64,000 nucleotides of DNA, from assembly GCA_024637035.1 (NCBI GenBank), contig JAGXFW010000016.1, forward strand, positions 310,001 through 374,000, read 5' to 3'. This stretch comes from Actinomycetes bacterium (lineage in GTDB: Bacteria; Actinomycetota; Thermoleophilia; RBG-16-64-13). Below, one piece after another: positions 1-64,000 of the stretch. Positions within the stretch are counted from its first letter, which is position 1. Each line of letters starts with the position of its first letter. The notes beneath the pieces were generated by a model. It made no database searches, had not been told where the DNA came from, and was given only the letters and a program-made list of their open reading frames with translations. The position numbers and the translations under genes are program-made.

Positions 1-235
1 CGAACGTCCCTTCGAGCGTATCCGCCGGAAGAGAGGCGGCCCGGGCTTTTGCGAGGGCGTTCCGCTCGGTGAGCATGTCCGGAGAGTCGCCGCAGAGCTC
101 CTCTTCCGCGTCGCTGGGGACGACCTCGAACGGTATGCCGACAGCCGTCAGCAGCTCGCTTCTGCGGGGTGACCGCGAGGCCAGGAGCAGACGGAAATCG
201 TCGGGGAATCCAGACACTATCGCCCTTCCCATCAT
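1..235 (-). CDS. maf: Maf-family nucleotide pyrophosphatase, N-terminal part (cut by window edge)
   Basis: The frame reading left from position 235 encodes the start of a Maf/YhdE protein, a family that hydrolyses non-canonical or modified nucleoside triphosphates and has been linked to septum formation. About 78 residues are present; the C-terminus lies beyond base 1. The diagnostic N-terminal motif LLASRSPRRSELL, which forms the phosphate-binding site, is visible, followed by FEVVPSDAEEE as expected. Two tandem ATG codons (235 and 232) and a GTG slightly downstream are possible starts; family members begin only a few residues before the motif, so the GTG could be the real one. It follows ndk by about 40 bases on the same strand and is probably in the same transcript. 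Confidence 0.85.
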   Translation of the reverse strand, partial: MMGRAIVSGFPDDFRLLLASRSPRRSELLTAVGIPFEVVPSDAEEELCGDSPDMLTERNALAKARAASLPADTLEGTF

Positions 236-276
236 GGTGCCGACCGCACCGGCGCGCGTCACCGCCCAGTCCGATC

Positions 277-699
277 CTACGGCAGGAGCTCCGACTCCGA
301 GAAGTACAGGGCGATCTCGCGCTCGGCGCTCGCGGTGCTGTCGGACCCGTGCACGACGTTCTGGCCGATCTCAAGCGCGTAGTCACCGCGGATCGTGCCG
401 GGAGCCGCGTTCACCGGGTCGGTGGCCCCCATCATGCTCCGCGACACCTGCACCGCCGACACGCCCTCGACCACCATCGCCACGATCGGCCCTGAGGTGA
501 GAAAGGCGACAAGCTCGCCGAAGAACGGTTTCTCGCGGTGCTCCTCGTAGTGCTCCTCGGCCAATCCGCGCGCGGCCTGCAGGAGCTTCATGCCTTTGAG
601 CACGAAGCCCCGACGCTCGAAGCGTGCTGTCACCTCGCCCACCAATCCACGCTCGACACCGTTGGGCTTGACGAGCACCAAAGTGCGTTCTATCGCCAT
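277..699 (-). CDS. ndk: Nucleoside diphosphate kinase
   Basis: A 140-residue protein of normal length for Ndk, which transfers the gamma-phosphate between nucleoside tri- and diphosphates through a phosphohistidine. The start [15 protein letters not shown] carries the conserved lysine (K11) and the catalytic motif NVVHGSDS places the active-site histidine at H117. The ATG is preceded by GAGGAGG at good spacing, so the start is secure. The next gene upstream on this strand (the zinc-ribbon protein) stops at 835, leaving a 135-base gap that may hold a promoter, though none is clear. maf follows downstream, a plausible nucleotide-pool housekeeping pair. Confidence 0.97.
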
Positions 700-834
700 G
701 TCGTCCTCCTCATCGATTCCAACAAAGACTCAGGGTTCTTTCAGGAAGCCCACGCGCGGATTATCCCGTCACGCGAGAGTGGCGCCAGAAAGCGTTCGCC
801 GTATCCCCAAACCGGGGCCGAGCGCTGCCCGAAC

Positions 835-1329
835 TCAGCGGAGGCTCACCTCGCTCACGCTGGCAGAGCCAGGCGTGGCGACGACATCCGTGGCGCAGTA
901 CGGGCACACCTTCCACGAGCGTTCTAGTGGACGCTCGCACGCCGGGCACGCGTGCCGCAAGGCCTTACGGCACTTCGGGCACGCGATGTAGTCCTCGCGC
1001 ACCGGCTCGCGGCAGTTCGGGCAGGCCCGAACGGCGCTCAACTCCATCTCCACCGCACGCATCTCGAGGTCGCGCTCCCGCACGTCTACCAAGTATTCAG
1101 ACGGCCGTAGGATGGTGTAGACGAGCGTGCCGATGAATGGGAAGACCAATGACGTGGCCACGGCCACCGCTGTGATCAAGCCGTCTTCGATCCTCTTGCG
1201 AGCGTCCTTCAACGTCCAGAAGACCAGTGACAGCCACAGCACGACGACAGAGAACCAAATGAGGTACCAGGCGAGGGTCCAACCTTCCCACCCGATGATG
1301 TTCTGTATGGTCTGGAGAGCGTTGTCCAA
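835..1329 (-). CDS. Membrane-anchored double zinc-ribbon protein
   Basis: A 164-residue protein of unknown function. Two hydrophobic helices (about residues 18-40 and 52-74) are followed by a charged linker and two zinc ribbons with CPxC pairs: C103/C106 with C117/C120, and C128/C131 with C142/C145. Such proteins are common in actinobacteria, and the ribbons are expected to face the cytoplasm. The start is TTG at 1329, with AGGAG overlapping the stop codon of the 44-aa gene just upstream; no better start is seen. It ends the folC-led run, with ndk next on the same strand. The role is unknown; a scaffold or sensing function is only a guess from the domain layout. Confidence 0.8.
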   Translation of the reverse strand: MDNALQTIQNIIGWEGWTLAWYLIWFSVVVLWLSLVFWTLKDARKRIEDGLITAVAVATSLVFPFIGTLVYTILRPSEYLVDVRERDLEMRAVEMELSAVRACPNCREPVREDYIACPKCRKALRHACPACERPLERSWKVCPYCATDVVATPGSASVSEVSLR

Positions 1330-1338
1330 GCCTCGCTC

Positions 1339-1473
1339 CTAAACGAGTCGTGTGCCCACCACATAGCCGATCACGAAGAATACCACGACGATCACCAGCA
1401 GCACGAGGATCATGAACAGCATCACGTCCCGGGTCTGCCGGCCACCCGACGAGGCTCGACGCTCACGCGCCAT
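1339..1473 (-). CDS. 44-residue single-pass membrane protein
   Basis: A short gene between folC and the zinc-ribbon gene. The predicted product starts MARERRASSGGRQTRD, a basic and polar tail of about 16 residues, then has a strongly hydrophobic stretch (about residues 18-40) and ends GTRLV. Its ATG lies inside the last codons of folC (11-base overlap), and its stop overlaps the Shine-Dalgarno of the zinc-ribbon gene, an arrangement typical of translational coupling. The basic N-terminus suggests N-in orientation. No family is recognised. The tight packing between two real genes and the clear positive tail plus membrane helix support it as real, but conservation must be tested. Confidence 0.6.
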   Translation of the reverse strand: MARERRASSGGRQTRDVMLFMILVLLVIVVVFFVIGYVVGTRLV

Positions 1474-2764
1474 GAAGGGAGCGCTTCAGATCGGCGATAA
1501 GATAGAGGGAACCTGTGGCTATGACCACCTGGCTCGACGTGGCCAGCTTGAAGGCACTGCGCAGAGCCGACCGCGGGTCGGGGTCGATGAAGACCTCCGG
1601 TGCGTCTTCAAGTTCCTCGAGGATGCTCGCAAGTTCCTCGGCCGGGTAGGAACGAGCGTTGCTGTTCTCGGTCACGAAGAGAATATCGCAGCGAGGTGCG
1701 AGATCGCGCAGCATCTCGAGAGCGCCTTTGTCCCGCAAGATCGACACCACGGCGATTAGGCGCCTCCGTGCTAGGAGGTGGTCGAGCGAGCGCAGCATCT
1801 CGGCCATGCCAGACGGGTTGTGTGCCCCGTCGAGCACGCAGTAGGGTTGCTCGCTGATCACCTCGAGGCGGCCGGGCACTGCCGTGCTGTAGAGGGAACT
1901 TCGTACCTTCTCCGGGTCGAGGGCCCGCTCGAGGAAGAGTTCCGCCGCCGCGATAGCCACCGCGGCGTTCGAGCGCTGGTAGTTGCCGAGCACGCTGAGC
2001 CGGATGCCGGGGTACAGATCGTAGATGCCGAACACGTCGAAGGAATCCTGGTGAACGTCGGTGAGAAGGGATACTTCGTCCCCCAGGAGATGAAGGGCCG
2101 CACCTCGCTCCGCGCAGATCTCGCGCAGCCGAAGGCGCACGTCGGCATCGAGGACGCCCGCGGCCACGGTACCGCCCGCGGGGATCACGGCCGCCTTCTC
2201 CTCTAGGATCGCCGAGGTGGTGTCGCCCAGGTGCTCGGTGTGCTCCAGCCCGATAGTGGTGACCACCTGCACATTCGACGAGATGATGCTCGTCGCGTCC
2301 CAACGTCCACCCAGACCGGCTTCGATCACAGCGACATCGCAACCCCGCTCCTGGAAGTGCAGATACGCCGCCACCGTGAGCACCTCGAACTGGGTGAGCA
2401 CCTCCCCCTCTGGCAGAGTCGCGTTCACCTGTTCGGCCAAGGGCATGATGCGGGCCACCAGGGCGTAGAACTCCTCATCAGTACTCGGAGCGCCGTCGAC
2501 CAGCTGCCGTTCGGAGAGGCTCACCAGGTGGGGCGACACGTAGGCGCCCACGCGCAGCCCGTGGGCCCGCAGTAGAGAGGAGATGAACCGCGTGGTCGAC
2601 GACTTGCCGTTGGTGCCCACCACGTGGATGGTCTTGTAGGAGTTCTGGGGGTCGCCCAAGAGCGCCGCCAACTTTCGCACACGGTCAAGGCCCAGACGCA
2701 TGCCGAACATCTCGAGCCCGGCCACGTATTCCCGCGCCTCGGCGATCGTGGGTGCCTTCTTCAC
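1463..2764 (-). CDS. folC: Bifunctional folylpolyglutamate synthase / dihydrofolate synthase
   Basis: A 433-residue Mur-ligase-fold enzyme that adds glutamate to dihydropteroate and to folates in the cytoplasm, an essential step in one-carbon metabolism. The ATP-binding loop VVGTNGKSSTT sits at about residues 48-58, followed by the typical SPHLVSLSERQLVDG segment, and the C-terminal Mur-ligase domain has the motif LDGAHNPSGM. Length is normal. The start is GTG at 2764, overlapping the valS stop by four bases (GTGA), so translation is coupled to valS. The gene order valS-folC is widespread in Gram-positive bacteria. Its own last codons contain the start of the 44-aa membrane protein. Confidence 0.95.
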   Translation of the reverse strand: MKKAPTIAEAREYVAGLEMFGMRLGLDRVRKLAALLGDPQNSYKTIHVVGTNGKSSTTRFISSLLRAHGLRVGAYVSPHLVSLSERQLVDGAPSTDEEFYALVARIMPLAEQVNATLPEGEVLTQFEVLTVAAYLHFQERGCDVAVIEAGLGGRWDATSIISSNVQVVTTIGLEHTEHLGDTTSAILEEKAAVIPAGGTVAAGVLDADVRLRLREICAERGAALHLLGDEVSLLTDVHQDSFDVFGIYDLYPGIRLSVLGNYQRSNAAVAIAAAELFLERALDPEKVRSSLYSTAVPGRLEVISEQPYCVLDGAHNPSGMAEMLRSLDHLLARRRLIAVVSILRDKGALEMLRDLAPRCDILFVTENSNARSYPAEELASILEELEDAPEVFIDPDPRSALRSAFKLATSSQVVIATGSLYLIADLKRSLHGA

Positions 2765-5451
2765 GAGGACATCTCCTCCCCTAGACGCTCACGATACTGT
2801 CGTTCGGCTTCAGCCAGGAGCCGCTCGCCGGCTTCCAGGCGCTCGCGCATCTCCGCGACGACCTCGGCGGGCGCGTTGGCAACGAAGCCCTTGTTGCCGA
2901 GTTTGGAGCGCGCTCGATCGATATCAGACTGCGCCTTCGCGGCGCGCGCGAGGAGTCTGGCTCGCTCCTTGTCCACGTCGACCAGCCCCTCCAGAGGAAG
3001 CAACACTTTCAAGCCGGGCGCCTGGATCGACGTGTAGCGGCCCGGCGGCACCTCCTCATCCTTGGTCGCGACGCCGGCCACCTCGCAGCCGCACAGTTGG
3101 CGGAAGGCAGCCTCGTGCTCGGTCATCGCCCTCGCGCGTTCGGTTTCCGCTGCGACCACCCACACTCCGGCCGAAACGGACCGCGGCAGCTCGAGCTCTT
3201 CCCGAGCGGACCGGATACCACTCACCGCGCCGATGAACGCGTCCATGGCCTGCTCGGCGGCGGGGTCATCCCACGCAGGGTCGATATCGGGGAAGAGCGC
3301 CGCCAGGATGTCTGGGCCGATCGATCCGTCGTTCACGTCGCCCGCCGTCGATACCGACGTCTCTCCCGCACGCGGAAGATTCCGATAGAGCTCGGCCGTG
3401 ACGAACGGCATCATCGGATGCAGCAGACGCAGGGTGCTGTCGAGGAGCGACAAGAGGGTGCAGCTCACATCGAGGCGCTCGCCCTCGTCCTCACCATACA
3501 GACGCGACTTGGCGATCTCGAGATACCAGTCGCACACCTCGTTCCACACGAAGCGATACCCCACCCGCGCGGCTTCGGCGAGATCGAACGAATCGTACAG
3601 GCCGGCCAACTCGCGGGTCACGGCCCCGAGCCTACTGAAGATCCACCGATCTGCGCACGTTCGAGGCACCGCGACAGGAGTGGCGTTCGGATGAACGCCG
3701 GACAGGATCAGCCGTGAAGCATTCCAGAGTTTGTTCGCGAAGTTGCGCCCCATCTCGATGCGATCCGCGCTGAAACGCACGTCTTGCACGGAGCTCATGT
3801 AGAGCAACCCGAAGCGGGTGGCGTCCGCCCCGTATTCCGCGATCAGCTCGAGGGGGTCGATGCCCGTACCAAGACTCTTGCTCATGCGTCGCCCATCGGA
3901 GGCGAGGATCGTCGGATGCACGATCACCGAGTGGAACGGGATATCGTCCGCGTACTCCAGCCCCATCATGATCATGCGGGCGACCCAGAGATACAGGATG
4001 TCGCGGGCCGTCGACAACACCGAGGTCGGATAGTACGCATCGAGTTCGGGTGTCTTTTCCGGCCACCCGAGGGTCGCGAAGGGCCACATCGCCGAACTGA
4101 ACCAGGTGTCGAGCACATCTTCATCCTGCCGCACGTTCCCACCGCACTCTGGGCAGGCCGATTGAGGCTCCACGCTCACGGTGACCTTCTCGCAGTCGTC
4201 GCAGTACCACACCGGTAGTCGGTGCCCCCACCACAGCTGTCTGCTCAGGCACCAGGGCCGGATGCCGCGCATCCACTCCACGTATATATCTGCCCAACGG
4301 TCGGGCGAGAATGACACACGTCCGTCTTCGACGCACTCGATCGCCGGCGCGGCCAACCGCTTCATGTCCATGAACCATTGGAGCGACAGGAGCGGCTGGA
4401 TCACCGTGCCGCAGCGGTAGCAGGTGCCCACGGAGTGGCGATAATCCTCCTCACGCTCGAAAAGCCCAAGTTCCTGCAGGCGCTGGACCATGTCCCCGCG
4501 CGCCTCCTCGGCGTCTCGGCCCGCGAACTCTCCGGCCTCGGCGTTCAGGCGCCCATCGAAATCGATGGCCGACACGGCCGGCAGCCCATGCCGTTGCCCG
4601 ATCTCCCAGTCGTTCGGATCGTGCCCAGGCGTGATCTTGAGGGCGCCGGTGCCGAACTCAGGATCGACGTGGCCGTCGGCGATGATGGGCACTTCTCTGC
4701 CCACCAGCGGGACCAGAGCCGTCATGCCGACGAACTTACCGTACCGCGGATCATTGGGATTCACCGCCACAGCGGTGTCCGCGACGATGGTCTCCGGGCG
4801 GGTGGTGGCCACGGTGAGGTGGTCGTCGGTGCCCACCACCGGGTACCGTACGTAGTAGAGCTTGTCGCTACGGTCGACGTGTTCGACTTCCAAGTCAGAT
4901 ATGGCCGAGCCGCAACGAACGCACCAGTTGACGAGGTATACGTCGCGGTAGATGTCGCCCTTGTCGTAGAGGTCGACGAAGACCCGCAACACGGCCGCGT
5001 GATAGGCATCGTCCATGGTGAATCGTTCTCGTTCGTAGTCGCAGGCGCAGCCCAGGCTCTTCAGCTGATGGATGATCGTGGAGCCGAACTCCTCCCGCCA
5101 CTCCCACACACGGCGCGCGAACTCCTCGCGACCGAGGTCCTCTTTGCGCAGACCCTCCTGCGCGATGCGGGCCTCGACCTTGTTCTGGGTGGCGATGCCT
5201 GCGTGGTCGGTGCCGACCAGCCAGAGAGCTTCGCGGCCGCGCAGTCGGTTGTAGCGCACCAGTACATCCTGGATGGTGCCGTTGAGCGCGTGCCCCATGT
5301 GGAGCGACCCGGTCACATTCGGCGGCGGGATGACGATCGAGTACGTGGGCTTATCCGGAGTGGCCGAAGCGTGGAACGCCCCGCTCTCCAACCAGCCCCG
5401 CATCAGCGGCTCCTCCACCTCATGGGGTGAATAGCGCGCGGACATCGTCAC
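2761..5451 (-). CDS. valS: Valyl-tRNA synthetase
   Basis: An 896-residue class I aminoacyl-tRNA synthetase that charges tRNA-Val. The HIGH signature appears as HMGH (residues 51-54) in IPPPNVTGSLHMGHALNG, and the KMSKS signature as RMSKS in GRRMSKSLGTG. Two CxxC pairs in the insert (CVRCG and the CDDC/CPEC region) point to zinc binding. The C-terminal 65 residues are charged and heptad-like, matching the coiled-coil arm that contacts tRNA-Val. The longest start is GTG at 5451, overlapping the lon stop by four bases; an ATG two codons in (5445) is equally possible. It lies between lon and folC in one minus-strand run. Confidence 0.97.
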   Translation of the reverse strand: MTMSARYSPHEVEEPLMRGWLESGAFHASATPDKPTYSIVIPPPNVTGSLHMGHALNGTIQDVLVRYNRLRGREALWLVGTDHAGIATQNKVEARIAQEGLRKEDLGREEFARRVWEWREEFGSTIIHQLKSLGCACDYERERFTMDDAYHAAVLRVFVDLYDKGDIYRDVYLVNWCVRCGSAISDLEVEHVDRSDKLYYVRYPVVGTDDHLTVATTRPETIVADTAVAVNPNDPRYGKFVGMTALVPLVGREVPIIADGHVDPEFGTGALKITPGHDPNDWEIGQRHGLPAVSAIDFDGRLNAEAGEFAGRDAEEARGDMVQRLQELGLFEREEDYRHSVGTCYRCGTVIQPLLSLQWFMDMKRLAAPAIECVEDGRVSFSPDRWADIYVEWMRGIRPWCLSRQLWWGHRLPVWYCDDCEKVTVSVEPQSACPECGGNVRQDEDVLDTWFSSAMWPFATLGWPEKTPELDAYYPTSVLSTARDILYLWVARMIMMGLEYADDIPFHSVIVHPTILASDGRRMSKSLGTGIDPLELIAEYGADATRFGLLYMSSVQDVRFSADRIEMGRNFANKLWNASRLILSGVHPNATPVAVPRTCADRWIFSRLGAVTRELAGLYDSFDLAEAARVGYRFVWNEVCDWYLEIAKSRLYGEDEGERLDVSCTLLSLLDSTLRLLHPMMPFVTAELYRNLPRAGETSVSTAGDVNDGSIGPDILAALFPDIDPAWDDPAAEQAMDAFIGAVSGIRSAREELELPRSVSAGVWVVAAETERARAMTEHEAAFRQLCGCEVAGVATKDEEVPPGRYTSIQAPGLKVLLPLEGLVDVDKERARLLARAAKAQSDIDRARSKLGNKGFVANAPAEVVAEMRERLEAGERLLAEAERQYRERLGEEMSS

Positions 5452-7997
5452 ATCTGCACCTCCGCGAACACGTGCGCCAGAACGTCCTTGAACTCGGTCA
5501 CGTACACGATCTCGAGCCCGCGCGTGAGTTCCGCGGGCACTTCCTTGATCTGGGGACGCACGTCGGCGGGCAGCACGACCTTCTGCACGCCCTCACGCAG
5601 CGCGGCCAACAGTTTCTCTTTGAGCCCTCCCACCGCCAAGACCTGACCTGTGAGGGTGATCTCACCGGAGAGCGCGACCTTCGGGGCCAAGGGGAGCAAC
5701 GTCAATGCCGAGAGCAGCGAGGCCGCCACGGCGATCCCCGCCGACGGTCCCTCCTTGGGGACTCCCCCTTCAGGCAGGTGCATGCGCACCTCGAGCGCGG
5801 CAAGGAGCTCGTGGTCGGTGGGGGCGGGCGGTTCGCACGCGAGCGTCTGCCCCTCACTGATCTCCACCTCTAGAGGCGTGACTCCCTCTTCCAGCAATAC
5901 TCCGATGTCCGTTCCGACGGCCTCGATCATGAGACCGGGCTCTCCGGCGCCTTCAGCGGAGACCAGGCTCTCACCGGGGCTGTAGTGCTCCAGCAGGTAG
6001 GCCCTGCCCTCCGATGCCCGCCAGAGCGAAGCAAGGTCCGCGTCGCGAGCCAGCGAGGTCTTGAGGTAGCCCCATGCGGCGGTGACGCTCTCCTGCATCA
6101 CCTCGCCCAGCTGGCCGGTGAGGTGGAAGTCACCCTTGCCCGGGCCCACCACGGTCTCGATACGAAGGATGTCGCCGCCGGCGCCTGTGTACGCCAGCCC
6201 GATGCTCACCCCCACCTTCGCCTCGCTCTCGACGCGGGCCCGCAAGAATGGCGGGGCCCCAAGATGACGTTCTGTCTCGCGCGGCCCGAGGCGGCCCGGC
6301 ACGGGTTTGCCTTCCACGCGGGAGCGGGCCAGCTTCCGATACACCTTGCCGATGAGTCGCGCCAGTTCGCGCACTCCGGCTTCGCGGGTGTACGAGCCGA
6401 TCAAGGCCCGGAGAGCCGGGCGCGAGAAGACGTCGCCCAAGTCGGCCAGCCCGTTCTCCTCGGCGAGTCGCGGCACAAGATGACGCCGGGCTATCTCCTC
6501 TTTCTCACGCTCGGTATATCCAGGGAGCCGGATCATCTCGAGACGGTCGTGCAGGGTCTCGGGGATGTCTTCCTCGTAGTTGGCCGTGGCCACGAACAGC
6601 ACCTTGGAGAGGTCGTACTCCAGCTCCAGATAGGTGTCGCGGAAGGCGTGGTTCTGCACCGGGTCGAGCACCTCGTTGAGGGCCGCCGCCGGATCTCCCC
6701 GCCAGTCGGACTCCAACTTGTCGAGTTCGTCGAGGAGCACGACGGGATCGTCCACCCCGGCACGCTTGAGGGCATCCACGATGCGCCCTGGCATCGCCCC
6801 TACGTAGGTCTTCCGGTGCCCGCGGATCTCGGCTTCATCGCGCACACCACCCAGGCTGATGCGCTGCAGCGGTCGACCGAGACCCTTCGCGATAGCCATG
6901 GCGACCGAGGTCTTCCCCACTCCCGGCGGCCCGATGAGGCAGAGCGTGGTGTTGGGCGGGGTGCCGCCCCGCAGGCGGGCCACCGCCAGGTACTCGATGA
7001 TGCGGTCCTTGACGTCCTTGAGCCCGTAGTGCGTCTCGTCCAGCACGCGGGCCACCTTCTCGACGTCGGGCAGGTCGGCCCCGGAGAGTTCGCCCCACGG
7101 CAGTCCGAGCACGTGGTCTAGGTAGGTCTTCGCCACGGCGCTTTCCGCAGAGAACGGCGGGAGCTCACCCAGACGGCGGATCTCCTTTTGGATCGCGGCG
7201 GCGGCCGCTTCTGGAGGGTGCTTCTCCTGCAGGAGCTTGGCATACTCGCCACCCTCGCCGCCGTCGTCTTCCTCGTCACCCAGCTCTTCGCGAAGTACGC
7301 GCATCCGCTCGCGCAGGAACACCTTGCGCTGGTGCCGCTCGAGGTTCTCGTGCACCTGGTCGGCGATCTCATTCTCGATCGCCATGAACTCGCTCTCCTG
7401 GATCAGGATCTCCAGCAGGCGCAGAAGGCGCTCTTCCGCATCGTCGCCCTCGAGCAGAGACTGCTTGCGGTCGGGCGCGATGTCCAGATGTGCGGCCACC
7501 AGATTGGCCACGTCTTCCGGGTCGGTGACATCGTCGAGCGCGGTCTCGGCTTCTTCCGGTAGCTGAGGCGACTGCGCCACGTACACCGAGAACTCGCGGG
7601 CGACGGAATCGACCAGCGCCCGCGTGCGCGACCAGTCTCGAGCCGGCTTGGTATGCAGTTCGCGCACGGCGACCATGAAGAGGGGCGACTCGCTGACGAA
7701 CGACTCGATCTCCACCCGGTGCAGCCCCTCGATCACGGCCTTGATGGTGCCGTCGATGAGGCGATGGAGCTGGACGACCTTGCAGAGCGTCCCCACGGTG
7801 AAGATGTCGGAGGGACCGGGATCCTCGATCGCGCCCACCTTCTGCGCTGAGATGACCAGCACACCGTCCTGGGCGTGCGCGCGCTCCAGCGCCCGAGCGC
7901 CGTGTTCGCGTACCTCGAAGATCGGAGTCAACATCCGGGGGAAGACGATGAGATCCCGTGTCGCCAGGAGCGGCAGCGTGCGCTGCGGGTCGGTCAA
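5448..7997 (-). CDS. lon: ATP-dependent Lon protease
   Basis: An 849-residue Lon protease that degrades misfolded and regulatory proteins in the cytoplasm. It shows the N-terminal substrate-binding domain (about 1-205), a coiled region, the AAA+ module with Walker A GPPGVGKT (356-363) and Walker [10 protein letters not shown], and the C-terminal peptidase with the catalytic pair S752 (PKEGPSAG) and K795 (GGLKEKLL), spaced 43 residues apart as in E. coli Lon. The start is TTG at 7997 with GGAG at suitable distance. An acidic insert ([11 protein letters not shown], about 241-251) sits in the linker. It follows clpX by about 12 bases. Confidence 0.97.
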
Positions 7998-8009
7998 TTC
8001 ACACTCCAG

Positions 8010-9281
8010 CTATGCTGACTCTTCGTCGAGATCGAGTTCGTCTCGACCGGCGCTGGTGACGAGCGTGGGCTCGATACTGCGCTCGATGACCTCTTTGGTG
8101 ATGACGCATTTCGTCACATCACGACGACTCGGAAGGTCGAACATCACGTTCGTGAGAGCGACCTCGATGATGGAACGGAGCCCCCGGGCCCCGGTATCAC
8201 GCACAACGGCCTTGTCGGCGATCGCGTCAAGAGTCTCTTTGGGAAACAGCAACTCCACACCGTCGTATGCGAAGAACTTGCGGTACTGCTTGACCAGGGC
8301 GTTCTTCGGTTCGGTGAGGATGGCCACGAGGTCTTCGCGACGGAGTTGGTGGACGTTCGCGATGACCGGCAGACGCCCTACGAACTCCGGGATCAGGCCG
8401 AAATTGAGTAGGTCTTCGGGCAACACCTGCGCGAACAACTCTCCCACATCACGCTCGCGCTTGCCCTCGATCACCGCGCCGAAACCCACACCCTTCCCGC
8501 CGATGCGGCGCTCGATGATCTTCTCGAGGCCCGCGAACGCTCCACCACAGATGAAAAGGATGTTCGTGGTGTCGATGGTGAGGAACTCCTGGTGCGGGTG
8601 CTTGCGGCCGCCCTGCGGCGGCACGCTGGCAGTGGTGCCCTCAAGGATCTTGAGCAGGGCCTGCTGCACGCCTTCACCGGATACATCCCGCGTGATCGAC
8701 GGGTTGTCGGCCTTGCGGGCGATCTTGTCGACCTCGTCGATGTAGATGATGCCCGTCTCAGCCTTCTTGACATCGAAATCGGCGGCCTGGATGAGTTTGA
8801 GGAGGATGTTCTCCACATCCTCGCCCACGTATCCAGCCTCCGTCAGAGCGGTGGCGTCGGCGATGGCGAACGGCACGTTGAGGAGTCGAGCCAGAGTCTG
8901 CGCTAGGAGGGTCTTGCCGCACCCGGTGGGCCCCACCAGCAGGATGTTCGACTTGGCCAGCTCGATGTCGTCATCTTCAGCGACCGCCATCTGCACACGT
9001 TTGTAGTGGTTGTACACGGCGACTGAAAGCGTGCGCTTGGCCTCTTCCTGGCCCACGACGTACTCCGACAACACAGAGTAGATCTCGCGCGGCTTCGGAA
9101 GGGTGTCGAGATCGAGGGTGACAGGCGCCGAGAACTCCTCGTCGATGATCTCGTTGCAGAGGTCGATGCATTCGTCGCAGATGTACACGCCCGGCCCGGC
9201 GATGAGTTTCTTCACCTGGCGCTGGCTCTTCCCGCAGAAGCTGCAGAGAAGCTGTTCGGAACCACCCGAGGGCTTCGGCAC
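8010..9281 (-). CDS. clpX: ClpX, ATPase subunit of the ClpXP protease
   Basis: A 423-residue AAA+ unfoldase that recognises substrates, including tmRNA-tagged proteins, and feeds them to ClpP. The N-terminal zinc-binding domain has C13/C16 and C35/C38, Walker A is GPTGCGKT (117-124), and Walker [12 protein letters not shown] follows. The pore loop and IGF loop regions appear intact, and length is typical. The start is GTG at 9281, preceded by GGGAG with a 7-base spacer. It sits directly after clpP (11-base gap), the classic clpP-clpX order. Since ssrA and smpB also lie in this window, the tagging and degradation arms of trans-translation are both represented. Confidence 0.97.
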
Positions 9282-9292
9282 GGAGCTACTCC

Positions 9293-9877
9293 CTACCTGT
9301 GTTCGATGATCTTGTCGACGATCCCATATGCAAGCGCGTCCTCTGAGTTCATGAAGTAGTCGCGCTCGGTGTCTTTCTCCACCTTCTCCAACTCCTGCCC
9401 GCTGTGCTTCGCGAGGATCTCGTCGAGCCTCCGCCGGAGGGCCAATGCCTCACGCGCGTGGATCTCGATATCTGTGGCGGGACCCTGGAATCCACCGGAC
9501 ACCTGATGTATCAACACCTTGGAGTTCGGCAACACGTACCGTTTTCCCTTCGCCCCGCCGGCGAGCAGCAGTGCGCCCATCGACATCGCGACCCCGATGC
9601 AGATGGTGGAGATGTCCGGCTTGACGAACTGCATGGTGTCGTAGATGGCGAGGCCGGCGTAGACGCTGCCGCCCGGGCTGTTGATGTACAAGGCGATGTC
9701 TTTGTCGGGGTCTTCAGACTCGAGGTGCAAGAGCTGCGCAACGATCAGGTTGGCCACCTGGTCGTTCACGGGTGTGCCGAGAAAGACGATGCGCTCATTG
9801 AGAAGTCGCGAGTAGATGTCGAACGCGCGCTCTCCGCGGCTGGTCTGCTCGACGACCATGGGAATCAATGGACTCAC
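9293..9877 (-). CDS. clpP: ClpP, proteolytic subunit of Clp proteases
   Basis: A 194-residue serine peptidase that forms the double-heptamer chamber of ClpXP. The catalytic triad is visible: S99 in GVAMSMGA, H124 in VLIHQVSGG and D173 in DTERD. The N-terminus ([22 protein letters not shown]) matches mature ClpP almost from the first residue, so a long propeptide is absent. The start is GTG at 9877 with AAAGGA upstream; an internal ATG at codon 7 is the alternative. It lies 40 bases after tig and before clpX, a conserved tig-clpP-clpX order. Confidence 0.97.
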
Positions 9878-9916
9878 CCTGCCATCCTTTCGCTCGGGTA
9901 GACGGGGCCTTTGAGG

Positions 9917-11311
9917 CTACTCACCCGCCGGAGACTCCTCCGGTCCACCCTCGTCAACGGGCAGTTGTTCGGGCTCTTCATCGGACGCTGTGGGCTGAAC
10001 GGCCTCTGCCTCCGACGGCGCCACGGCCACCGCGTTCTCCACAAGGAATTGGGCCGCGTTCTCGCGCAGGATCTGTTCGCGAATCTCCTTGATTCTACCA
10101 GACTCCTCGAGACGCGACCGCAGCTCGACCGGGTCGACCTTGCCGGCGGTGGCCAGCTTGCCCAATCTCTCCTGCATCTGTTCTTCCGAGATCTCCAACC
10201 CCTCCGCCGCCGCGACCGCGTCGAGCGCCAAGGTGGTGCGGACCGCGGACTCGGCCTCCGGGAGCATCTGCTTCACGAGGTCATCCGCCCCGGTCCCGGT
10301 GGCCTGAAGGTAATTCCTGATGTCCCCGCCCTGCATCGAGAGGGAGCGGGCGAAATCCTCCACCATCTCCCGCGCTTGGTTCTCAATAGCCGCGGGCGGG
10401 ATATCCACGATCAGGCCCTGAGCCACTTTCTGCACCACGGCGGCCCGGAACGACCGGTCCACAGCCGCGACGCGTCCTGCTTCGAGCTTCTTACGGATGT
10501 CGAGCCGCAACTCCAAGAGAGTCTCGAACTCGCTGGCATCCTTGGCGAACTCGTCATTCATGGCGGGGAGGTTCTTCTCTTTCGTCTCCTTGACCGTCAC
10601 CTGGAACTCCAAGGTGGCACCCTGAAGCTCCTCGGCGTGGTAGTCGTCAGGGAACCCCACCGTGACGGCGCGCTCCTCTCCAACCTCCATACCGACGATG
10701 CCGGCCTCTAGATCGGGCAGCAGGTAGCCGGCCCCGACCTCGAACATGTAGTCCTCGAGGTTGGTGTTCTCGATGAACTCGCCGTCGCGGTACCCCTTGG
10801 CGTCGATAGAAACGAAGTCGCCCTCGGCCACCGGGCGGCCCTCGACCGTCTTGAGTTCGCCGAACTGCTCGCGAAGACGCTCGACGTGCTCGTCGACTTC
10901 CGCGTCGGCGACCACGACCTCTTCACGAGGCGCCTCGATACCCTTGTAGTCGCCCAACTCCGCGACAGGCATCACCGTGACCAGCGCGGTGAACGTGAAC
11001 GGACGGCCGCGTTCCGGAGCCTCCTCGAAATCCACTTCCGGACGATCGACGGGCTCGATCTCCGTCTGCGTCAGCCCCGTGGCGTACCAGGCCGACAGGT
11101 GCTCATCGAGCATCTGGTGGACGATGGCCTCCATGCCGAACCGTTGCACCACGAGGTGCGAGGGGACCTTCCCCTTGCGGAACCCGGGGACACGGATCTC
11201 ACTGCCCAGCCGTTTGATCGTCACGTCGATCCCGCGATCGACATCTTCAGGCGGGACCTCGATCTCGAGCCGGATGCTGTTGCCTTCCCTCTCACCTACA
11301 GTGGTCTTCAA
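9917..11311 (-). CDS. tig: Trigger factor, ribosome-associated chaperone
   Basis: A 464-residue trigger factor that binds near the ribosomal exit tunnel and folds nascent chains. The N-terminal ribosome-binding domain contains GFRKGKVPSHLV, a variant of the GFRxGKxP ribosome-docking signature. The central FKBP-like prolyl isomerase domain (about 150-245) and helical C-terminal arms follow, ending in an acidic tail. The chosen start is TTG at 11311: AGAAAGGA lies five bases upstream and the family begins with KTTV-like sequence. Longer in-frame starts reach 11410 but would read through tRNA-Leu, so they are rejected. It follows the tRNA array by 60 bases with no T-rich terminator between, so read-through from the tRNA promoter is possible. 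Confidence 0.95.
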   Translation of the reverse strand: MKTTVGEREGNSIRLEIEVPPEDVDRGIDVTIKRLGSEIRVPGFRKGKVPSHLVVQRFGMEAIVHQMLDEHLSAWYATGLTQTEIEPVDRPEVDFEEAPERGRPFTFTALVTVMPVAELGDYKGIEAPREEVVVADAEVDEHVERLREQFGELKTVEGRPVAEGDFVSIDAKGYRDGEFIENTNLEDYMFEVGAGYLLPDLEAGIVGMEVGEERAVTVGFPDDYHAEELQGATLEFQVTVKETKEKNLPAMNDEFAKDASEFETLLELRLDIRKKLEAGRVAAVDRSFRAAVVQKVAQGLIVDIPPAAIENQAREMVEDFARSLSMQGGDIRNYLQATGTGADDLVKQMLPEAESAVRTTLALDAVAAAEGLEISEEQMQERLGKLATAGKVDPVELRSRLEESGRIKEIREQILRENAAQFLVENAVAVAPSEAEAVQPTASDEEPEQLPVDEGGPEESPAGE

Positions 11312-11372
11312 CTCGGTCCTTTCTACGATCGATGGGCCGGCGGTCTCGAGCCGCCCTCCGGCTGGGAGTAGG

Positions 11373-11452
11373 TGCGGGTGAGAGGACTCGAACCTCCACG
11401 TCAAAGACACATGATCCTAAATCATGCGCGTCTGCCATTCCGCCACACCCGC
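11373..11452 (-). tRNA. tRNA-Leu (anticodon TAG)
   Basis: The acceptor stem GCGGGTG pairs with CACCCGC. The anticodon stem CATGA/TCATG holds loop TTTAGGA with anticodon TAG. The long variable arm is characteristic of leucine tRNAs, and the T-arm GGTTCGAGTCC is present. The 3' CCA is not encoded. It is the last member of the five-tRNA array. Confidence 0.93.
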
Positions 11453-11581
11453 ACAGCACGGAGCCTTCTCGCGCTCCGACGGTCGAACCGCACACGACCC
11501 ACTCCTGGAGTCGCAACAACACGCGACCCTCCAACGCATTCGCCGGCCGTGCCGACGGCGTGAAGGGTCCCGGTACTGGAG

Positions 11582-11655
11582 GGTGAACGACGGGATTCGA
11601 ACCCGCGACCGCTGGAGCCACAATCCAGTGCTCTACCGACTGAGCTACGTTCACC
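11582..11655 (-). tRNA. tRNA-His (anticodon GTG)
   Basis: The acceptor GTGAACG/CGTTCAC and anticodon stem CTGGA/TCCAG enclose TTGTGGC with anticodon GTG. The gene encodes a G at the -1 position (11655) opposite C73 (11582), the hallmark of histidine tRNA. The CCA end is not encoded. Confidence 0.95.
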
Positions 11656-11703
11656 ATGCGTCACCCGAGTCACTTCTGGCCCGCGGCGACCCTCCTCCTC
11701 AGG

Positions 11704-11777
11704 CGCGCCTGGGAGGATTCGAACCCCCGGCCCACGGATTAGAAGTCCGTTGCTCTATCCACCTGAGCTACAGGCGC
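11704..11777 (-). tRNA. tRNA-Arg (anticodon TCT)
   Basis: Acceptor stem GCGCCTG pairs with CAGGCGC; anticodon stem ACGGA/TCCGT holds loop CTTCTAA with anticodon TCT, which reads the rare AGA codon. The discriminator base is G. The CCA end is not encoded. Confidence 0.94.
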
Positions 11778-11815
11778 CTTCACCACCCCGAGCCAAGGAC
11801 TGGCGGGACTCAAGG

Positions 11816-11888
11816 AGCGGGCGACGGGATTCGAACCCGCGGCCGACGGCTTGGAAGGCCGACGCTCTACCAGCTGAGCTACACCCGC
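11816..11888 (-). tRNA. tRNA-Gly (anticodon TCC)
   Basis: Acceptor stem GCGGGTG pairs with CGCCCGC (one G-T pair); the loop CTTCCAA gives anticodon TCC. The discriminator is T, usual for glycine tRNA. The outermost anticodon-stem pair appears to be a T-T mismatch. The CCA end is not encoded. Confidence 0.93.
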
Positions 11889-11918
11889 CCGCTACGCCTC
11901 CCACCCTTCCACTCAAGG

Positions 11919-11992
11919 TCGGGACGAGAGGATTCGAACCTCCGACCCTCTGCTCCCAAAGCAGATGCGCTACCAGGCTGCGCCACGTCCCG
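11919..11992 (-). tRNA. tRNA-Pro (anticodon TGG)
   Basis: Acceptor stem CGGGACG pairs with CGTCCCG; anticodon stem TCTGC/GCAGA holds loop TTTGGGA with anticodon TGG. It is the first gene of the array, about 23 bases downstream of the likely transcription start. The CCA end is not encoded. Confidence 0.95.
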
Positions 11993-12021
11993 ACGCAATG
12001 CCCTACAGCATCGGAAGCGGA

Positions 12022-12027
12022 ATTATA
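12022..12027 (-). promoter_or_regulatory. -10 box of the tRNA array (and possibly tig-clpPX-lon)
   Basis: On the minus strand this is a perfect TATAAT about 30 bases before tRNA-Pro. At a 17-base spacing the -35 position reads GTGGAA, only a 3/6 match. The position and perfect -10 make a housekeeping-sigma promoter likely. Confidence 0.65.
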
Positions 12028-12083
12028 GCGTATCGACCGTTCGATTCCACCACGATCGAGGTTCGAGCCGGACTCGCTGAGGA

Positions 12084-12089
12084 TAGAAT
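12084..12089 (+). promoter_or_regulatory. -10 box of the Lrp-like gene
   Basis: TAGAAT (5/6 match) lies 46 bases before the ATG of the Lrp-domain gene. The -35 region (GTTCGA at 17-base spacing) is weak. It is divergent from the tRNA array promoter. Confidence 0.4.
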
Positions 12090-12134
12090 GGGTCCACGGG
12101 TTGAATCGCGCGGCGAACCGGAGGTGAGCGGACT

Positions 12135-12368
12135 ATGGTGCGTGCATACGTTCTCGTGAAGATCGAAGCAGGCAGAGCCAAGGAGATACTCGATCACTTG
12201 CGCGAGATACCGAGCGTGGAAGGCGCCGACGCGGTCACGGGGCCGGTGGACCTGATCGTGCGCGTGTCCGCTGAAGATCCAAGGGCGCTGGCCGAACTCA
12301 TCTTCAGATCCATCCAGACCACCTCCGGCGTCAAAGAGACCGACACGCGCATCGTGATCGAGGACTAG
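12135..12368 (+). CDS. Stand-alone Lrp/AsnC ligand-binding (RAM) domain protein
   Basis: A 77-residue protein consisting only of the effector-binding domain of Lrp/AsnC regulators, with no helix-turn-helix. The sequence MVRAYVLVKIEAGRAKEI, then EGADAVTGPVDLIVRV, matches the alpha-beta sandwich of this domain, in which amino acids bind between subunits. Such stand-alone forms exist in archaea and actinobacteria and may sense amino acids or modulate full-length partners; the partner here is unknown. The ATG has GGAGGTGA eight bases upstream. It stands alone, divergent from the tRNA array and before the epimerase gene. Confidence 0.88.
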   Translation: MVRAYVLVKIEAGRAKEILDHLREIPSVEGADAVTGPVDLIVRVSAEDPRALAELIFRSIQTTSGVKETDTRIVIED

Positions 12369-12377
12369 GCCCGGGGT

Positions 12378-12386
12378 TGATACAAT
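12378..12386 (+). promoter_or_regulatory. Extended -10 promoter of the epimerase gene
   Basis: TGA-TACAAT is an extended -10 element with a 5/6 hexamer. It lies about 145 bases before the GTG start, giving a long leader with potential hairpins (GCGGA/TCCGC near 12412-12430 and GC-rich stems near 12460-12485). Confidence 0.4.
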
Positions 12387-12530
12387 CAGTGCTCTGACGG
12401 TCGGGAGCATCCGGCGGAGTGTTTCCGCGGGCATGGTCTTCGAGTTGATGACAGTCTGGCGGCGCTGAGGCCGCGCGTCGCCGCTGGTCGCGCACCGTCA
12501 CCGTGCCACGTCCCCATCCGAGGAGGATCA

Positions 12531-13457
12531 GTGCGAGCCCTTGTCACCGGAGGAGCGGGCTTCATAGCGTCTCACGTATCAGACCGACTGCTCGAAGATG
12601 GGCACGAGGTGGCCATCCTCGACAACCTGGCCACGGGCAAACGTGCCAACCTCCCGCCCGAGGCCCGCTTCTACGAACTCGACATCAGGGATCCCGCACT
12701 CGCCGATGTGTTCGCCGCGGAACGGCCCGAGATCGTGATCCACCACGCGGCGCAGATGGACGTGCGCAGGTCGGTGGCCGAGCCCGCCTACGATGCCGAG
12801 GTGAACCTTCTCGGCACCCTCAATCTCCTCGAACGCTGCCGCGAACACGGCACACGAAAGGTCGTGTACGCGGGCACCGGGGGCGCGATGTTCGGCGAGG
12901 CCGCCTACCTGCCCGTGGACGAGCTTCACCCCGTCATGCCGATCTCACCCTATGGGGTGAGCAAGCACACGGTCGAGCACTACCTGCACGCATACCATGT
13001 CAACTTCGGTCTCGACTTCACGGTACTGCGCTATCCGAACGTCTACGGGCCCCGCCAGGACCCCCACGGCGAAGCAGGGGTGGTGGCCATCTTCGCGCTC
13101 CAGATGCTCGACGGTCGGCAGCCTCTCATCTTCGGCGACGGATCCAAGACCCGCGACTACTGCTTCGTCGGTGACATCGTCGAGGCAAACGTGCTCGCGA
13201 CCGAACGAGGCGGGGCGGGACTGTTCAACATCGGTCGGGGTGTGGAGGTCTCAGACCTCGAGGTCTTCGAGACCGTCCGAGCTGCCGTAGGCTCGACGGT
13301 GGAGCCTCAGTTCGCGCCGACGCGGTCGGGTGAGGTGGAGCACATAGCGCTCGACGCTACGTTGGCCGGCCGTGAGCTGGGCTGGGAGTGGCGCGTGGGG
13401 TTCGGGGAAGGGGTCGAGAAGGCAGTGGAGTTCTACAGGTCAAAGAGGGAGAGGTAG
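12531..13457 (+). CDS. NAD-dependent epimerase/dehydratase (UDP-glucose 4-epimerase-like)
   Basis: A 308-residue extended short-chain dehydrogenase acting on nucleotide sugars. The Rossmann motif TGGAGFIASH (residues 6-15) binds NAD, the catalytic pair is Y141/K145 (YGVSK), and the T/S-region reads AGTGGAMFGE. The segments NVYGPRQDPHGEAGVVAIF and FGDGSKTRDYCFVGD are typical of GalE-like epimerases in actinobacteria. Exact substrate specificity cannot be read from the sequence, so no symbol is assigned. The start is GTG at 12531 with GAGGAGG just upstream. It is followed after five bases by a short basic and acidic protein of unknown function. Confidence 0.9.
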   Translation: MRALVTGGAGFIASHVSDRLLEDGHEVAILDNLATGKRANLPPEARFYELDIRDPALADVFAAERPEIVIHHAAQMDVRRSVAEPAYDAEVNLLGTLNLLERCREHGTRKVVYAGTGGAMFGEAAYLPVDELHPVMPISPYGVSKHTVEHYLHAYHVNFGLDFTVLRYPNVYGPRQDPHGEAGVVAIFALQMLDGRQPLIFGDGSKTRDYCFVGDIVEANVLATERGGAGLFNIGRGVEVSDLEVFETVRAAVGSTVEPQFAPTRSGEVEHIALDATLAGRELGWEWRVGFGEGVEKAVEFYRSKRER

Positions 13458-13462
13458 ACGAA

Positions 13463-13852
13463 GTGACAGAGAGACGACGTCGCGACGGCAGAAGCGAGGG
13501 ACGCCGAGACGGACGGGGTGAAGGACGGAGTGAAGGACGGGGTGAGCAGCGGGACAGCGACAGTCAGGGTCCCGAGCGCGATCCCGGCCCACAAGAGCCG
13601 GAACGCGAGGTTCTCACGGCTCTGAAGACGATCCTGGTGAAGGTGGCCGGAGTCGTCAAGCCACTCGGCCTGACTCCGGCGGAAGCGACCGATCTCGTGC
13701 AGCGCATGTATGGAGCTGTGCTCGAGATGGATGGTCGGTTGGCCAACGAGCCCGACGAGCAGCGCAGGAACGCGATGATCGAATATGTGCGGGACTCGGT
13801 GATCCGCCGCGAGGACGACGACCTCGTGGTCGATCATCCTTCGGGAGACTAG
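13463..13852 (+). CDS. Hypothetical protein with a low-complexity Arg/Gly/Glu N-terminus
   Basis: A 129-residue protein that is not recognised. Residues 3-50 are a charged low-complexity stretch built of short RSEGR/RDGRGE-type repeats, mirrored in the DNA by repeats of GACGGGGTGAAG type. The remaining part (about 55-129) looks helical: LTALKTILVKVAGVVKPLGL, then a TPAEATDLVQRMYGAVLEMDG stretch and a charged end. The start is GTG at 13463, with GAGAGG upstream and five bases after the epimerase stop; the frame stays open further 5' inside the epimerase gene, but starting there would be a long overlap. Probably co-transcribed with the epimerase. Confidence 0.6.
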   Translation: MTERRRRDGRSEGRRDGRGEGRSEGRGEQRDSDSQGPERDPGPQEPEREVLTALKTILVKVAGVVKPLGLTPAEATDLVQRMYGAVLEMDGRLANEPDEQRRNAMIEYVRDSVIRREDDDLVVDHPSGD

Positions 13853-13942
13853 GAAGGTGTCATCGACTCGGCGCCACGCGCCGTCGCCGCCGACACCGAG
13901 CACCCCCCGAAGGGGGCGCGCTCCACACGGCCCGGGACGCGA

Positions 13943-13970
13943 CCTCATCGCCGCCCGCCAGGCGATGAGG
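13943..13970. terminator. Perfect 10-bp inverted repeat between convergent genes
   Basis: CCTCATCGCC and GGCGATGAGG form a perfect 10-bp stem with an 8-base loop. It lies between the converging plus-strand hypothetical gene and minus-strand mtnP. No T-run follows on either side, so it may act as a stabilising or Rho-assisted bidirectional terminator. A second small stem (CCCCC-CGAA-GGGGG, near 13903-13916) is just upstream. Nothing else is seen in 13853-14013. Confidence 0.45.
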
Positions 13971-14013
13971 CGCGCGCCTCAGGCTCGCGCCGTGCTCGAA
14001 CCCTCAATCGAAC

Positions 14014-14817
14014 CTAGAATCGCGCCCCGGTGAGAGCGGTCGCGCACAGGCATTCCCGAGGTCCATCCAGCTCTGGGATGACGGCGAACAGCAGATCGCG
14101 CAGCTTCTTGTTGTTCTTCTCGAACACCTCGACCACTTCCGCGTGTGAAACCGCCGGGGCGTCCGGGTCGTCACCGACACCGACGTCATAATCGGTGATC
14201 AAGGACACGTTCGCGTAGCAGATCTCGAGTTCGCGGGCGAGATAACCCTCCGGGTACGCGGTCATGTTGATGACTTCCCAGCCGGCCGAACTGAACCACT
14301 TGCTCTCCGCACGCGTAGAGAAGCGCGGACCCTGGATAGTCACCACCGTGCCGCGCTCGTGCATGGTGATTCCGAGATCCCGGCCTTTCACGACCAGCGC
14401 TTCCCGGATGGTCGGGCAATACGGGTCCGCCGCCGAGACGTGGGTGCTCACCGGACCGTCGTAGAAGGTGTCGCGGCGGGCCGTCGTGCGGTCCACGAAC
14501 TGATCGCACACCACGAACTCGCCAAGACCGACTTCTCTCTGAAGGCTGCCCGAAGCGCAGGGTCCTATGATCCGAGTGACACCCAGGGACTTCATGCCCC
14601 AGACGTTGGCGCGGTAGTTGATCATGTGGGGCGGCAACTGGTGACGACGCCCATGGCGGGGCAGGAAGGCAACACGCTTCCCCCCCACGTCCCCGATGAA
14701 GAAGCTGTCGCTCGGTGCGCCGTACGGGGTCTCAACGGGCACCTCCTCGACGTCTTCAAGGAACGAGTAGAACCCCGATCCACCGAATACTCCGATCTCT
14801 GCCTGCGCCACGTTCAC
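14014..14817 (-). CDS. mtnP: S-methyl-5'-thioadenosine phosphorylase
   Basis: A 267-residue purine nucleoside phosphorylase of the MTAP/PNP family that cleaves methylthioadenosine to adenine and methylthioribose-1-phosphate, recycling methionine and adenine after polyamine or AHL-type reactions. Visible motifs include the phosphate loop GGSGFY (12-17), LPRHGRRHQLPPHMINYRAN, the GPCASGSLQ segment, NMTAYPE in the substrate site and SLITDYDVG, whose aspartates favour 6-aminopurines. Some relatives also accept inosine or guanosine. The start is GTG at 14817 with a four-base overlap (GTGA) with the upstream DUF1844-like gene, so the two are translationally coupled. Confidence 0.92.
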   Translation of the reverse strand: MNVAQAEIGVFGGSGFYSFLEDVEEVPVETPYGAPSDSFFIGDVGGKRVAFLPRHGRRHQLPPHMINYRANVWGMKSLGVTRIIGPCASGSLQREVGLGEFVVCDQFVDRTTARRDTFYDGPVSTHVSAADPYCPTIREALVVKGRDLGITMHERGTVVTIQGPRFSTRAESKWFSSAGWEVINMTAYPEGYLARELEICYANVSLITDYDVGVGDDPDAPAVSHAEVVEVFEKNNKKLRDLLFAVIPELDGPRECLCATALTGARF

Positions 14818-15290
14818 TCCTTTTCGTCGACGGATGATCCCGTCTGATTCTCGCCCGCATCGACCTCATCAACCTGGGCAACCTCGGCGACCTCGGCGAC
14901 CTCGTCAGCCTGGGCGGCCTCGGCTACCTCGTCGGCGCTCGTGCCCTGGTCGGTCTCCCCATTCTGCACCCGGTCGGCGCCCGCTTCCGCTGCCCTCAGG
15001 TAGGCCATGCGCATCTGATGCACTGTAGAACGGTACATCGCCGCATCTTGCTCGCTAAGTCCCGTGGAGAGCACTTTCACCAGAGCTTCGAAAGCGTCGA
15101 TCGCCATGCGCGACTGCGAGAGGTCACGATCTACCAACGTGTCGGGTGTGAGCCCGAGTCTCTGGAAAGCCATGCTCGATAGCGATACGAGCAGATGTGC
15201 CAGGTAGTCGGACACCGTGATCTTGCGCATCTCCTCCTGGAGACGCTCGAGTAGCTCCTCCTCATTCAGAGGTCCCGGCTCGTCCATCAT
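14814..15290 (-). CDS. DUF1844-like protein with an acidic repeat tail
   Basis: A 158-residue protein. The first about 100 residues resemble the DUF1844 family: VSDYLAHLLVSLSSMAFQRLGL followed by an acidic and helical part with ALVKVLSTGLSEQDAAMYRS. The last 50 residues are acidic low-complexity sequence made of AEV/DEV repeats and are likely disordered. Function of DUF1844 is unknown. The start is one of two tandem ATG codons at 15290, and the gene overlaps mtnP by four bases. It is divergent from the membrane-protein gene at 15389. Confidence 0.7.
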   Translation of the reverse strand: MMDEPGPLNEEELLERLQEEMRKITVSDYLAHLLVSLSSMAFQRLGLTPDTLVDRDLSQSRMAIDAFEALVKVLSTGLSEQDAAMYRSTVHQMRMAYLRAAEAGADRVQNGETDQGTSADEVAEAAQADEVAEVAEVAQVDEVDAGENQTGSSVDEKE

Positions 15291-15388
15291 CGTGAACTCC
15301 CTCCAGCAGTATTCGCGATCACCTTGCTGATTGTACCCATGATACTATCGGCCGAGTGCGAGGGACGGTCAACGTTCAAGGAGTGAAC

Positions 15389-16471
15389 ATGGACTACACG
15401 GCCTTGCTGCGGACGGCTTGGGGCATCACGTGGCGGTACAAGTATCTGTGGGTACTGGGCCTCTTCGCCGCCGAAGGCGGCGGCTGCAGCTTCTCCTCAG
15501 GGTCGTCCAACTTCGGGGGCAACACAGGATCGGGCGGAATCGGAAGTCCTTCCGGTATCGAGGACTTCTTCTCGCAGAACTGGGCGCTCCTCCTTGCACT
15601 CGTCCTCGGCTTCATCGTCCTGTCGATCGCGCTCTGGGTGATCTCGATCATAGCCACGGGTGGATTGATCGCGGGCACCGACGCCGCCTACCACGAGCGC
15701 ACGGATTCCGGTCTTGGTGACTCGTGGAGGGCCGGCCTCCGAAGCTTCTGGCGCCTGCTCGGTATGTGGCTTCTCATAGCACTGGCGGTCTTCGTCGTGG
15801 TGCTTCTCGTGGTGCTCGTCATCGGCCTCCCCATCGGTCTCGCCATATACCGGGACGCGGATCTCGGGGCCGGTGCCATCGTCGGAGTCGTGCTGTTCGT
15901 CATACTTCTCGTGCTCATCGCTATTCCGGCCGGCATCGCTCTACAGATCGTCTCCACGTGGGCGAACCGCTCGCTGGTTCTCGAAGGCACAGGCGTGGTG
16001 GCCTCGTTGCGCGCCGGCTGGCGTCTCTTCCGCTCCAACATCGGGGTGAGCCTGATGGTCTGGCTCATCGCCGTGGGCGTTTCTATAGGCACGGCGATAG
16101 CGATCCTGATCCCACTTGCGATATTGGCCATCCCAATCGGGATCATGATCTGGAGGATCGCCGTGGATGCCAACCCGGCATTGTGGGTGGGCCTCTCGGT
16201 CGTCGGGTTGGTCTTGGTGGTGGTGCTCAGCGTGTTCAAGGCGGCTACGACCACCTACTTCGGGGCGTATTACACCGTGGCGTACCGGCAACTCACCGAG
16301 GGCGCGATTTCGACCTCGACCGCCGGTGGCGCGTCTTCGGACGCCGTGACGGCGCCGTGGGCGTCACAGACCCCGGCCTATCCTCAGTCTGCACCCCCCG
16401 CTCCGGACCTCGGCTCGGCCGAGCCGCCCTCATACCAGCCGCCGGACCCAACGGCCCCGCCCGAGGCGTAG
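15389..16471 (+). CDS. Polytopic membrane protein with proline-rich C-terminal tail
   Basis: A 360-residue integral membrane protein. About six or seven hydrophobic segments are visible: around residues 20-35, 75-105, 135-165, 175-200, 230-275 and 285-310. A glycine/serine-rich loop (GGGCSFSSGSSNFGG) follows the first, and the last 60 residues form a proline/alanine/serine-rich, probably cytoplasmic tail. It resembles uncharacterised actinobacterial proteins related to the glycerophosphodiester phosphodiesterase membrane domain, but this is a loose match. The chosen start is ATG at 15389, with AAGGAG six bases upstream; a longer frame begins at 15356 without a good ribosome site. It is convergent with the carboxylate-amine ligase gene. 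Confidence 0.75.
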   Translation: MDYTALLRTAWGITWRYKYLWVLGLFAAEGGGCSFSSGSSNFGGNTGSGGIGSPSGIEDFFSQNWALLLALVLGFIVLSIALWVISIIATGGLIAGTDAAYHERTDSGLGDSWRAGLRSFWRLLGMWLLIALAVFVVVLLVVLVIGLPIGLAIYRDADLGAGAIVGVVLFVILLVLIAIPAGIALQIVSTWANRSLVLEGTGVVASLRAGWRLFRSNIGVSLMVWLIAVGVSIGTAIAILIPLAILAIPIGIMIWRIAVDANPALWVGLSVVGLVLVVVLSVFKAATTTYFGAYYTVAYRQLTEGAISTSTAGGASSDAVTAPWASQTPAYPQSAPPAPDLGSAEPPSYQPPDPTAPPEA

Positions 16472-16491
16472 GCCGTCGACGCGCCGGTAGG

Positions 16492-17673
16492 CTAGATCTC
16501 CACGCCCACGCGGTTCGCAGCCGACTCCGGTCGGCCGCTCGCCATAGTCTCGGCGACCATCGCCCGGTGGATCTCCTCAATGGACATGCCGTCTCGAAGC
16601 ATGCGCAGTTGCCTCTGAGCCGAGTTTCCGTCGACGAGCATGCGCTCCACGCCGGCGAGTTCACGCTCCAACCCCAGGCGGGCGGCAGCGGCGGACACAT
16701 CGTCGAGTAGCGCCTTGACGATCTCACCGGCAGGCGACTCCCTGCGCTGATCCAGGTCGATCAACGTACCGTCGAGCCCATCGCGCAAGGCCCGCCAGCG
16801 GTTCTCTTCGATGAACCTGCCCTCGTGGACCGGTAGCTTCCCCGTCGCGTCGTATCGTTCCATCAAGGTCGCCACCAAAGCGATCGTCAGGCCGGCCACC
16901 GCCATGGAGCCTTCGAACGAGGGCTGGGCGTCGGCCACCCGTATCTCGAGCGTGCCGAACGTGTGATGGGTGCGGATGGTCCACCAGATCTCGCTGGCGT
17001 CGTCGGCGGACCCGCTATCGAACAGGAACTGGGCATACTCGGCGTAGCCCGCCCAATCACCGTATATGTCTGGTATCCCGCAGCGAGGGAAGCTCCGGAT
17101 GAAGACCTGCGCCCGAGTCGAGTGCAGGCCCGTCTCGCGCCCTTCGAAGAACGGTGAACTCGCCGACAGGGCGAGGAGCACCGGCAACAGCGAACGGAAG
17201 GAGTCACAGAGCGCGACCGCTCGATCGGCTCCCTTGACCCCCACGTGCACGTGCATCCCGAACGTGTTGTTGGTCCAAGCGACATAACGGAGCTTCTCGA
17301 CGACCCGCTGGTAGTGCGGGGACTGGATGAAGCGCTGGTCCCGCCAATCGCTGAAGGGGTGCACTCCTGTGGAACACAGGGCAAGACCGAGGGACTCAGC
17401 AGCCTGGACGAGGGCGGCTCTGCGCGACCGCATGTCTTCCCGCGCGCCTTCGAACCCGACGTGCACGCCGGTGTTGATCTCGACTTCGGCCTGGATCAAC
17501 TCACTCACGGCCAGAGGCGCACCGAAGACTGCATCCCCCGCCGCCTTGAGGTCCTCGAAGCGGTTGGCCATGCTGAGGGATGAGCCGTCAAGGATCTGGA
17601 ACTCCTCTTCAAGCCCGATGGTGAGGTCTTCGCCAAGGTCGAAGATCCTGCCGACGTCCTCGAGCACCCGCAC
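16492..17673 (-). CDS. Carboxylate-amine ligase of the GCS2 (YbdK/EgtA-like) family
   Basis: A 393-residue ATP-dependent ligase related to glutamate-cysteine ligase. The N-terminal TIGLEEEFQILDG carries the acidic metal-binding motif, and the NNTFGMHVHVGV and THHTFGTLEIRVADAQ segments are typical of the GCS2 fold. Family members make gamma-glutamyl-cysteine or related amides; substrate is not known here. The start GTG at 17673 lacks an obvious Shine-Dalgarno, and a second GTG two codons later is possible. It stands alone on the minus strand, divergent from the sigma factor operon and convergent with the membrane-protein gene 20 bases away. Confidence 0.85.
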   Translation of the reverse strand: MRVLEDVGRIFDLGEDLTIGLEEEFQILDGSSLSMANRFEDLKAAGDAVFGAPLAVSELIQAEVEINTGVHVGFEGAREDMRSRRAALVQAAESLGLALCSTGVHPFSDWRDQRFIQSPHYQRVVEKLRYVAWTNNTFGMHVHVGVKGADRAVALCDSFRSLLPVLLALSASSPFFEGRETGLHSTRAQVFIRSFPRCGIPDIYGDWAGYAEYAQFLFDSGSADDASEIWWTIRTHHTFGTLEIRVADAQPSFEGSMAVAGLTIALVATLMERYDATGKLPVHEGRFIEENRWRALRDGLDGTLIDLDQRRESPAGEIVKALLDDVSAAAARLGLERELAGVERMLVDGNSAQRQLRMLRDGMSIEEIHRAMVAETMASGRPESAANRVGVEI

Positions 17674-17751
17674 CGCAACCCCCCTCTAGCATCCGACCCC
17701 CCCCATACGGGGAGCGCCGATCGACCGAACGATTCGTCCATCGAGGCGCCA

Positions 17752-17769
17752 CCGACTCCAGAGAGTCGG
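17752..17769. repeat. 7-bp inverted repeat in the divergent intergenic region
   Basis: CCGACTC-CAGA-GAGTCGG forms a perfect hairpin or dyad between the ligase gene and the sigma-factor gene. It could be an operator or a leader hairpin. No convincing -35/-10 pair was found in 17674-17869. Confidence 0.35.
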
Positions 17770-17869
17770 GATGATGACCGGGTGTCACCAGGGTGGTTGC
17801 GCCGATCGCTTGGACGCTCTAGTCTACCAGAAGCCTCTAGCATGGAGCCCAGCTGACCGGGGGATCCCT

Positions 17870-18568
17870 TTGACCGAAACGGGCTTCACCACAGACCCGG
17901 ATGCCGAGATCGTCGAGCGCGCGCGGCGCGGAGACGACGACGCCCTCAGCGAACTCTATCGACGCCACTCCACCCGGGGCTACAACTTGGCCCTGCGCAT
18001 GCTGGGCAACCCGTGGGACGCGGGCGACGTGACTCAAGAAGCCTTCATCAAGGCCTTCGCGAATCTGAATTCTTTCAGGGGGCAGGCCCGTTTCAGCACG
18101 TGGCTACACCGCATCGTGGTGAATGCCGTCTACGACTTCACTCGGCGGCGACGCCCGGATCCCCTTGACGACTCGATCCTCGACCAGCTCGCCGGCTCAG
18201 AGGGCTCGCGCGTGTTCTCCTCCGCTGCGGTGTCGCCGGCCGAAGACGGCCTTTCCCCCGAGATTCGTCAAGCGCTCCTAGCCCTGAGCGAGGATTTCCG
18301 CATGACCATCGTGCTGTGTGATCTGCTGGGGTACGGGTACGCCGAGGCCGCTGAGATACTCGAGGTGCAGGAAGGCACCATCAAGTCCCGGGTATTCAGG
18401 GCACGCGCCGAGCTCGCGACCAGACTGCGCGAGGCGGGCTGGGACGTTCCCGACACGCGGAACCAGCGACGACCCGACCGCGTCACACAAGAGAAAGCCG
18501 AGGAACCATCGCACGCCCAACCAGCGGACGGCGTTGCGGATCCCGCGGACGATCAAAGGACAGCATGA
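17870..18568 (+). CDS. ECF-type RNA polymerase sigma factor
   Basis: A 232-residue sigma-70 family factor of the extracytoplasmic type. Region 2 reads DVTQEAFIKAFANLNSF followed by FSTWLHRIVVNAVYDF, the part that melts and reads the -10. Region 4 holds a helix-turn-helix, ALSEDFRMTIVLCDLLGY then EAAEILEVQEGTIKSRVFRAR, which reads the -35. The chosen start is TTG at 17870 with GGGGGA six bases upstream; longer in-frame ATGs near 17771 add sequence unlike the family. The last bases overlap the anti-sigma gene (ATGA), the standard sigma/anti-sigma coupling. A charged C-terminal extension of about 40 residues follows region 4. Confidence 0.92.
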   Translation: MTETGFTTDPDAEIVERARRGDDDALSELYRRHSTRGYNLALRMLGNPWDAGDVTQEAFIKAFANLNSFRGQARFSTWLHRIVVNAVYDFTRRRRPDPLDDSILDQLAGSEGSRVFSSAAVSPAEDGLSPEIRQALLALSEDFRMTIVLCDLLGYGYAEAAEILEVQEGTIKSRVFRARAELATRLREAGWDVPDTRNQRRPDRVTQEKAEEPSHAQPADGVADPADDQRTA

Positions 18569-19584
18569 ACGACCACCGCCCAGATTCCCGCGATCCAATC
18601 GACCACTTCGGCACGACGGGCCACATCGAGGAATGGGAGCACCTCGCCCTCGACCTCCTCGCTGGCACGTTGCCCCCTGCTGCCAAGGCCGCGCTCGATT
18701 CACACGTCGAGCGATGCACCCGCTGTCGCGAGTCGCTGGATGAGCAGCGACGGATCTGGGAGTTACTCTCGGCCACTCCACTCATCGACCCGCCCGCGAG
18801 GATCGCGCGCCACGTGTTGCGTGCGAAACACCCCAGCAGTGACCCATATCCGCTCGCAGAGCGTGCGCGAACGCCTCGCCGCCGCTCGCTCGTGCGCACC
18901 TGGTTGCCGGCCGCGGCGGTCCTTCTCGTCACCATCGGCGCGGTGGCGACCTACCAACAGGCGTTCCCTCGCGGTGGCGAAGCCGACATGGCCGTCAAGA
19001 GCGAGACGACCGTGGCGGCGGAGTCGCTGGAAGCCGGGGCCGCGATGTCTTTGGCTCCCGCCGGCGAGCCGACATCCACAACCGCGGCCGCGGGCCAGAC
19101 CGCGACGACCGCCCAAGCCAGCGACGTCGAGAGGCGCCTGTCGGTGAGCGCCTACGTGAACGCTCTCCCGCCTGAATCCGGCGAGGACCCGCCGGTCGTA
19201 CTGCTGACGATGCCCGGCGCGGGCGTCGACTCCTCTTTGGCGGACTCTGTGCAAGCGGTGACCGGGCTCAGCCCACTACAGACGGTCGGCTCGAGCGAAA
19301 GCCTCGCGACGTTCGCGGCCCGTGTCGACCGCACGGAGATCGACGCCTTGATCTCGCTTCTCGGCGAACCCGGGCTCACCGTCTTCCGTTTCGTGGACAG
19401 GGCTTCGGAGATGGCACCGAGCGTGATGTCGCTGTTGGGCAACGACCCATCGGCATTTCCATGGATCGCGGCGACGCCGGGAGAAGGCGGCAGGTTCGCG
19501 CCTCTGGAGCCCGCTTCGGATAGCAGCGCGCTCGAGGGCGGGGACTACGTGTTCGTGGTGATCACGTCGAGCGACGGCAGATAG
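18565..19584 (+). CDS. Membrane-bound anti-sigma factor with zinc-finger (ZAS) domain
   Basis: A 339-residue partner of the preceding sigma factor. The N-terminal cytoplasmic domain has the ZAS motif HVERCTRC (H47, C51, C54), a zinc site that typically binds the sigma factor. A membrane helix covers about residues 113-130. The rest is a large extracytoplasmic region rich in Ala/Thr/Ser up to about 190 and then a mixed alpha-beta domain with no recognised match. Release of sigma is probably triggered by an envelope signal through regulated proteolysis or redox change at the cysteines, as in relatives. Overlaps the sigma gene by four bases. Confidence 0.88.
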   Translation: MNDHRPDSRDPIDHFGTTGHIEEWEHLALDLLAGTLPPAAKAALDSHVERCTRCRESLDEQRRIWELLSATPLIDPPARIARHVLRAKHPSSDPYPLAERARTPRRRSLVRTWLPAAAVLLVTIGAVATYQQAFPRGGEADMAVKSETTVAAESLEAGAAMSLAPAGEPTSTTAAAGQTATTAQASDVERRLSVSAYVNALPPESGEDPPVVLLTMPGAGVDSSLADSVQAVTGLSPLQTVGSSESLATFAARVDRTEIDALISLLGEPGLTVFRFVDRASEMAPSVMSLLGNDPSAFPWIAATPGEGGRFAPLEPASDSSALEGGDYVFVVITSSDGR

Positions 19585-19585
19585 C

Positions 19586-19603
19586 CCGGGGCGACGGCCC
19601 CGG
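19586..19603. terminator. Hairpin between the anti-sigma gene and rex
   Basis: CCGGGGC-GACG-GCCCCGG, a 7-bp perfect stem starting two bases after the anti-sigma stop, lies between two convergent genes. There is no T-run, so terminator function is tentative. Confidence 0.4.
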
Positions 19604-19623
19604 CAACAGGTTCGCCCGCCAGC

Positions 19624-20244
19624 TCAGGTGAGGTAGAAATACAGGGCGTACAGCATCTCCTCCGCGGGATTGATCGTGTGGACGGTCACATCCTCAGGCA
19701 CGTCGAGCAGGGTCTCGGTGTAGTTGAAGAGTATGCTCAGCCCCCCATCCACGAGCGCCGACGCGGCCATCTGGGCCGACTCGGGCGGCACCGCGATCAC
19801 TCCGAGCACAACGCCGAGTTCGCGACAACGCACCGGGATATCGTCAGCGTTCTCTACCGTCAAGTCTCCGATCATCGTGCCGACTCTGGCTTCGTCGATG
19901 TCGAACGCGGCGGCGATGCGGAAACCATGATCTTTGAAGATAGACGAGGCAGCGATCGCGCTACCCAGGTTCCCCGCCCCCACAAGAGCGATGTTGTGCG
20001 TGCCCCCGGTATGCAGGATCTCCTGGATCTGAGAACTAAGTGACCCCACGTTGTATCCGACGCCACGCTTGCCGAACTTGCCGAACGCCGAGAGATCGCG
20101 CCGCACCTGCGTGGGATTGACGTTGGCGTATTCGCTGATCTCCTGAGAGGAGATGCTCTCCGATCCCTGCTTTCGGTACTGAGTCAGAACTCGGAGATAC
20201 GTCGAAAGACGCGCCGCGACTCCGAGAGTCAACCTATCAGACAC
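19624..20244 (-). CDS. rex: Rex, redox-sensing transcriptional repressor
   Basis: A 206-residue repressor that senses the NADH/NAD+ ratio and controls fermentation and respiration genes. The winged helix domain covers about residues 10-75 (ISSQEISEYANVNPTQVRRDL is the DNA-reading part), and the Rossmann domain has GAGNLGSA (89-96). The C-terminal helix involved in domain swapping is present. Length is typical for Rex. The start is GTG at 20244 with GGAGGAG upstream. A close match to the Rex operator lies 79 bases upstream, so autoregulation is likely. Rex fits an anaerobic or facultative lifestyle. Confidence 0.95.
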   Translation of the reverse strand: MSDRLTLGVAARLSTYLRVLTQYRKQGSESISSQEISEYANVNPTQVRRDLSAFGKFGKRGVGYNVGSLSSQIQEILHTGGTHNIALVGAGNLGSAIAASSIFKDHGFRIAAAFDIDEARVGTMIGDLTVENADDIPVRCRELGVVLGVIAVPPESAQMAASALVDGGLSILFNYTETLLDVPEDVTVHTINPAEEMLYALYFYLT

Positions 20245-20311
20245 CTGAGACTCCTCCCTGCCATCTGTTTCCGAACATGCCGAGCGGCCGCATCCGCGCT
20301 CCTACCGTGCA

Positions 20312-20340
20312 ACAAGTGCTACTTGTGAACACTTTCGCAT
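20312..20340 (-). promoter_or_regulatory. Rex operator with adjoining palindrome upstream of rex
   Basis: TTGTGAACACTTTCGCAT (20323-20340) matches the known Rex consensus TTGTGAAnnnnTTCACAA at 12 of 14 defined positions. A perfect palindrome ACAAGT-GCT-ACTTGT (20312-20326) overlaps its left half. The position between rex and its likely promoter suggests autorepression. The rest of the gap, 20341-20484, shows no gene. Confidence 0.7.
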
Positions 20341-20484
20341 AGTTTGACCTTGACGACAACACGATGCTCCTCCAAGTGCCCGGGCGAGGATCCGGTCATC
20401 GGCACAGGATCCGACGGCCAGCGGGCACAGCTCAGGCGTGGCTCACTGAACGCCGCAGTCGATTTCACCCATAACGGGCTGGGA

Positions 20485-21084
20485 TCAGCGGGCGGGCGGC
20501 TGGTGCGGTTCGTCCCGCTGATAGCGACGAAGTGCATACCGCACCTTCTCGAGCCGCTCCCGGATGGCATCTGTCTCCGCGATGCGCTCGCTGGCAGTCA
20601 GGTCGGGCGGCTCGAGATCGGCAAGGGCATCGTGGAGTTCGTCGGGCGTGAGGCTGGCCAGAGCCTCCAGATCCTGCCGCATCACGGCATCACTGGCATT
20701 GGCGACCATGTCCATCTGCCGGCGCACCACCGGGTTGTAGATAGCGCTCGGATCGACGCGAGCGGCGATCTCATCCACTTCCCTGATTATCTCTTCCTCC
20801 GAGGCTCCCGGCTTCGGTCGTATGACGACGCGGCCTGACTCATCTTCGTCGACCGATTCGATCGAGACGAACGAGCGCAGGAAGCCTTCGGCGAACGCGA
20901 CGGGCACCGTGACTGCCGCGCCCACGATGTCGAAGACGTCGTGGGCGAACTCGGCGAATGTCTGGGTCTGCGCGTAGCTGGATTGGATCAGACTAAGGAC
21001 CATGGGCCGCAGCGCAGAGCCCGCCGCGGCCGGTCGCCCTTCCGCCTGCTGAGACCCAAGTCGTTCGTCTGTGCGGTTCTCCAT
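20485..21084 (-). CDS. Hypothetical protein, alpha-helical, function unknown
   Basis: A 199-residue protein with no recognised family. A weakly hydrophobic stretch around residues 50-75 (FDIVGAAVTVPVAFAEGFLRSF) is too polar for a sure membrane helix. The remainder is acidic and helical, with repeated E/D-rich segments and a basic Arg-rich end. The ATG at 21084 is preferred because AGGTGG lies seven bases upstream; a GTG three codons earlier overlaps that ribosome site. It follows tRNA-Pro(CGG) and precedes rex on the same strand. No signal peptide or catalytic motif is visible. Confidence 0.65.
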   Translation of the reverse strand: MENRTDERLGSQQAEGRPAAAGSALRPMVLSLIQSSYAQTQTFAEFAHDVFDIVGAAVTVPVAFAEGFLRSFVSIESVDEDESGRVVIRPKPGASEEEIIREVDEIAARVDPSAIYNPVVRRQMDMVANASDAVMRQDLEALASLTPDELHDALADLEPPDLTASERIAETDAIRERLEKVRYALRRYQRDEPHQPPAR

Positions 21085-21105
21085 CAGACCCACCTAACTC
21101 GTGAG

Positions 21106-21179
21106 TCGGGGCGCCGGGATTTGAACCCGGGACCTCATCGTCCCGAACGATGCGCGCTACCAGGCTGCGCTACGCCCCG
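21106..21179 (-). tRNA. tRNA-Pro (anticodon CGG)
   Basis: Acceptor stem CGGGGCG pairs with CGCCCCG; anticodon stem CATCG/CGATG holds loop TTCGGGA with anticodon CGG. T-arm GGGTTCAAATCCC is intact. The CCA end is not encoded. It lies between addA and the hypothetical gene. Confidence 0.95.
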
Positions 21180-21204
21180 CAGCCGCGTATCTTACACCAT
21201 CGTA

Positions 21205-24200
21205 TCAGGCCGGTCTATGAACTGAGAGAGGGTCAGGGAGCGTGCCACACAAGCCCCCCCAGGGACACCTACCACAGTGGTCGCCAACCTCGGCCGGGGC
21301 CGGCAGCGAGGTCCGCTCGATACTCGCGCCGAGCGCGAGCCGCAAGCCGCCGATATCCTCGCTGCCGAAGCTGCAGACCACGGCTTCGCCAGGCGCCTCA
21401 AGGAACAGGAGCACCACCTCGACCTCCCGCACCCCGGAGAGCAGAGCCGCCAGGGCATAGAGACGGACCTGCAGGTCGTACCCGGCTGCGATCTCCGCGA
21501 CCCCGCGCCCCTCGAGGCTGTTCGTCTTGAAGTCGATGACGATGCAACGATCATCATCGTGCTGCAAGACGAGGTCCATGAGACCCACGACGGTCACCCC
21601 CTCGTGGTCGAAGAGGAATCCGCGCTCACGATGCGCCCGGGCGTGAGACGCCGTCCAACGATACGGCGAATCCCAGAAGGCTGCGCACAACTCGACCGCA
21701 CGGGCAGAGGCGGTGGAGTCGAGCCGAAGGCCGTCCTCGCGTGCCACCAGCGCGACCTCAGACCGGATCCGGTGTTCGTCGACGGCGGCGAGCGACCCGA
21801 TCCTCTCGAGCACCCTGTGCACCACAAGGCCCACCGAGCGAGCCCCGGACTCCCGCGTGGTGCCCGCCTGGTCCTCGGCTCGTCGCAAGCCGGTCTCGGC
21901 ATCGCGCCCGAAGTACTCCGGCCTCAGCCGGAGTACCCGCTCGAAGTGATAGGCCCGTGGACACTCGGCGGCTCGGTTGAGTAGCGAGAAGCTCACCTGG
22001 CGCGGACGCGTCGCTCCTTGCCCGAGCGCGAGCGGCACGGGGGCAGGAGGGGCGCGTCGTAGTTCGACGGCAGGATCGGCCTCTCGCACGATCCCGGGCG
22101 TGCTTGGAACAACCGGAGCGGTGGGAACGAGTACCCCTTCCACCCATACGTCCAGGTCATCGAGGGCGCGCCGCGGCGGGGCCGACGGCATCTCGGGGCC
22201 CATGCCGAGCGCCTCAAGCACCTGGGCAAGCGGCGAGCCTGCGGCCACAGGACAGCCAGCCTTGGCCGATCCCACAAGGAACAGGCGATGCATGGCCCTG
22301 GTGGCGGCCACGTAGTAGAGCCGCGCGATCTCGTCGATGTCTCGACTGCGCTCTTCCAGCTTGCACTCCTCGAACGGGCCCAACGTGACGTAGTCGGTCC
22401 GGCTGCCCGTCGAGACACCGACGCGCAGTGCCGGCACGCCCTCCCGGGCCTTCAGGAAGGCCCGGTCTTGGTCACGTGGCGCAGCCCCCATGCCGGGCAC
22501 CACCACGATAGGGAACTCCAGTCCCTTCGCCTGATGGATGGTCATCACCCGCACGACGTCGTCTTCCTCGGAGAGCACATGCGCCCCGCCCTCGCGATCG
22601 CCCGAAATATCGGTGCGGAGAGTCAGGTAGTCCAACAGACCTCTGAGATCGGGACCCTCCACCGATTCGAACTCATCGGCGATGCGCATGAACTTACGCA
22701 GGTTCGCGAAACGTTGTGCCCCATCGTCCGTGGCAAGCACGACAAGGTCGTAGTCGAAGGCCGTGAGTGCATCTTCGATGAGACGGGCCAATCCCGGCGA
22801 GCCGAGGCGCGCTCGCATGAGGTTGACCGAGGTGACCAGGTGCCGGATCGGACCGCGCACGTAGGGCGGCACGTGGTCCAGCTCCCCGCTCTCGATCGTC
22901 TCCCACAAGAAACGCTGCCCCTGACTGACCGCTTGCTCGCGCAGCAGCAGTGCTACATCGTCGGGAAGACCGAGGAGTGGGGAGCGGAGTACCGTCACCA
23001 GAGCCGCATCGTCTCTGGGGTTCAGGAGGAGGCGCAGGAGCGCTTTCGTGTCGGTGACCTCACTCCGATCGAAGAAGCCGCGACCTTGCACAACGTGGCA
23101 CGGCACCGAAGCAGCCTGCAGGGCACGTTCGTACTCGTGGACATGGGTGAGTGCCCGAAGAAGTACGACGACATCGCGCGGACGACTGCCCTCGCCGATG
23201 AGGGCCGACACCCTCGCCGCGACGACCGAGGCTTCGGCTTCGTGAGTGGTCAGTCGATGCCCCGGCTCGAGTTCCGCGCCGTCTCCATCGTCGTCGGTGC
23301 CTGTTGCGGTGTCCGAACAGGAGGCGCCGTCAGGCTCTTCGTCTCCCGAAGGTGCGACCACGAGGACCGTGACCGCAGGCTGAGGCCCGGCGGAGGACCG
23401 CCCCTCCAGAGTGGGTGCATCTGAGGAGAAGACCAGTGGGAACCTCGATCCGAACAGGCGCTCGTGCCCGAAGATCGCGTTCAGAGCGTCGATCAACGCC
23501 TTGGTGCTGCGGAAGTTCACCGACAGAGAGCCCAGTTCGCGGTCTGGGTGCGCAGAGGCGCTGATCTCATCCTGCAGCCCCCGGAACACCCGCACGTCCG
23601 CGCCGCGGAAGCCATAGATGCTCTGATACGGGTCTCCCACGGTGAGCGTGCCGCCGACCCCCAGATGATCGAGTAGTCGGCACTGCAGACCGTTCGTATC
23701 CTGGAACTCGTCCACCATGAGCCACGACCGAGCTGAGAAGGGCAATCTCCCCGCGCGGAGGACGCTCAGGGCCCGAGCTTCCAAGTCGGCGAAATCGAGG
23801 GCACCTCGGGCCGACTTGAGCGCCCGATACTCTTGGTCGAATCGAACGAGCAGTCGCTCGGCTATCTGCCACACACCGAACAGGTAGTGCGCACCGAGCA
23901 ACGCGCGGAACGTCCCCATAGCTTCCTTCAGGTGCGCGAACAAGGGCTTGGTCTTTCCCGCCGCGAGACTCGGCACGAACGACGACAGGGTCTCAAGGTC
24001 ACGCCACGTGGGCTCGGCCGACGGCAGCCATTCGCGGCACGCGGAGACGCGCCTCAGATTCTTCTCGGCGGTAGCCGTCAACGTGGCTCCCTCCAACCCA
24101 GCCACGAGATCATCAAGAGCCTGCTCGAGACACTCTCGGCCGGATTGCACCTCTGGTGGCCGGGGCGGGGAGGCCAGTCCCGGTCCGATGTCTCCCACCC

Positions 24201-24765
24201 ATGCCCCCTCCTGCCGCAGTCGACCGTACAACCGGGGGACATCCCGCCTGAGTTGGTGCCCATGACGCGACAGGCGGGCAAGCTCGTCGGCGCTGGCGCT
24301 GAGCACGACCTCGTCCCACGCGACCTTGCCCGCCTCATACTCCAGTACGGCCGCTTGTTCTTCGTCGAGGACGGAGAAGTGGGGATCGACGCCCGCCGCC
24401 AGCGCCTCGGAGCGGATGATCCGCGAACACAGTGAGTGGATCGTGCCGATGGGCGCGGACTCCATCTGTGCGACCAAGTCATCGCGGCCCTGCCGGCGGA
24501 GCGCGTCCCTGACTCGATGCTTGATCTCACCAGCTGCGCGGCGCGTGAACGTGACCATGGGTACGTCCGCCGGGGACAGCCCATCCTCACATACGGCACG
24601 CAAGTATCGGGCCACCAGCAGTGAGGTCTTCCCGCTGCCGGCGGCCGCCGACACGAACACCCGCGATGCCTGCGAGGTCACAATCGCGCGCTGTTGCGGC
24701 GTAAGCTCGTGCGCCGCCTTCTCCACGGCACCGGAGGCGGGATGGATCGGGCCGGTCAATGCCAC
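21205..24765 (-). CDS. addA: AddA-type helicase-nuclease subunit (UvrD helicase plus PD-(D/E)XK nuclease)
   Basis: A protein of about 1186 residues that with AddB resects DNA double-strand breaks for recombination. Motif I is SAAAGSGKTSLL, followed by other UvrD motifs (LMVDEFQDTN, GDPYQSIYGFRGAD, MTIHQAKGLEFPIVV). The C-terminal RecB-family nuclease has VVGLMDLVLQ and VIDFKTNS. Unusually for AddA, it has a cysteine set: one in AAECPRAYHF and three near the C-terminus (HCGRCPWGGLC, C-x2-C-x5-C), the spacing known from AddB iron-sulfur staples. The start is uncertain; GTG at 24765 gives a ten-base overlap with addB, while GTG at 24822 would overlap by 67. No ribosome site is clear. Confidence 0.92.
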   Translation of the reverse strand: MALTGPIHPASGAVEKAAHELTPQQRAIVTSQASRVFVSAAAGSGKTSLLVARYLRAVCEDGLSPADVPMVTFTRRAAGEIKHRVRDALRRQGRDDLVAQMESAPIGTIHSLCSRIIRSEALAAGVDPHFSVLDEEQAAVLEYEAGKVAWDEVVLSASADELARLSRHGHQLRRDVPRLYGRLRQEGAWVGDIGPGLASPPRPPEVQSGRECLEQALDDLVAGLEGATLTATAEKNLRRVSACREWLPSAEPTWRDLETLSSFVPSLAAGKTKPLFAHLKEAMGTFRALLGAHYLFGVWQIAERLLVRFDQEYRALKSARGALDFADLEARALSVLRAGRLPFSARSWLMVDEFQDTNGLQCRLLDHLGVGGTLTVGDPYQSIYGFRGADVRVFRGLQDEISASAHPDRELGSLSVNFRSTKALIDALNAIFGHERLFGSRFPLVFSSDAPTLEGRSSAGPQPAVTVLVVAPSGDEEPDGASCSDTATGTDDDGDGAELEPGHRLTTHEAEASVVAARVSALIGEGSRPRDVVVLLRALTHVHEYERALQAASVPCHVVQGRGFFDRSEVTDTKALLRLLLNPRDDAALVTVLRSPLLGLPDDVALLLREQAVSQGQRFLWETIESGELDHVPPYVRGPIRHLVTSVNLMRARLGSPGLARLIEDALTAFDYDLVVLATDDGAQRFANLRKFMRIADEFESVEGPDLRGLLDYLTLRTDISGDREGGAHVLSEEDDVVRVMTIHQAKGLEFPIVVVPGMGAAPRDQDRAFLKAREGVPALRVGVSTGSRTDYVTLGPFEECKLEERSRDIDEIARLYYVAATRAMHRLFLVGSAKAGCPVAAGSPLAQVLEALGMGPEMPSAPPRRALDDLDVWVEGVLVPTAPVVPSTPGIVREADPAVELRRAPPAPVPLALGQGATRPRQVSFSLLNRAAECPRAYHFERVLRLRPEYFGRDAETGLRRAEDQAGTTRESGARSVGLVVHRVLERIGSLAAVDEHRIRSEVALVAREDGLRLDSTASARAVELCAAFWDSPYRWTASHARAHRERGFLFDHEGVTVVGLMDLVLQHDDDRCIVIDFKTNSLEGRGVAEIAAGYDLQVRLYALAALLSGVREVEVVLLFLEAPGEAVVCSFGSEDIGGLRLALGASIERTSLPAPAEVGDHCGRCPWGGLCGTLPDPLSVHRPA

Positions 24766-27700
24766 GAGACCGGCCGCTTCGGGACCCGGCAGAGAGGGCC
24801 CAAGTCGCAGTACGGCGGACACTCGTGCAGAGGCTCACCAGGGATATCGCCGGCGCGCATGCCCTCGGCCGCCTTCCTGGCCTCAGCGAGTGCAGACTCG
24901 ATCTGCGCCTCGAGCCGGTCGCCCTCGACCTTCGACGTGCTCGAGAACCAGCCGCCGGTCGCGTCGGCGACATCCTTCAAGACGATGCCGCCGGGCCTCC
25001 CCGCACCCATCGCGAAGTAGGCCCCTCCAGCCACACCGATCTCAGGTAGGGCGGACCTCAGCGCGGCCATGTAGAGCGGCACCTGGAGCAGCCCGCGCTT
25101 CGCAAGATCGGGACCAGGCACATCCGAGCCGTACTTGTAGTCGATGACGATCGCGGGGCCGCCTGGTCCGAGTAGGTCGATGCGATCGACCCGGCCGGTG
25201 ATCCGCAACCCACCCAAGTCGACGTCGCCGCCCGGCAACGACCACTCTGATTCGTACAGCAGCGCCTCACTGTCGGACGTGGCGTCGAACTCCAGGAGCG
25301 AGCGCACCCGCTGCAGCACTTCGCCCCCCATCAGTCGGAGTTCCGCTTCCGACCACCTGCCCCGCATCTGGGCGATCTGCCGATCGAGCGCCTCCTCGGC
25401 CTTCGCCAGGGCCCACTCGAGGGCTGAGGGGACCAGCCGCTTCTCCCCTCTCCCACGCAGCGCGGAGTACACATCGGCGAGCACGCTGTGGGCGATACGA
25501 CCTCGATGTAGGCCACCGAGCGCCTCTTCGATGGCCTCGAGGCCGACGACCTTCTGCGCGTACCAGTTGAAGGGGCACCGCATATAGGTCTCGAGTTCGG
25601 TAGCGCTGAAGACCTCTCTCGCGGCCAGGCGGGCGAGAGCGGCTGGCTCTACCAGGCGGACAGGCCGGCACTCCCAAGGCGGAAGGCTCTCGACCTTCTT
25701 CGCCAGGTCTCCCTCCCGAGGCGCTAGTCGTGCCTTGGCGCACGCTCTCAGGTGCTCTCGCAACGAGGGGGCGTCGCCGAGGGGATGCGTGAGGTCGTCG
25801 AGGCGACGGTGACGTTCTATTCCCAGATCTGGCAACAGGCGGCGGGCCTCGCTCCAGTAGGGCGACACCGACACTTCAGAGCCGTCATCCTCCGCGTCGC
25901 GCGCGCTCAGGTAGAGCAGTTGCCACGGCCTCGACAGGGCCAGCGCGAACAGTGACGCTTCGTCCGATCCAGGAGCCGCCTCGAGGAGTCGAGCACCGAA
26001 GGCGTCGTTGAGGCTGCGCCGATCACCGGGCGAGAGTAGGGACGACCGTTCCTCCACTCCCGGGAATTCGCCGTCGGACAACCCCAACACGAACACCACG
26101 CTGAAGCGGCGGGCCCGCGCCCTCTGGACGCTCATGATCCTGACCACACCGGATTCGTCTCCGCGGCCCAGTGGGACGGGGAGCGCCGCGATGAGCGAGA
26201 GTCGACTTTCCAGTTCGGCGCCGGGCCGACGCTCTTCGCGCGCCGGCGCGGCGGCGCCCGCGGTCCCGGTGGAAGATAGTGGCTCCTCCAATGCCGCCTG
26301 GAGTGCGTTGAGGGCGGCGGCGTCTTCTTGCAGTCGTGAGGAACCGGGGGGACTGCTCCGCAGCGCGGCGGTGAGCATGGCGGCCGCCAAGTCCACGAGA
26401 CCCGTGCCTCGGAAGCTCGTCGGTGCGCCACTCGCCTCGGCAGCCGCTTCGCCCGCGATCGAGAGCGCCCCCGGCATCTCTCGATCGATCAGCTCCAAGG
26501 CTCCCGCTCCCCGGTAGGCTCCGCTCGCGTGCAACTGGACTTCGAGGTGGTCCACGCCCGAGTGGTGCGCGGGGTGATAGGGGCTCCGCAGATAGTCGAG
26601 CATGTAGTCGGCCCGGTCCTGGGCGACGCCACGCACGGCCCGGAGCAGTACGTGGCCCAGACCGGTGGCCCCGAAGGGCTCGGAGGCGTCGACCGCACAC
26701 GGTATGTCGTATGACCCGAACACCGCACGGACCGCCCGCTGCCACGGGCCCATGCGCCTCACGAGAACCGCCATGTCGTCGGCCCGGACGCCCGATCGAA
26801 GGAGCGAGACGACCTGGGCCGCGACCGACTCCAACTCGTTCCTCCGCCCCGAAGAAAGGAAGAAGCGCACGCCTTCCAGGGGCAGGGCACCCGAGGTGAC
26901 CACCTGCGCCTCGGGGGAAGCGGAGGTCGGCTCGACCCATGGCTGCGCCCCATCGACCAGGAAGGACTTCTCAAGGTGGGCGACCCGGGGAGAAGCGAAC
27001 CCGAACTCCTGCCGACTGAGTGCCACGATCTCTCGGGCCGAATCCCGCAAGCGCCCGAACTCCTCCAGACCCACCACCCTGGTGCTACGCGAGAGATCTT
27101 GGACGAGAGCCACCGTCACCGGCACAACACCCGACAGATCGAGCACCAAGGCACGCTGTGCCCGCGTGAAAGAGGTGAACCCGTAGAACGCGAGTGGCCG
27201 CTTCCAGTGTGCGACGGCCTGTCGTGCTTCGCGGAGGGCGCCATGACGGTCCAGCACGCCCCACCCGCTCAGGATGCTGCAATACTCCGCGACCAGACGG
27301 GCCAGGTCGCGTGCCGTATCTGCACCTCCTCTGCCCTCCCAGCGCTCGAGCGCGGCGATCAAGACTTCCGGCGTCTCCCCCGTCTCGCCCAGTTCGTCGA
27401 GTAGCTCGACGAGCGCCGTCGCGGCACCGGGAGCGCGCGCGATGCCGCCCATGGGGCCCTGGAGCCCTCCGAGAAGCAACTCCTGGGCAAGTAGGCCCTG
27501 CCGGAAGCCGCCCAGCACGCCCAACCCTCCAGGCGGCCTCATCGCGGCGATCAGGCCCGCCATCGTGGCGACCGGCCTATCCCCGTAGACCACTCCCACT
27601 CGTCTCAACAGCTCCGATGTGATGTCGGTCACGTCCGGAAGGGTGGGCGCGATGATGAGGGGGTTCGCGTGGCGCAGTTCGAGCCATCGATCGAGGACGT

Positions 27701-27830
27701 GGCCTAGTTTGCCCGCATTCGACGGACCGACGACCAACGTGAGCCCAGCGTCCTCCGCGTGGTCTCGCGCATCACGACCGCCAAGGGGGCCGTCTGGCGT
27801 ACTCTGAATGTGGGTTGGATCGGAGGGCAT
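24756..27830 (-). CDS. addB: AddB-type helicase-nuclease subunit with iron-sulfur staple motif
   Basis: A protein of about 1024 residues forming the second subunit of an AddAB complex. The N-terminal P-loop-like segment GPSNAGKL departs from the Walker A consensus at its last position (L instead of T/S), in line with AddB not being the main motor. The nuclease domain near the C-terminus has ITGRVDRIDLLG and VIDYKYGSD. Cysteines in TYMRCPFNWYAQ and in CPPYCDLGPLC (C-x3-C-x5-C) can hold the 4Fe-4S cluster of the AddB class. The ATG at 27830 has GGTGG upstream; a GTG eight codons earlier is possible. Divergent from the WYL gene pair. Confidence 0.9.
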   Translation of the reverse strand: MPSDPTHIQSTPDGPLGGRDARDHAEDAGLTLVVGPSNAGKLGHVLDRWLELRHANPLIIAPTLPDVTDITSELLRRVGVVYGDRPVATMAGLIAAMRPPGGLGVLGGFRQGLLAQELLLGGLQGPMGGIARAPGAATALVELLDELGETGETPEVLIAALERWEGRGGADTARDLARLVAEYCSILSGWGVLDRHGALREARQAVAHWKRPLAFYGFTSFTRAQRALVLDLSGVVPVTVALVQDLSRSTRVVGLEEFGRLRDSAREIVALSRQEFGFASPRVAHLEKSFLVDGAQPWVEPTSASPEAQVVTSGALPLEGVRFFLSSGRRNELESVAAQVVSLLRSGVRADDMAVLVRRMGPWQRAVRAVFGSYDIPCAVDASEPFGATGLGHVLLRAVRGVAQDRADYMLDYLRSPYHPAHHSGVDHLEVQLHASGAYRGAGALELIDREMPGALSIAGEAAAEASGAPTSFRGTGLVDLAAAMLTAALRSSPPGSSRLQEDAAALNALQAALEEPLSSTGTAGAAAPAREERRPGAELESRLSLIAALPVPLGRGDESGVVRIMSVQRARARRFSVVFVLGLSDGEFPGVEERSSLLSPGDRRSLNDAFGARLLEAAPGSDEASLFALALSRPWQLLYLSARDAEDDGSEVSVSPYWSEARRLLPDLGIERHRRLDDLTHPLGDAPSLREHLRACAKARLAPREGDLAKKVESLPPWECRPVRLVEPAALARLAAREVFSATELETYMRCPFNWYAQKVVGLEAIEEALGGLHRGRIAHSVLADVYSALRGRGEKRLVPSALEWALAKAEEALDRQIAQMRGRWSEAELRLMGGEVLQRVRSLLEFDATSDSEALLYESEWSLPGGDVDLGGLRITGRVDRIDLLGPGGPAIVIDYKYGSDVPGPDLAKRGLLQVPLYMAALRSALPEIGVAGGAYFAMGAGRPGGIVLKDVADATGGWFSSTSKVEGDRLEAQIESALAEARKAAEGMRAGDIPGEPLHECPPYCDLGPLCRVPKRPVSWH

Positions 27831-27943
27831 CTCGCCACCGATTGTAGCCCACACCCCGGACAGACCGGAGGACTCTCGCCCGGCGCCGACGCGGCGAAGC
27901 CGGAACGATGGTCGATGCAGGAGGGGTGTTGTACTCTACCTCC

Positions 27944-28960
27944 ATGCCTCGTGACGACGACAAACTGGTACGCCAGCTCTCGCTGGTCTCTTTCCTGCTC
28001 ACTCAGCGGCGCCCCGTCACCGCACGGCACGTGCACGACTGCGTCGAGGGCTACGCCGCGATGTCGGACACCACCTTCGTGCGACGGTTCTACGACGACC
28101 GAGCCGACCTGCTGCAGGGGGGCATCCGCGTGGAGGCAGCGGAAGACGATGACGGCGAAAGCTACTTCCTTCCAGACGAGAACTACCGTCTGCCCGATCT
28201 CGAGCTCGAAGAGGAGGAGCTGCGCGCTCTGGCCGTGGCCTTGGTCCTACTCGAGGGGCGCTTCGCCTACGCCCGGCCTTTGCGCCTCGCCCTCGTGAAC
28301 CTCACCCACGGTCATCCGGACCCGAGTTCGGAGGAGACGGAGCGGGTCGCGGTGAGCCTCGAACCGGACGAGGAGGCCCGCACCTCGGGTCAGGCACTGG
28401 CCCGCCTCGACGACGCCATCGCCCGCGGCAAGACGGTGCGCTTCAACTACCGCACCAGCACGTCCGACCTCATTCAAGAGCGGACGCTCGACCCCTACAG
28501 CCTGTTCCGCACGGGCGGCCACTGGTATGCAGCCGGGCGCGACCACGACCGAGGGGCAGTGCGCACGTTCCGCCTCAGCCGCGTCTCGGGCGCCGTGCGG
28601 TTCTCCACCAAGCGCCCACGCGACTTCTCACCGCCCCCCGATCTGGATCTGACAGAGTTCCGGCTGCGGCCACCGTGGCAGCTGGGCGATATCGCCGGCG
28701 AGGCGACGATCCGGGTGGACGACGAGCTGGCCTGGTGGGTCACCCGCACCTATCCCGACGTCGAGACGCTTCCCGAGGTGGACGCGGAGAAGGACGCCGA
28801 TCACGTCGCCTCCACCGTGTTCCGCACCACCTACGCCGACGCTGACGCGCTGATCACGTGGGTGCTGGGGATGGGGCGGCGAGCCGAACTCTTGGAACCA
28901 ACGCACCTGAGAGAAGCGGTGGTCCACAAACTACAGCGCGTGAGAGAGGCTCATGTCTGA
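27944..28960 (+). CDS. WYL-domain transcriptional regulator, PafB-like
   Basis: A protein of about 338 residues. The N-terminal part resembles a winged helix (KLVRQLSLVSFLLTQRRPVT), and the WYL domain spans roughly 160-230, with its aromatic motif seen as HWYAAGRD and the typical RTFRLSRVSG. A C-terminal WCX-like domain follows. Paired WYL proteins PafB and PafC form the activator of the LexA-independent DNA-damage response in mycobacteria; the arrangement here matches. The start is unsure: ATG 27944 begins the conserved region, whereas AGGAGGGG lies too far upstream (17 bases) and earlier in-frame ATG, GTG and TTG codons exist at 27908-27929. Confidence 0.85.
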   Translation: MPRDDDKLVRQLSLVSFLLTQRRPVTARHVHDCVEGYAAMSDTTFVRRFYDDRADLLQGGIRVEAAEDDDGESYFLPDENYRLPDLELEEEELRALAVALVLLEGRFAYARPLRLALVNLTHGHPDPSSEETERVAVSLEPDEEARTSGQALARLDDAIARGKTVRFNYRTSTSDLIQERTLDPYSLFRTGGHWYAAGRDHDRGAVRTFRLSRVSGAVRFSTKRPRDFSPPPDLDLTEFRLRPPWQLGDIAGEATIRVDDELAWWVTRTYPDVETLPEVDAEKDADHVASTVFRTTYADADALITWVLGMGRRAELLEPTHLREAVVHKLQRVREAHV

Positions 28961-29951
28961 GGGACCGATACCTCCCGAGCGCCTCGCCCGCGCCCTCACC
29001 TTGCTCAGCTACCTCCTCGCAGAGGACCGCGCGGAGGTGGTGTCTCTTGCGACGCTCTGTCACGACCTCGGCATCAGCAAGAAGGAAGTGAATGACGACC
29101 TGCAGCTGTTGAACCTGGTGAACCACGGTGGCGGCACCTACGTCATCACCGGCGAGATAGTGGGCGACGAGGTGCACGTGACCCGCGAACCCACCGGCGA
29201 AGCCATGGCCCGACCTGCCCGCCTCTCACCCCTGATGGCGCGGGCGCTTCTTCTCACTGTCGATCTCATCGGCGAGCAGCTACCCGTGGACAGCCGGCGG
29301 TCCCTCTCGTCGGCCGGCGAGAAGATACGGAAGCTGGTCGATGGCACCGACTTGCCCGGGGTGGTGAACGTCGGCGAGCGCCGAGAAGGTGAATCTGAGG
29401 TGGTTCACGTTCTGAACCAAGCCCTGCAGGAGAACCTCCTTGTCGAGATCGAGTACTACACCCCTTCGAGAGACCGTCTGAGCACGCGGTCGGTCGAACC
29501 GTACCTGCTGTTCCAGTCGAAGGATGCCTGGTATCTCGAAGCGTTCTGCCTCTCGGCCCAGGCACAGCGCACGTTCAGACTGGACCTGGTCCGCTCCGCT
29601 TCGTTGGAAGGCGGTTCGTTCGTTCCGCGGGAGGATGTCGATCTCGTCTACCGGAAAGCAGAGCCGCTTTCCGTTCCGCCGCGACAAGCGAAGTGGGCCA
29701 CGGTGCGCTTCCCAGCCGGCCGGCGTAGATCGCTGGAAGAACAGGGGCTGGAGGTCACGCGCATGCAGGACGGTGACATCCGGGCACGAATCCCCTATTT
29801 GGATGAGCGTTGGCTCATTCGCGAGATACTGAAGTATGCGGGCGACGCGTCGATCGAGTCACCCGAGGCCCTCCGCTCGCGTATGGCCGAGGAGACGCGG
29901 GCGATAGCGGCCACGTACGAGAAAGCGCGACCCGTAAGGAGATCGGAATGA
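28953..29951 (+). CDS. WYL-domain transcriptional regulator, PafC-like
   Basis: A 332-residue partner of the preceding gene, overlapping it by eight bases. It shows an N-terminal HTH-like region (EVVSLATLCHDLGISKKEVN), a WYL domain around residues 140-220 containing DAWYLEAFCLSAQAQRTFRL, and a C-terminal domain ending with a basic tail. In mycobacteria PafBC responds to single-stranded DNA during damage. The divergent addAB genes are plausible targets, but no PafBC-type promoter motif was found in the 27831-27943 gap. The last codons overlap the holin-like gene (ATGA). Confidence 0.87.
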   Translation: MSEGPIPPERLARALTLLSYLLAEDRAEVVSLATLCHDLGISKKEVNDDLQLLNLVNHGGGTYVITGEIVGDEVHVTREPTGEAMARPARLSPLMARALLLTVDLIGEQLPVDSRRSLSSAGEKIRKLVDGTDLPGVVNVGERREGESEVVHVLNQALQENLLVEIEYYTPSRDRLSTRSVEPYLLFQSKDAWYLEAFCLSAQAQRTFRLDLVRSASLEGGSFVPREDVDLVYRKAEPLSVPPRQAKWATVRFPAGRRRSLEEQGLEVTRMQDGDIRARIPYLDERWLIREILKYAGDASIESPEALRSRMAEETRAIAATYEKARPVRRSE

Positions 29952-30325
29952 GTCTACTGATACGCTTGGCGGTGAACACCGCCGCGATCATGGCGACCGC
30001 CTACGTCCTGCCGAAGGTGACGGTGGCCGATTGGAAGTCGGCCGTGATCGCCGCGATCCTGCTCGGGCTGCTCAACACGTTGGTGCGACCGGTGTTCAGG
30101 CTCTTCGCCCTCCCTATCACGATCCTCACGCTGGGCCTCTTCACCCTGGTGATCAACGGGTTCGTGCTCAAGATCCTCGACTGGCTGATGGACGGGATCA
30201 CTATCGAGGGCACTATCCTCTGGCACATCGTCGCCGCTCTGCTGATCTCCATCATCACGACGGTCATCAACATCATCTTGGGGACCGACGACAAGAAGAA
30301 AGAGAAGCGCCGCACTCGTCGCTAG
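29948..30325 (+). CDS. Phage-holin-like 4-TM membrane protein
   Basis: A 125-residue protein of the mycobacterial 4-TMS phage-holin family. Four hydrophobic helices are visible (about residues 5-22, 30-46, 55-80 and 90-112), then a very basic tail (KKKEKRRTRR). Despite the name, chromosomal members are not tied to prophages, and their function is unknown; no phage genes are nearby. The ATG overlaps the PafC-like stop by four bases, so it belongs to the WYL operon. It converges on the gene at 30322 with a four-base tail overlap. Confidence 0.8.
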   Translation: MSLLIRLAVNTAAIMATAYVLPKVTVADWKSAVIAAILLGLLNTLVRPVFRLFALPITILTLGLFTLVINGFVLKILDWLMDGITIEGTILWHIVAALLISIITTVINIILGTDDKKKEKRRTRR

Positions 30326-30987
30326 AGGATCGATTCGCCTTCGGCGGTAGCGGAGCCGGCGGCAGTAGCGGAACCTTCGGCAGTAGCGGAACCGGCGGCA
30401 TCGGTCTCCGCGCGCCACGTGTACACCCCCACGCACCTGTCGTCGCCCCGGGTGCGTTTGCACTCGTAGCGCAGCCGCACGTCCGGGTTGAGGCCGGCCA
30501 CGAGACCCACCTCGTATCGGGAGAACGCCCCGCAGGGTCCCGGCCCCCACCAGGCCTCCCGTGACCACGGACAGCCCGGAGTGACCACCCGTGCTTCATG
30601 GGAGCCCGCCTCTACGACCACGGCATCGATGTTGTACGTGCGGTTCGCCAATGCCACCACACGAGCGCATTCCGCAGGATCCCGGCCATACCCGAGTTGC
30701 GCGCGCAGAGCGCGCCCCTGATCCTGTCCCAACGATTGCAGCACGGCCCCGGTGTTCGACGGCCTGACCTCTCGGCCCTCTCGTACCTCAGCCCCTACGA
30801 GGCGCGCGACGATGAGACCCATGCCTTGCGCCGCCGTTCGCCACCGCATCGTGCGCGGCACCAAACGGGGGTAGCGGATGGCCAAGAGGGCGAATGCGCG
30901 AGGAAGCACCGGCAAGCCGGGCACCCGCACGAGGCGCAGCAACCCCACGCCGCGGAGCAGCCTGCGAGGAGTGCTCGGAGTGGTCAT
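30322..30987 (-). CDS. Hypothetical protein, possible L-2-amino-thiazoline-4-carboxylate hydrolase-like fold, repeat tail
   Basis: A 221-residue protein. The central part (about 40-190) ends with SRYEVGLVAGLNPDV and ECKRTRGDDRC, resembling the Cys-x-(R)GDDxC ending of the L-2-amino-thiazoline-4-carboxylic acid hydrolase/4-vinyl-reductase-like fold; the similarity is from memory and weak. The C-terminus is an alanine-rich repeat (GSATAEGSATAAGSATAEG), probably disordered. The chosen start is ATG at 30987, 22 bases after the pilT stop; a longer frame extends into pilT. Likely co-transcribed with pilT, although the link is unclear. Confidence 0.55.
   Translation of the reverse strand: MTTPSTPRRLLRGVGLLRLVRVPGLPVLPRAFALLAIRYPRLVPRTMRWRTAAQGMGLIVARLVGAEVREGREVRPSNTGAVLQSLGQDQGRALRAQLGYGRDPAECARVVALANRTYNIDAVVVEAGSHEARVVTPGCPWSREAWWGPGPCGAFSRYEVGLVAGLNPDVRLRYECKRTRGDDRCVGVYTWRAETDAAGSATAEGSATAAGSATAEGESIL
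30338..30398 (-). repeat. Short tandem repeats encoding the GSATA(A/E) tail
   Basis: About three imperfect copies of an 18-21 base unit (core GGCAGTAGCGGAACC on the plus strand) encode repeated GSATAEG/GSATAAG. The change in copy number would keep the frame. Confidence 0.6.
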
Positions 30988-31009
30988 GATGCGGCCGCCG
31001 CCCTGCCCC

Positions 31010-32098
31010 TCAGCTGGCCAGCGAGATGTCGTGACCTCGAGAGGCGACAAGGAGCTTGAAGTCATGGGGATTGGAGGCGCAGACAACGGCGTCCTGCATG
31101 GTCACCAGGCCCTTCTCATACAAGGCGAGCAGGCTCTGGTCGAACGTCTGCATGCCGTAGTACTCACCCTCTTTGATCGCCAACTCGATGTTGTGGGTCT
31201 GATCGGGGTCCAGGATGAAATCCCTGATCCTCCCAGTGGCGACCAACACCTCGATGGCCGGCACGCGGCCCTGAGCGTCGGACCGTGAGAGCAGGCGCTG
31301 GGACACGATGCCCCTCAGCGACCCGGCCAGCATGATGCGTACCTGCTTCTGCTGATACGGGGGGAAGAAGTCGATGATGCGGTTGATCGTTTCCGTGGCG
31401 TCGATGGTGTGAAGAGTGCTCATCACGAAGTGGCCAGTCTGAGCGGCGGTGAGGGCCGTGCGGACGGTCTCGAGATCGCGCATCTCCCCGATGAAGATGT
31501 CGTCGGGGTCTTGACGCAGCACGTACTTGAGCGCCGAGGAGTACGACTCGGTGTCGAGGCCCACCTCACGCTGGTTGATGATGGAGCGCTTGTCGCGATG
31601 GAGGATCTCGATGGGGTCTTCGATGGTCACGATGTGCCTGCGCACGCTGTTGTTGATGTGATCGATCATGGCCGCGAGGGTGGTGGTCTTCCCCGATCCG
31701 GTGGTGCCGGTGACCAAGAGCAGGCCGCGAGGCTCCAAGGCAAGCCTCTGAACGACCGGGGGCAGCATCAGCTCCTCGAACGAGGGGATGCTGACCGCAA
31801 CCTGACGCATCGCGATGGAGATGCTCCCCCGCTGGCGATAGACGTTCACGCGATAGCGACCGATCTTGGGGGCGCTATGGGCGAAGTCGAGTTCGTTGGT
31901 CTCGCTGAAACGGCGGATCTGTTTGTCGCTCATGATCGCCGCTGCGAGGTCCTTGGTGTCATCTGGCGAGCAGGCCGGCAAGTCCAGCGGCTTCAGATCT
32001 CCATCGACCCGCAGCATCGGCGGGCTTCCCGCCTTGAGGTGCAGGTCGGAAGCGCCCGCCCCCACCATGAGCTGAAGGAGTTCGTCCATGCTCTTCAT
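31010..32098 (-). CDS. pilT: PilT-type twitching/retraction ATPase
   Basis: A 362-residue ring ATPase of the GspE/PilT family that retracts type IV pili. The Walker A motif is GTTGSGKTTT, the Asp box and Walker B appear as EDPIEILHRDKRSIINQREVG and IFIGEMRDLETVRTAL (the acidic GEMRD motif), and the His box reads HFVMSTLHTIDA. AIRNLI-type C-terminal signature is not evident, but length and motifs fit PilT. The ATG at 32098 has GGAGG seven bases upstream; a GTG two codons earlier sits on that site. No pilin or assembly gene is seen in the window, so the gene is solitary here. Confidence 0.92.
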   Translation of the reverse strand: MKSMDELLQLMVGAGASDLHLKAGSPPMLRVDGDLKPLDLPACSPDDTKDLAAAIMSDKQIRRFSETNELDFAHSAPKIGRYRVNVYRQRGSISIAMRQVAVSIPSFEELMLPPVVQRLALEPRGLLLVTGTTGSGKTTTLAAMIDHINNSVRRHIVTIEDPIEILHRDKRSIINQREVGLDTESYSSALKYVLRQDPDDIFIGEMRDLETVRTALTAAQTGHFVMSTLHTIDATETINRIIDFFPPYQQKQVRIMLAGSLRGIVSQRLLSRSDAQGRVPAIEVLVATGRIRDFILDPDQTHNIELAIKEGEYYGMQTFDQSLLALYEKGLVTMQDAVVCASNPHDFKLLVASRGHDISLAS

Positions 32099-32118
32099 CT
32101 GCACGCCTCCACTAGATT

Positions 32119-33144
32119 CTACTCGAACACCCTGCTCCAGGTGCCCTTGAGCGTCCCCTGTAGGTCGCTCAGCGACTTGGCCTCCCTGGGTGACAGCTTA
32201 GCGGATATCTCGCCGGGAGGTAGATGTAAGCCCTCCAGAGTGGATATCACCGCCGACGCGACCCTTTCGGGGTCGTAGCCTCCCTCGAGAAAACACACGG
32301 GCCCGGCCGCTCCGACACTCTCGCACAGGCCCGCGATCGTTCCAGCCATCCAGCGATACGCCGCATCCGACAGAGTCAAGCCGCCCAATGGATCACCGGC
32401 CACCGAGTCGTAGCCGGCCGAGATCAACACCAACTCGGGTCGGTACTCGTGCGCAAGGGGCATCAAGACGTCGCTGAAGAAAGCCCTCACTGCCCCGTCC
32501 CCCGCTCCGTGCGGCAAAGGCAGGTTCACCGTATATCCCAGGCCGTCACCGGAACCCGACTCGCCGATGGCCCCAGTGCCGGGATAATGGTTCCCCAAGT
32601 GAAAGCTACAAAAGAGCACGCGCGGATCCTCGTAGAAGATGTCCTGCGTGCCGTTGCCGTGGTGCACATCCCAGTCGACGATGAGCACCCGGGCAACACC
32701 GAGCTCCTCGATCGCGTACCGTGCCGCCACCGCGATGTTGTTGAACAGGCAGAAACCCATGCCCCGATCACTGCCAGCATGATGCCCGGGGGGTCGAACC
32801 AGAAGAAACGCCGGCGTCCCCTCGTCGATCGCGCGAGTGACCGCATGGAGCCCGGCGCCGACAGCGTGCAAAGCCGCGTCGAACGAGGCCGGCGACACCA
32901 CCGTGTCCATTTCCAATCGTCCGCCACCCTTGCCGGCGATGCGTTCGACGATCGCGATATGGGTGGTGGTGTGCACGCGGGCTACGTCAGCCACATCCGC
33001 CCGAGGAGGGACGATCCAGTCGAGATCGAGATCGGCCTCTTCCAGCCGTCTCTTGACGACCACCAACCGGTCGGCGGTCTCGGGATGGTGTCCGGTATCG
33101 TGCTCGAGGAAGACAGGGTGGAAGTAGACCGACGTGACTGCCAC
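32119..33144 (-). CDS. Histone deacetylase-fold hydrolase (AcuC/HDAC family)
   Basis: A 341-residue zinc hydrolase of the arginase/deacetylase superfamily. The active-site features are RPPGHHAGSDRGMGFC with the paired histidines, the zinc ligands in VDWDVHHGNG and the aspartate of ISAGYDSVAGDPLGG. Bacterial members deacetylate acetyl-lysine (for example acetyl-CoA synthetase) or acetylpolyamines. An acyl-CoA ligase lies about 10 kb away, but no direct link is evident. The start is GTG at 33144. It is 21 bases before pilT on the same strand and follows the NlpC/P60 gene by 16 bases. Confidence 0.92.
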   Translation of the reverse strand: MAVTSVYFHPVFLEHDTGHHPETADRLVVVKRRLEEADLDLDWIVPPRADVADVARVHTTTHIAIVERIAGKGGGRLEMDTVVSPASFDAALHAVGAGLHAVTRAIDEGTPAFLLVRPPGHHAGSDRGMGFCLFNNIAVAARYAIEELGVARVLIVDWDVHHGNGTQDIFYEDPRVLFCSFHLGNHYPGTGAIGESGSGDGLGYTVNLPLPHGAGDGAVRAFFSDVLMPLAHEYRPELVLISAGYDSVAGDPLGGLTLSDAAYRWMAGTIAGLCESVGAAGPVCFLEGGYDPERVASAVISTLEGLHLPPGEISAKLSPREAKSLSDLQGTLKGTWSRVFE

Positions 33145-33160
33145 GGGCCTATTCCCCGAG

Positions 33161-34351
33161 CTACATGATCCGGCGGGCGCCGGTGTAGTTGCTTCGACTG
33201 ATGGAGCTCACTCGAACGTTCGCTCCAGAATAGGGCGCATGGACCATGTTGCCATTGCCGACATAGATGCCGACGTGATGTATGGGCGATCCGAAGAACA
33301 CCAGGTCGCCCGGTTGCAGGCTGCCGCGAGCCACGGCCACGCCGTAGCTGTATTGGGCTCGGCTCGAGTGCGGCAGGCTCACCCCCACTTGCGCGAACGC
33401 GTACTTCACGAGCCCGGAGCAGTCGAAGCCGCTGGGCGATTCGCCGCCCCACACGTAGGGCACTCCGATGTACCTCATGGCCACTGAGACCGCAGACCCG
33501 CTGACGCCGGAAGATGGGGCGTCCGTCGCCCCGCCGCCGGAGGAGCCCGACGAACCTGAGGACGATCCCGACCCGCCCGATGACCCGGTCTGCGAGGATT
33601 GCTGCCGGGCGGCCTCGGCCGCTCGAGCGGCTGCGACTCGCGCCTCTTCAGCGACACGAGCTTGGCGCGCCTCCTCCTCGCGTTCGAGTTGGGCCACCTC
33701 CCGCTCTTTCCCTTTGAGCAGTCGCTCCCGTTCGGCAAGTCGTGATTCCATCTCGGCTTTCGCCCGTTTCGCCTGCGCGAGGAGTTCCGCCTGTAAGGCT
33801 TGGTCGGTGGCGAGCTGCTCCTTACGCTCTGCAACGTCGGCCCGGAACGTCGAGACCTTCTCGACCACGTCGCCGTCTTGGGCGCCGATCATGTTCAGGA
33901 GCTCAAGCCGATTCACGAAATCGGTGAACGATTCGGCCCCGAGTAGCGCCTCGAGCAATGAGACGCGCCCGTTGCGGTAGATGCCGTTCACCCGACGCTC
34001 GAGGCGCTCGTTGGCCACGAGAAGGTCCTCTTCCGCCCGCGTCAGCTTCGCCGTGTTGGCCTCGATCGCGGCTTCCGTGTCCTCGAGTTGGACGCGCGCG
34101 TACTGGTAGTCCTCACTCGCGGCCTCGACCTTGTCGTTCAGGGCGATGACCTGACTCCGAAGCGCCTGGAGGTCGTTCTTGGCGTTCTCGACAGCGTTCG
34201 GATCGGCGAAGGCGGGGAGCGCCAAGGCGAGAGACAGCAGGATGGCTACTATGAGGATGGCGACTGAACGTCGCCGGGCTTCGCTAGCGTGACCGCTTAT
34301 CGGAGCCTCCACGATTCGTTTTTTCCGGGCAGCGGTCAGGCTGCCGCGCAC
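33161..34351 (-). CDS. Secreted NlpC/P60 peptidoglycan endopeptidase with coiled coil
   Basis: A protein of up to 396 residues. After a basic segment (ARRRS), a hydrophobic signal sequence ending ALPAFA (about residues 28-49) is followed by a long coiled coil (about 55-245), a serine/glycine linker and an NlpC/P60 domain. Catalytic residues are C311 (FDCSG), H359 and H371. Such RipA-like enzymes cut the D-Glu-mDAP bond during cell separation, with the coiled coil acting as autoinhibitor or localiser. Start is uncertain: GTG at 34351 gives a 26-residue pre-region; GTG at 34312 gives a more usual signal peptide. Neither has a strong ribosome site. Confidence 0.92.
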   Translation of the reverse strand: MRGSLTAARKKRIVEAPISGHASEARRRSVAILIVAILLSLALALPAFADPNAVENAKNDLQALRSQVIALNDKVEAASEDYQYARVQLEDTEAAIEANTAKLTRAEEDLLVANERLERRVNGIYRNGRVSLLEALLGAESFTDFVNRLELLNMIGAQDGDVVEKVSTFRADVAERKEQLATDQALQAELLAQAKRAKAEMESRLAERERLLKGKEREVAQLEREEEARQARVAEEARVAAARAAEAARQQSSQTGSSGGSGSSSGSSGSSGGGATDAPSSGVSGSAVSVAMRYIGVPYVWGGESPSGFDCSGLVKYAFAQVGVSLPHSSRAQYSYGVAVARGSLQPGDLVFFGSPIHHVGIYVGNGNMVHAPYSGANVRVSSISRSNYTGARRIM

Positions 34352-34420
34352 GATTAGACTCTACCACGCCGCCAACAGGGCAACCAACCTAGCAGGCTCC
34401 TACGGCCCCCGGCGGCCCGC

Positions 34421-35488
34421 CTAGAGGCGTTCGAGATACGACCGGATCCCCGAGACCAGGGCCTCAGCCTCACGTCGGATGCCCGCGCCATCGGCCAGAT
34501 CGCCCCCCTCCTCAGGGTGGGTGATGAACCCAGGCTCCACCATGACCGCAAGCCTTCGGGGCTCACGGAGGCACGCGTAGTTGCGGCCGTGCGTGTGCAG
34601 ATCGACGCGGTCAGCGTCTCGCACGAGCGCCTTGACCAGGTAGCCGGCCAAACGCTTCCCCGCTTCGGCGAAGTAGGAGCCGTTGGCGAAGAAGAACGCT
34701 GCCGCCCCACGTGCCACCGGGGTGTCGTGATGGCCATGGTGCACGGTGAGATGAAGGTCTCCCTGGAACGAGTTCGCATTCTCAAGTCGCTCGTAGAGCC
34801 CGAGAAGACGGTCGTCGTCGCGCACGAGCATGACGTCGGCCCCTTGAGTCCCCAGCAGTTCTGCCAGCTGCAGGGCGACTTGGAGGTTCACGGACTTCTC
34901 GGTGAGTCCGCCGACTCCCGTCGCCCCGAGATCAGTGCCGCCGTGGGCCGGATCGATACTGATCCGAAGGCCGTCCAACGAGCGGCTCCCCACATATCCA
35001 TCCATGCGGTCGGGTATCTTCTTGTCGGGCGCACCCACTCCGGCCATCCGGATCCGCTTGAGTTGGGCGAGTGTCGCTTCACCCACGATCCCATCGAGGT
35101 TCACCCCGGCGTTCCGCTGGAACTCGAGAAGGGCGTTCTCTGTCACCTCGCCGAAGATGCCGTCCACGGGGCCGGAATCGAATCCCAGTTCGTTCAGCGT
35201 CCGTTGTAGATCGAGTACGTCGTCGCCACGAAGAGGGGGCACCCGCAGGTAGAGAAGTCGTTCGCCTACGTTATGCCCCGCCTCGACCAACTCCGCCCAG
35301 GTGTTCTCACCCACGATGCCGTCCATCTCCAGCCAACGCCGCTGCTGAAAGCCACGGACGGCATGCTCCGTGTTGGGTCCGAAGTGTCCGTCGGCGCCTT
35401 CACGACCAAGATGGAAATCGAGGGCGCGCAGACGCGTCTGGATGTCTACTACCTCTTTGCCCCTGTCGCCGAAGGAAACCGGCCTCAT
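34421..35488 (-). CDS. CwlM-like amidase-fold protein with two peptidoglycan-binding domains
   Basis: A 355-residue protein with two N-terminal PG-binding domains (about 5-75 and 85-155, each ending with GIVGE) and a C-terminal amidase_3 domain. Zinc ligands fit H in IDPAHGG, E in GLTEKSVN and H in HLTVHHGHH, though IDPAHGG replaces the usual IDPGHGG. There is no signal peptide or membrane helix: the protein starts MRPVSFGDRGKEVV. That matches mycobacterial CwlM, a cytoplasmic regulator of MurA rather than a wall hydrolase. The gene precedes the secreted peptidase gene and is divergent from capA. Whether it still hydrolyses peptidoglycan is open. Confidence 0.88.
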   Translation of the reverse strand: MRPVSFGDRGKEVVDIQTRLRALDFHLGREGADGHFGPNTEHAVRGFQQRRWLEMDGIVGENTWAELVEAGHNVGERLLYLRVPPLRGDDVLDLQRTLNELGFDSGPVDGIFGEVTENALLEFQRNAGVNLDGIVGEATLAQLKRIRMAGVGAPDKKIPDRMDGYVGSRSLDGLRISIDPAHGGTDLGATGVGGLTEKSVNLQVALQLAELLGTQGADVMLVRDDDRLLGLYERLENANSFQGDLHLTVHHGHHDTPVARGAAAFFFANGSYFAEAGKRLAGYLVKALVRDADRVDLHTHGRNYACLREPRRLAVMVEPGFITHPEEGGDLADGAGIRREAEALVSGIRSYLERL

Positions 35489-35570
35489 AATCCCAACCTT
35501 CTTCTCATTCCGGATCTTCGAGCAGCCCTCAGGGGCCTCCGACGACTGTATCCAGGCCCGACCGGCGGCC

Positions 35571-35605
35571 GACCCCGGGGGCCGTCGCGCCTCTCGCCCG
35601 GGGTC
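35571..35605 (-). repeat. 9-bp inverted repeat in the amidase-gene leader
   Basis: GACCCCGGG and CCCGGGGTC form a perfect 9-bp stem with a 17-base loop. If transcription starts from the TATAAT at 35615-35620, the stem sits at the very 5' end of the amidase transcript. It could be protective or regulatory. Confidence 0.4.
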
Positions 35606-35614
35606 GCACGCGCT

Positions 35615-35620
35615 ATTATA
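35615..35620 (-). promoter_or_regulatory. -10 box between amidase and capA genes
   Basis: On the minus strand this is a perfect TATAAT (-35 ACGGCA at 17 bases, weak). The same bases read TATTAT on the plus strand from 35614, so a bidirectional promoter for capA is also possible. Confidence 0.5.
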
Positions 35621-35676
35621 CCGGTCAGCGAAAGGATTGCCGTCTCCCCCCCTGATGCCTGAGGAGCTTCACTCAG

Positions 35677-36873
35677 ATGAGTCCATCACGCAGCTCGAGC
35701 CGCCGCCCGCATAGGTCGGACGTTCTGGTGATCGGCGTGTGGGTCGTCGCGATGGTCTTGGTTGCGGTGCTCGCAGCCGATGCACTGGGAAGCCGGCGCA
35801 CGACCGCTGCTCCCGCCACGACGAGCCTTACCGCGGTGGCGAGCGTGCAGCCGACTACCACGCAGACCGTCAGCCCCCCATCGACGACGGTCCCCGCGCC
35901 CACCAGCGTGCTGCCGCCACTCACACTGGCAGCGGGCGGCGACGTGCTGGGCGACCGCCAGGTTGGTGTGTACATGGACAAGCACGGGGGCGAAGCGCCA
36001 CTGGCAGAGGTGGCTCACCTTCTTTCCGACGCGCACGTGGCCTTCGTCAACCTGGAGTCACCCCTTTCCGACAAGGGCACCCGCAACACCGCCAAGGAGG
36101 TGACCTTCCGAGGGCGCGTCGCGCTGGTCGATGGTCTCGTGGCCGCCGGTGTCGACGTCGTGAGCTTGGCCAACAACCACGCCCTCGATTGGGGCGCGCC
36201 GGCTCTCCTCGATACGATCGATCGACTGACGGCCGCGGGCGTGGCCAACGCGGGGGCAGGAGCCGACCTGGCAGCCGCACGGGCCCCCGCGCTCCTCGAC
36301 ACCCCTGCGGGAACGGTCGCGGTGCTCGCCTATACCAGTATCCTGCCTGAGGGGTTCGCGGCGGGAGCCGAGCGCGCCGGAGTGAACCCCACCAGACCCG
36401 ATGAGGAACGGCTGCTCGCGGATGTGAGGTCGGCGGCCGAGGCGGCCGACTGGGTCGTCGTGAGCCTACATTGGGGCGTGGAATATGAGGGGTACGCGAA
36501 CGCTGCCCAACGGGAATTCGCCCATGCCCTCGTCGATGCCGGAGCCGATCTCGTCCTTGGTCATCATCCCCACGTCCTGCAGGGTTTCGAGCTCTACCGT
36601 GACAAGCTCATCGCCTACAGCCTCGGCGACTTCGTGTTCGACCACTACTCCCGAGCCACCGGAGAGGCCGTGGTGCTGCGTATTGAGATGACGCAGTCGG
36701 GTCCACCGACGTTCACACTGGTGCCGGTCTATCTCACAGATTCGTACGGTATCCCCTGGGTTGTCACGGGAGCGGAAGCGGATACGATCCTCGACCGTGT
36801 GGCCGGGTTCAGCGAGCGGCTGGGACTCCAGCTCGAGCGAGACGGAGACGTGTCCAGGTTCACTCCGCGCTGA
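35677..36873 (+). CDS. CapA-family metallophosphatase-fold protein, membrane-anchored
   Basis: A 398-residue protein. A basic N-terminus is followed by one membrane helix (about 18-38), then a threonine/proline-rich spacer and a CapA (PGA_cap) domain starting near LTLAAGGDVLGDRQVG. Metal-site motifs include NLESPLSD, LANNHALDWG, SLHWGVEY and GHHPHVLQG. Relatives are needed for poly-gamma-glutamate capsule synthesis, but stand-alone forms are common and their function is not settled. No capB or capC is present here. The gene overlaps the PP2C gene tail to tail by 14 bases. Confidence 0.9.
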   Translation: MSPSRSSSRRPHRSDVLVIGVWVVAMVLVAVLAADALGSRRTTAAPATTSLTAVASVQPTTTQTVSPPSTTVPAPTSVLPPLTLAAGGDVLGDRQVGVYMDKHGGEAPLAEVAHLLSDAHVAFVNLESPLSDKGTRNTAKEVTFRGRVALVDGLVAAGVDVVSLANNHALDWGAPALLDTIDRLTAAGVANAGAGADLAAARAPALLDTPAGTVAVLAYTSILPEGFAAGAERAGVNPTRPDEERLLADVRSAAEAADWVVVSLHWGVEYEGYANAAQREFAHALVDAGADLVLGHHPHVLQGFELYRDKLIAYSLGDFVFDHYSRATGEAVVLRIEMTQSGPPTFTLVPVYLTDSYGIPWVVTGAEADTILDRVAGFSERLGLQLERDGDVSRFTPR

Positions 36874-39046
36874 GGCGCGCGAGCATCACCACGACATCGT
36901 CGTCCAGGGTATCCCCCGCGAACGACCGCGCGCTCTCCACCAGCTTCTTCGCCGCCCCGCTCATCCGTCCGCCGGCCAGCGAGAGCAGCTCTTCGCCCAG
37001 TCTCGAAGTCCCGAACATCTCCCCGCCCCGGCGGGCCTCGAACAGCCCGTCGGTGAAGAGACAGATCATCTGCCCCGGCTCGAGCACCACGTAGCGGGTG
37101 TGGTACCGGGTATCCGCGTCGACTCCGAGCGGCAACCCGTGCAGACCCGGCAACTCCACGACGCGCTCCTCGGTCGCCAGGAGGGGGCTGGGATGGCCGG
37201 CAAGCGCACACCCGAGACGCCGCGTCTTCGGGTCGAGAGTGAGCAGCGCAAGAGTGACGAACGAGTCGGGCGGCAAGTCCGCGGCGATGGCCACGTTCAC
37301 AGCTCCCAACCACGGTCCGGGAGGCAGTCCCAGGGAGGCGTGTGCCTTCACGGCGTACCTCACAGTGCTCATCGTCGCGGCCGCCTGAAGCCCGTTCCCG
37401 CATACGTCCCCCACGAACAACGCCACTCCCCCTTTCGCCAGCGGGACCACGTCGTAGAAGTCGCCGCCGACGAGAGCGGCGTCAGTGGCGCTTTCGTAGA
37501 CGATGTCGACGGCAAGGCCGGCCACGCGCGGTATGCGAGGCAGCATCGCTCTCTGCAGGTACTCGGCCAGCTTGCGTTCTTGGTCCAACCTGCGAACGTT
37601 CTCCAAAGCCACCGATGCGTGAGCGGCGAGGGTCGTCATGGCGATCTCGTCATCCGCGCCAAAACCGAGGGGATCGGACGATCCAGCCAGTGCCAGGCAC
37701 GCGAGCAGATCACCCGACGAGGTGACAAGGGGCACGGCAAGGTAGCCACGAAAGCTCCCCTCCACTCCCGGGTTCTCTTGGGCGAACCTGACCACCCGTC
37801 GAGACTCCGCGGCCAGCTGGGCCACCTCCTTCAGGTCCAGCCCCGGGGCGGTGGTGGACCCGTGCGGCGCCTCGCGGAGCTCGGGTATGCTCAGGAACGC
37901 CTCGAGCCGCAGACCCTCGGAGCTCGGGCGGTAGAGCGAGCCGACCCCTCCCGTCGTGAGGCGGAGTGCGCCGGCAAGCACCTCGTCGAGCATCCGGCCG
38001 GTGTCGGTCTCGCTGTTCAGGATCACCGCCAAGCGGTTGAGGACCCTGAGTTGCTCCGACTTCGTCCGCTCGTTCTGGATCGCGACCTCGAGTCGATCGT
38101 GAGCGATCCGTAGCGCAGTGACGTCTCTGAGGAAGACGACGACCCCGGCGACACTACCTGCGGTGTCTCTGATGGGAGCACATTCGATCCGGAACCAGCG
38201 AACCGCCTCCTGGGAGGTCTCTTTGAACTCTTCGTCACTGATGATGTCTCCGAGCAGCGCTCTGGCTACCGGGCCCTGACGCCAGGTGATCGAAGCCCCC
38301 CGCTCGTCGGTCAGACGAAGGGCGTCCAGACGTTCTTCGAGCGTGTGCAGGAGGCCGGGGCCGGGATCAACGCCAAGGGCCTTGAAGGCAGACTCGTTGG
38401 CCAGCGTCACGTGCCACAGGCGATCTTGCACGAAGAGAGCCTCGGGTATGCTGGCGAGCAGCGCCGTCAGTTCTTCGGTTCGCACGGATTGCCGAACCGC
38501 ACGATCCCACAGGCGATCCGTCTCGACGGTAGACCCGTCACCCGGGTGCGCCTCGGCGAACCCAGCCCCGACGATGACCGCCAGCGAGGCGAAGAGCTGA
38601 GGAAGGCCCGGGCGCTTCAGCGGAGGATCTTCAGTCTTGACGCACAAGGCGAGCAATCCGATGCCGCCCCCCGGTCGCGGAAGCGGAACGAACCAAACAC
38701 CGACGATACCCATGTCACCCAGAGCATCGCTGAGCTGTTGCGCCCCGAGATCCTCCAGCGAGGGCACCCACACCGGCTCGACTCCCCGTGCGATGGAAGC
38801 GAGCGGACCGCTGTCACCTGAGGCCGAGACGCCCATGACACAAGACGAGACGTCCGAAGAGCAGTGCTCGACCACGAGCGTGCCCGCCGGTTCATCCTCG
38901 AGCATCACGAACACGGGATGCCCCGGGAACAGATGACCTACGGCATCGAGCACCCCCTGCCTCGAGCCCTGTGCCACGCCTGTCTCGCTGGTGCGTGTCG
39001 GCAGTGAGGGAATCTTGTCCACCTCCCATGGCGAGCGCCATGCCAT
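36860..39046 (-). CDS. GAF-PAS-GAF-PP2C serine phosphatase (SpoIIE/RsbU-like)
   Basis: A 728-residue signalling protein. Order seen: a GAF-like domain (about 30-165), a PAS domain (about 195-310, with WFRIECAPIRDTAGSVAGVV), a second GAF domain (about 330-490), then a SpoIIE-type PP2C phosphatase (about 510-728). The PP2C metal motifs are GGDFYDVV, VGDVCGNG, LFTDGLFEA and DDDVVVMLARL. Such proteins dephosphorylate anti-anti-sigma (STAS) proteins in partner-switching pathways. No STAS or RsbW-like kinase gene lies in the window, so the target is unknown. The ATG at 39046 has only a weak ribosome site. The gap to the next gene (39047-39180) shows nothing further. Confidence 0.9.
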   Translation of the reverse strand: MAWRSPWEVDKIPSLPTRTSETGVAQGSRQGVLDAVGHLFPGHPVFVMLEDEPAGTLVVEHCSSDVSSCVMGVSASGDSGPLASIARGVEPVWVPSLEDLGAQQLSDALGDMGIVGVWFVPLPRPGGGIGLLALCVKTEDPPLKRPGLPQLFASLAVIVGAGFAEAHPGDGSTVETDRLWDRAVRQSVRTEELTALLASIPEALFVQDRLWHVTLANESAFKALGVDPGPGLLHTLEERLDALRLTDERGASITWRQGPVARALLGDIISDEEFKETSQEAVRWFRIECAPIRDTAGSVAGVVVFLRDVTALRIAHDRLEVAIQNERTKSEQLRVLNRLAVILNSETDTGRMLDEVLAGALRLTTGGVGSLYRPSSEGLRLEAFLSIPELREAPHGSTTAPGLDLKEVAQLAAESRRVVRFAQENPGVEGSFRGYLAVPLVTSSGDLLACLALAGSSDPLGFGADDEIAMTTLAAHASVALENVRRLDQERKLAEYLQRAMLPRIPRVAGLAVDIVYESATDAALVGGDFYDVVPLAKGGVALFVGDVCGNGLQAAATMSTVRYAVKAHASLGLPPGPWLGAVNVAIAADLPPDSFVTLALLTLDPKTRRLGCALAGHPSPLLATEERVVELPGLHGLPLGVDADTRYHTRYVVLEPGQMICLFTDGLFEARRGGEMFGTSRLGEELLSLAGGRMSGAAKKLVESARSFAGDTLDDDVVVMLARLSAE

Positions 39047-39180
39047 CCTGCTGCGCTTCGAACCTACTGTGTCCGCAAGCCCGCCTATCGAGAGTCTACA
39101 CTAGCGGAATCGGGCCGGGAACAGCGCTTCCTTCGACATGCACCGGGGTGGTGCGAGGATCGGTTCGTCCCCCTCCGCCG

Positions 39181-40581
39181 CTACTCCCCCGGCAGGCCCG
39201 GCTCGGTGAGCGGAAGCGCGTCCAGCAGGCGGTCAAGAGTAGCTTCATCGAAGCCGCCCATGCGCAGGGCTGCTTCCTTCACGCTCACGCCCTCGGCCAC
39301 CGCCCGTTTCGCGACCTCGGCCGCCCGTTCGTAGCCGAAGGTGGGCGCGAGCGCCGTAGCCAGCGCGCTGTTCTTCGCAAGAACCGCGGCCAGCCTCATG
39401 GAGGACGACGTGATCCCCCGAACGCACTTGTCGGCGAACACACGGGCGGCGTTCCCCAGGATGGTGAGCGAATCGGGGAGCAGGTCCGCCGAGACCGGTC
39501 CGAACACGTTCAGGTCCACTTGCCCGTGCATGCCCGCCAAGGAGACCGCCAGGTCGTTCCCCATCACCTTGAATGCGACCATGTCGAGCATCTCGGCCAT
39601 CACCGGGTTGACCTTGCCCGGCATGATCGAAGAACCAGGCTGAACGGCCGGTAGGACGATGTCGCCGAAGCCGGCCTCAGGACCAGAGCTGAGCAGGCGC
39701 AGGTCGTTGGCTATCTTGGCGAGCTCCACTGCCAGCCCGCGCAGCGCGCCCGAGAACCTCACGAAGTCGTCGTGGCTTTGGGTCACCTGGAAGTAGTCGA
39801 CGGGGGGCCGCACCTCCCACCCTGTCAGGTGTCGCAGAACCTCGATGACCTCACCGCGATATGCCGGATCGGAGTTGACGCCCGTCCCGACGGCGGTCGC
39901 ACCTAGGTTCGTCGCCAGCAGGTAGTCGGCTGCCACGTCGATCGCGTCGATCGCCTTCCGCACGCTGACGCGGTATGCCCCGAACTCCTGGCCCAGACGG
40001 ATGGGCACCGCGTCCTGCAGGTGCGTGCGGCCGGACTTCACCACGGCGCCGAACTCCCGCTCCTTGTCGCCCAGGGCCTCTGCCAGCTCTTCGAGGGCGG
40101 CGCGGGCCCGCAGCCACCCGCGTAGCACCGCGAGGCGGACCATGGCCGGCACCGAGTCGTTGGACGACATCGACATGTTCACGTGATCGTTCGGATGGAC
40201 CGGGGAGTAGGTTCCGCGAGCGCCGCCCAGCAGTTCGTTCGCCCGATTGGCAAGCACTTCGTTCGCGTTCATGTTGTGAGAGGTGCCGGCTCCAGCCTGG
40301 AGCCGATCGACCACGAACTGATCGAGCCACCGACCCTCGACGAGGATCTCATCCGCTGCGGACACGATCGCCGTGCCGAGAGATTCCTCGAGGCGCCCCG
40401 TGCGCATGTTCGCCAGAGCAGCCGCCTTCTTCACCAACACCGTAGCCCACACGAAGTCCGGGTGAGGGCCGCGCCCGCTGATGGGGAAGTTGTCGACGGC
40501 GCGTTGGGTCTGCGCGCCGAACAGCGCTGTCTCCGGCACTGCTACCTCACCCAGACTGTCCTTCTCGATGCGATGTGACAC
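39181..40581 (-). CDS. Fumarase/aspartase-superfamily lyase (class II fumarate hydratase or aspartate ammonia-lyase)
   Basis: A 466-residue enzyme. The SS-loop signature GSSIMPGKVNP is present, along with LQAGAGTSHNMNANEVLANRA and HPNDHVNMSMSSNDSVP. The signature loop and the GAQTQRAVDNFPISG start fit both class II fumarase and aspartase; the segments QAGAGTS and GQVDLNVFGPV lean towards aspartase, so no symbol is assigned. Either would make or use fumarate. The start is GTG at 40581, with GAGGAGG five bases upstream; an ATG seven codons earlier lacks such a site. Follows the GNAT gene by 42 bases. Confidence 0.88.
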   Translation of the reverse strand: MSHRIEKDSLGEVAVPETALFGAQTQRAVDNFPISGRGPHPDFVWATVLVKKAAALANMRTGRLEESLGTAIVSAADEILVEGRWLDQFVVDRLQAGAGTSHNMNANEVLANRANELLGGARGTYSPVHPNDHVNMSMSSNDSVPAMVRLAVLRGWLRARAALEELAEALGDKEREFGAVVKSGRTHLQDAVPIRLGQEFGAYRVSVRKAIDAIDVAADYLLATNLGATAVGTGVNSDPAYRGEVIEVLRHLTGWEVRPPVDYFQVTQSHDDFVRFSGALRGLAVELAKIANDLRLLSSGPEAGFGDIVLPAVQPGSSIMPGKVNPVMAEMLDMVAFKVMGNDLAVSLAGMHGQVDLNVFGPVSADLLPDSLTILGNAARVFADKCVRGITSSSMRLAAVLAKNSALATALAPTFGYERAAEVAKRAVAEGVSVKEAALRMGGFDEATLDRLLDALPLTEPGLPGE

Positions 40582-40623
40582 GCCGTCCTCCTCGTCCCGC
40601 ATTCGGGTGCCCCAATGGCGGCC

Positions 40624-41661
40624 CTAGAAGTAGTCGGGCCTGAACATATACCCGAGGCCCGAAGTGCCACTCACGCGGCCGGCTGATCCCACGGTCGGGG
40701 AGTCGGCCTGATCCCCCGTGGGGCGCGCTCCGAACGCTGCCGGCTCGGTCATCGTGGGGCGGACCAACAACGTCTCGTACCAGGACTCTCTGAGGACGAG
40801 GCCCGACGGTTCCGCCACCCCGGGATGCAGGTGGAGGACCACGCGCAAGCAACCCGAATCACGAGCCCGCTGAAGCCCGGACCGGAGAAGGTCCCCAAGG
40901 ACATCCTCGGCCCCCGAACGGCACACCGCCTCCAACACCGTGTATATGTCGCCGTCGCTCCGACTTCGCACGTACGCGTGCACGTCGTCCGAATCGACCA
41001 CGAAGTCCCACGGGTCGGGGTCATCGGAGTGCAGGTCTTCGACGAACCGGCTGTGGTCGAGGTGGTAGAGCCAGTAGTCGACGTCGCGCGCGACCGCCAG
41101 CGGATAGCGGCATGCTGCCGAGGTATACGCAGCCGCCACCGACTCGAGGTCGTCGAACCTGAACGGACGCCCCGGGACGGATTCCCGGCCGATCTCATCG
41201 GGCAGCGCTCCGCGATAGAACGGCATGGGCATGACGAAGAACCCTCGTGACCGGTAGTAGGAGGTGCCGATCTCCGAGAAGAGGGCGGTCCCCGCCAGCC
41301 CCGTGTCCGCGGCCCACCGATACACCCATTCCAGCAGCGCCCCGGCGTAACCGTTGCGCCGATACCTCGCGGGCGTCACCAGGGAATCGAGGCAGGCCAC
41401 CTCCGCCACCGACAGGGCCACCTCCGCGGTCCCCACGACACGATCAGTACGCGCTTGCGGCCAGTAGAAGGGCGTGCGAACGACGAACACCGACGAGACC
41501 ATCTCGCCTGCGTCTCTCACGACGAAGCAGCCGGTGCGGCCCTCGGCCCAGCCGGTGCGCCACCGCAGAGCCAAGAACCCCTCCAGAGTCTCGAACGCCC
41601 TGCGCTCGGCCAGCGCCGCCTCGATCGTCGTGGCCGGCCCGATGTCCATACCGACGGCCAT
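40624..41661 (-). CDS. GNAT-family N-acetyltransferase (Eis-like)
   Basis: A 345-residue protein with an N-terminal GNAT domain: the acetyl-CoA motif appears as LVTPARYRRNGYAGALLEW, and FSEIGTSYYRSRGF follows. A long second half (about 165-345) resembles the second GNAT-like and SCP2-like parts of Eis-type acetyltransferases, though the match is loose. The substrate is unknown. The ATG at 41661 overlaps the methyltransferase stop by one base (TGATG), a coupled start; a longer frame extending to 41889 lies within that methyltransferase gene and is rejected. Confidence 0.82.
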   Translation of the reverse strand: MAVGMDIGPATTIEAALAERRAFETLEGFLALRWRTGWAEGRTGCFVVRDAGEMVSSVFVVRTPFYWPQARTDRVVGTAEVALSVAEVACLDSLVTPARYRRNGYAGALLEWVYRWAADTGLAGTALFSEIGTSYYRSRGFFVMPMPFYRGALPDEIGRESVPGRPFRFDDLESVAAAYTSAACRYPLAVARDVDYWLYHLDHSRFVEDLHSDDPDPWDFVVDSDDVHAYVRSRSDGDIYTVLEAVCRSGAEDVLGDLLRSGLQRARDSGCLRVVLHLHPGVAEPSGLVLRESWYETLLVRPTMTEPAAFGARPTGDQADSPTVGSAGRVSGTSGLGYMFRPDYF

Positions 41662-42908
41662 CAGGCTGTAGATCGCTCTCGCACCTGGAGCATGACTTTG
41701 AACATGCCGCCCAGGCCGTCCTCGTCGAGCAGCGCCGCCAGAGGGGCCCCGTCGATATCCGCCTGAAGCGAGTACGCGCCGGTTCCTTCTGGAGAGACAC
41801 CGTTGGCGAGTGCGCCCGCCGGAGCTTCCTCTCCAGCGGCGACAAGGAATCTTGCCAACGGTACGAACAACATACATTCCAACCCGCACGCCTCGCCATG
41901 AAGGGCCATTGCCCTGAAGTCGACGTCGGCAGTGAGATCTTGGCGACCCACCGCGCGGTACGGGTCGCGTGTGACCCGGTGCCGGTGGTAGCCGCGAAGA
42001 GTTCGAGCATGGAGGATCGGGGCGCCGGCGGCCCAGCCCGCGGCGAGCGCCCCGGCGACCTCCTCGTGAGGCGTCCCGGCGAACGGCCCGGCGAGCCAGT
42101 CGCCGTAGTCTATGGTCATCACGATGGATTCCTCAAACCAGCCACTCCACCGATCGAGTAGCGAGCGCACTGCGGGTCGCAGTTCGATAAGGCCGTCGCG
42201 GGTGAAAGCACGCGCCGCATCGATGTCGTCGCCCGCCATGAGGAACCGCAGTTCGGCGGCCGCTTCTTCACTCAACGGATCCCATGATTCCTCGCACCGC
42301 GCGGTGCCGTCGGCGCCTCTGACCACGGACACCCATGCTTCCGAAGGATGCGCCCCACGCACGTCGACCAAGTGCACCGGCAAGGCGTCGATGAGCTCGT
42401 TGCTGATCACGATGCCTGTCGCGGATCGTTCGGCGGCGAAACCACCCCCCTCGGGATCTGGGCCGCCCGGTCCGGCCACGCGCACGTTCCAACCAGCGCG
42501 AGCGAATGGCGCAAGCTCCTCCGCCTGCTTGGCACGCAGGCCTTCAGCCACGTCGAGCACCACGTACGAGACCCGCTCTCGAAGATCCGGCCTCGTACGT
42601 TGCCAGTGATCGAGCACGCCGGCCGCCAGATCACCCTCACCGCCGCCCACCTCGACGACGAAAACCTGGCCCTCGGCGACCGCATCGACGAGACTCGCGA
42701 CCGTGACAGCGACCGCGCGGTTGAAGCCGGGCGCGAGCCTTGGAGCCGTGGAGAAGTCGCCGCTTTCCCCGAGCACGCGGTCGCTCCGCGAGTAGTAACC
42801 CACCTCCGGGTGCGTGAGCGCCAGCTCCATGAAGCGGGCGAAGGGCACCCGGCCGCCTTCCTCCTCGATGACCCGCGCGAGTTGAGGGGGGAGGTCAGCC
42901 ATCCCCAT
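41661..42908 (-). CDS. MidA/NDUFAF7-type SAM-dependent methyltransferase
   Basis: A 415-residue methyltransferase of the DUF185 family. It begins with RVPFARFMELALTHPEVGYYS, typical for the family, and the SAM motif VVEVGGGEGDLAAG is clear; SNELIDALPVHLV is the other family signature. The eukaryotic homologue methylates an arginine in respiratory complex I; bacterial targets are mostly unknown. Start is ATG at 42908 or ATG at 42902, two codons in. It overlaps the GyrI-like gene by 14 bases and feeds into the GNAT gene. Confidence 0.9.
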   Translation of the reverse strand: MGMADLPPQLARVIEEEGGRVPFARFMELALTHPEVGYYSRSDRVLGESGDFSTAPRLAPGFNRAVAVTVASLVDAVAEGQVFVVEVGGGEGDLAAGVLDHWQRTRPDLRERVSYVVLDVAEGLRAKQAEELAPFARAGWNVRVAGPGGPDPEGGGFAAERSATGIVISNELIDALPVHLVDVRGAHPSEAWVSVVRGADGTARCEESWDPLSEEAAAELRFLMAGDDIDAARAFTRDGLIELRPAVRSLLDRWSGWFEESIVMTIDYGDWLAGPFAGTPHEEVAGALAAGWAAGAPILHARTLRGYHRHRVTRDPYRAVGRQDLTADVDFRAMALHGEACGLECMLFVPLARFLVAAGEEAPAGALANGVSPEGTGAYSLQADIDGAPLAALLDEDGLGGMFKVMLQVRERSTA

Positions 42909-43383
42909 ACGGAGCCTCGGGGCTGAGCACGGGCACCTGCACCTCTACGACCCACTCCCCGGGCCGACCTTCCGGAGCATTGTGATAGATCTGCCGGTGA
43001 CAGAGCGTGGACCGCTCGAGCCCCTGGTCGTCCGCCCACTCCAGAGCGGCGACCAAGGCCTCGCCGACTCCATCGGGGAATCCTCTATGCGTCAAGCTGA
43101 CCACCTGCTCCGCCTCCACGACGCGGAGCGTGATGCGGTCATCATCCGACTCCGGGAGACGTGTGCCTTGCGGCACGGGCAACCACGCCTCGGCGTCCAA
43201 GGTCGTATCGGGATCGAGTGAGTCGAAATAGACCCCCACCAGGGGGCCCCACTGCCCCACGTGATAGACGTCGGCCCATGACACCACCTGGTCGAACGCG
43301 ACTCCCGCGCCACGAGCGGGACCCGAGTAGGAGCACACCGCCACCGTGGTCCGCACCGTCGTCACCAGAGCGCAGTCGTTCAT
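42895..43383 (-). CDS. GyrI-like/effector-binding domain protein
   Basis: A 162-residue protein consisting of one small-molecule-binding domain like that of GyrI and the AraC/BmrR effector domain. The segments FDQVVSWADVYHVGQWGPLVGVYFDS and AEAWLPVP fit this fold, and the C-terminal EWVVEVQVPV is the typical last strand. There is no DNA-binding domain. The role is unknown; relatives bind drugs or DNA gyrase. The gene lies 20 bases after the acyl-CoA ligase gene stop and overlaps the methyltransferase gene. Confidence 0.75.
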   Translation of the reverse strand: MNDCALVTTVRTTVAVCSYSGPARGAGVAFDQVVSWADVYHVGQWGPLVGVYFDSLDPDTTLDAEAWLPVPQGTRLPESDDDRITLRVVEAEQVVSLTHRGFPDGVGEALVAALEWADDQGLERSTLCHRQIYHNAPEGRPGEWVVEVQVPVLSPEAPYGDG

Positions 43384-43402
43384 CGAGCGCCCACCGTAGC
43401 GT

Positions 43403-45673
43403 TCATCGAGCGCCCCCCGTGCCGCCCACCGTGCCGTTCACCGAGTCGAGGTAGGCCCGGTAGCAGGCCATCTTCGCTATCACCCTCACAGAGCGGAGCG
43501 GCGAAGGCAGCACCACGGCCGAATACGTTCCGCCACTCTCGAACACGGCCTGCTCCACCGGAGTGAACGACACGTTGATGATGGGCTTCTCGTAGCGGTT
43601 CATCAACTCCCCGGTGCGCCGGATGTAGGCTGCTTCCCTGCTCATGAAATCCTCGAACTCGCCCAACTCCCTCAACGCCGGGTCACCCCCCGCGGCTGCT
43701 TGGATCGAGGCCGCCGTTTCGATGACGCGCTGGCGGCCCGGACCTATCCCCACGATGCCGAGAGCGATGACCGCGTCTACGGCGTCGCAGCGCACCACCG
43801 CCTCTACCGCCCGCTCGGGCGCGAAGTCGCTCATGGCGCCGACCAGGTCGACGGGGTTCCCATGGCTCCAATAGGCCGGCAGGACCGCGCTGAGTTCGTC
43901 GAGCACGTCCTGGGGAAGGTCGGCCAGCTCAAGCCCCGTGCGCGATACCTCATCGGCGCTCAGCACCCCCCATCCCCCGCCCATGGTGACGACAGCAACC
44001 CTCCGCCCGCGCGGGAGCGGCATGTACGAGAGCGAGAAGGCCAGGTCGAGGAACTCGTCGGGGTCGCTCGTAGAGATGATGCCGCTCTGTCGCACCACCG
44101 CTTCGTACACACGCGAGGAGCCGGCCATAGTACCGGTGTGCGACAAGGCCGCTTTCGTACCGTAGTCACTGACCGCCGCTCGGAGCACGATGACGGGCTT
44201 CTGCACGCTCGCCTTGCGCGCCGACTCCATGAACCGACGTCCGTCGCTGAAGCCCTCGAGATACGCGAGGATCACCCCGGTCTGCGAGTCGGTGCGGAAG
44301 TACTCGAAAAGGTCCGTGGCGTCGAACAGGGCTTCGTTGCCGATGCCTACGAATTTGCCGATGCCTCCCTTGCGCCCCTCAGCAGCCGCCATGAGCTGGA
44401 TGCCCATGTTGCCCGATTGAGAGAGGAAGCTGCCCGGGCCCGTCTCCGGATGCATGATCACCGCTCCGGTGGCATAGAAGCGGCTCCAGGACGACATCAC
44501 ACCCATACAGTTCGGGCCGATCATCGCGATGCCGTGACGGGCACACGTCTCGGCCACCGTCCGTTCGAGGGCCGCCCCCTCGGCGCTCACCTCGGAGAAC
44601 CCCGAGCTGATCACCACGACCGCACGAACGCCCAACGAGGCACACTCGTCGATGACTTCGGGCACCAGCCGCGCCGGCACCGCCACAATGACCAGATCGG
44701 GCACCTCGGGCAGATCGCCCAAGGACGGGAACGCCGGCAGCCCGAAGATGCTCTCCGAACGAGGGTTGACTGGGTATAGCGCACCAGGGAACCCGCCTGA
44801 CATCATGTTGGCCAAGATAGTCCCGCCCCACTTGGTGGGATCGTTGGAGGCGCCGACCACGGCCACCGACTTCGGCGAGAACACGGCGTCCAGGTTGTGC
44901 AGGTTCGCCTCGAGATCCTTCTGCTCGCCCTGGTCGGGCTTCCGAAGGGTGACCAAGGCGTCCACCGCGACCGGCCGAGTGTCATCCACCAGAACGGGGT
45001 TCACGTCGATCTCACCGATCTCGGGATGATCGAACGCCATGCGCCCCACCGATTGGATGAGGTCTACGAGCGCCTGGCGATCCACCGCGGGAGACGCACG
45101 GAACTCGCCCAGGAGCTTGGTGGCCCTGAAGGCGCCCAGCAGCTCGTTGGCTTCCCTGTCGTCCAACGGAGCCACCCCGAAGGCGACGTCGTCGAGCGCC
45201 TCGGTGAGAATGCCGCCAACCCCGAACATGACCACCGGACCGAATTGCGGATCTCGCGTCATGCCCACCACGAATTCCCTGCCCCGCGGGAGCATCTTCT
45301 CCACCAGCACGCCTTCGAGGGCAGCTTCGCCCCTGCGCTGGAGGGAGTGGAACGCAGAACGGGCCGCCTCATCGTCGTCGATGTCGAGCACCACCAGCCC
45401 GGCGTCGGTCTTATGGAGGACATCGCGGGCCATCCCCTTCATTACCACGGGGTATCCCAGTGAGTGAGCGGCTGCCAGCGCCTCGGCGAGGTCGCGCACG
45501 ACCGCGCCAGGGGTCACCGAGATGCCGTAGGCCGCGAAGAGCGACTTTGCCGCAGACTCGTCGAGAGACCCAAGGCCGGCGGCAAGGGCGGCTTCCACGA
45601 TCTCACGGCCGGGTGGAGGGGGCCCATTATCCGCCCCGTGGGGCTTGGACGGCTCCGCCTTTTCGACCGACAT
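43403..45673 (-). CDS. ADP-forming acyl/acetyl-CoA ligase, domains in beta-alpha order
   Basis: A 756-residue fused enzyme that interconverts acyl-CoA + ADP + Pi and acid + CoA + ATP, a typical fermentative ATP-making step. An ATP-grasp domain comes first (about 25-250: YPVVMKGMARDVLHKTDAGLV, FGVGGILTEALDD), followed by the CoA-binding Rossmann domain (about 285-410: VAVVGASNDPTKWGG) and the succinyl-CoA-ligase-like part with LSQSGNMGIQL and LSHTGTMAGS, whose His is the likely phospho-residue. Most fused bacterial enzymes put the CoA-binding part first. The ATG at 45673 has AAGGAGGAAGG upstream. Upstream 45674-45797 holds no other gene. Confidence 0.9.
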   Translation of the reverse strand: MSVEKAEPSKPHGADNGPPPPGREIVEAALAAGLGSLDESAAKSLFAAYGISVTPGAVVRDLAEALAAAHSLGYPVVMKGMARDVLHKTDAGLVVLDIDDDEAARSAFHSLQRRGEAALEGVLVEKMLPRGREFVVGMTRDPQFGPVVMFGVGGILTEALDDVAFGVAPLDDREANELLGAFRATKLLGEFRASPAVDRQALVDLIQSVGRMAFDHPEIGEIDVNPVLVDDTRPVAVDALVTLRKPDQGEQKDLEANLHNLDAVFSPKSVAVVGASNDPTKWGGTILANMMSGGFPGALYPVNPRSESIFGLPAFPSLGDLPEVPDLVIVAVPARLVPEVIDECASLGVRAVVVISSGFSEVSAEGAALERTVAETCARHGIAMIGPNCMGVMSSWSRFYATGAVIMHPETGPGSFLSQSGNMGIQLMAAAEGRKGGIGKFVGIGNEALFDATDLFEYFRTDSQTGVILAYLEGFSDGRRFMESARKASVQKPVIVLRAAVSDYGTKAALSHTGTMAGSSRVYEAVVRQSGIISTSDPDEFLDLAFSLSYMPLPRGRRVAVVTMGGGWGVLSADEVSRTGLELADLPQDVLDELSAVLPAYWSHGNPVDLVGAMSDFAPERAVEAVVRCDAVDAVIALGIVGIGPGRQRVIETAASIQAAAGGDPALRELGEFEDFMSREAAYIRRTGELMNRYEKPIINVSFTPVEQAVFESGGTYSAVVLPSPLRSVRVIAKMACYRAYLDSVNGTVGGTGGAR

Positions 45674-45797
45674 CCTTCCTCCTTGTGGTAGTGCTGTGCC
45701 GGCGGGGTCCCAGTGGGGATGCATGAGCCGGAACGGGGTTCGCGCGGTGGGCGGCATTCCGCCCGACAATAGCACAAGGGAGGTGATCGGCGGGTCT

Positions 45798-45836
45798 GAG
45801 GCGGATCGCCTCGGCCGCTGGCGGCCGGAGGGCTTC
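45798..45836. repeat. Two adjacent hairpins at the edge of the low-G+C island
   Basis: GAGGCG-GAT-CGCCTC and CGGCCG-CTGG-CGGCCG are two consecutive small stems, followed on the plus strand by CTTCTTTTGG. They lie between the HEPN-like gene (stop 45864) and the acyl-CoA ligase promoter region. They may terminate transcription, mainly in the plus direction, or mark an insertion boundary. Confidence 0.4.
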
Positions 45837-45863
45837 TTTTGGTGAGACGATATGGCCCTGTGA

Positions 45864-46394
45864 CTACTCTCGCCCGCCCGCTCGTTGCCTTTGTCCGAGC
45901 ACTTCCATCTCAACGCCCGCAAGCAGGGTGGTTATCTCGTTGATTGCAGCTACGCCCCCTATCCTCCACTCCCCCCCGTCGTATTTGATCGACCAGGGTT
46001 GACCATCGGGGAAACTTGCGGCGAACTCCCTGCCAGAACGGTGCAGGTCTACGCGATTCCGGAAGGTTGGTCGCTGCTCCTCCCAGTGTTCGTATATGTT
46101 CCGCAAGAGCACAAGTGGATCGAGCAATTCCCGTGGGAACGTTAGTGGTGGGTGGACCTTGCTGGCTTCAATCAGCGCGCGACTTAGATTCGTGCCAACG
46201 ACGAGGAGGAGGTGTTCATCGAGAGAGGCCGCAGAAGACGACTTACGCCTATCCAGCTCGTCGCGCCCTTGACCTTCGCCGAGGGTGCTTAGCGAGAGCC
46301 TGTGCACCTGCAGCTGCCAAGACCAGACCCAATGAAGAACGTCATCCAGAATGAGGTCGCGCTGCCCTGTGACGTACCCTGCTTCAGACGGCAT
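45864..46394 (-). CDS. Hypothetical protein with HEPN-type RNxxxH motif
   Basis: A 176-residue protein not recognised by family. A helical central part (about 57-110) contains RNIYEH at residues 98-103, which matches the R-N-x-x-x-H signature of HEPN-domain ribonucleases. The N-terminus is aromatic and helical (HWVWSWQLQVHRL), and the last 50 residues look beta-rich (PWSIKYDGGEWRIGGV). The ATG has GGAGGT eight bases upstream. It lies 86 bases after the PIN gene on the same strand, probably in one transcript. A chance motif remains possible; the fold has not been tested. Lower G+C than its neighbours suggests acquisition. Confidence 0.6.
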   Translation of the reverse strand: MPSEAGYVTGQRDLILDDVLHWVWSWQLQVHRLSLSTLGEGQGRDELDRRKSSSAASLDEHLLLVVGTNLSRALIEASKVHPPLTFPRELLDPLVLLRNIYEHWEEQRPTFRNRVDLHRSGREFAASFPDGQPWSIKYDGGEWRIGGVAAINEITTLLAGVEMEVLGQRQRAGGRE

Positions 46395-46480
46395 CCGCTA
46401 TACCTCCGCGCTTCAGATCCAGACGAACGAGCCCTTCTGTGTGGTTCACAAGCGCTGACAGCCGGAAGGCGTGCCCTGGC

Positions 46481-46963
46481 CTAGTCGCCTGGACCAACGG
46501 CACTTAGAAGTTGTAGCAGCGACAAGCACGGCACCCCTTCTTGTTGGCATAGTGACTGAACGGCCGCATCGTTGGAGACAAGTGTGTGGCCTTGCAGCAG
46601 ACACACTTCGATGAGCAAGGCATCACCTCGGTTACCTCTCTTGTTGCTGCGTCCCGGATGATCTCTGAGCTTCCCAAGAAGGCGCTCGAAGTGCCCGCCG
46701 TCCTGGGCCCAGGCCAGCTCGCCCCAAGGGGACATGCCCCATATGAATGTCTCGTGTGAAGCTCGACCGTCTGGAACACCATTCTCAATGGTCCGAAGCC
46801 CGTCCAACAACTTCCTGCGAATCTTCGGGTCGTTTGTCGATTCAATCTCTGACTCCTGGAGGGAGGTGATGAAGTACTCATGGTCGATGCTGAAGTCAGC
46901 AATCGCGACGTCTTCTTTGACTATCTGATTGCTAGCATTGGTATCGAGCACGAACTTCGTCAT
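46481..46963 (-). CDS. PIN-domain protein, probable ribonuclease
   Basis: A 160-residue protein with the acidic PIN active site visible: D7 (FVLDTNAS), E37 or E39 (ITSLQESEIE), D114 (NRGDALLIE) and D132 (VSNDAAVQS). PIN proteins are metal-dependent RNases, often toxins of toxin-antitoxin pairs or enzymes of defence and RNA decay. No VapB-like antitoxin gene is seen upstream; the next gene downstream encodes the RNxxxH protein. The start is ATG at 46963, 10 bases or so after GAAGAAGGG; the frame remains open further 5' but no recognisable sequence is encoded there. The first part of the gene has only about half G+C. Confidence 0.75.
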   Translation of the reverse strand: MTKFVLDTNASNQIVKEDVAIADFSIDHEYFITSLQESEIESTNDPKIRRKLLDGLRTIENGVPDGRASHETFIWGMSPWGELAWAQDGGHFERLLGKLRDHPGRSNKRGNRGDALLIEVCLLQGHTLVSNDAAVQSLCQQEGVPCLSLLQLLSAVGPGD

Positions 46964-47186
46964 CGACCGTTGCCCTTCTTCCCGCAGTGACCACAGGCAA
47001 TCCGATGCACGTCCCGTAACCCCGGCGGCTTGATCCGCTCGATAGTCACCCGACCGTTGGCTCAGGGCGGTGGAGAAGACGAGATTGTGTGCCGCCCCTC
47101 GCCATGCGCATCCGGCACGCCAGAATCGTAGCATGGCGCACGGATAGGAAGGCCAGTCGTCGCTTGGTGCACCTTCGGCGGAAGGA
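46964..47186. other. Intergenic stretch between the PIN gene and ssrA, no gene supported
   Basis: This stretch has no supported gene. The reading frame of the PIN gene continues open up to 47191 but encodes nothing recognisable. No integrase remnant, insertion-sequence end or copy of the ssrA 3' end was found by eye. Confidence 0.4.
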
Positions 47187-47222
47187 AACACAAAGCCCCG
47201 GCGTCACAGTGACTGCCGGGGC
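47187..47222 (-). terminator. Rho-independent terminator of ssrA
   Basis: On the minus strand GCCCCGGC and GCCGGGGC pair, extended by inner GTCAC/GTGAC with a single bulge, and TTTGTGTTT follows. It lies just beyond the 3' end of tmRNA. Confidence 0.75.
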
Positions 47223-47229
47223 CGTGAGG

Positions 47230-47584
47230 TGGAGGCGGGGGGAATCGAACCCCCGTCCGAGACTCGCCTGGACAAGACTTCTACGAGCGTAGCTCCCACA
47301 TTATTTCTCGCCTCTTGCCACCGTGAGAGCAGGTCGCTTTCGGCCAGCCACCTTAGTGTCCCCGGCGCGGCGGCGGCAGTCGCATCGGGTGAGTCCGCCT
47401 AAATGATGCCACGACCCTTCCCGGCAGACGCGGAAGGCGTGACAGGCGCTTAAACTAGGTTAAGCGGCCAGTGCCAATTGGGTATCGGCAGTTGTTCTTT
47501 TCCAACCCGTTTAGCGAGAATGGTTGGAATCTCGGCTCGCTACCTTGACTCAGACCTGAACCCCGTCGAAACCATGTCGCCCCC
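47230..47584 (-). ncRNA. ssrA: tmRNA (transfer-messenger RNA)
   Basis: tmRNA rescues stalled ribosomes with SmpB. The tRNA-like ends are clear: 5' GGGGGCG pairs with 3' CGCCTCC, and the T-arm GGGGGTTCGATTCCCCC is present; the 5' region contains the GACATGGTTTCGACGGGG-type sequence typical of tmRNA. The tag reading frame probably runs 47489 to 47460 and reads A-D-T-Q-L-A-L-A-A before TAA, preceded by AACAACT; with the tmRNA-borne alanine this gives AADTQLALAA, ending in the ClpXP-recognised LAA. The CCA is only partly encoded (ACC). It lies downstream of smpB on the same strand. Confidence 0.95.
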
Positions 47585-47628
47585 AAGATGGGACGTCGGC
47601 CGATAGGCCAGCATCCTTCGTCGAGGGA

Positions 47629-47634
47629 AGTATA
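47629..47634 (-). promoter_or_regulatory. -10 box of ssrA
   Basis: TATACT on the minus strand lies about 45 bases before the mature tmRNA 5' end. The -35 position GTGTCG (17-base spacing) is a 3/6 match. The precursor 5' leader would be removed by RNase P. Confidence 0.5.
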
Positions 47635-47696
47635 CCGCAAGAACGACGTGACGACACGCCTGCGGCCGCGGGAACGGGGGTGTTGACGGGCTTCGG

Positions 47697-48164
47697 CTAG
47701 CCCTTCTGACGCTCGCGGAACGCGCGCTGTATCTCGCGGTCGGCGTCCTTCTTGGCGAGGTCTTCCCGCTTGTCGTACAAGGCCTTGCCCTTGGCGAGAC
47801 CCACCTCGATCTTGGCGCGGCCGTTGCGGAAGTAGAGCTTCGTGGGCACCAGCGTATAGCCCGCGCGCTGTACTTTGCCGATCAGCCACCTGATCTCATG
47901 CTTGTGCAGCAGGAGCTTACGATCTCTGAGGGGTTCATGATTGAAGATGTTCCCCTGCTCGTAGGCGCTGATGTGCGCACCAACCAGGAACACTTGCTCC
48001 CCCCGCACGACCGCGTACGACTCGCGAAGGTTGGCCCGTCCCTGGCGAAGGGACTTGACCTCAGTGCCCGTAAGAACCATGCCGGCTTCGAAGGTCTCCT
48101 CGATGAAGTAGTCGTGGAAGGCCTTCTTGTTCTGAGCTATGAGTTTTATACCGGTGGGACGCAT
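47697..48164 (-). CDS. smpB: SmpB, tmRNA-binding protein
   Basis: A 155-residue partner of tmRNA. The motifs [25 protein letters not shown] and [16 protein letters not shown] are diagnostic, and the C-terminal basic tail ([18 protein letters not shown]) that enters the mRNA channel is complete. The ATG at 48164 has no Shine-Dalgarno; an extended -10 (TGC-TATACT) lies only ten bases upstream, so the mRNA may begin just a few bases before the start codon. It is followed by ssrA after about 110 bases. Confidence 0.96.
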
Positions 48165-48173
48165 GGCCGAGGA

Positions 48174-48182
48174 AGTATAGCA
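48174..48182 (-). promoter_or_regulatory. Extended -10 promoter of smpB
   Basis: TGC-TATACT on the minus strand (5/6 hexamer with TG extension). No -35 is seen in the GC-rich upstream sequence. It would start RNA about 3-4 bases before the smpB ATG. The rest of the gap up to rnr (48183-48297) is GC-rich with potential stems and no gene. Confidence 0.45.
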
Positions 48183-48297
48183 GGGCGCTCCGCGGCGCCG
48201 CCGCGGGTCACACCTGGCACCGGCGGCTCTACGCGCCGCATAGGCGGGTGCCCGGTCGCCCGGTGTCCCGGTGCCCAGGGCGTCGTGGCGGCGGAGA

Positions 48298-50151
48298 TCA
48301 GTCCAGCGCCAGAGCCAGGTCCACCTTGCCGCTCAGGGTGTCGACGGAGGTCACCTTCACGTCTACCGACCCGGCCAGGCGGTACGCCGTGCCCGTCCGG
48401 CGGCCGACCATGGCCGTTTCTGTCTCATCGAGTTCATAGTAGTCGCCCGGCAGTTCGCGGGCGGGCAAGAAACCCTGGTAGAGGCAGTCGAAAAGCACGA
48501 ATGCGCCCGATCTCGCGAAGCCCACGATCTGGCCCTCGAACTGCATGCTCGGCCCCGACTCGGCAAGACGCCTCTCGAGCAGGAAGGCCAACGCGATGTC
48601 ATCGGCGAGGAGTTCTATCTTCTTCGCTTCGCGCTCCCGCACGGAGCAATGCTCCGCCCACTCGGGCAGGGTCGAGGTGGTCGGGTTCTCCGCCAGTCCG
48701 AGGCGGCCAAGAAGACCTCGATGCACCAGAAGGTCGGGGTATCTGCGGATGGGTGACGTGAAGTGGCAGTATGCGGCGAGCGACAGACCGAAGTGGCCGA
48801 TGTTGTCGGTTTGATAGATCGCCCGGCTCTGTGCCCGCAGGATCTGTTGATCGAGAGCCTGCCGCCCCCGGTTCCTGGGCGCCGACGACTCGACGAAACC
48901 GGCCGCCTCCACCATGGTGCGGCGCACGTCCTCCGGGGTCGCCGTGAATGGGTCGAAGCGCGGGGTGGGCACATCGAGGCTGGCGAACACGTTGAGCATG
49001 CGATCCAACGCAAAGGGGTCGGGCAGGTCGTGCACTCTGAATACGGTGGGCACTCGCTCCTTCTCCAAGAAGGTCGCCACCTGCTCGTTGGCCAAGACCA
49101 TGAAGTCTTCGATGAACCCGTGGCTCTCGGATTCCGTCGAGGCATGAGCATCGACCAGCGCCTCTCCGTCCCACAAGAACTCGGGCTCGACCGATGTGAT
49201 CTGTAGGGAGCCGCGAGCCTCCCGCCGCCCACGCACTGCCTTGGCGAGCGGACGACCCAAAGCGAGCGCCGCCTCGAGGGCGGGCGAAGCCGCGCGCGTT
49301 CCATCGAAATGGGCTTGAAGCTGATCGTAGTCGAGGCGTTCATCGCTCACGATGAGCGAGCGGTAGAAGCGCACAGAGGACACCGAACCTTGCGGGTCGA
49401 GGACCACCTCCGTGGTGAGGGCCTTACGCTCGACGCCCGGCTGCAGCGAACAGACGCCGGCCGAGAGGAGTGCAGGCAACATGGGCACCACCCCCGTGGG
49501 CACATACACCGAAGTGGTGCGCCGCAGTGCCTCTTGATCGATAAGGCTACCCTCGGGCACGTAGTAGGCCACATCGGCGATGTGTACGAAGACCGTGACC
49601 AGATCGCCGTCGGCACGGAATGACAGGGCATCGTCGAAGTCGCGCGCCGTCGCGGGGTCTACCGTGAAGGTGAAGAGGTCGCGCAGATCGACTCTATCCG
49701 GGTCGACCGTCTGCTCCGCCGTGGCCGCGCTGGCGGCTTCGGCGAGCACCTTGCTGCCGAAATCGCGGCGCGGGAGTCGATCGACGAGGAGTGCCTCGAG
49801 GACATCGGCCAGCGTTTCTCGCCTGCCGATCACTCGGGTGATGCGCGCCCGCCGGCCGTGGGCGAGGGCGAAGAGCACCAGGTCGCCCACTCGCGGCTTG
49901 ATGCCCTCCCGCGCCACCAGCAGACTCTGCCCCTGCTGGAAGGCCGGATCGATCTCGAGGTTCTTGCCTCGCCGTACCACGACACCTACCACCGCGGTGG
50001 TCTCCGCCTTCACACCAGGGCGGGCCGGCGCCACACGTTTCGTACGCCCTGCTATCGCGGCAGGAGCCTTTCCGCCGGGCTTCTTTCCGCGGTGAGGCGC
50101 GCCGCTTGCCGCGCGCCGCTTCGAACGGCTGGGTTTCTTCGGTCTCGGCAT
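48298..50151 (-). CDS. rnr: Ribonuclease R (RNB-family 3'-5' exoribonuclease)
   Basis: A 617-residue exoribonuclease that degrades structured RNA and is often linked with tmRNA action. A basic N-terminal tail (about 1-50) precedes OB-fold regions. The RNB catalytic segment has the acidic metal site in [11 protein letters not shown], and [16 protein letters not shown] is the family signature. An S1 domain ends the protein ([18 protein letters not shown]). The chosen ATG at 50151 lies two bases after the prmA stop; a longer frame extends into prmA. Slightly shorter than E. coli RNase R, similar to other actinobacterial forms. Confidence 0.93.
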
Positions 50152-50153
50152 GC

Positions 50154-51047
50154 CTACTGCACGGCCGGGCGCGCGCGGCGCTCCGCCGCGACTATCACGA
50201 GGCTGGCCCATTCGGCCTCATGGACCCGTTCTGTCACGGCCAACCCGGCTTGGGCGGCGGCGTCTTCGACGGTCGCCTCCTGCTCGCCCATCAAGATGCC
50301 CGAGACGATGAGCCGATGGAAGTCGACGCCCAATTCCACAAGGCGATCGATGAGCGCCAGCACCGGCTCGAGTGTCATGTTGGCCAGGATGGTCGCTCCC
50401 TCGGCCCACTCCGCGGGCACTCCGCTCACGTCGAGCACCGTCACCTGGGCCTCGACGCCGTTCTCCACCGTGTTCTCCCGGGCGACTTCGACCGCCTGCG
50501 GGTCGTTGTCCAGGGCGCGCGCTGGAGCGAATCCGAGCCTGCCCGCCGCGATGGTCAAGATGCCCGTGCCGGTGCCCACGTCCAGCACCGGGCCCCCTGG
50601 AGCCCCGCGCTGGAGGAGTTCCAACACTCCCCGCGTGGTGGCGTGCAGACCGGTGCCGAAGGCCAGGCCGGGAGTCAGGACGATGTCGAGGAGGTCACCG
50701 CTCGGCGGCTCCTCCCACGGGGGGCGAACGTAGACCCGCCCGATCGTGATGGGCCGGAAATGGTCCTTCCACCCCTCCTCCCATCCCCCTGGCACCAGCA
50801 CCCGCTCGATGCCCACCGTAGCCCGTAGAGCGCCGTCCTCCGGCAGAGCTGCCAGGATCTCCTCGTCGGGCACGAACCCCGCGCCGTGGCGGAACGGATA
50901 GAACACCATGTGGGTGCGGGCATCCTCGCCCGGGCTCGCTTCCTCATCGATCTGCTGAAAGGGGCCGAGCAGGTCGATCAGCATCGCGCCGCACACGTCG
51001 CTCCATGCGGTGGGAACGGAGATGCGGACCGCGGGATCGGAGGTCAT
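50154..51047 (-). CDS. prmA: Ribosomal protein L11 methyltransferase
   Basis: A 297-residue SAM-dependent methyltransferase that trimethylates ribosomal protein L11. The AdoMet motif VLDVGTGTGILTIAAGRLG is clear, followed by the acidic DNDPQAVEVAREN and the catalytic ILANMTLEPVLAL; the DIVLTPGLAFGTGLHATTR segment is also typical. The ATG at 51047 overlaps the dnaJ stop by one base (TGATG), giving the common dnaJ-prmA coupling. rnr follows after two bases, so hrcA-dnaJ-prmA-rnr reads as one run. Confidence 0.95.
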   Translation of the reverse strand: MTSDPAVRISVPTAWSDVCGAMLIDLLGPFQQIDEEASPGEDARTHMVFYPFRHGAGFVPDEEILAALPEDGALRATVGIERVLVPGGWEEGWKDHFRPITIGRVYVRPPWEEPPSGDLLDIVLTPGLAFGTGLHATTRGVLELLQRGAPGGPVLDVGTGTGILTIAAGRLGFAPARALDNDPQAVEVARENTVENGVEAQVTVLDVSGVPAEWAEGATILANMTLEPVLALIDRLVELGVDFHRLIVSGILMGEQEATVEDAAAQAGLAVTERVHEAEWASLVIVAAERRARPAVQ

Positions 51048-52174
51048 CAGGCGCCGAAGAAGGTCTTCAGGCGGTGGAACACTCCCTCGTGCTTGCGTGA
51101 GTAGTGTTCCTCACCGCAACTCGAGTCGAATTCGCCCAGGAGGTCCTTCTGCTCGACGGACAGGTCGCGCGGGATCATCACGTTCACCATGATCTTCTGG
51201 TCTCCGCGACCCGCGCGGCGCAGATGCGGCACGCCTCTCGCCCGCAACACCTTGACCTCGCCCGGTTGCGTGCCCGGGGGGAACTCGACCGACTCTTCGC
51301 CGTCGAGCGTAGGCACGGTCACCTTCGCGCCCAGCGTCGCCTGGACCATGGTCAGGTTCAGCGGATAGAGTACGTCGTCGTCCTGACGCGTGAAGTGCTG
51401 GTGAGGGGCGACGGCCACCTGCACGTAGAGGTCGCCGGGCGGACCCCCTCGCAGCCCCGCGGCCCCCTGCCCGTTGAGCCGGATGCGCTGCCCGTCGCTG
51501 ATACCCGCGGGTATGTCGACGGCCAGGGTCTTGGCGCGATACACGCGACCCTGCCCGTGGCACGTGTCGCACGGCTCCTCGATGACGCGACCCTCTCCGC
51601 GGCAGGTGGGGCAAGGCCCCGACTGCACGAACTGCCCGAACGCGGTGCGCCGCACCGTGCGGACGCTGCCCGCCCCGCCGCACTCGGGACAGTCGTGGAC
51701 AGAAGATGCGTCCGTGCTGCCCACCCCGGCGCACTCCCCACAGGTGTCGAGAAGCTCCACCTCGACCTCACGGTTCTGGCCGAACGCGGCTTCCTCCAAC
51801 TCGATCTCGATCTGCAGACCCACATCGTCGCCGCGGACGGCCGCCGAGCGCTGAGCGCCCCGGCTGCCTCCGAAGATGTCACCGCCGAAGAACGACTCGA
51901 AGATATCGGAGAGATCGGTGAAGCCGCCGAAGCCACCCGCCTGAGCACCGCCCCGCAGGCCATCGTGCCCATAGGCGTCGTAGACGCGCCTGCGCTCATC
52001 GTCGGCGAGCACCTCGTAGGCTTCGGTGGCCTCCTTGAATTTCTGCTCCGCGTCGGGATCATGGTCGTTCACGTCGGGGTGCAGTTGTCTCGCCAGGGCC
52101 CTGTAGGCCTTCTTCACGCGCGGCGTGTCGGCGTCGCGGGGGATGCCGAGCACTTCGTAGTAGTCTCGCTTCAT
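51047..52174 (-). CDS. dnaJ: Chaperone DnaJ (type I, Hsp40)
   Basis: A 375-residue co-chaperone that delivers substrates to DnaK and stimulates its ATPase. The J domain has HPD at residues 32-34; a glycine/phenylalanine-rich segment (about 75-100) follows; the zinc domain has four CxxCxGxG-type repeats (CGECAGVG, CPECGGAG, CPTCRGEG, CDTCHGQG); and the two beta-barrel C-terminal domains end with a short tail. Coupled to hrcA by a four-base overlap (ATGA). grpE and dnaK are not in this window, so this copy is linked to hrcA rather than to a full dnaK operon. Confidence 0.97.
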   Translation of the reverse strand: MKRDYYEVLGIPRDADTPRVKKAYRALARQLHPDVNDHDPDAEQKFKEATEAYEVLADDERRRVYDAYGHDGLRGGAQAGGFGGFTDLSDIFESFFGGDIFGGSRGAQRSAAVRGDDVGLQIEIELEEAAFGQNREVEVELLDTCGECAGVGSTDASSVHDCPECGGAGSVRTVRRTAFGQFVQSGPCPTCRGEGRVIEEPCDTCHGQGRVYRAKTLAVDIPAGISDGQRIRLNGQGAAGLRGGPPGDLYVQVAVAPHQHFTRQDDDVLYPLNLTMVQATLGAKVTVPTLDGEESVEFPPGTQPGEVKVLRARGVPHLRRAGRGDQKIMVNVMIPRDLSVEQKDLLGEFDSSCGEEHYSRKHEGVFHRLKTFFGA

Positions 52175-53202
52175 TCGTATCGGCCCTCAAGGAACTCGGA
52201 TAGTAGTTGGGCGGTGCCGCGCACAGTGGCGATCGCGTTCCCATAGTCCATGCGTACCGGACCGATGAGACTGACCGTGCCCAGGCTACGCTGGGGCAGC
52301 CCGTACGACGAAGCCACCATCGAAAAGCGATGCAAGGCTTGCTGCGGTTGCTCTTGACCTATGCGCACGACCACCCGCCCGGTGGAAAGTACCGAACGGA
52401 GGGCCCGGAGGAGCATATACCGTTCTTCCAACAGCAAGAGGAGATCGCGAACATCGTCGAAATCGCCGGTGGCCGGGTCGGCCAAGAGGCGAGCAGCCCC
52501 TCCAACGTACAACGCCTCCCCTGCCTGCTCATCGAGCAAGCGTTCGAACGCGGGCTGAAGCGAAGCGAGGAAACTCGACTCCTTCGGTGCCAACTCGGCG
52601 TTGGCGAGGGTTTGGCGCACGAGTCGCTCCGTGACGCTGCGAACGCCGAGCGATTCGTTCAGGTAGGTGCGCGCCCACTCGACCATGCCGGGGTCCACAG
52701 GACCCGGGAAGTCGATCACCCACTTCGCCACGCGCCCGGTGGCCACGATGAACACGACCATCACCAGGCGAGGTTGCAGCAGGAGTAGTTCGATATGACG
52801 GAGCGACGTGCCGCTCGTGCGTGGGGCCGCCACCAGGGCGAGGAGGTTCGTAGCCTCGGCCATGGCCTCGCTGGTCTGCCCCAGCGCGACGTCCACTTCC
52901 TTCTCCAGGACATCGAGGCCCAACGGGGCCGACCCGATGGCGTCCCGAAGGCCCGGCACCGACATGATGGAGTCCACGAACGCCCGGTATCCCGACTGAG
53001 TGGGCAACCGGCCCGCGGACGTGTGCGGATGGGTGAGAAGCCCTTGCTCCTCGAGCACCGCGAAATCGTTCCTCACGGTCGACGGACTGACCTTCACGGT
53101 GACCGAGGCCGCCACCTCTCGCGAGGAGACCGGCTGACCGGTGCGGATGTATCGCTCGGCCACCAGATTGAGGATGTCCAATTGTCTGCTGGTGAGGCTC
53201 AT
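52171..53202 (-). CDS. hrcA: Heat-inducible transcription repressor HrcA
   Basis: A 343-residue repressor of chaperone genes. It has an N-terminal winged helix (MSLTSRQLDILNLVAERYIR, then VSSREVAASVTVKVSPSTVRNDF), the GAF-like dimer domain and the inserted IDD region. The chosen start is ATG at 53202, where the conserved N-terminus begins; a longer frame runs into the hemW end. HrcA usually binds CIRCE (TTAGCACTC-N9-GAGTGCTAA); no such element is found in the upstream gap (53203-53296), so its targets may lie elsewhere or the gene may be read through from hemW. Confidence 0.94.
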   Translation of the reverse strand: MSLTSRQLDILNLVAERYIRTGQPVSSREVAASVTVKVSPSTVRNDFAVLEEQGLLTHPHTSAGRLPTQSGYRAFVDSIMSVPGLRDAIGSAPLGLDVLEKEVDVALGQTSEAMAEATNLLALVAAPRTSGTSLRHIELLLLQPRLVMVVFIVATGRVAKWVIDFPGPVDPGMVEWARTYLNESLGVRSVTERLVRQTLANAELAPKESSFLASLQPAFERLLDEQAGEALYVGGAARLLADPATGDFDDVRDLLLLLEERYMLLRALRSVLSTGRVVVRIGQEQPQQALHRFSMVASSYGLPQRSLGTVSLIGPVRMDYGNAIATVRGTAQLLSEFLEGRYE

Positions 53203-53296
53203 GTCCCTATCCGCGGGGGGTCGGCCGCTTCCGTGAGCGCACGCAACGCGTCGACGCGCACTGACACCGTGGGGTGGCCCGGCACCGGCGGTGTGA

Positions 53297-54490
53297 TTAC
53301 TCCGGCGAGCGCAGGACGGCCGCCAATACGGCAGTGCCGAGATCCAGGCCCCGCGGGCTTGGGAGAAGTGTAGCACAGCGTTTCTCGAGCAGACCGAGCT
53401 CCATCAATCGTTCGACAGCCTCATGATCGACCGCCTTTTCCGCCAGGGACCAGGGCACGCCTGCCGCGGTGCGCAATCCCAGCATCACCCGTTCGTAGCG
53501 CTTGATGGCCGGCGTGAGATGCTCCTCCTCGGGCGGCTCGCAGGCGAGATACGCGGCCACGCCGGCCGGGTTCGCCCAGCGCCGCATGCCGAGCGTGCTC
53601 ACCGCCGAGGCGCCCCAACCGAGGTAGTCGGCCCCGCGCCAGTAGGCCTGGTTGTGTCGCGACTCGTGACCCGGTCGGCAGTAGCTCGACACCTCGTACC
53701 GCTGGTAGCCCGCCTCCGCCAGGATCTCGGAAACTCGTGGATAGTGCTCCTCGGCCAAGGCCTCCGCCTCCCGGCGCGCGCCGGGGCCTCGCCGGCGCTC
53801 CAGTCGGCGAGCGTACTCATCGGTGTAGCTGAGGTCGTACACCGAGATGTGCGGCGCCTCCACGGCCATGGCCGCCGAGAGGTCGGCCTCGAAAGCCGCG
53901 AGATCCTGTCCCGGGATGCCGAACACCAGGTCTATGCTCCACTCGTGCCAGTCACCGAGGCGGAGAAGCTCCACCGCCCTTTCAGCGGCGCCGGGGGCGA
54001 CACGCCTTCCGAGCGAGCGAAGCGCCTCGGGCGAGAAGCTCTGTACGCCTAGAGACACCCGGGTGACTCCCCCACCTCGGAATGCGTCGAGTGTCGACTC
54101 CACCAGAGTCTCGGGGTTGGCCTCCACCGTGAACTCCGTGCGCGGCCCGACGAATGGCCGAAGCGTCTCGAGAAGATCGATCAACAGGGCCACGGGTGCC
54201 GCTGTGGGCGTGCCTCCTCCCACGTAGAGCGTCTCCAGCGGCCGCGCCAATAGATGCTCCGAGGTTTCGACCTCCTGGCTCAGACGTTGGAAGTATGCGG
54301 CGACTCTTCCCGCGCGTGCGTGTCCGGCCACCGGCTCGGAAGCGAAGTCACAGTAGTCGCAACGCGCCGTGCAGAAAGGTACGTGCACGTAGCCATGGCG
54401 CACCGCTCCACCGGCCGGTCCGGCCTCGGCGTTCGGTCCTTGAGAGGCGAGCGTGTCGGAATCCGACGGCTGAAGGGGGCTCGTGGTCAA
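53297..54490 (-). CDS. hemW: Heme chaperone HemW (radical SAM)
   Basis: A 397-residue radical SAM protein formerly called oxygen-independent coproporphyrinogen oxidase-like. The 4Fe-4S motif reads HVPFCTARCDYCDF (C-x3-C-x2-C), followed by LYVGGGTPTA and VEANPETL. It lacks the additional residues of true HemN at the N-terminus, supporting HemW, which transfers heme to target proteins. The start is TTG at 54490, giving a 35-residue tail before the core; a GTG at residue 30 would start close to the core. No strong ribosome site is seen. It often neighbours lepA and hrcA, as here. Confidence 0.9.
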   Translation of the reverse strand: MTTSPLQPSDSDTLASQGPNAEAGPAGGAVRHGYVHVPFCTARCDYCDFASEPVAGHARAGRVAAYFQRLSQEVETSEHLLARPLETLYVGGGTPTAAPVALLIDLLETLRPFVGPRTEFTVEANPETLVESTLDAFRGGGVTRVSLGVQSFSPEALRSLGRRVAPGAAERAVELLRLGDWHEWSIDLVFGIPGQDLAAFEADLSAAMAVEAPHISVYDLSYTDEYARRLERRRGPGARREAEALAEEHYPRVSEILAEAGYQRYEVSSYCRPGHESRHNQAYWRGADYLGWGASAVSTLGMRRWANPAGVAAYLACEPPEEEHLTPAIKRYERVMLGLRTAAGVPWSLAEKAVDHEAVERLMELGLLEKRCATLLPSPRGLDLGTAVLAAVLRSPE

Positions 54491-54517
54491 GCCCGTGTCT
54501 TGCTCGGTCTGCCCGTG

Positions 54518-54946
54518 TCAACCACGCTGGTCTTCTTCCTCGCTGTCGAGTACCGCGAAGTACCGGGCCAGCTTCACGATGGTCCAGATTGTGAGCACGA
54601 CCAGCAGAGCCACCGGAGCCGCACCCTCGCCCGCCAACGACAGCATGCTGGCCAGCGAGAAGAGCACGAGCACCCATCCCGACAGCCAGCCCGCCACACT
54701 GCCGGAGTTCTCGCGTTCGTCCAGCTTCCGGTACAGGCGGGAAAGCCCGAGCAATGCCATGCCCATGGCGGCTCGGAACACGTGCTCCGCCAGTTCGACG
54801 CTCGACGGTCCCCACAATCCGACCGCTTGGCCGACGTGCGCCGTGCGAGCTGCCAACACCCAGAGGAACCCGGTGAAGAGAACAGTGGCAACGACGGTCC
54901 ATGCTATCGACGCGGCCACTTGGTCGACTTTTCGCAAGCCGTCCAA
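54518..54946 (-). CDS. DUF1634-like four-helix membrane protein
   Basis: A 142-residue membrane protein. Four hydrophobic segments appear: about 12-33, 52-70, 85-103 and 106-127, then an acidic end (DSEEEDQRG). The family name is a loose suggestion based on size and topology only; the function is unknown. An ATG at 54946 starts it with GGGAGCAACC-like sequence upstream. It lies between the 62-aa membrane gene and hemW on the same strand, forming a run with lepA. Confidence 0.6.
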   Translation of the reverse strand: MDGLRKVDQVAASIAWTVVATVLFTGFLWVLAARTAHVGQAVGLWGPSSVELAEHVFRAAMGMALLGLSRLYRKLDERENSGSVAGWLSGWVLVLFSLASMLSLAGEGAAPVALLVVLTIWTIVKLARYFAVLDSEEEDQRG

Positions 54947-54956
54947 CGGTTGCTCC

Positions 54957-55145
54957 CTACCTGCCCGTGAGACCCGCTATCACTAGGACAATACCCAGAG
55001 TCACGGCCAAGTACCCAAGGACGGCGCCCCACCGACCCGAGGACCGCGTAGCCGCACGTTCTTCCGCCGACATCCCCCGGCGGAGCCAGATCTGAACCAG
55101 ACCCCCTAGCACCAGCACGCCGCCCACGATCAGGTATTCGATCAT
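54957..55145 (-). CDS. Small two-helix membrane protein
   Basis: A 62-residue protein with a hydrophobic first helix (MIEYLIVGGVLVLGGLVQIW), a charged middle part (RRGMSAEERAATRSSGRW) and a second helix (about 40-59). It is too small for a known function call. The stop is ten bases before the next gene's start, so the two membrane proteins are likely coupled. The 24-base tandem repeats separate it from lepA. Confidence 0.6.
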   Translation of the reverse strand: MIEYLIVGGVLVLGGLVQIWLRRGMSAEERAATRSSGRWGAVLGYLAVTLGIVLVIAGLTGR

Positions 55146-55166
55146 CGTCGGGGCGCGATCATCACA

Positions 55167-55238
55167 GGGGCGCGAGCCCGAGCGCGGATCGGGGCGCGAG
55201 CCCGAGCGCGGGTCGGGGCGCGAGCCCGAGCGCGGGTC
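55167..55238. repeat. 24-bp tandem repeat, three copies, between lepA and a membrane-protein gene
   Basis: Three head-to-tail copies of a 24-base unit (start GGGGCGCGAGCCCGAG, ends GCGGGTC), at 55167-55190, 55191-55214 and 55215-55238; the first has one A-for-G change. A degraded fourth copy runs to about 55262, into the 3' end of lepA, and a half copy appears near 55150. The unit is G+C rich and can form GCGCGAGC-type stems. Confidence 0.85.
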
Positions 55239-55250
55239 GAGGCGCGACGC

Positions 55251-57065
55251 TCAGCGCCCGCCCTTGTCGTCGAGGTCGAGCACCGCCAGGAAAGCTTCCT
55301 GGGGGATCTCGACCACACCCACGGTCTTCATGCGCTTCTTACCGGCCTTCTGCTTCTCGAGGAGCTTGCGCTTGCGCGAGATGTCTCCGCCGTAGCACTT
55401 GGCGATGACGTCCTTGCGTTGCGCCCGTACAGTCTCTCGGGCGATGATGCGGCTGCCCACCGCAGCCTGGATGGCCACCTCGAACATCTGTCGCGGGATC
55501 TGTTTCCGCAGCCGGTCCACCAAGGCACGACCCACGGCGTAGGCCTTGTCCTTGTGCACGATCAGGCTGAGGGCGTCCACCGGCTCTGCCGCGATCAGTA
55601 TGTCCAAGCGCACGAGCTCCCCCACCTCGTAGCCCTTCACCTCGTAGTCCAGCGAGGCGTAGCCGCGGGTGCGCGTCTTCAGCAAGTCGAAGAAGTCCAG
55701 CACGATCTCGGCGAGGGGCAGGTCGTAGGCGAGCCGCACGCGCTCCGAGCTCAGGTACTCCATGTCGCGGAAGGTGCCGCGGCGCTCCTGACACAACTCC
55801 ATGACGGTGCCCACGAATTCGTTCGGTACCAGGACTGAAGCGGCGATGTAGGGTTCTCGCACTTCGGAGATGGAGCCTGCGTCGGGAAAGTCGACCGGAT
55901 TGCTCACGCCCTCGACCTCACCCGTGAGGCGCACCACCTCGTACCGCACGTTCGGCGTGGTGGCGAGCAACTCGAGATCGAACTCCCGCTCGAGTCGCTC
56001 CCTGACGATCTCCATGTGGAGCAGTCCGAGGAAGCCACAGCGGAACCCGAAGCCGAGCGCCCGCGAGGTCTCGGGTTCCCAATGGAGCGAGGCGTCGTTC
56101 AACGACAGCTTTTCCAGCGCCTCTTTCAGATCGGGATAGTCATCACCCTCTATGGGGAAGAGGCCACAGAACACCACGGGCACGGCTTCGCGATACCCCG
56201 GCAAGGCCGCAGGCGCCGGGCGGTCGGCCAGGGTCAGCGTGTCACCCACCCGCAGGTGCGCCACTTCCTTCATGCCGGTGATGATGTATCCCACCTCGCC
56301 CGACTTCAGGATCTCGGTCTTCAGCATGTCGGGGCTGAAGATGCCCACCTCCTCCACTTCGCTCTTGCGGTGGGTGGCGAAGGTACGGAGCATCGCGTTG
56401 CGGCGGAAGCTCCCGTCGACCACTCGCACGAACGCCACGACGCCCCGGTACTGGTCGTAGAACGAGTCGAAGATCAAGGCGCGGGCCGGGCCTTCCGGGT
56501 CGCCCGTGGGTGGCGGGACACGTCGCACCACCGCCTCCATGACCTCTGCCACGCCTGCGCCGGTCTTGGCCGAGATGCGCAGGATGTCCTCGGGTTCACA
56601 ACCGATCAGACCCATGATCTCCTCGGCGCGCAGGTCGGGCTCGGCTCCGGGAAGGTCGATCTTGTTCAGCACCGGGATGATCTCAAGGTTGTTCTCGAGG
56701 GCGAGATAGGTGTTGGCCAGTGTCTGCGCCTCGATGCCCTGGCTCGCATCGACCACCAAGATGGCTCCCTCACAGGCGGCCAAGCTGCGCGAGACCTCAT
56801 ACGTGAAATCCACGTGGCCCGGGGTGTCGATGAGGTTGAACTGGTAGTCACGCCCGTCGTCCGCCTTGTAGTACACGCGGACGGCCTGAGCCTTGATGGT
56901 GATGCCCCGTTCCCGCTCGATGTCCATGCGATCCAGAACCTGCTCTCGCATCTCGCGGTCGGCGACGGTGTGTGTCATCTGGAGGATACGATCGGCCAGG
57001 GTGGATTTCCCGTGGTCGATGTGGGCGATGATGGAGAAGTTACGGATGTGCGCGAAGCCGTCCAT
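55251..57065 (-). CDS. lepA: Elongation factor 4 (LepA, back-translocase GTPase)
   Basis: A 604-residue translational GTPase. G1 is AHIDHGKST (about 14-22), G2 has [10 protein letters not shown]3 DTPGHVDF, G4 [10 protein letters not shown]. The LepA-specific C-terminal domain ([19 protein letters not shown]) is intact. It acts on stalled or mis-translocated ribosomes. Length is normal. The start ATG at 57065 is unambiguous. The gene lies between murJ and the tandem repeats and precedes two small membrane genes and hemW; lepA-hemW-hrcA linkage is common in bacteria. Confidence 0.97.
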
Positions 57066-57128
57066 GGGCGACGTATTGTACCCCAGCCCGTCCCGACCGG
57101 GCGCAGGAGGCGCGGGCCGGCTCGGACG

Positions 57129-58748
57129 TCACACCTGGTCGGAGTCCTCGAGCGTCACGACTTCGCTCACCTCGTGCGGATCCCGGCGGCGCCGGAGCAC
57201 GCCCAGGACCTGACCGACCTCCTCCATCCGCAAGAGCCGCGCCGCCAGCACGTAGGCGAGCAACCCCAGTCCGTACCCCGCCGAGACGCTGACCAGCTGG
57301 GCCGGCGTCGAGCGGCCGAGCCACGAATCCACCAGCCACCAGGCTCCATATCCGGCGGCCGACAGAGGAAGGAGCGCGATGACCGACTTCAAGAACGAGA
57401 GCGCGATCCGTCTGCCGTCCACCCCGCCGATCTCTCGGCGTAGGAGCAGCATCAGGCCCAGGAAGTTGAACACCGACACCAGCGAGGTAGCGGCGGTCAC
57501 GCCGCCGACACCGAGCGGCTTGTAGAGAAGCACCGCGAGGGTCGTATACAGCGTGAGATTACCTACCCCGACGATGAGGGGCAGCCACGCCTTCTGGATG
57601 CCGTAGAAGGCCCGATTGAGCAACGTGTTGGCGCTGACGAAGGCCATCCCGAGGCTGTAGAAAGCCAACGCCCACGCCATGGCGGCGGTGTCGGAAGGCC
57701 CGATCTTCCCGTACTCGAACACGAGCCGCACGGTGGGCACCCCGAGGACGACGAAGAATGCCGAGAAGGGCAGGGTGACGAAGAAGATCTGGCGCGCGCC
57801 GCTCGAGAGGGCCACGCGGAAGTCATCGAACCGACCCGCGGCCGCGAAGCGCGAGAGAGTCGGGAACAGCACGGTCCCGATGGCCACCGCGAACATCCCT
57901 TGGGGCAACTGGAACAGCCGGAAGGCTTTGTCGATCACCGCCGGAGCCTCCAGGCTGATATAGCTGGCAACGATCGTTCCGACCAAGGCGTTGAAATTCA
58001 CGATGCCCAAGGTGAGCATCACCGGGCCAAGCAGCCGGCCCACCTGTCGTACGGCCGGGTGACGGAAGTCGAGGCGCAGGCCTCCGCGTTCCCGGCGGTT
58101 CCACACCGCCGGAAGCTGGATCACCAACTGGGCCACCGTGCCCGCGACCGTGCCCCAGGCCAAGACGTAGAAGGCGCGGGGATCGTCGCCGTCGCCGGCG
58201 AAGAAGACCACGGAGGCGATGATGATGATGTTCCACACGATGGGAGCCAGCGCGGGCAACGTGAAGTGGTCGTAGGAATTGAGGACCCCCATCAGGATGC
58301 CCGTCACCCCGAGCAGCATCACCGTGGGGAACATGACCTTCGTAAGGCCGATCGCCAGGTCGATGGTCGCAGGGTCTTTGTACCCGGGGGCAGCGAGGGA
58401 GATCACCTGCGGAGCGAACCAGATGCCGAGGGCGCTGACCGCCCCCAACACCACCACGGCAAGGAAGGTGATGGTCGATACCAGTCGCCAGGCCTCCTTC
58501 CGACGGTCCTCGGAGAGGAGCCCGGAGAAGACCGGTATGAATGCGGCGCTCAGGGCGGTGTCGGCCACCAAGGTCCGTATGAGGCTGGGAACCTTGAACG
58601 CGACGGTGAACGCTCCCATCGCTGGTCCCAACCCCAGGTATGAGAGCATGACCTGTTCGCGCACGAGGCCGAGCACGCGCGAACCGGCGGTCGCGGCCAT
58701 AAGGAAGGCGGCGGCCACCGCCAGACTTCGTTTGTTCTCGTTGCCCAT
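57129..58748 (-). CDS. murJ: Lipid II flippase MurJ (MviN family)
   Basis: A 539-residue polytopic membrane protein that moves lipid-linked peptidoglycan precursor across the membrane. About 14 hydrophobic segments are visible, and the N-terminus (AAAFLMAATAGSRVLGLVREQVML) matches the MviN start, with R-x-x-G-x-x-R-E typical. The acidic and basic residues of the central cavity cannot be verified fully. A C-terminal extension of about 30 residues with RRRRDPHEVSEVV is cytoplasmic. The start ATG at 58748 lies inside the -35 region of the divergent rpsT promoter. Confidence 0.93.
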   Translation of the reverse strand: MGNENKRSLAVAAAFLMAATAGSRVLGLVREQVMLSYLGLGPAMGAFTVAFKVPSLIRTLVADTALSAAFIPVFSGLLSEDRRKEAWRLVSTITFLAVVVLGAVSALGIWFAPQVISLAAPGYKDPATIDLAIGLTKVMFPTVMLLGVTGILMGVLNSYDHFTLPALAPIVWNIIIIASVVFFAGDGDDPRAFYVLAWGTVAGTVAQLVIQLPAVWNRRERGGLRLDFRHPAVRQVGRLLGPVMLTLGIVNFNALVGTIVASYISLEAPAVIDKAFRLFQLPQGMFAVAIGTVLFPTLSRFAAAGRFDDFRVALSSGARQIFFVTLPFSAFFVVLGVPTVRLVFEYGKIGPSDTAAMAWALAFYSLGMAFVSANTLLNRAFYGIQKAWLPLIVGVGNLTLYTTLAVLLYKPLGVGGVTAATSLVSVFNFLGLMLLLRREIGGVDGRRIALSFLKSVIALLPLSAAGYGAWWLVDSWLGRSTPAQLVSVSAGYGLGLLAYVLAARLLRMEEVGQVLGVLRRRRDPHEVSEVVTLEDSDQV

Positions 58749-58769
58749 GGATTGCGCCTATGCTAAACT
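58741..58769 (+). promoter_or_regulatory. rpsT promoter
   Basis: TTGCCC (58741-58746) and TAAACT (58764-58769) with a 17-base spacer, and TGC directly before the -10 (extended -10). The -35 overlaps the murJ start codon. Confidence 0.6.
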
Positions 58770-58817
58770 CCTGCGGCTCCAAAGGGAAGAAGTGACGCAG
58801 ATCGAGGAGGTGAACAT

Positions 58818-59078
58818 ATGGCTAACAGCCCGCAGCAACGCAAGCGAGTACGCATCGCCGAGCGCCAACGACTGGAGAATCTCCGCTACAAATCTTCGGT
58901 GAAGACGCTGTTCCGCCGCCTCAAGATCTCTGTCGCTTCTGGAGACGCAGAGGCTTCGAAGCAGGTGGCTATCGCGCTGACGTCGACGATCGACAAGGCA
59001 GCCGCCCACAAGGCTCTGCACAAGAACAACGCCGCCCGCAAGAAGGCGCAGGTCAGTCGTCTTTTGAACCAGGCCTAG
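58818..59078 (+). CDS. rpsT: Ribosomal protein S20
   Basis: An 86-residue 30S ribosomal protein that binds 16S rRNA helices. The basic N-terminus MANSPQQRKRVRIAERQR and the central helix are typical, and AAAHKALHKNNAARKKAQVSRL near the end is the family signature. GAGGAGGTGAAC upstream gives a strong ribosome site for the ATG. The gene is transcribed alone, opposite to its neighbours, with its own promoter and terminator, as usual for rpsT next to holA. Confidence 0.98.
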   Translation: MANSPQQRKRVRIAERQRLENLRYKSSVKTLFRRLKISVASGDAEASKQVAIALTSTIDKAAAHKALHKNNAARKKAQVSRLLNQA

Positions 59079-59131
59079 GCGACCGCTAGACCAAGAGCGC
59101 GGCGTCCGTCGCGCGATCGAACGCATCACAG

Positions 59132-59158
59132 AGCGCCCCGTCCGCGGGGCGCTTTTTT
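59132..59158 (+). terminator. Rho-independent terminator of rpsT
   Basis: AGCGCCCC and GGGGCGCT form an 8-bp stem with a six-base loop, followed by a run of six T. It is the clearest terminator in the window. Confidence 0.9.
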
Positions 59159-59182
59159 GATGGCTGCGTCCTCCGGCACGCC

Positions 59183-60208
59183 TCAGTACACGCGAGAGGC
59201 CGTGTCGCGTGGCCCGACCATCAGCATCCCCAGACACAACTCGAACTCGACCTCGGGCGGCAGATCGCCCTTCCCCTTCATCCGGGCGTCGGTCTCGGCG
59301 AGCACACCGAGTGCCCGTCCGATGGAGGTGGAGTCGTATGCGCCGGACTGCTCCACGATCTTCCGAGCTGGGAAGGGCTTCATCTTGAGTTCGGCCTGCA
59401 CCTGGGCGGGCGCCAGACCCGCTTCCCGCATCGCGACCGCGCGGCTGAGGTGTTGGAAGTGACGCAACACGCGGAACAACAGGCCCGTGGGCCGTTCGCC
59501 CGAAGCGTAGAGCGCCTCGATCGAGGAGAACACCTGAGCGCCCCGCCTCGTGGCCACCGCATCGACTAGGTCGAAGATGGACGCTTCGATGGCTCGAGGA
59601 GTGAGGTCCGCCACATCCTCTTCTCTGATGTACGCGCGCCCTCGATACGCGGCCAGCTTCTCGACCTCGCGCATGAGGACGTGCTGATCGTCTCCCACAT
59701 ACTGAACGAGAAGCCGGGCCGCACCGGGTTCGAGGTGCGCCCCGATCTTCTTCGCCTGACGCACCGCCCACCCGGGGAGCTCCGAGGCGCGGGGCGCCGA
59801 GTACTCGAGAACATCCCCCGCCGCGGCCACAGCGACGCGGAGGGGATCAGACCCCGTGAGCTTCTCTCCTACGAGCGTCAGACATGAATCCGGTGCCGGG
59901 GATCTCAAGTATGACGCGATGATCTCCTTATCCGGCTTCTTCCACTGCTCGACGCCGTGCACCAGGACCAAACGGATCCCGGCGAGGAACGCAAGAGTGT
60001 TCGCAGCGGCGACCACCTCGTGCGCCGAGTGCTGGGCAGCCACGAACTCATCGATGTTGAGTTCGGTGCCGGACTCCTCCACGATGCGCTCGCGGAGCCG
60101 GTGGAGGGCGGATTCCACCTTGGGACGGTCATCACCCAGGATGAGGTAGGCGGCTCTGAGCGGCCGCTTCTTCGGCTCATCGGGTCTCGCGCCCGTGGTA
60201 CCCACCAC
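59183..60208 (-). CDS. holA: DNA polymerase III delta subunit
   Basis: A 341-residue clamp-loader subunit that opens the beta clamp. It begins with YLILGDDRPKVESALHRLRE, then AANTLAFLAGIRLVLVHGVEQWKK, typical of HolA; the second part shows LVQYVGDDQHVLMREVEKLAAY and EASIFDLVDAVATRRGAQV, and the C-terminal helical bundle is complete. The start GTG at 60208 has GGGAGG eight bases upstream and is four bases after the comEC stop. The comEA-comEC-holA order with divergent rpsT is widely conserved, which strengthens all four calls. Confidence 0.93.
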   Translation of the reverse strand: MVGTTGARPDEPKKRPLRAAYLILGDDRPKVESALHRLRERIVEESGTELNIDEFVAAQHSAHEVVAAANTLAFLAGIRLVLVHGVEQWKKPDKEIIASYLRSPAPDSCLTLVGEKLTGSDPLRVAVAAAGDVLEYSAPRASELPGWAVRQAKKIGAHLEPGAARLLVQYVGDDQHVLMREVEKLAAYRGRAYIREEDVADLTPRAIEASIFDLVDAVATRRGAQVFSSIEALYASGERPTGLLFRVLRHFQHLSRAVAMREAGLAPAQVQAELKMKPFPARKIVEQSGAYDSTSIGRALGVLAETDARMKGKGDLPPEVEFELCLGMLMVGPRDTASRVY

Positions 60209-60212
60209 TCAG

Positions 60213-62873
60213 TCACCTCCCGGCAGCGTTGCTGTAGCGGTCCGCTGTTCGCTTCCCCACTCGCGTCAAGACCCTGGTTCCATCGCCAAGACTCAAGGCG
60301 ACCCATCCCGACTCGTCGGTCCTCGCCGACGCGACACCGGCGACGGTCAGTTCACGCAAGATCTCCGGGGCCGGATGCCCGAAGCTGTTGCCCTTCCCCG
60401 CCGAGATCACCGCCACAGCGGGAGACAGGTCTCGCAACAGCGTGGCCGACACCGCCCCCGCGCTGCCGTGATGCGGAACGACGAGCCCGTGGACTCTCGG
60501 CAGCGGATAGCGACTCAATACGGGTGCTTCCGCGTCGCCCGGCACGAGTATAGCAAGGTGAGAAACCACCACTACCGTGACGATCGAGGCGTCGTTCACC
60601 TGAGAACTGGAAAGCGGCAGACCGACCGGCGGCGCCACCTGCCCAGATGGCGCTGTGCCCGACCATTCCGCGTCGACGAGGTTGCTCGCTCCCCATGAGC
60701 CTGCGCCGGTGGCGCCCAGCGGTCGGGGCGGCGCGAAGATCTCGAGCCTGATGTCTCCCACCTGCAGCGAGCCCCGCGTTCCGACCAGGACGTGCCGCGC
60801 CCCCTGCTGCACAGCCTTCTCTCTCACGGATAGATAGAGATCGGCCTCGCTCGATGTGCCGCTGCCGAACCGGGTATCGGTCGCGGGGGGTTCGGCCGCT
60901 GGACTGTGGGCCGCGACCCCACCCACGACCACGTGGTCCACCAGAGTGCCGATGGGCACGTCGTCCACGATCTCATCGAGTCCCGCGAAGTGATCGGCGT
61001 GTGGATGGGTCACGATCACGACATCGAGCTTGTCGACACCGAGCTCCCGAAGCCGTGCGCCAAGATCGCACTCACGAGGTCCTCCGTCGATCAGCACCGC
61101 TCTCCTGTCCGGTGACCGCACGAGGACGGCGCTTCCCTCGCCCACATCCAGCACCCGCACCTCGCCGGTGATGGGCCACGTGCGCCCCGCCCACCAGATC
61201 GCGGCCCGGGCCTCCGCGTGCAACGCCGCTTCCAGACAACCCAAGGTCAGCAGCGAGCCTGCGAGCATCAGCACGACGATGCGACGGCGTCGCGTGCGCC
61301 CGACCCCGACCCACGAAGCGCGACGGCGGGCGACGAGGAACCCACCCACAGAGCCGGCGATCATCGCGCCGGCAACCGGAAGCGACCCCGGCGTGAGCAC
61401 GGGAGCGCACGCGAAGAACCGGGAGACCACGCTGATCCACCCCATCAGCACACCCGCCCCGGTGTTGAGCGGACCGCAGAATCCCTCCCACACGAACCCC
61501 AAGACCACGCTGCCCGCACCGACAGCCATCACGAACGGCACGACTGGAACCACGAGAAGGTTGGCGACCACCCCCACCACCGACACCTGACCGAACGTGA
61601 GCATGGCCACAGGCGCCGTGCCCAAGGAAGCAGCGAGCGATACCGCGATCCCACCGGCTATGGCGCCCGGCAGGAAGCGCTCCAAGCGGGCCTGCAGGGG
61701 CCGAGCCAGCAGCAGCAGCGCGGCGACGGCACTGAACGACAGTTGGAACCCTGGGCCCGTCACCGCGGGTGGGTCCCTGGCCAGCACGACCACGGCGGCG
61801 AGTCCGAGCGCGGACCATGGATCGCGCCCCCGGCCCGCGAGGCCGGCCCCCAGCAAGACCAGGGTCATGGTAGCCGCGCGAGTGACCGACGGCCCAGCAC
61901 CCGTGAGGAGCGCGAAAACGACCACGAGCGCGCCGGCTCCCCCGACCTGGCCCCAGGGCGGCGTGCTCAAGCGGCGCAACGCCAGCAGGGCCACGCCGGC
62001 CAGGGCGCCCACATGCAGGCCGCTCACAGCCAGCAGATGGGCGGTACCGGCCCGGCGAAAGGAGTCGAGTACGTCGTCGGGCATGCCTCCTTTCTCACCC
62101 AGGATCACACCGCGCAGCAAGCCCGAACTCGCCGGGTGGACACCGAGGGACAGATGCCTCCTCGCACCGTCTCGGAGCCGATCGAGGGCACCCTCGGTGC
62201 CGCCCCTACGCCCCAGGGCGTGCAACTGGTTGGGCGTCGTCGCAAGCACCGAGGCGATGCCTTGCCGTCGCAGCCACCCGACCTCGTCGAATTCGCCATC
62301 CTCCGCCGCCTCAAGGGGCGCACGCAGGACGCCCTCGACGCGGATCTCCCAGCCTTCACCGATCGATCCGGACAAGGCCGAACCGTCGCCGTTCCGCAAA
62401 ACCGACCGTCCATCCTCGATGCCTTCGATCTCGAGCAGCACCCCTTCACCCCGGCCTCGCGGGCCGAGCGATCGGGCGGGCGCGATGAGCGAACCCCCAC
62501 GCTCCCTTACCTCCCCCGTCACTACGACGGCGCCCTCGAAACGGCCGCCCTCCGCGAGTTCCCCGCTTGAGAACTCGAACATGTACAGCGAACCCCAGGC
62601 CGCTCCCACGCTAAGAGAGAGAGCGACCAGCACCAACGGCAGGACGCCGACGGCGGGCGTACTAACAGCCGGGCCCACGCTGTCGCGCCAGGCGACGGCC
62701 ACCGCGACGCCGGCGAACAGGGCCGTGAGGAGGAAGAGCGGAAGCGGGTCCGGGGACAGCACGCCGGCCGATGCGATGCCGATGGATGCCGCGAGCAAGG
62801 CCGAGCGGGAAAGTCCCGCGCGGTCTATCAGCCAAATCGAAAGCCGAGACGCGAGGACTTCCGGGCGCTTCAC
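60213..62873 (-). CDS. comEC: ComEC/Rec2 DNA-uptake channel protein
   Basis: An 886-residue membrane protein that forms the inner-membrane channel for transforming DNA. It has a hydrophobic N-terminal part with an OB-like loop (about 90-220), the competence domain with GLLRGVILGEKGGMPDDVL and TAHLLAVSGLHVGALAG (about 235-500), and a metallo-beta-lactamase-like domain (about 590-886) whose metal motif is HPHADHFAGLDE, followed by VPGDAEAP and VVPHHGSAGA. The start is GTG at 62873, overlapping comEA by four bases. DNA uptake would also need a pilus; pilT is in the window but far away. Confidence 0.94.
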   Translation of the reverse strand: MKRPEVLASRLSIWLIDRAGLSRSALLAASIGIASAGVLSPDPLPLFLLTALFAGVAVAVAWRDSVGPAVSTPAVGVLPLVLVALSLSVGAAWGSLYMFEFSSGELAEGGRFEGAVVVTGEVRERGGSLIAPARSLGPRGRGEGVLLEIEGIEDGRSVLRNGDGSALSGSIGEGWEIRVEGVLRAPLEAAEDGEFDEVGWLRRQGIASVLATTPNQLHALGRRGGTEGALDRLRDGARRHLSLGVHPASSGLLRGVILGEKGGMPDDVLDSFRRAGTAHLLAVSGLHVGALAGVALLALRRLSTPPWGQVGGAGALVVVFALLTGAGPSVTRAATMTLVLLGAGLAGRGRDPWSALGLAAVVVLARDPPAVTGPGFQLSFSAVAALLLLARPLQARLERFLPGAIAGGIAVSLAASLGTAPVAMLTFGQVSVVGVVANLLVVPVVPFVMAVGAGSVVLGFVWEGFCGPLNTGAGVLMGWISVVSRFFACAPVLTPGSLPVAGAMIAGSVGGFLVARRRASWVGVGRTRRRRIVVLMLAGSLLTLGCLEAALHAEARAAIWWAGRTWPITGEVRVLDVGEGSAVLVRSPDRRAVLIDGGPRECDLGARLRELGVDKLDVVIVTHPHADHFAGLDEIVDDVPIGTLVDHVVVGGVAAHSPAAEPPATDTRFGSGTSSEADLYLSVREKAVQQGARHVLVGTRGSLQVGDIRLEIFAPPRPLGATGAGSWGASNLVDAEWSGTAPSGQVAPPVGLPLSSSQVNDASIVTVVVVSHLAILVPGDAEAPVLSRYPLPRVHGLVVPHHGSAGAVSATLLRDLSPAVAVISAGKGNSFGHPAPEILRELTVAGVASARTDESGWVALSLGDGTRVLTRVGKRTADRYSNAAGR

Positions 62874-63601
62874 AGCGTGCAGAGGGGGCGCAATCTCTCC
62901 ACAGTGCTGGGGCCGATACCGGGAATGGCGTCGAGATCTTCGATCGAGCGGAAGGGTCCGTGCTGGTCGCGATACTCGATGATGCGCTGGGCCGTCTTCT
63001 CGCCTACTCCGGGCAGAGTATCCAGCTCCGCGACGCCGCTTGTGTTCAGGTTCACCATGACCCCGCCCGAGCCCGAGCCGGGCGCCGCCCCGGGTTCGGA
63101 GGTGCCCCCCGGCTGGCCCGCACCAGGCTGAAGGGTCGCTGCGTTCGGCGGCCGAGGATCCTCACCGACGCGCGGCACCCAGATGCAGCCGCCATCGAGA
63201 ACTCCCGCAGCGAGCGGTACGGCGTCACGATCGGCTTCGTCCGTCATCCCGCCCGCGAGAAGCAGCACTTGGAACACACGGGCGTCGGATTGCACCTCGT
63301 AGACGCCCGGACGGACAACGGCCCCCGCAAGCTGCACGAAGACATGGGCGATGGTGGTGCTCGTGACGGATACCGTCGGCGCCGCCGGATCCATCGAAGC
63401 ACCCTCGAGCGACACGGCCGCCGACCCCGGGTCGCCGGGACGGTCCAGGCCCGGGTTGGTCGCCACCCACGTGGCCTCCCCCTCAGTGTCGGGTCGGGCC
63501 TTGTCGCCCACACCCCACCACCCGACCGCCATGACTATCAACGCCGCCACGACATAGGGGACGACACGTTTGAGGGGCACTCTTGTCATGCCGACGAGCA
63601 T
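62870..63601 (-). CDS. comEA: ComEA-type DNA-binding protein with SLBB and helix-hairpin-helix domains
   Basis: A protein of about 243 residues that receives DNA outside the membrane and passes it to ComEC. One membrane helix near the N-terminus (about 15-32) is followed by a Pro/Thr/Ser-rich spacer, an SLBB domain (VQLAGAVVRPGVYEV), a glycine/proline linker and a double helix-hairpin-helix end (VNLNTSGVAELDTLPGVGEKTA and DLDAIPGIGPSTVERL) that binds DNA. The start is not settled: ATG at 63601, ATG at 63589, or a TTG at 63679; none has a good Shine-Dalgarno. Coupled to comEC by GTGA. Confidence 0.9.
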   Translation of the reverse strand: MLVGMTRVPLKRVVPYVVAALIVMAVGWWGVGDKARPDTEGEATWVATNPGLDRPGDPGSAAVSLEGASMDPAAPTVSVTSTTIAHVFVQLAGAVVRPGVYEVQSDARVFQVLLLAGGMTDEADRDAVPLAAGVLDGGCIWVPRVGEDPRPPNAATLQPGAGQPGGTSEPGAAPGSGSGGVMVNLNTSGVAELDTLPGVGEKTAQRIIEYRDQHGPFRSIEDLDAIPGIGPSTVERLRPLCTL

Positions 63602-63757
63602 ATGCGGCGGCGACGGCCGGACGATATCCGCCAAAAGTACCAGGGTGGCGCTCGGGGATTCCGGGCGGTGGTGGGGCAAAGAAGAAGGCGGCCCGGCCGG
63701 CGATCTTAAGCCGGCACGGACCGCCCGAGCATGCGCCCGTTTGTCGAGCCCCAGCAG

Positions 63758-63822
63758 GCTGCTGAAAAGTGACGCCGCGCCGCCCAGTGCGCCTGGGGGC
63801 CGAGGCTTCCCTCTTCAGCAGC
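63758..63822. repeat. Nested inverted repeat between rubrerythrin and comEA genes
   Basis: GCTGCTGAA (63758-63766) and TTCAGCAGC (63814-63822) form a 9-bp outer stem; an inner CCCAG/CTGGG hairpin lies within. On the plus strand TTTCTAG follows the outer stem. It may end rubrerythrin transcription or be a small structured RNA element. The rest of 63602-63830 shows no gene. Confidence 0.45.
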
Positions 63823-63830
63823 TTTCTAGT

Positions 63831-64000
63831 CTAGTAGGCTTCGACCCAGAGTTCGAAATGAGCCTGTGGGTGGTCGCACGCGGGGCACACGCTGGGAGCG
63901 CCCGCTCCTTCGTGCACGTGTCCGCAATTGCCACACTTCCAACGGGCGTCAGGCACGTCGCTGGTGAACACCGTACCCGCCTCGAGGTTCGCGAGCAGCT
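63831..64000 (-). CDS. Rubrerythrin, C-terminal rubredoxin-like part (cut by window edge)
   Basis: About 55 residues are encoded, continuing beyond base 64000. The sequence has a rubredoxin-like iron site: WKCGNCGHVHEG and SVCPACDHPQAHFELW, two CxxC pairs spaced as in rubrerythrin; the preceding LLANLEAGTVFTSDVPDAR is also typical. Rubrerythrins reduce hydrogen peroxide in anaerobes with a di-iron site in the missing N-terminal part. This supports an anaerobic or oxygen-sensitive organism. The stop TAG is at 63831-63833. Confidence 0.9.
   Translation of the reverse strand, partial: LLANLEAGTVFTSDVPDARWKCGNCGHVHEGAGAPSVCPACDHPQAHFELWVEAY

Follow-up and report, generated by a model that had tools for sequence, protein, structure and literature searches.

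Two short genes stand beside the tmRNA gene of an actinobacterium, one with the look of a PIN-domain nuclease and the other carrying a motif of the HEPN ribonucleases. Do they form one functional unit, as the original prediction implied when it called them a cassette, or did they come to lie side by side as separate passengers of acquired DNA? We followed this question through the window, that is, the whole 64,000-nt stretch analysed, and through the loci of related genes in other genomes. The features discussed below are the following.

45834..47225, no strand assigned: acquired insertion of ~1.39 kb (blastn empty site in G070 and lowest G+C)
45864..46394, minus strand: HEPN-like gene P0002, 176 aa (four homologues, four-helix model)
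46086..46103, minus strand: codons 98-103 of P0002, RNIYEH, putative HEPN Rx4-6H active-site motif (invariant in homologues)
46395..46480, minus strand: spacer of 86 nt between the PIN-like and HEPN-like genes, without an attC-like site
46481..46963, minus strand: PIN-domain-like gene P0001, 160 aa (PHROG 2765, paralogue P0004, Foldseek)
46964..47225, no strand assigned: upstream part of the insertion, with a hairpin and a T-rich stretch
47228..47584, minus strand: ssrA (tmRNA), tag ADTQLALAA, with the insertion directly at its 3' end

An insertion at the 3' end of ssrA

Both genes lie downstream of the ssrA 3' end and on the same strand, inside a segment that G070, the sole other genome of the same genus in our comparison, does not have at the corresponding site. 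When the window was compared by blastn with the G070 locus (L012), positions 42061-45833 corresponded to L012 2834-6575 and positions 47226-47658 to L012 6619-7051, leaving ~43 unrelated nt between the flanks in G070 vs 1,392 bp here; the ssrA gene itself is 97% identical in G070. The G+C content of the insertion, 58.5% vs an average of 65.6% (sd 2.1) for the window, is below that of every one of the 1,253 sliding windows of 1,392 bp. At positions 46861-46980 it falls to 49.2%, so the value of about 48-50% given earlier for this part, against roughly two thirds elsewhere, was right. GC3 tells the same: 63-65% for the PIN-like and HEPN-like genes vs 79-86% for housekeeping genes, only those with a correctly read frame being counted (an acyl-CoA synthetase, read out of frame, was left out). 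The empty site in G070, together with the lowest G+C of any stretch of this size and the lower GC3, supports the earlier suggestion of acquisition: the 1.39-kb insertion is foreign DNA.

The 3' end of the tmRNA gene is a known integration site (e.g., PMC3146451), and the position of the insertion fits that of an ssrA-integrated genomic island, but the integrase and the duplicated ssrA end of such an island are absent here. Among the ORFs of the insertion none encodes an integrase, and neither a repeated ssrA 3' end nor an att repeat was found, which rules out a duplicated ssrA 3' end as the att site. An integron cassette array was ruled out as well, since window positions 45600-47300 contain no attC. 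In the upstream part of the insertion, an 8-bp GC-rich hairpin followed by a T-rich stretch was read by eye at 47195-47222, just 3' of ssrA; judging by its sequence and place, it is plausibly the ssrA terminator. The scan of 46964-47225 returned no consensus sigma-70 promoter and, by its stricter rule, no terminator. In the spacer between the two genes, GGAGG stands 8 nt ahead of the ATG of the HEPN-like gene.

The genome to which the window belongs (G000) has an integron elsewhere (L068, G000:C30:108000-127000; positions 8338-9381 and 4800-7700 of that locus), with a full-length integron integrase (TIGR02249, 7e-142) and several attC-like sites. A MazF/PemK toxin gene is among its cassettes; neither PIN nor HEPN-like genes were recognised in this integron.

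A divergent, likely PIN protein and its relatives

P0001 has VLDTN in its N-terminal part, and the ORF and the acidic positions D7, E37/E39, D114 and D132 are all present just as originally described. Neither Pfam nor NCBIfam names the protein. Residues 1-146 match PHROG 2765, a PhoH-type family, at 3.6e-4; the N-terminal part of this family we take to be a PIN domain. A paralogue in the same genome, P0004, is 31% identical to P0001, keeps all four of its acidic positions and matches Pfam PIN weakly (0.0084), while a distant relative in locus L026 has E39 replaced by Q and E37 kept. The Foldseek list of PDB entries, obtained from a poor single-sequence model (pLDDT 52), consists mostly of PIN proteins (PRORP, HARP, AF0591, TTHA0540, SMG6 and VapC), with a best E of 0.024. 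Matches of the PIN_5/HARP type were weak both by profile (E 0.19) and by Foldseek (E 0.024). Since the PHROG 2765 match, the Pfam PIN match of P0004 and the PIN-dominated Foldseek list are weak but consistent with one another, P0001 is likely a PIN protein; it belongs to a divergent small group.

With the VapC-type and other PIN nucleases (PF01850; PHROG 2765; HARP/PRORP), P0001 shares VLDTN, the four acidic positions and the weak matches just named. Unlike these, it does not itself match Pfam PIN and has no adjoining VapB-type antitoxin gene; the sole gene that adjoins it is the HEPN-like one. Nor does the ORF list of the insertion contain a small ORF recognisable as a plausible antitoxin, in keeping with the first reading of the locus, which had seen no classical antitoxin.

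The relatives of P0001 occupy mobile or defence-related contexts. P0004 adjoins an EcoRI-type methylase and an HNH restriction enzyme in an integrase-bearing element, a relative on a Streptomyces plasmid (L020) adjoins an integrase, and the relative in L026 (G156, 1459-3313) adjoins a reverse transcriptase in opposite orientation. When plasmid, phage and viral collections were searched with either protein of the insertion, nothing came up besides two Streptomyces plasmids, which P0004 had matched in the plasmid collection.

Two of these surroundings deserve a description of their own. The integrative element that holds P0004 extends over 5392-13737 of locus L014 (G000:C6:112000-128000) and comprises a tyrosine integrase, an EcoRI-type adenine methylase and a GmrSD_N-HNH type II restriction enzyme besides P0004 itself. 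The L026 reverse transcriptase scored best with PADLOC RT_other (4e-148) and also matched retron outgroup models; possibly, L026 is a retron or another defence reverse transcriptase locus.

A small HEPN-like family

The second gene had been assigned to the HEPN ribonucleases from RNIYEH at residues 98-103 of its product; both the motif and the length of 176 aa are as described. We rejected an assignment from the motif alone, as such a pattern is expected by chance: Rx4-6H occurs in 84% of P0002 shuffles and the narrower R[NDH]xxxH in 6%. The motif becomes meaningful because R98 and H103 are conserved in homologues. Four of these were found, at about 20-46% identity: P0003 in G070 (42%), one in a Gemmatimonadota bacterium (L015, 46%), one in L006 (27%) and one in L017/L008 (26%), counted once because both loci apparently come from the same genome. 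None of the four departs from R98 or H103, so this check, proposed with the original assignment, speaks for it. All of the homologues have L-R-[NHD]-x-x-E-H-W in common, and the alignment of the five sequences retains only eight invariant columns, among which are R98, E102, H103 and W104. Residue 99 reads N/H/H/H/D across the five, and the HEPN superfamily, in which Rx4-6H is conserved, has the very same preference for a polar N, D or H after R (PMC3710099).

The fold, which the original prediction had also named as a check, agrees more loosely. In the model of P0002, helices are predicted at residues 4-40, 46-80, 88-114 and 148-175 (mean pLDDT 68.7), with the motif inside helix 3, followed by a long loop that includes a small hairpin and then by helix 4; in HEPN proteins, the motif sits at the end of helix 3 (PMC3710099). 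In the Foldseek list, HEPN toxins come in at ranks 15 and 36 with E 1.5-2.5, surrounded by generic helical bundles. P0002 has no match in Pfam, NCBIfam, PADLOC or PDB sequences, and hhalign against the HepT profile gave a probability of 0.5%, though both R-x4-H motifs were aligned. The four predicted helices, the motif on helix 3 and the invariant R98/H103 stand in favour of the HEPN assignment, but neither profile nor fold search gave it a significant match. All in all, we regard P0002 as quite probably a HEPN protein.

Two known groups invite comparison. Like the HepT or HEPN-MNT toxins (PF01934, PF05168), P0002 has a motif of the R-N-x3-H type and a predicted four-helix fold, and its homologue P0003 adjoins a HEPN/MNT pair; unlike them, P0002 has no MNT partner, and the profile comparison was non-significant. 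The published integron HEPN protein Vpc_cass2 (PDB 3JRT; PMC3548836; PMC3710099) resembles, as described, what P0002 is predicted to be: a small four-helix protein that stands alone and carries an R/H motif. It comes from a single-gene integron cassette, as do two of the four P0002 homologues. P0002 has no detectable sequence similarity to any PDB chain, and, in contrast to Vpc_cass2, its gene in the window lies outside an integron and lacks an attC.

The homologues in L015 and L017 are single genes between attC-like repeats. Each repeat family recurs along its locus at gene-sized spacing, in one of the two it also surrounds a BrnA antitoxin gene, and both genomes encode integron-integrase-like recombinases. 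Next to P0003 lie genes for a HEPN protein, a nucleotidyltransferase, a Phd antitoxin and a ParE-type toxin, and the L006 homologue stands alone. The integron-cassette and toxin-antitoxin contexts of the P0002 family fit the published integron HEPN, and for such proteins a role as dormancy-inducing RNases has been proposed (PMC3710099).

As for the wider surroundings of these homologues, the G070 locus (L013 / L005, G070:C47) is a dense toxin-antitoxin cluster in which the nucleotidyltransferase, HEPN, P0003, Phd and ParE-type genes follow in a row. In the Gemmatimonadota array, the next cassette (L015:3213-3776) encodes a 187-aa protein with no Pfam match.

Cargo genes or a two-nuclease system

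A single strand and a gap of 86 nt would permit co-transcription of the two genes. Nevertheless, a PIN relative was found in the fetched flanks of none of the four HEPN-like homologues, and a HEPN-like gene or the LR[NHD]xxEH signature in none of the four PIN-relative loci (L014, L018, L020 and L026); these counts refer to flanks of 1.5 kb for the genome-search loci, a contig scan on one short pattern and few known homologues, so a very rare but real pairing could escape them. Genome-wide, no PIN homologue was detected in G070, in the Gemmatimonadota genome or in G199, and the genome of the fourth HEPN-like homologue gave only a 42-residue PIN match (E 0.07). The other genomes sampled from the same taxonomic family lack both genes genome-wide, except for the HEPN-like homologue elsewhere in G070. 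Because the genes do not co-occur in other loci, a functional two-gene PIN and HEPN system is not supported, and the cassette of the original prediction fails in this sense: the pairing is not conserved. The sole combination of PIN and HEPN described in the literature consulted is that of eukaryotic Swt1, where the two are fused and the HEPN part is inactive (PMC3710099). Unlike this single polypeptide, the window has two genes, an intact motif and an unconserved pairing.

We therefore no longer count the pair among candidate two-nuclease systems and think it rather probable that two solitary nuclease cargo genes were united by chance at ssrA. Solitary PIN and solitary HEPN proteins in mobile elements are a known kind. 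According to this scenario, foreign DNA of 1.39 kb at the ssrA 3' end would carry, as separate same-strand cargo, a gene for a PIN-domain nuclease and one from a small, mobile and so far unnamed HEPN-like family, and their closeness would most likely reflect accumulation at a tolerant insertion site by ssrA. Each protein would then act by itself as an RNase, inactive at first and cutting tRNA, rRNA or mRNA once stress or phage infection sets in, P0002 through R98/H103, probably as a dimer, and P0001 through a D7/E39/D114/D132 metal site. Single-gene cassettes with no antitoxin would suggest that such proteins either have an intrinsically low activity or are switched on by a signal from stress or phage. 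Judged by their contexts, both genes are probably stress or anti-phage RNases.

Several other scenarios have to be weighed against this one. The two genes might be decaying relics of a larger ssrA-integrated island and have no present function, a doubtful reading that overlaps with chance-united cargo (the confidence we place in the various readings is not meant to sum to one). It draws on the known use of the ssrA 3' end for integration (PMC3146451) and on the loss of integrase, att repeat and consensus promoter, but both ORFs are intact with every putative catalytic residue present, their codon-position G+C pattern is normal, and the HEPN-like gene has a good ribosome-binding site. We find it rather unlikely that P0002 is some other small helical protein, e.g., a substrate-binding or adaptor protein of the KNTase_C type, with LRxxxEHW serving structure and not catalysis. 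The lack of a significant HEPN match by profile or fold search, the pLDDT of 68.7 and the chance frequency of a bare Rx4-6H pattern would all agree with such a protein. Yet R and H are among just eight columns invariant in five sequences, and HEPN proteins likewise prefer N/H/D after R. The motif, which the model puts on helix 3 and ahead of a long loop and helix 4, comes near the HEPN placement, and the integron and toxin-antitoxin contexts match those of the described integron HEPN family.

That the PIN and HEPN-like proteins make up a toxin-antitoxin-like or dual-nuclease module, binding each other with one inhibiting the other by analogy with HEPN/MNT and VapBC, strikes us as improbable. 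The common strand, the 86-nt gap and the shared small insertion would suit such a module, and the PIN-HEPN fusion in Swt1 offers a precedent for physical cooperation (PMC3710099). Against it, neither gene's homologues have the other nearby, two of the HEPN-like homologues sit in single-gene cassettes, and both P0001 and P0002 are unlike any known antitoxin. More improbable still is a new kind of defence or addiction unit made of two nucleases, the PIN protein and an active HEPN RNase, which would control each other with no classical antitoxin; it would have arisen recently in this lineage as mobile single genes came together.

With chance-united cargo as the preferred reading, attention shifts to the small, unannotated, stand-alone HEPN-like family with the signature LR[NHD]xxEHW, which travels in integron cassettes, in toxin-antitoxin clusters and at ssrA, in Actinomycetota and Gemmatimonadota alike. 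Neither Pfam nor NCBIfam nor PADLOC has a model for it, and, if its HEPN nature is confirmed, the family would be new within a known kind. Should its members prove to be RNases, they would provide more evidence for solitary nuclease toxins or defence genes that have no antitoxins in integron cassettes. HepT-like genes (PF01934) are plentiful in some of the related genomes: a search of 31 genomes gave 12 matches in G070, 10 in G076 and 6 in G000.
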